Counted from the first letter of the stretch, positions 1 to 20,622 are shown. The stretch: DNA of 20,622 nt from a virus (IMGVR_UViG_3300041809_002715:1-20622), one strand, 5' to 3'. A program made the numbers and translations. The notes: generated from the sequence alone by a model not told the origin.

Positions 1-650
1 GTGTATTCCACCTCGCAGGCCTGCGCCTGGGCGTCGGCCAGGTTCGTCCAGGGCACCACGCCCGGTTCGCCGGCAAGGATGGCCCCGGTCGTGTAGCGAA
101 CATGGAATCCAGAGATCGCGACGCCAGGACCCTCGTATGTCCAATCCACCGTGACCACCCGGCTGGTCGTGTTGACATCCACCGTGACCTGCGTGGGCGC
201 GTTGACGTACTCGTAGGCGTTCCGCAGGGACTTGAGCGTCACCTTGACCCGCTGGATATCACCGATGGGCCTATCCGTCTCAAAGCCCGTCACCGTCCAC
301 GTCGCGACCGGGCCGCGGGCGTCAAGGGCAGTGACACCCCAGGACGTGCCGGCGGGACCGGCCAGGACTGCGACCGTGATCGGCTCCTGTGACTGATAGG
401 CGGTCTCCAGCATCTGGTAGGCCGCATCGTCGGGGTCCATCGCGATATCGATGCTGATCACCGGCTGATCGAAGTAGCAATCTGTCTGCTCGTAGCCGCC
501 GCAGGAGCGGTTGGTGACATCAACTTCCTTCTTGCCATCGTTGCAGGTGACGTTGCGGATGATCTTCGCCTCGACCCAGCCGGGGTTCTTGAGGAGGGCG
601 TCGGCCGTCGCGTTGACAAAGGTTTTTGCTTCGCAGCCAAAGGCGCTCAT
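1..650 (-). CDS. Tail-tube-like protein with C-terminal Ig-like region (partial, runs off left edge)
   Basis: The minus frame is open from an ATG at 650 to the window edge, giving about 216 residues without a stop. The start MSAFGCEAKTF is fixed by an ATGA overlap with the preceding gene (ATG 650-648, TGA 649-647). The first ~150 residues (motifs GWVEAKIIRNV, DIAMDPDDAAYQMLE, WTVTGFETDRPIGDIQRVKV) look like a beta-rich tail-tube or major tail protein, where GF.. followed by a K-V-L-like strand near the end is typical. The last ~60 residues (VTVDWTYEGPGVAISGFHVRY) look like an Ig/FN3-type domain, which is often appended to tail-tube proteins. It follows the tail-completion and terminator genes, which is the usual position of a tail tube in siphophages. 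The tube role is inferred from order and composition; the coding frame itself is secure. The C-terminus is outside the window. Confidence 0.72.
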   Translation of the reverse strand, partial: MSAFGCEAKTFVNATADALLKNPGWVEAKIIRNVTCNDGKKEVDVTNRSCGGYEQTDCYFDQPVISIDIAMDPDDAAYQMLETAYQSQEPITVAVLAGPAGTSWGVTALDARGPVATWTVTGFETDRPIGDIQRVKVTLKSLRNAYEYVNAPTQVTVDVNTTSRVVTVDWTYEGPGVAISGFHVRYTTGAILAGEPGVVPWTNLADAQAQACEVEY

Positions 651-1288
651 GTTGTGACCCTCACCGACTCGCTCCAAATTGCAGGCAGTTCCGTCAGCAC
701 CTTTTCAAACGCCGGCTCCATGTAGGGCCTGGGCTTAACCTCGATGGGGCCGGACTTTTGGTACAGGAGCTTATTAAGCATCGTGGAATAGGCCGCTTGC
801 CTGGGCGTCCTGATCCTGGCGTAAGTCACAAGCACGTTGCCCAGGTTGGTGCCCAGGACCATCTTGGTGGTGCTATGCTCCGGGGGGCCGATCTGGATTT
901 CACCGCCGTCGCCGACGTGGCGCTCGCGGACGCGGTGATCCTCGATTCTCTCCTCGCCGCCGTGCTCCAGGATGCCCGGCACCGGCACAGCGCCGCCAAA
1001 GCTCTCCGGGCCGATGAGGACCGAGTGAAGCTCGGGGCTGTAAACGAAGAAGATGAACCGCTTGAGTGTCCCGAGCCTGTTTGTCGGCGGACTGCCCGGC
1101 TCCGAGACATCTTTGCGGCGGCGGATGCTATTCCGCGCGGCGGTCATCACGTATGCGCCGAACTTTGACAGCACGGCCGCGGTGCTGGCGTCGACCTGGC
1201 TCAAGATGCCAGGACGGTCAAAGAAGAACCGGCACGAGCCTATGGCCCGTCCGTTCTTGCCGCCAACATCTCCACGCATCCATGCCAT
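647..1288 (-). CDS. Tail-completion / head-tail joining protein (HK97 gp10-like)
   Basis: This is a 213-residue protein. The first half has a helical segment followed by RNSIRRRKDVSEPGSPPTN and LGTLKRFIFFVYSPELHSV, then a strand ending VLIGPESFG. The C-terminus reads KPRPYMEPAFEKVLTELPAIW. The pattern of a basic RNSIR helix, a SPP..P loop, a VLIGP strand and a terminal P-R-P-[YF]-x-x-P-A-F resembles HK97 gp10-type or Mu virion-morphogenesis proteins, which join the neck to the tail. It sits between the tail-terminator-like gene upstream and the tail-tube-like gene downstream and overlaps the latter by four bases, consistent with that job. The exact start is uncertain: MAWMRGDVGG has a second Met at residue 4. 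Family assignment is by motif recall only. Confidence 0.6.
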   Translation of the reverse strand: MAWMRGDVGGKNGRAIGSCRFFFDRPGILSQVDASTAAVLSKFGAYVMTAARNSIRRRKDVSEPGSPPTNRLGTLKRFIFFVYSPELHSVLIGPESFGGAVPVPGILEHGGEERIEDHRVRERHVGDGGEIQIGPPEHSTTKMVLGTNLGNVLVTYARIRTPRQAAYSTMLNKLLYQKSGPIEVKPRPYMEPAFEKVLTELPAIWSESVRVTT

Positions 1289-1304
1289 GCTTCACCTTGC
1301 TCGC

Positions 1305-1739
1305 TTACATCACCATCTTGTAGGTCAGCGTCATTACGCTGACGAACAGGTGCTTTTCCCGAAGCTCCGCCACCGAATACAGTGTCCGGTGCTCGGTCCG
1401 CCACCACATAGCTGAGACCTCATTGAGCCGCCGAAGCCGGAAATACTTGCCGATCTGCTCGCACAGCGTCAGGAGCGGCGATATGCTCGCGGCCGTCCAG
1501 TCAGCAATCTTCTGATGGACGGCGATGTCGATATCGAAGCCATTCATCGTCTGGCTGCGATTCTCCGCCTCCTCGACCCTCGCCTTGGGCACCACCGACA
1601 CGTGCAATGTGCCCAGGTCTTTGAGGTCAAAGAGGGGCACGTAAAGCTGCTGCGCGGTGAACGTCTGATTGAACGTGCCCGCTGGGGCGCTGTTCAATTC
1701 CGTCGTCACTGCCGCCGCGATGTCGTCAACTGTGCTCAT
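1305..1739 (-). CDS. Tail-terminator-like minor tail protein
   Basis: This 144-residue protein begins MSTVDDIAAAVTTELNSAP and continues with FTAQQLYVPLFDLKDLGTLHVSVVP, FDIDIAVHQKI and a C-terminal strand VSVMTLTYKMVM. An N-terminal amphipathic helix, a V-P-[LR]-F-D-L strand, a -D-I-x-V- strand and a final hydrophobic strand are the shape of small tail-terminator or tail-completion proteins (lambda gpU-like position). Its ATG overlaps the stop of the 77-residue gene upstream by four bases (positions 1736-1739), so it is translationally coupled. It is followed by the gp10-like gene. The role is inferred from position and secondary-structure pattern, and I see no catalytic motif. It could instead be another neck protein. 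Confidence 0.55.
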   Translation of the reverse strand: MSTVDDIAAAVTTELNSAPAGTFNQTFTAQQLYVPLFDLKDLGTLHVSVVPKARVEEAENRSQTMNGFDIDIAVHQKIADWTAASISPLLTLCEQIGKYFRLRRLNEVSAMWWRTEHRTLYSVAELREKHLFVSVMTLTYKMVM

Positions 1740-1969
1740 TGACTAAGTAGCCCCATCAATGCCTGGTAGGACGGGTCCGCCTGGAAGTCAGCTACGATCT
1801 CCTGCGCCAGTGCCGGGTTGTTCTGGACGATGGCCGAGAACCCGCTGATGGCGCTTTTGAAGAACGAGGCCGACGCGCCGATCTGCACGGTGCTGATCTC
1901 GGAGGGCGTCAAGTCCCTGGTAAGGGCAAGGAGCGAATTCGCCGCGTCAATTCTGTCTTGTAGGCTCAT
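1736..1969 (-). CDS. Small helical protein of unknown function in the tail cluster
   Basis: This 77-residue protein begins MSLQDRIDAANSLLALTRDL and ends PSYQALMGLLSQ. It appears almost entirely helical, with no cysteines, no membrane segment and no recognisable catalytic motif. Its start codon overlaps the stop of the beta-rich surface protein by one base (TAATG at 1969), and its own stop overlaps the next gene by four bases. Both overlaps support it as a real coupled gene. I do not recognise the family; a small structural or chaperone-like component is possible. Confidence 0.6.
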   Translation of the reverse strand: MSLQDRIDAANSLLALTRDLTPSEISTVQIGASASFFKSAISGFSAIVQNNPALAQEIVADFQADPSYQALMGLLSQ

Positions 1970-2964
1970 TAGGCACCAACCCTCATGGCTCGCGGAAGGC
2001 CCGCGATATTGGAACTGTCGCCGATGACATACCCATGCTGCTCGGTAAAGGTCGCTTCACGCCGCATCTGTCTAATGCGAGTGTTAGCACCAAAGGTGAT
2101 GACCGGCCCGACGTACAGCGATAGCGCCTTATAGTTATCCACCGGACAATTAAGCGTGACGTTGCCGCTCATGCTGGAAAGGTTCATCGTGCCGTAGTTG
2201 ACCAGCTTGAACTTGGACGTTGCGGCGCTGAACATGCCATCGATGGTCACGGTCCCGTAGTTAATGAGCGAATTGCCGCCGTTGGCATGGGGGCTAAAGG
2301 CGACGCCGCAGTGTGCGAACGTTGCGCCGGCCGGAATGATGATTGAAATATTGGGCTGCATGAACGTCCAGCCACCCGGCGCCGTCCCCCAGGGACACGT
2401 CAGGAACGTGGTATTGCCGATAAATTGCCATGTGGCCGTACCAACGGCGGTAAAGCCTTGGATGTTGCCGCTCAGGTTCGCAATCGTGCCGGCACCGCTT
2501 TGGACAAGGTTCGCGCTGCCGGAGGGATTGATCCACTTCTGCGCCGTGCCCGAAAAGTCGATTATGCCGCCGCCCTGTAAATCCCAAGAAAACGAACCCG
2601 TATAAGTGATTGTGCCAAACGAGGCCATGTTATTGCCGGTTCGCTGATCTACGATCTTGCCAGTGCCGGAGATATTGAACGCGGCCCATGCAATCGCAGC
2701 CTTGCTGCCGACGGTGATCGTGCCGCCGCTGAGGTTGACCGTTGTCGCGGTGAATGTGTTCGTGCCGGTCGTCGTCGGGTTCAGGTTCAGGTTGCCCTGC
2801 GTCCAGCCCAATACGCCGCCGTTGCCGTCATAGGTGACGCTATAGTTGCCGATATTTACCGTGTCGCTGGAGGTGTTCAGCGGCACCGGGGGCACAACAC
2901 CACCAGTCCAGGTCGCACTGCTGGACCAGTTGCCCGAGGCTATAGCTGTATAAGTCGTGGCCAT
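1969..2964 (-). CDS. Beta-helix-like surface / tail fibre protein
   Basis: This 331-residue protein is rich in Gly, Thr, Asn and Ser. It begins ATTYTAIASGNWSSSATW and GGVVPPVPLNTSSDTV, an opening common in G8-like and right-handed beta-helix surface proteins. It continues with repeated short strands separated by NG/GN turns, such as VNLSGGTITVGSKAAI, LVNYGTMNLSSMSGNVTL and NYGTVTIDGMF. There is no signal peptide or membrane segment. The final ~35 residues (IRQMRREATF onward) are more ordinary and could be a domain for oligomerisation or attachment. With the adjacent 2972-3511 gene it probably forms an exposed virion part that contacts the host, or a capsid-surface decoration. The beta-helix call rests on composition and repeat feel; the specific role is inference. 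Confidence 0.6.
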   Translation of the reverse strand: MATTYTAIASGNWSSSATWTGGVVPPVPLNTSSDTVNIGNYSVTYDGNGGVLGWTQGNLNLNPTTTGTNTFTATTVNLSGGTITVGSKAAIAWAAFNISGTGKIVDQRTGNNMASFGTITYTGSFSWDLQGGGIIDFSGTAQKWINPSGSANLVQSGAGTIANLSGNIQGFTAVGTATWQFIGNTTFLTCPWGTAPGGWTFMQPNISIIIPAGATFAHCGVAFSPHANGGNSLINYGTVTIDGMFSAATSKFKLVNYGTMNLSSMSGNVTLNCPVDNYKALSLYVGPVITFGANTRIRQMRREATFTEQHGYVIGDSSNIAGLPRAMRVGA

Positions 2965-2971
2965 TGTTCAC

Positions 2972-3511
2972 CTACGCGGAGAAGATTCGGAATGCGACCT
3001 GGTCGCCCGTGTGACCGGGCTGCACGTAAATCTTCGACGGATCATTCGTCGGAATCGAAAAGCCCTCAAAGTTGGCGATAAGCAGAGGCATGTTCGGTTC
3101 GTTGGCCGTCGCAGCGGCGCCGATGAAGGCAACGTTCAGATTCTTCGCGGTCCCGTTCGCATCGCATGGCGCGCCGACCCACACGAAACGGCAGGTGGTG
3201 ATCTGCTGGAATTTCGTCGGGTCAAAGCTCGCGCCGGCCGTGTGCGCCGTGGTGCAAACCCACGTCAGGTTGCTGGCATCCAGCACCGCCTGGCCGACGG
3301 TGTAATTCGTGCCGGTGGCCCATGCCGGGACGAGGCGGGCCGACGTGCCGGCGGCGATTGTCGCTGGCGAGAGCCCATTACCAACCAAGTTGCTGATCGG
3401 GGCGACATTCACGAGCAGCGCGCCACTGGAGTCCGTCAGCAACTGGACCAGCAGGGCGCCCGTCGCGTCGTCCACCGAAACATCTTGAGATTGGAGCCAC
3501 TTGCGGGTCAT
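2972..3511 (-). CDS. Adhesin-like virion protein with carbohydrate-binding-type motif
   Basis: This 179-residue protein begins MTRKWLQSQDVSVDDATGAL. Residues ~65-95 carry ATGTNYTVGQAVLD followed by WVCTTAHTAGASFDPTKF. This pattern (G-T-x-Y-x-x-G-x-x-V, then W-V-C-x-x-x-H-T-A-G) is common in phage tail-spike and receptor-binding proteins and in small carbohydrate-binding modules. The remainder (CRFVWVGAPCDANGTAKNL, ISIPTND-like loops) is beta-rich and unassigned. The start at 3511 overlaps the stop of the preceding 36-residue membrane protein by four bases. It is followed, eight bases on, by the beta-helix-like gene, suggesting the two products act together on the virion surface. The exact structural role is unknown. 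Confidence 0.6.
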   Translation of the reverse strand: MTRKWLQSQDVSVDDATGALLVQLLTDSSGALLVNVAPISNLVGNGLSPATIAAGTSARLVPAWATGTNYTVGQAVLDASNLTWVCTTAHTAGASFDPTKFQQITTCRFVWVGAPCDANGTAKNLNVAFIGAAATANEPNMPLLIANFEGFSIPTNDPSKIYVQPGHTGDQVAFRIFSA

Positions 3512-3618
3512 GTGTTAAACATCTCCGACATAAACTTCCATATCGCGGCCGCGGCCAGGGTGATCGCGACGGCCTCCGCCACCCACAACAATCGCGACCA
3601 GACGCTTCGCCATTTCAT
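3508..3618 (-). CDS. 36-residue single-helix membrane protein
   Basis: Reading minus from the ATG at 3618 gives MKWRSVWSRLLWVAEAVAI and then TLAAAAIWKFMSEMFNT before TGA at 3510-3508. It has a basic N-terminus and one hydrophobic segment of about 19 residues (roughly 10-28), so it is a candidate small inner-membrane protein. Its stop overlaps the next start (ATG 3511-3509) by four bases, and it follows the 80-residue membrane-anchored coiled-coil gene by 13 bases. The pair could be lysis-related (holin-like or holin-associated) or simply phage membrane proteins. There is no strong ribosome binding site. It is real by position and overlap rather than by homology. Confidence 0.5.
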   Translation of the reverse strand: MKWRSVWSRLLWVAEAVAITLAAAAIWKFMSEMFNT

Positions 3619-3631
3619 TGGGCTTTGCCGG

Positions 3632-3874
3632 TCACTTGCCAAAGCCTCCGTTCACGAGCTTCCACATGGCGCCCACGGCCAGGCTCACGGCGGCGCCAAC
3701 GACAAGCCATAGCAGGCGAGACCGTGCGGTCTGGGAGGTCTCCAGGCGGTCCAGCCGAAGCTGGATGCCAGGCTTGCCGTTGCCACGGATCGCCTCGTCC
3801 AGCTTGTCCAGCTTCTGGTGGATCGAGGCGAACTCGCCTTTACACACCTGCTCATATTGCTCGCTTGCGCACAT
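3632..3874 (-). CDS. Coiled-coil protein with C-terminal membrane helix (XhlA-like)
   Basis: This 80-residue protein has an N-terminal helical region with heptad-like spacing (FASIHQKLDKLDEAIRG, then IQLRLDRLETSQTA) and one C-terminal transmembrane helix (LLWLVVGAAVSLAVGAMW, about residues 55-72). A short coiled coil followed by a single C-terminal membrane helix is the architecture of XhlA-type haemolysin/holin-associated phage proteins. It starts one base after the connector gene ends, so translation is probably coupled. I infer a membrane role, possibly in lysis, but no endolysin is visible in the window to confirm a lysis cassette. Confidence 0.6.
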   Translation of the reverse strand: MCASEQYEQVCKGEFASIHQKLDKLDEAIRGNGKPGIQLRLDRLETSQTARSRLLWLVVGAAVSLAVGAMWKLVNGGFGK

Positions 3875-4240
3875 TTACCCGCTCCCTGTCAACTTCGTGT
3901 GAATCCGTAGCGTTACGCCGTACTGATCCGATGGCCTGTAAACATCCTCATGGCCCGGGGCCATCACCGTGTACACCTGGCCGCCGTCAGTAATCGTGTC
4001 GCCGCGCTGGGGCACAACAACCGCGTCACCCAGCACCAGGTCCGCGGCGACGACCAGGTAATCGCGCGACTCCCACCGCTCAAAGACGCCATAGTCGTTA
4101 GCCACCTGGAACGTCGTGCTGCCGACCGTCGCCTGAAGCTGCACCTGCTGGCCGCCGCTCGCGTAGGTCACTGTGCGTGACAGGTACTGCGTCCGCATCC
4201 CGGATAGCCAGGCGGCAGCGCTTTGTAGAAGATCGCCCAC
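3875..4240 (-). CDS. Putative head-tail connector / head-closure protein
   Basis: This 121-residue protein begins with a short helix (LLQSAAAWLSGMRTQYL) followed by beta-rich sequence: TVTYASGGQQVQLQATVG, YLVVAADLVL, VVPQRGDTITDGGQVYTVM. The motif P-x-x-G-D-x-I-x-x-x-G-x-x-Y-x-V is typical of small phage head-closure or stopper proteins of the lambda FII/HK97 neck type. It lies 11 bases after the decoration protein gene, directly downstream of capsid genes, which is where neck genes are expected. The C-terminus is VTLRIHTKLTGSG. The assignment is by motif and position. Confidence 0.55.
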   Translation of the reverse strand: MGDLLQSAAAWLSGMRTQYLSRTVTYASGGQQVQLQATVGSTTFQVANDYGVFERWESRDYLVVAADLVLGDAVVVPQRGDTITDGGQVYTVMAPGHEDVYRPSDQYGVTLRIHTKLTGSG

Positions 4241-4251
4241 GGCGGTGCCCT

Positions 4252-4593
4252 CTACTGGTGAAGCCGGACCTGCACGGTGGTGTCGGCATCGGCGGCGGCA
4301 CCCACGACCTTGCCGATCATCACGTTGGTGCCAGCCGTCGCCGTGGCCACGTTGTTCACCGGGTCCCAGTACACAGTGATCCCAACAGCCATGCCGCTAC
4401 CCGCCGCCGTGGACTTGGGGAAGGCGAAGACGCCTTCGACCGCGATCGCGCCAAGCTGGTTCTCGTCGATGAACTTCTTGGTCACGCCGATCAGGTTGCC
4501 CTGCTGCACCACGGTCCCCGCGGGCGTGTCCGCCGCCGGGGTGTAGTCAATTTCCGCGCCGTCCTGGATATATTGTGCGTAATTCGTCGCCAT
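4252..4593 (-). CDS. Capsid decoration protein, DUF2190-like
   Basis: This 113-residue protein begins MATNYAQYIQDGAEIDYTPA, then AGTVVQQGNLIGVTKKFI, GAIAVEGVFAFPKS and a C-terminal TTVQVRLHQ. The order D-Y-T-P-A, A-G-x-V-V-x-x-G, [IV]-A-V-E-G-V-[FW]-x-x-P-K is characteristic of DUF2190 proteins, which decorate or cement phage capsids (recA-binding-protein-like annotation in older databases). An AGGAG ribosome binding site lies nine bases upstream (positions 4603-4607 on the minus strand). It directly follows the major capsid gene, the normal place for a decoration protein. Confidence 0.8.
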   Translation of the reverse strand: MATNYAQYIQDGAEIDYTPAADTPAGTVVQQGNLIGVTKKFIDENQLGAIAVEGVFAFPKSTAAGSGMAVGITVYWDPVNNVATATAGTNVMIGKVVGAAADADTTVQVRLHQ

Positions 4594-4641
4594 GAATGTA
4601 TGCTCCTACATACTTGCTTGTTGCGAAAAGGCCCGAGTTTA

Positions 4642-6723
4642 TTAGGCTCCGGCGTTCTTGACTCCCGCGCGGCCATCCTGCAAAGCCACGCCAAAATCGT
4701 GATAACCGCGGAGTTTGAGACCGAGGTGGTCGAAGTCCGCCAGGGCGGTTTCAATGGTCGGAGACTCCTGGCCATTGAGGAACGCGACCTCGATAAGCGC
4801 CAGGTCCTCGGGGTCGGCGAGCAAGTACCACGCCGTGGTGCTGGAGCCGGTGTACTGGGTATTGCCCATGTACCGGCTCACCTCGGAGCGGAACTTCCCG
4901 GTGTGCGGGTTGGCCACCGGGTACTTGGTGTTGGCGGTCGTGTCGCGGATCTCCAGCGCCTTGAAAAGCTGGGTCGCCATCGCCGACAGGCCTGTCGGAA
5001 CCAGGATGATCGAAGGCATGATTCCGATGGGCTTGCCTTGGGCGTCCACCTGGTTAAGGAACATGGTCTCGGCGGCGGTGAGGCCGTCGATAGAGAGGAC
5101 CGAGCTTGCGCCGCTGATGTAGTTATTCGCCGCGGCAGTGAAGAACGTGGCGTTGTTCAGGAAGATCGTCCAGAACACGTCATTGATCTTGAGGCCGCTG
5201 CCGCGCCCCAGCTTCTGCGGCACTGTCGTAATGGCACCCAGGTCGTCATTGATAATGTCCCGGCGATCGACACTTAGGATCAAGCCGTAGGTATCCGCCT
5301 TGTTCGTGTATGTCTCGTTCCCCAGCGTCCCATGCTTGAGCTCCCCGCCTGGCGCCACCGGCTGATACTGATCGACGCCGATCAGACGGTAGCTGTGGGC
5401 GGTCTTGAAGTCCTTGACGCTGCGGACGGCGCAGATATTCCGCCAGGTCCGCTCGACCGAGAAGAATCCCTTCAACAGGAACTTATTGGCCAGGTTCGAG
5501 AGGATCCCGCTCATATCCACGGTCGAGAAGCCGCCCTCGCCGCGAACGTCGCCGTAGGGGTCGGCATAGGGCTCGCCGTAGAATGCCGCGCGCAAAATAG
5601 CACGGGTGTCGCGGAATGTGCGGCCGGTGTAACCATTGGCCCACGCGGCCTGAAGCAAGAGCTCCTGGAGGCCGATGCCGCCGCGAAAGTTCTTGGCGGC
5701 GACATCGAGTGTCTTTTCGTCATACACCTTCTCGATACCGTCCATGCGCGCTGTGAGCGCCGCAGCCGCTTCGAGCACGGTGCCGGTGACGTTGTTGTCG
5801 GGCACCTGCACGTTGGGCGCCTCGGGCCGGTCGCGAAGGATGGCCAGTTCGGTGTCCTTCACATCCCAGTTGTCGCGAATGGCCTTGGCGCAGATGTCGG
5901 GATGGTCCTCGCCGCAGAGCTTGCGGATGGCGCCAATCCGATCCAGCTCAGCGGCGGCTTCGATACGCATCCTGGCCACAGGATCGGCCACCATAGTGCC
6001 GTCAGCGGGCACGGCTGCGGCCTGGACAGGCGGCGCGGCCGGCGCCTGGGCGGGCTGCGCGGCGGCGGGCGCATCACTGGCAGCCGTCGCTGCCGGCGCG
6101 GTGGCGGTCGTATCTTGTGCGGTTTGGGTAGTCGTAGCGGTGTCCGTCATGGTGTCATTCTCCTTGGCCGCAGCGGCCACATTGGCTGAGGTGTTGCCGT
6201 CAGCTCCGATATCCACGAACGATATTTCGCCGAGCGTACTTCGCCTGACGACGTTGACTGGGCCTGTAAACTGGCGACCGTTCACCAGAACGGTCTGCCC
6301 TTCCTTGATGAAGTCGTACTTCTCCACGCGCGTGCCGATCGACGCCTGCCAGGGGAACCCGTTGCGCGCCCCCGCGACAACCTTGTCCGTGTCGGCACCG
6401 GGGATGCTGAGGACGCCCGCGGCCACAAGCCGCCCCGACTCTATGGCGATGGTGCTCGAATGGCCGACCAAACGGTCGGGGTTGTGGCCGACGCGAATGG
6501 GACGGTTCTGCGACGGGATGGCAAGCCCCGAGAAGTCCACGACCACGGGGTACCGCCACTGGGCGACCCTCATCAGCCCGCCGGTGTAGGCAACCATGCT
6601 GAAGCGCGGCAGCACCGGCGCGGCCGGGTCGGCGCCAGGGACGCCGGCGGCGAGGTCAAACTCCATCGCGGCGGTGAGCTCAAACCGCTCAGGCGGCTTT
6701 AGGTTTTCGGTCAGGTTTGGCAT
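4642..6723 (-). CDS. Prohead protease fused to scaffold-like linker and major capsid protein
   Basis: This 693-residue polyprotein has three parts. Residues ~35-185 resemble HK97/Mu-type prohead proteases: IRVGHNPDRLVGHSS supplies the conserved His (H80) and GFPWQASIG the conserved Ser (S128). Residues ~190-260 are an Ala/Pro/Thr-rich linker followed by a helical scaffold-like segment. From ~330 on the sequence is a Mu gpT-like HK97-fold major capsid protein (FKTAHSYRLIGVDQYQPV, GELKHGTLGNETYTNKADTY, DIINDDLGAITTVPQKLGRG, LKINDVFW). I chose the start MPNLTENLKP at 6723 because the 29 residues upstream of it (MNWACRSRSPSPNLS) lie inside the portal gene and look non-capsid-like. It overlaps the portal end by 35 bases. 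A strong internal ribosome binding site near 6160 suggests a second, shorter product starting at 6150 (scaffold plus capsid, 502 residues). Confidence 0.85.
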   Translation of the reverse strand: MPNLTENLKPPERFELTAAMEFDLAAGVPGADPAAPVLPRFSMVAYTGGLMRVAQWRYPVVVDFSGLAIPSQNRPIRVGHNPDRLVGHSSTIAIESGRLVAAGVLSIPGADTDKVVAGARNGFPWQASIGTRVEKYDFIKEGQTVLVNGRQFTGPVNVVRRSTLGEISFVDIGADGNTSANVAAAAKENDTMTDTATTTQTAQDTTATAPAATAASDAPAAAQPAQAPAAPPVQAAAVPADGTMVADPVARMRIEAAAELDRIGAIRKLCGEDHPDICAKAIRDNWDVKDTELAILRDRPEAPNVQVPDNNVTGTVLEAAAALTARMDGIEKVYDEKTLDVAAKNFRGGIGLQELLLQAAWANGYTGRTFRDTRAILRAAFYGEPYADPYGDVRGEGGFSTVDMSGILSNLANKFLLKGFFSVERTWRNICAVRSVKDFKTAHSYRLIGVDQYQPVAPGGELKHGTLGNETYTNKADTYGLILSVDRRDIINDDLGAITTVPQKLGRGSGLKINDVFWTIFLNNATFFTAAANNYISGASSVLSIDGLTAAETMFLNQVDAQGKPIGIMPSIILVPTGLSAMATQLFKALEIRDTTANTKYPVANPHTGKFRSEVSRYMGNTQYTGSSTTAWYLLADPEDLALIEVAFLNGQESPTIETALADFDHLGLKLRGYHDFGVALQDGRAGVKNAGA
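6148..6165 (-). promoter_or_regulatory. Internal ribosome binding site and in-frame start for a free scaffold-capsid product
   Basis: Within the protease-capsid gene the minus strand reads AAGGAGA (6165-6159), an eight-base spacer, then an in-frame ATG (6150-6148) that begins MTDTATTTQ. This is the best ribosome binding site in the structural region and lies exactly at the protease-to-linker boundary. It predicts a nested product comparable in logic to lambda C/Nu3, giving capsid subunits in excess over protease. Confidence 0.65.
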
Positions 6724-8164
6724 TGCGTGTCTCTTGCTCGTCTTCTTGCTCGGTTGGCGGGGCAGGCTCAAGTTGGGGCTTGGCGACCTCGATCGGCAGG
6801 CCCAGTTCATTCATCAGGGCCACTTCCTTCGCCCGCTGGCGAAGCTCCGCCTCCCAGTCCTTGCCCTGCTTGGCATATTCCGCCGCCAGCGTGGTGGTAT
6901 TGCTGGCCAGGCGCTGAGCCTGTGCGACGGCTTCCTTCTGGGGATCAACATGATCGTGGCCGTCCCAGAACCACTGGTGTGGCCATTCCTCCAGGCCGTC
7001 GAGTTCCGGGTACACCTTCACCGCCTCTTCCATCCAGGCATCAAGCAGGCGGTCCAGGACCACTCGCTCCAGGTCGGATTGATCCACGCGGATGGACTTG
7101 TAGTAGGTCTGGTGATCGAGGCGCCCGGAAGAATAGTTGTAGCCCGAGCTATTGCAGGCCGCGATGTTATAGGGCATGTTCAGGCAGCGGGCGATTTCGT
7201 TCAGAATCTCCCGCTTGAACATGTCATAGGTGGTCGAGGGCTGCTCGGCCTTGATCTGCGTGGGTTCCCATCCCTCAGGCCCGAACACAGCCATGTTGGG
7301 CTCGAACTCCATCGTCGTCATGGGATCGACTTCAGCCGCCTCCCCGCCCGCCGGCGCCGTCGTCTTCATAAAGATGGCAACGTTGGCCGCACTCTCCGCG
7401 GCGGCGATCACCGCCAGTGTGTATCTTCGCAATTGTGCAAAGAGCGGCAAAGCCGGCAGGATGTCCGGCAGCCCGCGGCTTTGCCCGGGCCGATCCTTGC
7501 GGAACCAGTGGACCATGTTGGCGGCCGGGATAACCCGGTACTTCAGCGGCATGGTGTGCAGAAAGTCGCCGGGGTGCTGATTGAGGACGTGGTATTCCTT
7601 GGGATTCCCGAACTCGTCGAGCACGATTCCGTCCACGAAAGTCGGCGTCGGCAGCGAAAATAGCGGCGTGGTGACCTGATCCGCCTCAATCAGCTTGGTG
7701 TCAAGTTTGACCGGATGCTGAAGTCGGCCATTCGTGTGAAGCAGGCCGAAGGCCTCGCCGTCCTGGGCACGGGTCTCACGCATGGTGCGGAGCTTGCCGG
7801 GCAAATCGATCGCCTTGGCCCAGGCAGCGAATTCACGTTCAATAAGGCCGTTGACGTTCTTGCCATCGTCATTCGTGCCGTCGCCAAGGAGCATCTGAAG
7901 ACGCGGGCCTGTGCCGACAACATCATTTGCCAGCGTCAGGACGACGCCCCTGGCGTAAGAGTTGTTGGCTACCTCATAGCGGGCGCGATTGCGAAGGACG
8001 CGGCGCACGTCAGGCCTGGCGGCGGCATTGGCCGACAGGAAATCCGCATGCGCCCAGTGGCGCCGGTTCTGCGACGTGGTATAGGCCGAGTCGAACGTAG
8101 CACGGATAAACCGCACCGCCGTCCGGGCCGTCTCCTTGACTCGCTTTGTCCAGGGCCACTTCAT
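6689..8164 (-). CDS. Portal protein (lambda gpB family)
   Basis: This 491-residue protein forms the dodecameric ring at the packaging vertex. The N-terminal part reads HWAHADFLSANAAARPDVRR, then LRNRARYEVANNSYARGVVL and LANDVVGTGPRLQ, the pattern of lambda-type portals (Phage_portal_2), in which an R-x-R-x-[EL]-x-x-N-x-x-[YA] segment precedes D-N-V-V-G-x-G. Later regions include EADQVTTPLFSLPTPTFVDG and NEIARCLNMPYNIAACNSSGYNYSS, the latter matching the conserved [LM]-G-[VI]-[PS]-[YF]-E portal core. A start at 8164 (MKWPWTKRV) is preferred over 8221 because the extra residues overlap the preceding gene, whose stop is at 8169, five bases upstream. The C-terminal tail (EQEDEQETRNAKPDRKPKAA) is acidic then basic and overlaps the protease-capsid start by 35 bases. 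Confidence 0.88.
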   Translation of the reverse strand: MKWPWTKRVKETARTAVRFIRATFDSAYTTSQNRRHWAHADFLSANAAARPDVRRVLRNRARYEVANNSYARGVVLTLANDVVGTGPRLQMLLGDGTNDDGKNVNGLIEREFAAWAKAIDLPGKLRTMRETRAQDGEAFGLLHTNGRLQHPVKLDTKLIEADQVTTPLFSLPTPTFVDGIVLDEFGNPKEYHVLNQHPGDFLHTMPLKYRVIPAANMVHWFRKDRPGQSRGLPDILPALPLFAQLRRYTLAVIAAAESAANVAIFMKTTAPAGGEAAEVDPMTTMEFEPNMAVFGPEGWEPTQIKAEQPSTTYDMFKREILNEIARCLNMPYNIAACNSSGYNYSSGRLDHQTYYKSIRVDQSDLERVVLDRLLDAWMEEAVKVYPELDGLEEWPHQWFWDGHDHVDPQKEAVAQAQRLASNTTTLAAEYAKQGKDWEAELRQRAKEVALMNELGLPIEVAKPQLEPAPPTEQEDEQETRNAKPDRKPKAA

Positions 8165-8168
8165 CTCG

Positions 8169-8399
8169 TTAGTAACCTTCCGTCGCGCCAGGCGGGACAA
8201 TCCTTGCCCGCCGGAGGCCAAAGTTGCGTTGCGTCATCGCGTTCTTTGCCGCCAGGTACTTGTCCGCCTCGATCTGATCGCGAAGCGAATGCTGCTCCAC
8301 GCTCGTGCCGTCCGCCGACGCCTTCGCAGGACCGCCAGCGTTGGTGGCTATCGCGCCAGACAGGTCGTTTGGCGCCGAATTTGTCGAATCGTCTGCCAT
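8169..8399 (-). CDS. Small pre-portal protein, possibly gpW-like head-tail joining
   Basis: This 76-residue protein begins MADDSTNSAPNDLSGAIATN and has a disordered N-terminus followed by a helix, SLRDQIEADKYLAAKNAM, and a basic end, NFGLRRARIVPPGATEGY. A short helical protein with a terminal R-R-x-[RK]-x-V-P-P-G next to the portal gene is common in lambda-like late operons, where gpW-type proteins occur. The gpW similarity is weak and by position. The start follows AGGTGA (8407-8402) by three bases. The tRNA-like element ends 11 bases upstream, and the stop is four bases before the portal ATG. Confidence 0.6.
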   Translation of the reverse strand: MADDSTNSAPNDLSGAIATNAGGPAKASADGTSVEQHSLRDQIEADKYLAAKNAMTQRNFGLRRARIVPPGATEGY

Positions 8400-8410
8400 G
8401 ATTCACCTAT

Positions 8411-8484
8411 TGGCGGGAGCCGGAATCGAACCGGCGTCGGACGGCTCATGAGGCCATGCTGGGGCCACTCCAGTCCATCCCGCT
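8411..8484 (-). tRNA. tRNA-Met-like element, anticodon CAT
   Basis: The minus strand folds as a 74-base cloverleaf. Acceptor pairs 2-7 are GCGGGA with TCCCGC, with an A-C mismatch at 1-72. The D-arm region holds a CTGG/CCAG stem. The anticodon stem is ATGGC/GCCGT with loop CTCATGA (anticodon at 8450-8448). The variable loop has five bases, the T arm is GCCGG-TTCGATT-CCGGC, and the discriminator is A. CCA is not encoded. The T arm and anticodon arm are textbook. The D stem is displaced by about two bases, leaving a four-base gap after the acceptor. A weak 1-72 pair is an initiator-type trait, but the GGG/CCC initiator anticodon-stem signature is absent. It could also be an elongator Met, Ile-CAT, or a decayed tRNA. 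It lies immediately upstream of the pre-portal gene on the same strand. Confidence 0.6.
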
Positions 8485-8536
8485 GCCTGCCCGCCATAGC
8501 CTTTTGGCGACGGCGGGTGACAACCATCCGCACGCG

Positions 8537-8581
8537 CAAAAAGAAGACGGCCGTGCAAGGGTGTGGCCCCACACGGCCGTC
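8537..8581 (-). terminator. Rho-independent terminator, long GC stem
   Basis: A perfect 10-bp inverted repeat pairs GACGGCCGTG (8546-8555) with CACGGCCGTC (8572-8581) and has an internal GGG/CCC stem in the loop. On the minus strand it is followed by TTCTTTTTG (8545-8537). It lies downstream of the Vsr gene (which ends at 8708) and upstream of the tRNA-like element, so it probably stops cargo transcripts before the portal cluster. A short T run on the other side (ATAGCTTTT) makes bidirectional action possible. Confidence 0.65.
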
Positions 8582-8595
8582 ATAGCTTTTCGCAT

Positions 8596-8618
8596 CGCAC
8601 CGGGGATCAGCCGGTGCG
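8596..8618. other. Second short hairpin next to the terminator
   Basis: CGCACCGG (8596-8603), the seven-base loop GGATCAG, and CCGGTGCG (8611-8618) form a perfect 8-bp stem. On the plus strand it is followed by GTCGCGCGTTTTGG, a weak T run. It could be a companion terminator or a processing structure. Only the inverted repeat is directly visible. Confidence 0.45.
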
Positions 8619-8707
8619 TCGCGCGTTTTGGTTGTCTATCCCGGTTCTACTATAGGTTTCAATTCGATCAAGCAGATTTTTGAAAATGAAACAAGATTGT
8701 TACGCAT

Positions 8708-9145
8708 CTAGAACCTGTGCCCATTGCAGCCCCTGGCCGACGGTGTCGCCAACAGCAATTCGATCCTCGATACGCACTTTGAAAGGCCTTTTTCGATATT
8801 GTGCTGCCAAATCCGCAGCACTCTCCACCCGGCCGCCCGCAATTTTCGTTGGTTCCGACGATCCCGATCCCGGTTTCGGCAAATTTTCTCTCGCCAAAAT
8901 GGTGATGCCGTCGCCTTCCAGAGGGGGAAACGCCATCCATGCCAGAAGTCTCCATCGATGAACACGGCCACCTTGGCCGTGACAAAAACGATATCGGGCG
9001 TCCCCGGTAAACTCCTGACGTGCTTCCTGAAACGCAGGCCCCGCCTGTGGATGGCAGATCGCAACACTCGCTCCAACGAGGTGTCCCGATTTCGCACACG
9101 AGCCATGCACATGCTTCGCTGCTCAGGGGTGAGGTTATCAGTCAT
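8708..9145 (-). CDS. vsr: Vsr-family very-short-patch-repair-type endonuclease
   Basis: This is a 145-residue protein. The Vsr fold signatures are present in order: MTDNLTPEQRSMCMARVRNR with DTSLE (residues 1-25); LPGTPDIVF, with D51 at the position of the catalytic Asp of E. coli Vsr; VFIDGDFWHGW, the family His motif in the DGDFWHG form rather than HGCFWH; NRDRDRR (residues 91-97); and GWRVLRIWQHNI. Classical Vsr nicks T:G mismatches created by deamination of 5-methylcytosine. In gene clusters with a C5 methyltransferase and ATPases, Vsr-like proteins may instead act as restriction nucleases. A longer frame begins at 9244, but the conserved fold starts at 9145, with AGGAAGG about 14 bases upstream. 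It is divergent from the large ATPase gene. Confidence 0.85.
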   Translation of the reverse strand: MTDNLTPEQRSMCMARVRNRDTSLERVLRSAIHRRGLRFRKHVRSLPGTPDIVFVTAKVAVFIDGDFWHGWRFPLWKATASPFWREKICRNRDRDRRNQRKLRAAGWRVLRIWQHNIEKGLSKCVSRIELLLATPSARGCNGHRF

Positions 9146-9184
9146 AGGCCAAGGTTGCCTTCCTGTAGCCGCTTGTGGCGACCC

Positions 9185-9213
9185 TTGACGGGGGATGTCC
9201 GACCGGGTATCCT
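9185..9213 (+). promoter_or_regulatory. Candidate sigma-70 promoter for the ATPase-receiver pair
   Basis: TTGACG (9185-9190), a 17-base spacer and TATCCT (9208-9213) match a sigma-70 type promoter pointing toward the ATPase gene at 9307, with a leader of about 85 bases. The ATPase start has GGAG six bases upstream (9297-9300). The promoter call is by consensus only. Confidence 0.45.
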
Positions 9214-9256
9214 TCGGGACTTCCGGGGCCACCGGCGCGGCCACAAGGCCATGGGC

Positions 9257-9286
9257 ATTTTATGATGGATGCCTGGTCCGGTGCAA
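9257..9286 (-). promoter_or_regulatory. Candidate promoter for the Vsr gene
   Basis: On the minus strand TTGCAC (9286-9281), an 18-base spacer and TAAAAT (9262-9257) form a plausible promoter about 105 bases upstream of the Vsr start. It faces the plus-strand candidate at 9185-9213, so the two transcripts would overlap at their 5' ends. Confidence 0.35.
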
Positions 9287-9306
9287 AATAACTTGCGGAG
9301 CATCCG

Positions 9307-12003
9307 ATGACCAGGACTTATCTCGCTATAAGCCAATACTCCGAGGGCTCTATCTATCGGGATGTCGTTGGGAAAGTGTACGAATTCCCAAACAAGTACA
9401 AGGAGCTGTTGAATAGGCCAAACATCTTCTTCGTGTACTATGAGCCAAAGAAGAAAGGCGCCGGGGCGTACTTTGGCTGCGGACAGATCGGAAACGTTGT
9501 CGAGCGGGTCAGTCTCGAAGAGGACGAAGGAGCGGCGCGCCAAAAGATGTTCGTAGCGGAGGTCATAAATTACCGAAGGTTTGCCCAGCCCGTGCCGCTT
9601 GAACGCGAAAACGAAGCGCCCAGGGAGGAGATGCTTCACAACAGTGTTCGCGAGATTTCCCCTGAACTCTACAATGAGATTGTTCAGGCCGGAGGCGAGG
9701 AGGTTTCCTTTCAAGCCGACGCTCACCTCATGCGCGTCCTCGGCGAGCAACTCATCAGTTCGGAGAGGGTTGGGATCCTTGAGCTCATCAAGAACGCCTA
9801 TGACGCCGGCGCAAGTCGATGTATTGTTCGAATCGAGAAGGTGCCAGGTTTGTTTAAGCTCAAGCCTGACAGTGACGAATGGGTCGGTTCGCAGGTGGGC
9901 CCTGTTATCTCTGTTATCGATGACGGCCGAGGGATGGACAGGGATGCCTTGCTGAACGGTTGGCTGCGCCCAGCCACAACCCTGAAGACTCAAATCAAAG
10001 AGACGCTCAAAACTGAGCGGGAAAGGGCACGAGAGCGAGGGACCGAGGAGGCGTTTGAAGCTCTTGTGTTATCGCTCAAGAAAGCCAATGGAGGGCGCCT
10101 ACCGATCGGCGAAAAGGGCGTTGGACGGTTCGCAACGCATCGGCTCGGACGCAAACTGCTTCTTCTGACAAAAACATATGACGATCCACTGGAATGGGTG
10201 CTGAACGTCGATTGGGATCGTTTCGATGCCATCGCCGAAGAAGGTGTCGATCTGGCGGCCGTGGGGTTGAACCTGGAACATCGGACACCGACACAGGATT
10301 ACGGCCCACGCAAGTCCGGTACGATCCTCAAAATTTACGGGGGACGCCCAGGGTTTGACTGGAATGAGGATAAGCTCAAAGATATCGGTCGGGCAATCGC
10401 ATGCTTGCGATCTCCGCGGTCCGGGCCTGAAGGCTTCGATGTTGAGTATGATTGTCAGCACGTGGATAAGGGCGATCTTAAGAATCCTTTGCAATTAGCC
10501 TTGGCGCCCTTCGTGTGCGATGCGGCGGTCGATGAATCCGGGATGGCCTCTGTGGAGATAGCATTCAAGCCGCCGCCGAGCCTTCGCTTCCCAATGGCAG
10601 AACAGAAGTGGAGTTTCGACATCGATCTTCGGTCGAAGCGCGCCGGTTATTGGCACTCAGGTGACGGCAAATATCGTGTCCCGCGTTGTGGGCCGTTTTT
10701 CCTTTCTGTTCGATGTTGGCTCCGGCGAAAAGAATGGATTCATGGGGCGGACTGGAAAGAAGTTACAGATTACCTGAGCAATTTTGGGGGGGTGGATGTC
10801 TATCGCGATGGATTAAATGTCGTATCGGCGCAGAGTGGCTCCGAACGAGATTGGCTTGAACTCTCCACTCGCCACATCAAAAAGGGAGCCCACATCTCGT
10901 ATTATAATCTATCGGCCAGCGTCGATCTGGTGCAGCAGGATACACCGCATCTAGTTGACAAGACGAGTCGAGAAGGTCTTCTGGATACTGTACCATATAA
11001 AGACCTGTCACTATTGGTTCAGAGTGTTCTAGAAGAACTGGAACTGAAAGTTCGCGAGACTCGTGAAGATTATGAACGGCTTCATACTCAAGGTGTTCCG
11101 GGGCCGGAGATAAGCAAGCGGCATGCTGGGCAGCTCACTCGGCTCCTCGCAGCCTTGTCTTCACATTACGATTTCAATGACGATCCGGCCGACTTGATCC
11201 CGGCGATTGGTAAAAGCGATGCCCCCGTCGTCATCATCGAGGGTATCAGTGACACCATCAAGCAATTGCGTTCCTCAATTACCCAGCTTGAAGACCAGGT
11301 GGAGGGGCTTATTGAAGCTGCTGGATTTGGCCTGTCTATTGGCGTAGCCATTCACGAGATACTCAAGGTCACGACGAGCCTGGCCCTATCTGCGGCGAGC
11401 CTATATCGCGCAGTCGGCAAAAACTCACCTTTCCATGAGCAGCTATCCACGATCAAAGCGATGGCTGAGAGTTTAATGAACGAGGCCAAGCGTATCTCGC
11501 CTCTGCACGTCACCAGATTAGAGGAAGCCTCGACATTCCAGGTGCGCGATGCAATCCTTGCCGCGATGGGCGCTTTTCAGATGCGGTGGTCGGATTCTTC
11601 GATTGATGTGCCAGTGCCTCCTCGGACGCGCAGTTTCGAATTGACGCAACAATTCGGCGTATGTTCTCAAGTCTTTGCAAATCTGTTCGACAACGCCACT
11701 TATTGGGTTACCAGTCCTGACAACACAGGAGGCGCCAGAAAGATTTGCACGATGGTTGACCCGGACACACGCTCTGTGATTGTCGCCGACAGCGGCCCCG
11801 GCATTGCCGACAGAATCCGTAATCATCTCTTCCAGCCCTTCTACAGTCTGAAGAGCCCGCCAAGTGGACTCGGATTATACATCTGCAAGCATTACATGAC
11901 TCGCATGAAGGGTGATATTCGCGAAGCGCGAGACACTGAGCGAATGGCGGGACTTGATGGAGCGCAGTTTGTTATTGAGTTTCCCAGAGAGGGGCGATCC
12001 TAA
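9307..12003 (+). CDS. Reader domain - MORC/Hsp90-like GHKL ATPase - histidine-kinase-like fusion
   Basis: This is an 898-residue cytosolic protein. Residues 1-100 (SIYRDVVGKVYEFPNKY, FFVYYEPKKKGAGAYFGCGQ, VINYRRFAQPVP) resemble the PUA/EVE-like modified-base reader domain found at the N-terminus of some HNH restriction enzymes. Residues ~135-345 form a first GHKL ATPase: ELIKNAYDAGA (159-169), VIDDGRGMD (203-211), GEKGVGRFA (268-276). A transducer-like region follows with VDVYRDGLNV (496-505), as in MORC/Hsp90-like proteins of restriction clusters. A helical segment (~643-730) holds IGVAIHEILK with a possible phospho-His, H683. Residues ~745-893 are a second, kinase-type ATPase: NLFDNATYW, VADSGPGI, SGLGLYIC. 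The start is supported by GGAG at 9297-9300. Its stop overlaps the receiver gene by one base (TAATG), suggesting a kinase-receiver pair. No membrane segment or nuclease motif is visible. Confidence 0.85.
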   Translation: MTRTYLAISQYSEGSIYRDVVGKVYEFPNKYKELLNRPNIFFVYYEPKKKGAGAYFGCGQIGNVVERVSLEEDEGAARQKMFVAEVINYRRFAQPVPLERENEAPREEMLHNSVREISPELYNEIVQAGGEEVSFQADAHLMRVLGEQLISSERVGILELIKNAYDAGASRCIVRIEKVPGLFKLKPDSDEWVGSQVGPVISVIDDGRGMDRDALLNGWLRPATTLKTQIKETLKTERERARERGTEEAFEALVLSLKKANGGRLPIGEKGVGRFATHRLGRKLLLLTKTYDDPLEWVLNVDWDRFDAIAEEGVDLAAVGLNLEHRTPTQDYGPRKSGTILKIYGGRPGFDWNEDKLKDIGRAIACLRSPRSGPEGFDVEYDCQHVDKGDLKNPLQLALAPFVCDAAVDESGMASVEIAFKPPPSLRFPMAEQKWSFDIDLRSKRAGYWHSGDGKYRVPRCGPFFLSVRCWLRRKEWIHGADWKEVTDYLSNFGGVDVYRDGLNVVSAQSGSERDWLELSTRHIKKGAHISYYNLSASVDLVQQDTPHLVDKTSREGLLDTVPYKDLSLLVQSVLEELELKVRETREDYERLHTQGVPGPEISKRHAGQLTRLLAALSSHYDFNDDPADLIPAIGKSDAPVVIIEGISDTIKQLRSSITQLEDQVEGLIEAAGFGLSIGVAIHEILKVTTSLALSAASLYRAVGKNSPFHEQLSTIKAMAESLMNEAKRISPLHVTRLEEASTFQVRDAILAAMGAFQMRWSDSSIDVPVPPRTRSFELTQQFGVCSQVFANLFDNATYWVTSPDNTGGARKICTMVDPDTRSVIVADSGPGIADRIRNHLFQPFYSLKSPPSGLGLYICKHYMTRMKGDIREARDTERMAGLDGAQFVIEFPREGRS

Positions 12004-13577
12004 TGACTACGATAAGCGGCCGTAGCGTGTGGGTGGTTGACGACGATATTCCTGTCCAACAGTTGCCATGCAGTTGCGACGTTGTACGACTTGGTAGGCG
12101 ACCTGTGGACTCTGCCGAGCTCGTATTATTGACGGAGCAGGACTCGGCATGGGGCCAGGGCGTCGCCGTGAAGGAAGTCATAACGCGCCTAATCCAGGAA
12201 AAGGCGCAGGTTCTTGGTTTTACCGATCCCGATGGTGCATTATTGTATCTGTCAGGCGGTGGTTGCCCCCCGGATGTCATCGTATTCGATCTGAAATACC
12301 TCAATAAATCGCAAGAGGCCGTTAGAAAATCATTGGCAACCCTGCTCGCCAGCTACTATGTCACGGTTCAGGTCTATACGAATGAGCCTCAAGCCCAGGC
12401 AGAAAGCGAGTTGCGGGAACTACGCGAGAAGTTTCCTATGCGTTTGGCTGCTCCCGTGTCCAAAGGAGCTGTGGACGCCGTACATTTGGCTGGCATCCTT
12501 GACGAACGCCTAAAAGGAAGCTTGTCGGCTCACTTGGGAAGTCCTGTCAGAAAGACCGCATTGAAGGCCATCGAGTCTGCGCTTGTTCGCATAGGTGACT
12601 TACCTCTCGATAGAGTGTTTGGCGTCCTGACCGGTGCCGAACGGAATCATGAGGATGATGAGACGGCCGAGCAGTCGTTACTGGAGTTGCTGTATGTCAA
12701 ACTGGGTGAAGCCTTGCGAAGTGACCGGGGACTTCAAACGGCTGTCGCCACGGCGTGTGCCTCAAAAGGGATCGACGATTGCGCCGACGATATTGTCGCC
12801 ACAATTGTATCGCAGATCCGCCGACAGTTTCTCAGTGAAGGATGGCTCCGCAATACGCTTAAGTCGGTTATCGATCTACTTAGGTCGGCAACACGTGCCA
12901 ACCAGGCCGCGCCTAGGGAGCCGGAGGACTCGGCAGCCAGAGAGTTTTTTGCCTTTCGTGTCTATGACTTGCTGCCGAATGACATGGTTCAATGCGGAGA
13001 CATACTTCATTTCAGCATCTCGGGGCAAGAGCAGGATGCAATGGTTATCACGCCGCCCTGCGATCTCGACAAGTTTTGGAAGAAAACGAGAGGCGTGCTA
13101 ACGTTGATTCGCATGCGATCGTTTGAAGACGGATACAATTTGGCCCAAGTGGGAGGCAACAAGTTTGAAATTGGCAACAGCATAACGGCGAAAGAACCGT
13201 ATATTCTGCCTCCGATTCCTCCATCAAACATGGCAGATTGTTGTATCTTTCCCGGAGAGATATTTTCGTGGTGTCTAACGAAACCGGACGCAGCACCTTC
13301 TAAAGCCTCGCTGCCTGTTGAGCAGCTTGAAGCATTGAGCACCCGTTTCGGCGTTGCAGGGCTGAAGCGTTTGGCGAGAGTGTCCGAGCCTTTCCTGTCG
13401 GGAATCCTGGATAGCATACATCATGCTGTGTTCCGCATGGGCTTGCCAGATCGCCCCAAGGAAGAATACAAGCGAATTGATGCCCTAAAATCAGTGCAAG
13501 CTGCCGCCAAGACCACTACGACTACGACGCCGCCTGCTCCAGGTACCGTCGAACACAAGTCGCCTGCCTCCGAATAA
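12003..13577 (+). CDS. Receiver-domain (response-regulator-like) protein with unassigned C-terminal domain
   Basis: This is a 524-residue protein. The N-terminal ~165 residues keep the receiver signature: acidic cluster VVDDD (11-15), phosphoacceptor D96 in PPDVIVFDLKYL, T126 in VQVYTNEP and K154 in APVSKGA. About 40 extra residues lie between the acidic pocket and D96 compared with a standard receiver. A mainly helical middle (~165-300) follows. A C-terminal region has FAFRVYDLLPNDMVQCGDIL and ITPPCDLDKFW (349-359), ending FLSGILDSIHHAVFRMGLPD. It contains no obvious DNA-binding helix-turn-helix, and I do not recognise this region. The tail has a six-Thr run. The start is coupled to the upstream kinase-like ATPase by a one-base overlap, so that protein is the likely phosphodonor. 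The 3' end overlaps the convergent methyltransferase gene by 56 bases. Confidence 0.75.
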   Translation: MTTISGRSVWVVDDDIPVQQLPCSCDVVRLGRRPVDSAELVLLTEQDSAWGQGVAVKEVITRLIQEKAQVLGFTDPDGALLYLSGGGCPPDVIVFDLKYLNKSQEAVRKSLATLLASYYVTVQVYTNEPQAQAESELRELREKFPMRLAAPVSKGAVDAVHLAGILDERLKGSLSAHLGSPVRKTALKAIESALVRIGDLPLDRVFGVLTGAERNHEDDETAEQSLLELLYVKLGEALRSDRGLQTAVATACASKGIDDCADDIVATIVSQIRRQFLSEGWLRNTLKSVIDLLRSATRANQAAPREPEDSAAREFFAFRVYDLLPNDMVQCGDILHFSISGQEQDAMVITPPCDLDKFWKKTRGVLTLIRMRSFEDGYNLAQVGGNKFEIGNSITAKEPYILPPIPPSNMADCCIFPGEIFSWCLTKPDAAPSKASLPVEQLEALSTRFGVAGLKRLARVSEPFLSGILDSIHHAVFRMGLPDRPKEEYKRIDALKSVQAAAKTTTTTTPPAPGTVEHKSPASE

Positions 13578-14550
13578 ACTCAGGAGGCAATGCGTTGCCG
13601 ATCATCATCGCAACAGATGTCTTGCCTCTGTCGGCTGGAAATTGATACTTAGGGGGGAACGTCTGCAATAGTGCCGCTTCCCGCATCGTGATGGCTCTGT
13701 CCTGTTCTGGATGCAAGAACCGACCCTTTGAGGGATTGAAGCAGCCTCCTGTAAGCGTGGGGGCCACGTCGTCCCAAGCCATCCGGCCATAAACGTCCTT
13801 GAAGCCGTCACAGTCTTTGTGGCAGGCTAGCTGCAGTCTCTCGGGCAGGGCGGTCCGGCTGCCGCCGTTCTTTGGAATGTGTTTGATCCGTTCGATAGTC
13901 AAAGGCTTCCGATTTTCAGGAAAATCATGAATCGGGTCTCCGGTCGCTCCAGGCAAGGGGAGCGCCGCGATCGTGTGACGCACCGAAACGATGTTCGGCA
14001 AGATATCAGCGAAGTTGATCATTCCAAACAGCCCGGCCAATAAAATCAGCCTTTCCCGCCGTTGTGGGACCCCGTATCTCGCGGCGTCAAGCACATCGTG
14101 ATTGCAAGTATATCCGAGACCCTCAAGTCCCGCACAAAACCTGGCAAACCTATCGTCGTCTCTCAATTCGGGCACATTCTCAAGCATGATCGCCTTGGGA
14201 AGCAAACCCTCGGCAAGTCTAGCAAATTCGTCAATCAGGTCGTTCCTTGGATCATCGCTCTTGCGATGCCCGTTCCTGGTACGCATGCTGGAAAAACCCT
14301 GGCAAGGCGGGCAGCCGGCGAGCAGATCGAGTTCGGTCTGCCGAAGCCTCAATCTTTGCTTCACGGCGTCAACAGTAATATCTTGAATGTCCTTTTGCCA
14401 TAACTTGACTTCCGGGTGATTAGCAGAGTAGGCGCTAGCTGCAACGGGGTCTATTTCAATCGCCCCCGTGACCGAAAATCCCGCGGACTTGAGGCCCTGG
14501 GTCATGCCGCCGCATCCGCAAAACAGGTCTATGGCAAGATATGAGCTCAT
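13522..14550 (-). CDS. DNA (cytosine-5-)-methyltransferase
   Basis: This is a complete 342-residue C5 cytosine methyltransferase using S-adenosylmethionine. Motif I is DLFCGCGGMTQGL (8-20). Motif IV is AGCPPCQGFSS with catalytic C83. Motif VI is ENVPEL (124-129) and motif VIII is QRRERLILLA (163-172). A short target-recognition region runs from about 173 to 255, followed by YGRMAWDDVAPTLTGG. Motifs IX-X include GRFLHPEQDRAITMREAALL and IGNALPPEF. All catalytic and cofactor motifs look intact, so it is probably active, with target site unknown. It is convergent with the receiver gene and part of the Vsr/ATPase cluster. It may protect self DNA, and its 5-methylcytosine is also the lesion source that classical Vsr repairs. 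A candidate promoter lies immediately upstream. Confidence 0.93.
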   Translation of the reverse strand: MSSYLAIDLFCGCGGMTQGLKSAGFSVTGAIEIDPVAASAYSANHPEVKLWQKDIQDITVDAVKQRLRLRQTELDLLAGCPPCQGFSSMRTRNGHRKSDDPRNDLIDEFARLAEGLLPKAIMLENVPELRDDDRFARFCAGLEGLGYTCNHDVLDAARYGVPQRRERLILLAGLFGMINFADILPNIVSVRHTIAALPLPGATGDPIHDFPENRKPLTIERIKHIPKNGGSRTALPERLQLACHKDCDGFKDVYGRMAWDDVAPTLTGGCFNPSKGRFLHPEQDRAITMREAALLQTFPPKYQFPADRGKTSVAMMIGNALPPEFIRRQATCVRRYLEQAAS

Positions 14551-14565
14551 CGCGGAAAGCCTTCT

Positions 14566-14594
14566 ATTTTAATTATCGTGTGTTAGTCTAGCAA
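14566..14594 (-). promoter_or_regulatory. Candidate promoter for the cytosine methyltransferase
   Basis: On the minus strand TTGCTA (14594-14589), exactly 17 bases, then TAAAAT (14571-14566), in an AT-rich stretch. Transcription would begin near 14559, only about nine bases before the ATG at 14550. An AGAAGG at 14565-14560 would then lie outside the transcript. Either the mRNA is almost leaderless or a further-upstream promoter is used. Confidence 0.5.
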
Positions 14595-14641
14595 GCTTAA
14601 ACTAGAAACGCAGCAAAGAATTGAGGAATTTGGAGGTCGTC

Positions 14642-14863
14642 TCAGCTATCTGCAACCTGAGCAGTGTCCGAGATCGTTAGTTCCCACGTAGTCAGCCGTT
14701 TGCCGCAGTGGCGACATTCCCGGCGACGTAAGAGACGACCGCCAACGGCGCGTCGCGTATAGAGCACTCGCAGGTGCTTGCAGCCACAATTGCGGCATTC
14801 GAGGCCACGTCGATCGCCACAAGGATCCCATTTCTTGCGAGTAATCGCCTGATCGCTCATCAT
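14642..14863 (-). CDS. NrdR-like zinc-ribbon small protein
   Basis: This 73-residue protein is translated from ATG at 14863, which overlaps the terminase stop as ATGA and follows a good GAGGAG. The core reads ECRNCGCKHLRVLYTRR then RRRECRHCGKRLTTWE: two CxxC pairs (C23/C26 and C50/C53) with an R-R-R-E-C-x-x-C-G-K-R-x-T-T-[YW]-E signature identical in layout to the NrdR zinc ribbon and to small phage regulators of the Ogr/Delta type. The ATP-cone domain of NrdR is absent. It likely binds DNA or protein, perhaps a late-gene activator or a terminase partner, given the coupling to terminase. The upstream frame from 14962 lies within terminase and is not used. Confidence 0.72.
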   Translation of the reverse strand: MMSDQAITRKKWDPCGDRRGLECRNCGCKHLRVLYTRRAVGGRLLRRRECRHCGKRLTTWELTISDTAQVADS

Positions 14864-16923
14864 TTTCTCCTCAAGTCCTCTTGCGTGTAGCGTTTTCGCT
14901 CTCGCCTGGGCGTTGTTTGGCCCGCTTGGCCGATTCCAAGCATGCTTGCGGCGACGGCGCAACCGGTCAGACAGTCCAGCCAGTGGTTGTCAGGTTTGCT
15001 GGGCAAGAGCGTCCACTCGTGGACGGTCCGGCCGTGGCCCTGAGTGGTGGTCCAAGTCTCGCTGGCAGCGATGTGCTGGGCGAAGAGTTCGTGCTCGCGG
15101 GGCTGCCCAAAGAGCGTGAGGGCGCCAGCGTCGCCGGCGGAGGTGGCGAGGGCGGTGTGGGCGAACGTTTTCCAGTAGTTTACGTCCGAGGCCACATGTG
15201 GGAACTCGGCTGTGCGGTTGACGTTGGGGATGTACCAGTAGTGGCCGATGGTCTCGCCGGGGCGTCGGGCGTAGCTGCTCATAGGTTTGGAGCCTGCCCG
15301 CAGCCCAAGCCCCTTGTAGAGCATCATGGCCGAGCCACCTGCCTTGTGCTTGACGGCGGCGACGATACCCGGCTTGTAGCCCATGTCCACGAGCAGCCGG
15401 TCGATGCGCATCAGGCCGGCACCGCGTTTGAAGTCCGTGGCCAGGGATGTCGAGACCAGTTTCTCAAGGCCTGCCTGGATGGCGCCATCCTGGCCGGCGC
15501 CGGGGAACGTGCGCCCCAGCGTCTTGCGGGCGCCGTCGAGGGAGAAGATTCGATCGTTTTGTTCCGGAAATGTGCCGTAATCGATCACGAAACCGGTGAA
15601 GTCTTCCTGCCAGGCAACAACACAATAATACAACAGCTTGTTGTGGACATCGACGAACATGGTCAGCTTCGTGCAGGCCAGCGGCACCTCGCGACGCTGA
15701 CGGCCGTTGGCCTTCTCGCAGACCATCTGCACCGTTAGCAGATCCTTCCGTAATTCCGACGGCTTGAGCGGTTCGTTCTGGTATTCGGCGAAAAACGCAC
15801 GCTCGTTGTCGAACTTGAGGTTCATCGCGTGCTGGATCGCGCTGATCTCGCCGCGGGAGACCAGGTATCGTGCCGGCCAGGCCGCCACCGCGCCGGCGTC
15901 CATCTCTTCACGGCGGGCGAGGTAGAACTCCGTAGCTTCGTGGCCATCGCCATCGGCACGAAGACTTTCATCGCGGATGCGGGCATATTCCGCCCAGAGC
16001 TTGTCGGCTGCGGGGAAACTGTAGAGCAGCTTCGTCCGTTCGCCGTGCCAGGATGGGCTCTTCTGGCGGTCAAGAAGTTGGTCGGCCAGGTCGCCGCCCT
16101 GGATCACCGTGCATGGAATGATGATCGCCGTCCGCAGGCTGGGGCCGGCCAGCCCCTTAATGGCGCCATTGACGATCGACAGCCGCTCCGCCGTCTGGAG
16201 CATCGAGTGCGCCGACTGGTCCGTCTGCGGGTCATCGCACACCACCAGCGTGGGCCGCACCTGGCTGCCGTCGCTACGGACATACAGGGCACCACGGATG
16301 TTGCCGGTGATTCCCGACACGCGGATGATCGAGCCGGAGCAACGGCTGCCGGGGATGGTCGGCATGACGATCTCGTCCACGCCCCAGCCGATCCGCGTGG
16401 GGATGCCGTAGTACCGCTGGCCGGTGCAGCGCCGGGCCTCGCCCTCCAACAGGCGGATCGGGTAGATCGCTTCCGGGTAGTCGGCCAGCAGCAAGTCGTT
16501 GCCGATCATGTGGCTCTTGATGTTGGCCAGCATCGAAAGTGCCGATTCCTGGGCGCTTGCTATCAGGAACACGAACTCGTGCTGCCCCGACAGCACCGCC
16601 CACAGCACAGCCACCAGGCAAAGCGTGGTTTTGCCGCTGCCGCGGGGCATGGCCACCGCCAGCGTCTCGCGATATCGCACCACCCGCTCGATCTTGGCGA
16701 TCACGCGGAGGTGATCCTGCGACCATGCCAGCGTGAACAGGTGGGGAAAGTACGTCTCGCAGAAGAACTTGAAGTCACGGTCGGCCCGTGCGCGGCGGGC
16801 GCTTTCGCCGATCTTCGGCAAGGGCGCAATGTCCTGCCCAGCCAGCGTGATGGCTGCGGAACGCGCCTTGGCACGATCTTTTGTTTTCTGGTAAGCCCGC
16901 GAAGCTTGTGCGTGCTGTCTCAT
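14860..16923 (-). CDS. terL: Terminase large subunit
   Basis: This is a 687-residue DNA-packaging motor. The ATPase domain has a Walker A-like AMPRGSGKTTLC (91-102), an adenine-motif region with FLIASAQESAL, and a Walker B LVVCDDPQTD (226-235). The nuclease domain is a C-terminal RNase-H-like fold with TMFVDVHNKLLYYCVVAW (D425) and LLVDMGYKPG (D513). The N-terminus RDFKFFCETYFPHLF with AWSQDHLRVI is the usual entry of this terminase group. It threads DNA into the prohead through the portal. Here it is separated from the portal gene by ~6 kb of cargo, which is unusual because these genes are normally adjacent. No small terminase subunit is recognised. It ends in a four-base overlap with the zinc-ribbon gene. 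Start MRQHAQASRAYQ at 16923 lacks a strong ribosome site, so the exact start is moderately sure. Confidence 0.9.
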   Translation of the reverse strand: MRQHAQASRAYQKTKDRAKARSAAITLAGQDIAPLPKIGESARRARADRDFKFFCETYFPHLFTLAWSQDHLRVIAKIERVVRYRETLAVAMPRGSGKTTLCLVAVLWAVLSGQHEFVFLIASAQESALSMLANIKSHMIGNDLLLADYPEAIYPIRLLEGEARRCTGQRYYGIPTRIGWGVDEIVMPTIPGSRCSGSIIRVSGITGNIRGALYVRSDGSQVRPTLVVCDDPQTDQSAHSMLQTAERLSIVNGAIKGLAGPSLRTAIIIPCTVIQGGDLADQLLDRQKSPSWHGERTKLLYSFPAADKLWAEYARIRDESLRADGDGHEATEFYLARREEMDAGAVAAWPARYLVSRGEISAIQHAMNLKFDNERAFFAEYQNEPLKPSELRKDLLTVQMVCEKANGRQRREVPLACTKLTMFVDVHNKLLYYCVVAWQEDFTGFVIDYGTFPEQNDRIFSLDGARKTLGRTFPGAGQDGAIQAGLEKLVSTSLATDFKRGAGLMRIDRLLVDMGYKPGIVAAVKHKAGGSAMMLYKGLGLRAGSKPMSSYARRPGETIGHYWYIPNVNRTAEFPHVASDVNYWKTFAHTALATSAGDAGALTLFGQPREHELFAQHIAASETWTTTQGHGRTVHEWTLLPSKPDNHWLDCLTGCAVAASMLGIGQAGQTTPRRERKRYTQEDLRRK

Positions 16924-16969
16924 GCTTAGGATTATCCCTAGGTGTCAAGCCTCGGACCTCGGTAACCGC

Positions 16970-16998
16970 TTGCTGTAACAGCCGCCGTCGGTTAGTAT
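16970..16998 (+). promoter_or_regulatory. Candidate promoter for the phosphatase-deaminase-GAF operon
   Basis: TTGCTG (16970-16975), a 17-base spacer and TAGTAT (16993-16998) point toward the HAD gene at 17072, leaving a leader of about 67 bases. They lie in the 148-base gap between the divergent terminase and HAD genes, the only space where a promoter for this operon would fit. The call is by consensus only. Confidence 0.45.
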
Positions 16999-17071
16999 TC
17001 GCTAAGCTTCAGGCAGTTGTTCCGGCGGACGTGGGTTAGCACGAGGCGAGTTCTGGGGAATTGGCGGCCAT

Positions 17072-17776
17072 ATGTCCAAAATACGACTGGCGTTCTTCGA
17101 CATGGAAGGCACTATATTTCGACAGGCGGTGTCGAGCTCCGAAACTACTGTTGCGCCAAGCGCTTGGGTGGCAATTGCCCAGCGCCTGGGGCAGGATGCT
17201 TATGAAGAGGAACTGCAGACCCAAAAAAGATGGAAGAGTGGAGGGTACAGGTGCTATCTCGACTGGATGCAGGACACCATTTCGATTCACCAGAAGTATG
17301 GATTGCGTCGAACGGATTTTGAAGACATTTTATCACATATCGATTTCATGCCTGGCGCCGCGGAGCTGTTTGGCGCCTTCCGTGATCGTGGCGTCCCCAC
17401 CGCCTTGATCAGCGGCGGCTTTAAGTTCCAAGCTGATCGGGCGGTTGCCTTCCTTAAGATCCCTCATGCTTTCGCATCTTGTGAGTACTTTTGGGATGCT
17501 AACGGCCGCTTGTCCCATTGGAACCTTTTGCCAGGCGACTATATGGGCAAGACTCATTTTATGCGAATGCTTGCCGAGGAGTACGGGGTGCCTATTGAGG
17601 AGTGCGCCTTCGTCGGAGATGGGGAAAACGACAGTCGGTTAGCCCAGTTGGTGGGAGTATCTGTCGCCTTCAATGGGGCACCAGAGCTTGTTAAAGTGAC
17701 GACACACAGCGTCTGTCAACCCAGGGGACAGGAATCATTGGCACAGCTTCTTGAGATATTGGAATTGCGAACATGA
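17072..17776 (+). CDS. SerB-like HAD-family phosphatase
   Basis: This is a 234-residue HAD hydrolase with all four motifs: I, LAFFDMEGTIF (nucleophile D10, with Glu at 12 in place of the usual general-acid Asp); II, TALISGGF (S114); III, K160 in MGKTHFM; and IV, FVGDGENDSRLAQLVG (D183, D187). A helical cap (residues ~15-95) follows motif I, as in phosphoserine-phosphatase-type (subclass IB) enzymes. Substrates in this group are small phosphates such as phosphoserine or nucleotides; which one applies here cannot be read. The stop overlaps the cytidine deaminase start as ATGA, so the pair is probably made together and a nucleotide substrate is an attractive inference. Composition is more AT-rich than the terminase beside it. 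The upstream ribosome site is weak. Confidence 0.8.
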   Translation: MSKIRLAFFDMEGTIFRQAVSSSETTVAPSAWVAIAQRLGQDAYEEELQTQKRWKSGGYRCYLDWMQDTISIHQKYGLRRTDFEDILSHIDFMPGAAELFGAFRDRGVPTALISGGFKFQADRAVAFLKIPHAFASCEYFWDANGRLSHWNLLPGDYMGKTHFMRMLAEEYGVPIEECAFVGDGENDSRLAQLVGVSVAFNGAPELVKVTTHSVCQPRGQESLAQLLEILELRT

Positions 17777-18174
17777 CCGATAAGAAGACCCAAAAGAAAC
17801 TTTTCCGTATGGCCATGAAGGCTGCCACGAGATCTTACTCTCCCTATTCGAATTTTGCTGTTGGCGCCGCGGCCCTGACGAGTAACGGTTCGATCTTTCT
17901 GGGAACGAACGTTGAGAATGCCTCTTACGGGCTCACACTTTGCGCCGAACAGACGGCAGTTGCTAATGCGATAGCAAATCGGGGCGGCAAGATCGCAGCT
18001 GTGGCTGTGTATTGTGCCAAATGTGAGATCACTCCCTGCGGAGGATGCCGACAATTCATAGCAGAGTTCGGGCCGAAGGTTGAGGTAATCTACATGGCAA
18101 ACGGCGAGCTGGTGTCGCAGTTTATCTCCGAAATGCTGCCTTCCGCATTTACCAAAAAGGATTTGGAAAAATGA
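17773..18174 (+). CDS. cdd: Cytidine deaminase (Cdd family)
   Basis: This 133-residue protein is the size of the small tetrameric cytidine deaminases that convert cytidine and deoxycytidine to uridine and deoxyuridine. SPYSNFAVGAAA (23-34) and GTNVENASYG (44-53) form the substrate pocket. LCAEQTAV gives zinc ligand C57 and catalytic E59, and TPCGGCRQF gives ligands C89 and C92. All are intact. It lies between the HAD phosphatase and the membrane GAF protein with ATGA overlaps on both sides. A free-nucleoside salvage enzyme in a phage late region is unexpected; a role in altering the pyrimidine pool, or in defence by depleting cytidine nucleotides, is inference. It could also deaminate an unknown modified nucleoside. 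Confidence 0.92.
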   Translation: MTDKKTQKKLFRMAMKAATRSYSPYSNFAVGAAALTSNGSIFLGTNVENASYGLTLCAEQTAVANAIANRGGKIAAVAVYCAKCEITPCGGCRQFIAEFGPKVEVIYMANGELVSQFISEMLPSAFTKKDLEK

Positions 18175-18833
18175 GATGGGGATTATTGAAAAGGCCTTCC
18201 TTTTGGGTTGGGTTGGCTATTGCCGTAGGAGCAATTGTTATAGCGGTGGCTAAGCTGGATACCGACCCGCATTGGAAAATAGTCATTATCGGTGCGATGG
18301 GCGTTCTCTACTTGCTTTCTCAGTATTTCAACGTGTCCTATCTTTCAAAAGCTGACGCGAAAGAGCAAGTGCAGATGCGGTTGGAATGCGTCAATTCACT
18401 TAAGCATCTCGACCCGACTCAGAATTTGCGTGCCAACATATTCATATTCAGCAAGAAGAGCAACTCATATCATATCATTCACCAATACAACATGCAGACC
18501 GACAGCGACAAGGATGTCGAACTCCCCAAAGGCGAGGGATGCACCGGGCGCGCATGGACATCGAGAACTCAGGTGTGGGGTGATAAGGGCCAGATTCTCC
18601 GATCAGGCGATCATCGTGTGCCTGAAAACCAGGTATCCAAGATAAGGCCTGATCTTGAGTGGGTCTGTAGCACTCCCATTTTCGATACGAAGCGCCGTGA
18701 GGTGGTGGCCGTAATCAATTTCGACGGCAATAAGCCGATGGATCCGAAACAGCAGCAAGTCGTCATGGAACATGCAAACCGACTGGCGCATGAGTTGGCT
18801 TGCGTGTATGCACGCATCGGGAAATTCGTTTAG
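18171..18833 (+). CDS. Two-transmembrane GAF-domain sensor-like protein
   Basis: This is a 220-residue protein. Two N-terminal hydrophobic helices (about 11-27, FWVGLAIAVGAIVIAVA, and 36-53, KIVIIGAMGVLYLLSQYF) are joined by a short polar loop, followed by a helical linker and a cytosolic GAF-type domain (about 65-212). GAF features include RANIFIFSKKSNSYHI, GEGCTGRAW and VCSTPIFDTKRREVVAVINF. GAF domains bind small molecules such as cyclic nucleotides or metabolites, or act as dimerisation switches. There is no kinase, cyclase or nuclease domain attached. The start overlaps the deaminase stop as ATGA. The plausible role is a membrane-anchored sensor or effector controlling the two soluble enzymes, or a membrane-disrupting effector gated by ligand. 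Its stop is seven bases from the convergent ParB-like gene stop. Confidence 0.75.
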   Translation: MRWGLLKRPSFWVGLAIAVGAIVIAVAKLDTDPHWKIVIIGAMGVLYLLSQYFNVSYLSKADAKEQVQMRLECVNSLKHLDPTQNLRANIFIFSKKSNSYHIIHQYNMQTDSDKDVELPKGEGCTGRAWTSRTQVWGDKGQILRSGDHRVPENQVSKIRPDLEWVCSTPIFDTKRREVVAVINFDGNKPMDPKQQQVVMEHANRLAHELACVYARIGKFV

Positions 18834-18840
18834 GCCAGCC

Positions 18841-19623
18841 TCATTCTTGTCCAAGATTTCGCTCAACCAAATCGAGAAGAAGGCCAAACGCCGTGGCCGT
18901 GTTTTTGACGCCTGCCTGTTCCTTGGCGATGGTCAGGGCGTCGAGCATGCGGTCGTAGTCCGCGCGGCGGTTGATCCAGGTGCGGTCGCCGGTGGCCTGC
19001 TCCATGATCTTGGCGAAGAGCTTTTCTGCCCGCTCGACTTCCTCGGGCAGGAAAGCAATCGAGACGATACGGTACTCCAGGCCCTTTTCTGACAGCGGGT
19101 CGAGGTCTGGCGGCTCCATGCGGCCCAGAACCACGTCATCGAGGCCGGAATATTCCTTCAGGGCCACGTCATTGATCTCGTCATAAAGCTCGCGCAGGAT
19201 GGCCAGGTCATCCTGGCCGGCGATGGCATTGTGGGCAAGCTGTATGGCCACCTGCTGGGCATGGCTGAGCTGGCGGTCGCTATAGAGGACCAGCACTTCC
19301 GCCAGCCCGGCATCCTTGGCGGCCTTGACGCGATGATTGCCCGAGAGGATCGTGTAGCGGTCCTCCTGCGGCGTTGCACCGGCGTGGCGGATGGCAAACG
19401 GCACGCTGGTAAGGCAGCCGTCGCGCCGGATGTTCTCCACCAGCCGCTTGTACTGCTCGACCCGCATGAAGCGGGCGTTCTTCTCCAGCAGCTCGCACTG
19501 GCTGATCGGCACCATCGCGATCCGCAGGCTCGACGCCGCGAGCTTTTCGTTGACGCGATCCAAGCCGTGGGCGGCCGGCTCCGTTGATTCACTCACCTTG
19601 TCGCATGATTGGCTATCCACCAT
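18841..19623 (-). CDS. ParB-like (ParB/sulfiredoxin-fold) phage protein
   Basis: This 260-residue protein has an N-terminal ParB-like nuclease-fold domain: NARFMRVEQYKRLVENIRRD, then YTILSGNHRVKAAKDAG (the G-x-[HR]-R-x-x-A-A motif, about residues 91-106), and LSHAQQVAIQLAHNAIAGQDD. The C-terminal half is helical (VERAEKLFAKIMEQATGDRT, ending LLLDLVERNLGQE). Such proteins are frequent just upstream of phage terminases, often beside DNA-modification genes, and their biochemical role is poorly known. I chose the start at 19623 because a perfect AGGAGG (19636-19631) lies seven bases upstream; a Met at 19647 would place that site inside the gene. It overlaps the end of the Mom-like gene by 31 bases. 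Confidence 0.8.
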   Translation of the reverse strand: MVDSQSCDKVSESTEPAAHGLDRVNEKLAASSLRIAMVPISQCELLEKNARFMRVEQYKRLVENIRRDGCLTSVPFAIRHAGATPQEDRYTILSGNHRVKAAKDAGLAEVLVLYSDRQLSHAQQVAIQLAHNAIAGQDDLAILRELYDEINDVALKEYSGLDDVVLGRMEPPDLDPLSEKGLEYRIVSIAFLPEEVERAEKLFAKIMEQATGDRTWINRRADYDRMLDALTIAKEQAGVKNTATAFGLLLDLVERNLGQE

Positions 19624-20622
19624 TGGAAGCCCTCCTGTAGGTTCCACCGCCCGGCGGGGCCCAGATAGTTCACCTTGCCCTCAGTGCGGCTGTGTACGTC
19701 GAACATGCCCCGGTACTTCATCGACACCGGTTTGTCGGTGAAGGCCGTGGTGCCGATGGTGCGGATGCGGGCACAAAGCCACTGCTCCAGGTCGGCCTGC
19801 ACCTCCTTGCTGACCACGCACGCCAGGATCAGCTTGGAAAGCCGCTTGTGCGGCGTGGGGCGGACGGCGAAGTCCGACAGCAGGTAGAGGTCGCATGGCA
19901 AGGGGCCGCGGGGCAACGCGAACGAAAACGCGCCGACCAGCTTGCCCGCCGACAGCACAGCGTAGTTGCGCGGGGCGTCGCAAGGGGTGATATGTTGGGC
20001 CAGATACTGGGAGCGGATGGCGTTCATCACCTTGGCATCGATGCGCGCGACCTGGATCGGCTCGATAACTTCATCCGTCCGCGGGGCCCAGGGATTGTGG
20101 CCGACCTGCTGGCGAGCGGTGGCCAGGCGATGCGGGGCGCCGTCGCTGTACATGAACACCGGCTTGGAGAGCATGGAGGTCTGGACTGTGGCGACATGCT
20201 GGCCGACCAGGGCCGGCTGCTCGGTGTCGCTGGAGATCATCCAGTGGCCAAAGCTGCGCACGGTCTGGCTGAACTGCTCGAAATCTTCGGGGCTGAAGAC
20301 CTGGTAGCTAGGGCGGGGCCAATCGAAGATCGCGTCCAGTTTCTTGTAAAGCCGTTCATAGCCGCCCTTGTAAGTGGGCGGGAAGCTGATGCAGACGGCG
20401 CCCTTGTCGGCGCCAGCCAGGAATTCCCGGCAATCGCCCGCGAAGTAAGACGCGATGGACATACCAGCCGTCGCCTTCTTGACCCGTTCGCTCGTCTGTG
20501 CGTGAAGCTGGGGCCATTTTCGGCGGTATTCCTCGCGCATCCGTTTGGCGTAGGCATTGTCGCCGCCAACCTTGAGCATCTCCCCGGCCAGCAGCAGTGT
20601 GGCGATCGTCGCCGGGCCTGGG
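19593..20622 (-). CDS. Mom-like / putative antirestriction DNA-modification protein (partial at right edge)
   Basis: The frame is open from the right edge (it reads ATIATLLLAGEMLKVGG before joining the first internal Met at 20579) to TGA at 19593, about 343 residues, so the true start is probably outside the window. GDCREFLAGADKGAV and ISFPPTYKGGYERLY look like an amino-methyltransferase motif-IV region in which DPPY is replaced by FPPT; no FxGxG cofactor motif is visible. The C-terminal ~160 residues (NYAVLSAGKLVGAFSFALP, YLLSDFAVRP, LSKLILACVVS, TTAFTDKPVSMKYRGMF) match the GNAT-like fold of phage Mu Mom relatives, which hypermodify adenine and protect phage DNA from restriction. Pairing with a ParB-like gene is a known arrangement. 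I call it a Mom-like fusion or antirestriction protein; the chemistry is not determined. Confidence 0.68.
   Translation of the reverse strand, partial: PGPATIATLLLAGEMLKVGGDNAYAKRMREEYRRKWPQLHAQTSERVKKATAGMSIASYFAGDCREFLAGADKGAVCISFPPTYKGGYERLYKKLDAIFDWPRPSYQVFSPEDFEQFSQTVRSFGHWMISSDTEQPALVGQHVATVQTSMLSKPVFMYSDGAPHRLATARQQVGHNPWAPRTDEVIEPIQVARIDAKVMNAIRSQYLAQHITPCDAPRNYAVLSAGKLVGAFSFALPRGPLPCDLYLLSDFAVRPTPHKRLSKLILACVVSKEVQADLEQWLCARIRTIGTTAFTDKPVSMKYRGMFDVHSRTEGKVNYLGPAGRWNLQEGFQWWIANHATR
19621..19636 (-). promoter_or_regulatory. Ribosome binding site deciding the ParB-like start
   Basis: A consensus AGGAGG (minus strand, 19636-19631) lies seven bases before ATG at 19623. It sits inside the 3' end of the Mom-like gene, so the two products are translationally linked but separately initiated. 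Confidence 0.7.

Follow-up and report, generated by a model that had tools for sequence, protein, structure and literature searches.

A phage-borne gene cassette joining a MORC-like ATPase/histidine kinase and a receiver protein to a C5 methyltransferase, a candidate phosphorelay-based defence

INTRODUCTION

Kinase-like proteins with the domain series HATPase_c_3, HEF_HK and HATPase_c were described by Bellieny-Rabelo et al. in 2021 (PMC8011034), together with receiver-like neighbours that are 91.6% linked to these kinases. The pairs are overrepresented next to type II restriction-modification genes, most of all those for C5 methyltransferases, and in 20 genera they adjoin Vsr genes. MORC-like ATPases (paraMORC) had been linked to methyltransferases and Vsr by Iyer et al. 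in 2008 (PMC2292703). Three further systems are relevant here. VcSduA, a GHKL-fused Shedu nuclease, was found by experiment to require its GHKL ATPase for anti-phage activity (PMC12137116). CapK, an unrelated GHKL kinase, regulates immune operons (PMC13373217), and Detocs is a defensive two-component system (PMC11249213). For kinase–receiver pairs of the 2021 kind, we found no experiments beyond the expression data behind that paper, subscription literature being mostly outside the search.

Here we analyze a viral locus in which such a pair lies between a Vsr gene and a C5 methyltransferase gene.

RESULTS

The four genes occupy a variable slot among phage head genes

The window, meaning the whole stretch of DNA analyzed, spans an entire virus record, 20,622 bases (20.6 kb) long. 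Its capsid, portal and terminase genes are all on the minus strand. Between terminase and portal lies an insert at 53–55% GC, compared to ~60–66% in the flanking head genes. It carries four genes, and all of them proved to be open at the positions given in an earlier note on this DNA:

6689–8221, minus strand: portal
8411–8484, minus strand: tRNA-Met (CAT), called by ARAGORN, at the edge of the cargo slot
8708–9145 (ORF to 9244), minus strand: Vsr-type endonuclease (TIGR00632; PF03852, 2.2e-25)
9307–12003, plus strand: MORC-like ATPase/histidine kinase fusion, 898 residues (PF13589, PF02518, full-length relatives, AlphaFold model)
12003–13577, plus strand: receiver protein, 524 residues (adjoins the kinase in close loci; model mean pLDDT 77)
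13522–14550, minus strand: C5 cytosine DNA methyltransferase, catalytic C83 (PF00145, 2.3e-57)
14860–16923, minus strand: terminase

The stop of the kinase gene shares 1 base with the start of the receiver gene, and the receiver and methyltransferase genes overlap by 56 bases, tail to tail. A promoter scan gave scores no better than shuffles.

For comparison, we collected 77 related viral contigs through the terminase. The terminase-to-portal distance in these contigs is mostly 0.5–3.6 kb, versus ~6.7 kb in the window. Slot contents, read by eye, vary, with an AbiEi-like gene and genes for an HNH-type protein and for proteins ending in PEP-CTERM-like tails among them, and only one of the 77 contigs has any tblastn match to the window methyltransferase. 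No close DNA relative was found in the phage collection. The same tRNA-Met gene is found in the same slot of related phages L190 and L196, and may be an insertion landmark. The four-gene segment is a mobile cargo cassette of the phage. Slot genes in two other relatives (L194, 12242–13015; L184, 12490–13602) are for an HNH-type protein and for proteins carrying PEP-CTERM-like tails, which would suit a planctomycete host.

A second low-GC cargo insert (17072–18833, plus strand) lies between the terminase and a ParB-like gene, where relative L184 has a gap of only ~75 bases. Its genes, joined by ATGA start–stop overlaps, encode a HAD-IB-type phosphatase, a tetramer-type cytidine deaminase and a membrane protein of GAF-like appearance, whose GAF-like part weakly matches a patatin-like phospholipase on a Paracoccus plasmid. 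PADLOC gave no convincing match in this insert. Also adjoining the ParB-like gene is a gene (19593–20579, minus strand) that fuses the Pfam domains 'DAM-like-phage1' and 'GNAT-phage-like'.

The kinase protein combines a MORC-like ATPase with a histidine kinase

The 898-residue protein divides as follows:

9307–9660, plus strand: N-terminal domain, residues 1–118, putative DNA/modification reader (conserved in 12 aligned sequences)
9697–11070, plus strand: MORC/MutL-type GHKL-S5 ATPase module, residues 131–588 (Bergerat-fold residues invariant)
11353–11355, plus strand: codon of H683, predicted phospho-acceptor histidine in the DHp helix
11665–11988, plus strand: histidine-kinase catalytic domain, residues 787–894 (PF02518, 7.6e-16; N and G boxes conserved)

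Pfam assigned HATPase_c_3 (PF13589) to residues 155–308 and HATPase_c (PF02518) to residues 787–894. The AlphaFold model has a mean pLDDT of 70, with residues 595–686 poor. Foldseek aligns it with the MORC2 ATPase along 532 columns (E 2.4e-8), and HK853 is also among its structural matches. Its C-terminal end matches histidine-kinase cores with Z of 16–18. By PF13589 and the MORC2 match, the protein contains the GHKL ATPase and S5-type transducer of MORC/paraMORC ATPases. In both nucleotide pockets, 15 highly divergent homologues of plasmid and phage origin all keep the key residues. All 15 diverse and all 12 close sequences have H683, with E/D directly after it.

The ATPase region also matches NF050001, the model for BbrUII/HgiDII, at 8.6e-4 in the window (17.9 bits over the ATPase region only, short of the 550-bit cut-off) and at 5e-25 in relatives. 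The module is a distant relative of the corresponding part of BbrUII/HgiDII restriction enzymes. Apart from this shared region, no recognisable restriction nuclease domain was found in the kinase or the receiver.

Most of the kinase family lacks residues 1–118; the window protein and its nearest relatives have them. With a profile of this domain we found a match (E 2e-6) in the N-terminal half of an HNH endonuclease from Roseomonas, an enzyme with relatives on at least 167 plasmid records. The domain itself has no Pfam match and no significant PDB sequence match. Its occurrence on HNH endonucleases is compatible with a DNA-reading role, which lends plausibility to the reader domain proposed in the earlier note; an EVE/PUA-like fold, based on strand order, would be a guess.

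The receiver protein carries a conserved output domain

Two parts of the receiver protein are named here, separated by a helical middle part:

12003–12533, plus strand: REC domain with D13, D14, D96, T126 and K154
12936–13472, plus strand: conserved output domain, residues 312–490, candidate effector (possible MazF/PemK-like barrel)

The 524-residue sequence alone has no Pfam match. A receiver-family profile matches solved PDB receiver domains (1.4e-10), and the model aligns with solved receiver domains at Z 15.5. Of 80 related receivers, every one has D96, 79 have T/S126 and 78 have K154. The two-component hallmarks are complete, with the histidine and the N and G boxes in the kinase and a D-D-D-T/S-K active site in the receiver. 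Such near-universal phosphotransfer residues make signalling from H683 to D96 likely. Taken together, the Pfam, profile and model matches bear out the MORC-like ATPase, kinase and receiver assignments first made from sequence, and the residues then singled out (H683, D96, methyltransferase C83 and Vsr D51) are all present and conserved.

The output domain is conserved as well, with G332 in 80, C353 in 76, D354 in 67 and G480 in 73 of the 80 related receivers. In a Foldseek search with the 524-residue model, E. coli MazF (5cqy) was matched with probability 1.00, E 3.4e-3 and TM 0.67 by target. This one match is a hint of a MazF-like fold. PemK_toxin (PF02452) had no match in the window, the Arg-Pro pair conserved in PemK-type proteins is not apparent in the output domain, and comparison of the domain profile with four PemK-type proteins was not significant, though the top-scoring alignment had a plausible register. 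No recognisable DNA-binding fold was seen in the domain. Whole-model structure searches were filled by receiver and kinase cores, so other domains were barely probed.

Methyltransferase and Vsr

The methyltransferase motifs, PCQ and ENV among them, are intact. Its identity to 11 sister enzymes (see below) is 46–49%, and the C-terminal region, including NPSKGRFLHP, is nearly identical across sister cassettes. The Vsr protein scores 131.9 bits with TIGR00632, over the cut-off of 97.85. Because Vsr homology starts only at codon 34, the gene probably begins near 9145 rather than 9244. D51, the catalytic residue, is present, and alignment shows that the cysteines conserved in sister Vsr proteins are absent.

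Kinase, receiver and methyltransferase recur together

We scanned 84,980 species genomes, and also viral contigs, with a family alignment. An alignment was needed, as single-sequence pattern scans with the kinase or the receiver returned nothing from the genome or viral collections; tblastn with the receiver gave no plasmid relatives. Twelve loci, one of them truncated, have the same N-terminal domain. In the other 11, the sister loci, the receiver and a methyltransferase of the same type directly follow the kinase. These loci come from Aminicenantes, Bacteroidota (including Melioribacteraceae), alphaproteobacterial contigs and one phage; some of the bacterial contigs exceed 1 Mb. The kinase homologues are full length, with ~37–42% identity. 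Two of the 11 (L027 and L029) have a receiver gene that appears disrupted. Vsr is nearby in eight, at varying position and strand, and in two an HNH endonuclease gene follows the methyltransferase. No separate restriction enzyme was seen in most close cassettes.

Distance matrices of histidine kinase, receiver and methyltransferase correlate with r of 0.74–0.85 (permutation p ≤ 4e-4). The recurring gene order in 11 loci and these correlations show that the association is beyond chance. The earlier note had asked for recurrent linkage among the four genes, and the profile search and neighbor listing found it for kinase, receiver and methyltransferase in 11 loci, with Vsr in eight.

In the wider family, profile searches place a receiver-family gene directly 3' of the kinase at no fewer than 107 of 146 loci. 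Of 160 loci, 130 have a methyltransferase gene (C5 or N-type) or a PAPS-reductase gene within 7 kb, and 47 have both C5 and Vsr. Some relatives adjoin a complete restriction-modification system; the one in Rhizobium BT03, for example, has an EcoRII-C type enzyme beside it. Longer kinase–receiver pairs, with receivers of ~640–680 residues, occur in L003, L004, L013 and L016; their neighbors include a PAPS-reductase or similar gene and a large ATPase gene, an apparently phosphorothioation-like setting. Beside the cassette of L026, a conjugation protein of TraG/TraD type and the C-terminal half of Vsr share one open frame (13250–15202), which looks like a fusion or a recombination scar.

The window pair is a divergent relative of a described family

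Like the HEF_HK/Response_reg_2 pairs of 2021 (PMC8011034; PF19191, PF19192), the window pair has the same domain order, phospho-histidine helix and adjacent receiver, together with a C5 methyltransferase and Vsr. HATPase_c_3, the histidine helix and HATPase_c follow one another in that order, with the receiver gene next door. HEF_HK (PF19191) scores 13.0 bits at 11329–11508 (E 0.003), below the curated cut-off of 24.1, and gives a sub-threshold match in five of 12 close sequences. Response_reg_2 (PF19192) has no match in the window; at E ≤ 1 it is found in eight of 80 related receivers, the best at 1.4e-5. The window pair is a divergent relative outside both 2021 Pfam models, without formal membership. 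Unlike the described pairs, it has an extra N-terminal domain and a methyltransferase gene that lies beyond the receiver gene, and its conserved output domain was not noted in the 2021 paper. The suggestion that the combination was undescribed does not hold: the same kinase architecture, receiver neighbor, C5 methyltransferase and Vsr were in print in 2021. With the basic arrangement already reported, what is new is a branch with a reader-like domain, a fixed methyltransferase type and a conserved output domain.

Other systems share parts of this arrangement. The paraMORC restriction loci (PMC2292703) likewise place a GHKL and S5 module next to genes for a cytosine methyltransferase and Vsr, but in the window a full histidine kinase follows in the same chain, and the protein has a receiver partner, unmentioned in that paper. 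BbrUII/HgiDII enzymes (NF050001) have a homologous N-terminal GHKL ATPase region, to which the window match is weak; the likeness stops after ~200 residues, and a kinase half replaces the remaining part of the enzyme. VcSduA has a GHKL ATPase too, yet its nuclease (DUF4263) is in the same chain, and it has no phosphorelay or methyltransferase. In Detocs, two-component parts have likewise been recruited for phage defence; it differs in having three genes and an ATP-cleaving PNP effector, and is not known to include a MORC ATPase or a methyltransferase. No PNP domain was found in any of the four genes. The effector of Detocs is linked to its receiver. PADLOC has no model that matches the kinase or the receiver, so no experimentally known system backs a defence assignment.

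DISCUSSION

The likeliest reading, with chances that we judge to be about even, is that the cassette is a methyltransferase-paired restriction-type (anti-phage/anti-plasmid) defence built on a phosphorelay. Several lines of evidence argue for this: the conserved kinase–receiver–methyltransferase cassette in 11 loci, and the methyltransferase or PAPS-reductase neighbors of the wider family; near-invariant catalytic residues, with kinase and MORC2 folds in one chain; kinship of the ATPase to BbrUII/HgiDII, and an N-terminal domain common to HNH endonucleases; and co-variation of the three genes, in a variable phage slot of lower GC. Against it are the lack of a recognisable restriction nuclease domain in kinase or receiver and the failure of the MazF likeness in profile–profile comparison.

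How might such a defence work? By homology, the methyltransferase would mark self DNA. Where the mark is absent or foreign, the kinase may engage DNA via its N-terminal domain and a MORC-like ATPase clamp. Engagement would trigger autophosphorylation of H683 and transfer to D96 of the receiver, for which all catalytic residues are present. Phosphorylation would then switch on the C-terminal domain, possibly a MazF-like barrel, which in the weakest step of the scheme may cut nucleic acid or recruit a nuclease. Vsr would repair T:G mismatches arising from cytosine methylation. VcSduA, CapK and Detocs provide precedent for each element. Restriction fired in this specific way, from reader and MORC clamp through kinase to a receiver with a MazF-like effector, is a tentative proposal, possible but on the doubtful side. 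The earlier note had named Vsr or the receiver C-terminal domain as effector; the latter is borne out as a candidate, and the absence of Vsr from three of 11 sisters, together with its varying position, makes the former doubtful.

It is also conceivable, if rather unlikely, that the kinase–receiver pair is a signalling regulator of a neighboring restriction-modification system and not itself a part of restriction, as Bellieny-Rabelo et al. proposed (PMC8011034). Relatives that adjoin a complete system, as in Rhizobium BT03, are consistent with this, and CapK shows that a GHKL kinase can control immune operons (PMC13373217). Yet the output domain lacks a recognisable DNA-binding fold, and most close cassettes have no separate restriction enzyme to regulate.

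We consider it improbable that the cassette serves the phage, with a methyltransferase that protects phage DNA against restriction by the host and neighbors that are passengers or control when methylation occurs. Its position among phage head genes would suit such a role, but the same cassette occurs in bacterial contigs, including some of >1 Mb, and kinase, receiver and methyltransferase co-vary. Still less probable is that no phosphate is transferred, with both ATPases only looping or clamping DNA and the receiver as a structural partner. MORC/MutL relatives are indeed thought to act by DNA looping without phosphotransfer (PMC2292703); this reading fits poorly with the retention of H683 with its following E/D, of the N and G boxes and of all five receiver active-site residues in very divergent pairs. 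That Vsr is the effector nuclease, cutting foreign DNA once the phosphorelay fires, is very improbable: it has a restriction-enzyme fold and is linked in eight of 11 sister cassettes, and the window copy lacks the cysteines conserved in its sisters, but three of 11 have no nearby Vsr, its placement and strand differ among cassettes, and a Vsr gene is a common repair companion of C5 methyltransferases (PMC8011034; established knowledge). Vsr is optional in these cassettes and, judging from this and from its family, probably acts in mismatch repair.

If phosphorelay-driven restriction is the correct reading, discrimination of self from non-self DNA would be relayed by phosphate, and not by a DNA-reading nuclease. 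Kinase–receiver pairs of this kind are widespread, mostly beside DNA-modification genes. The window branch is compact, conserved and small enough to transfer, and hence would allow a direct test of whether a phosphorelay drives restriction.
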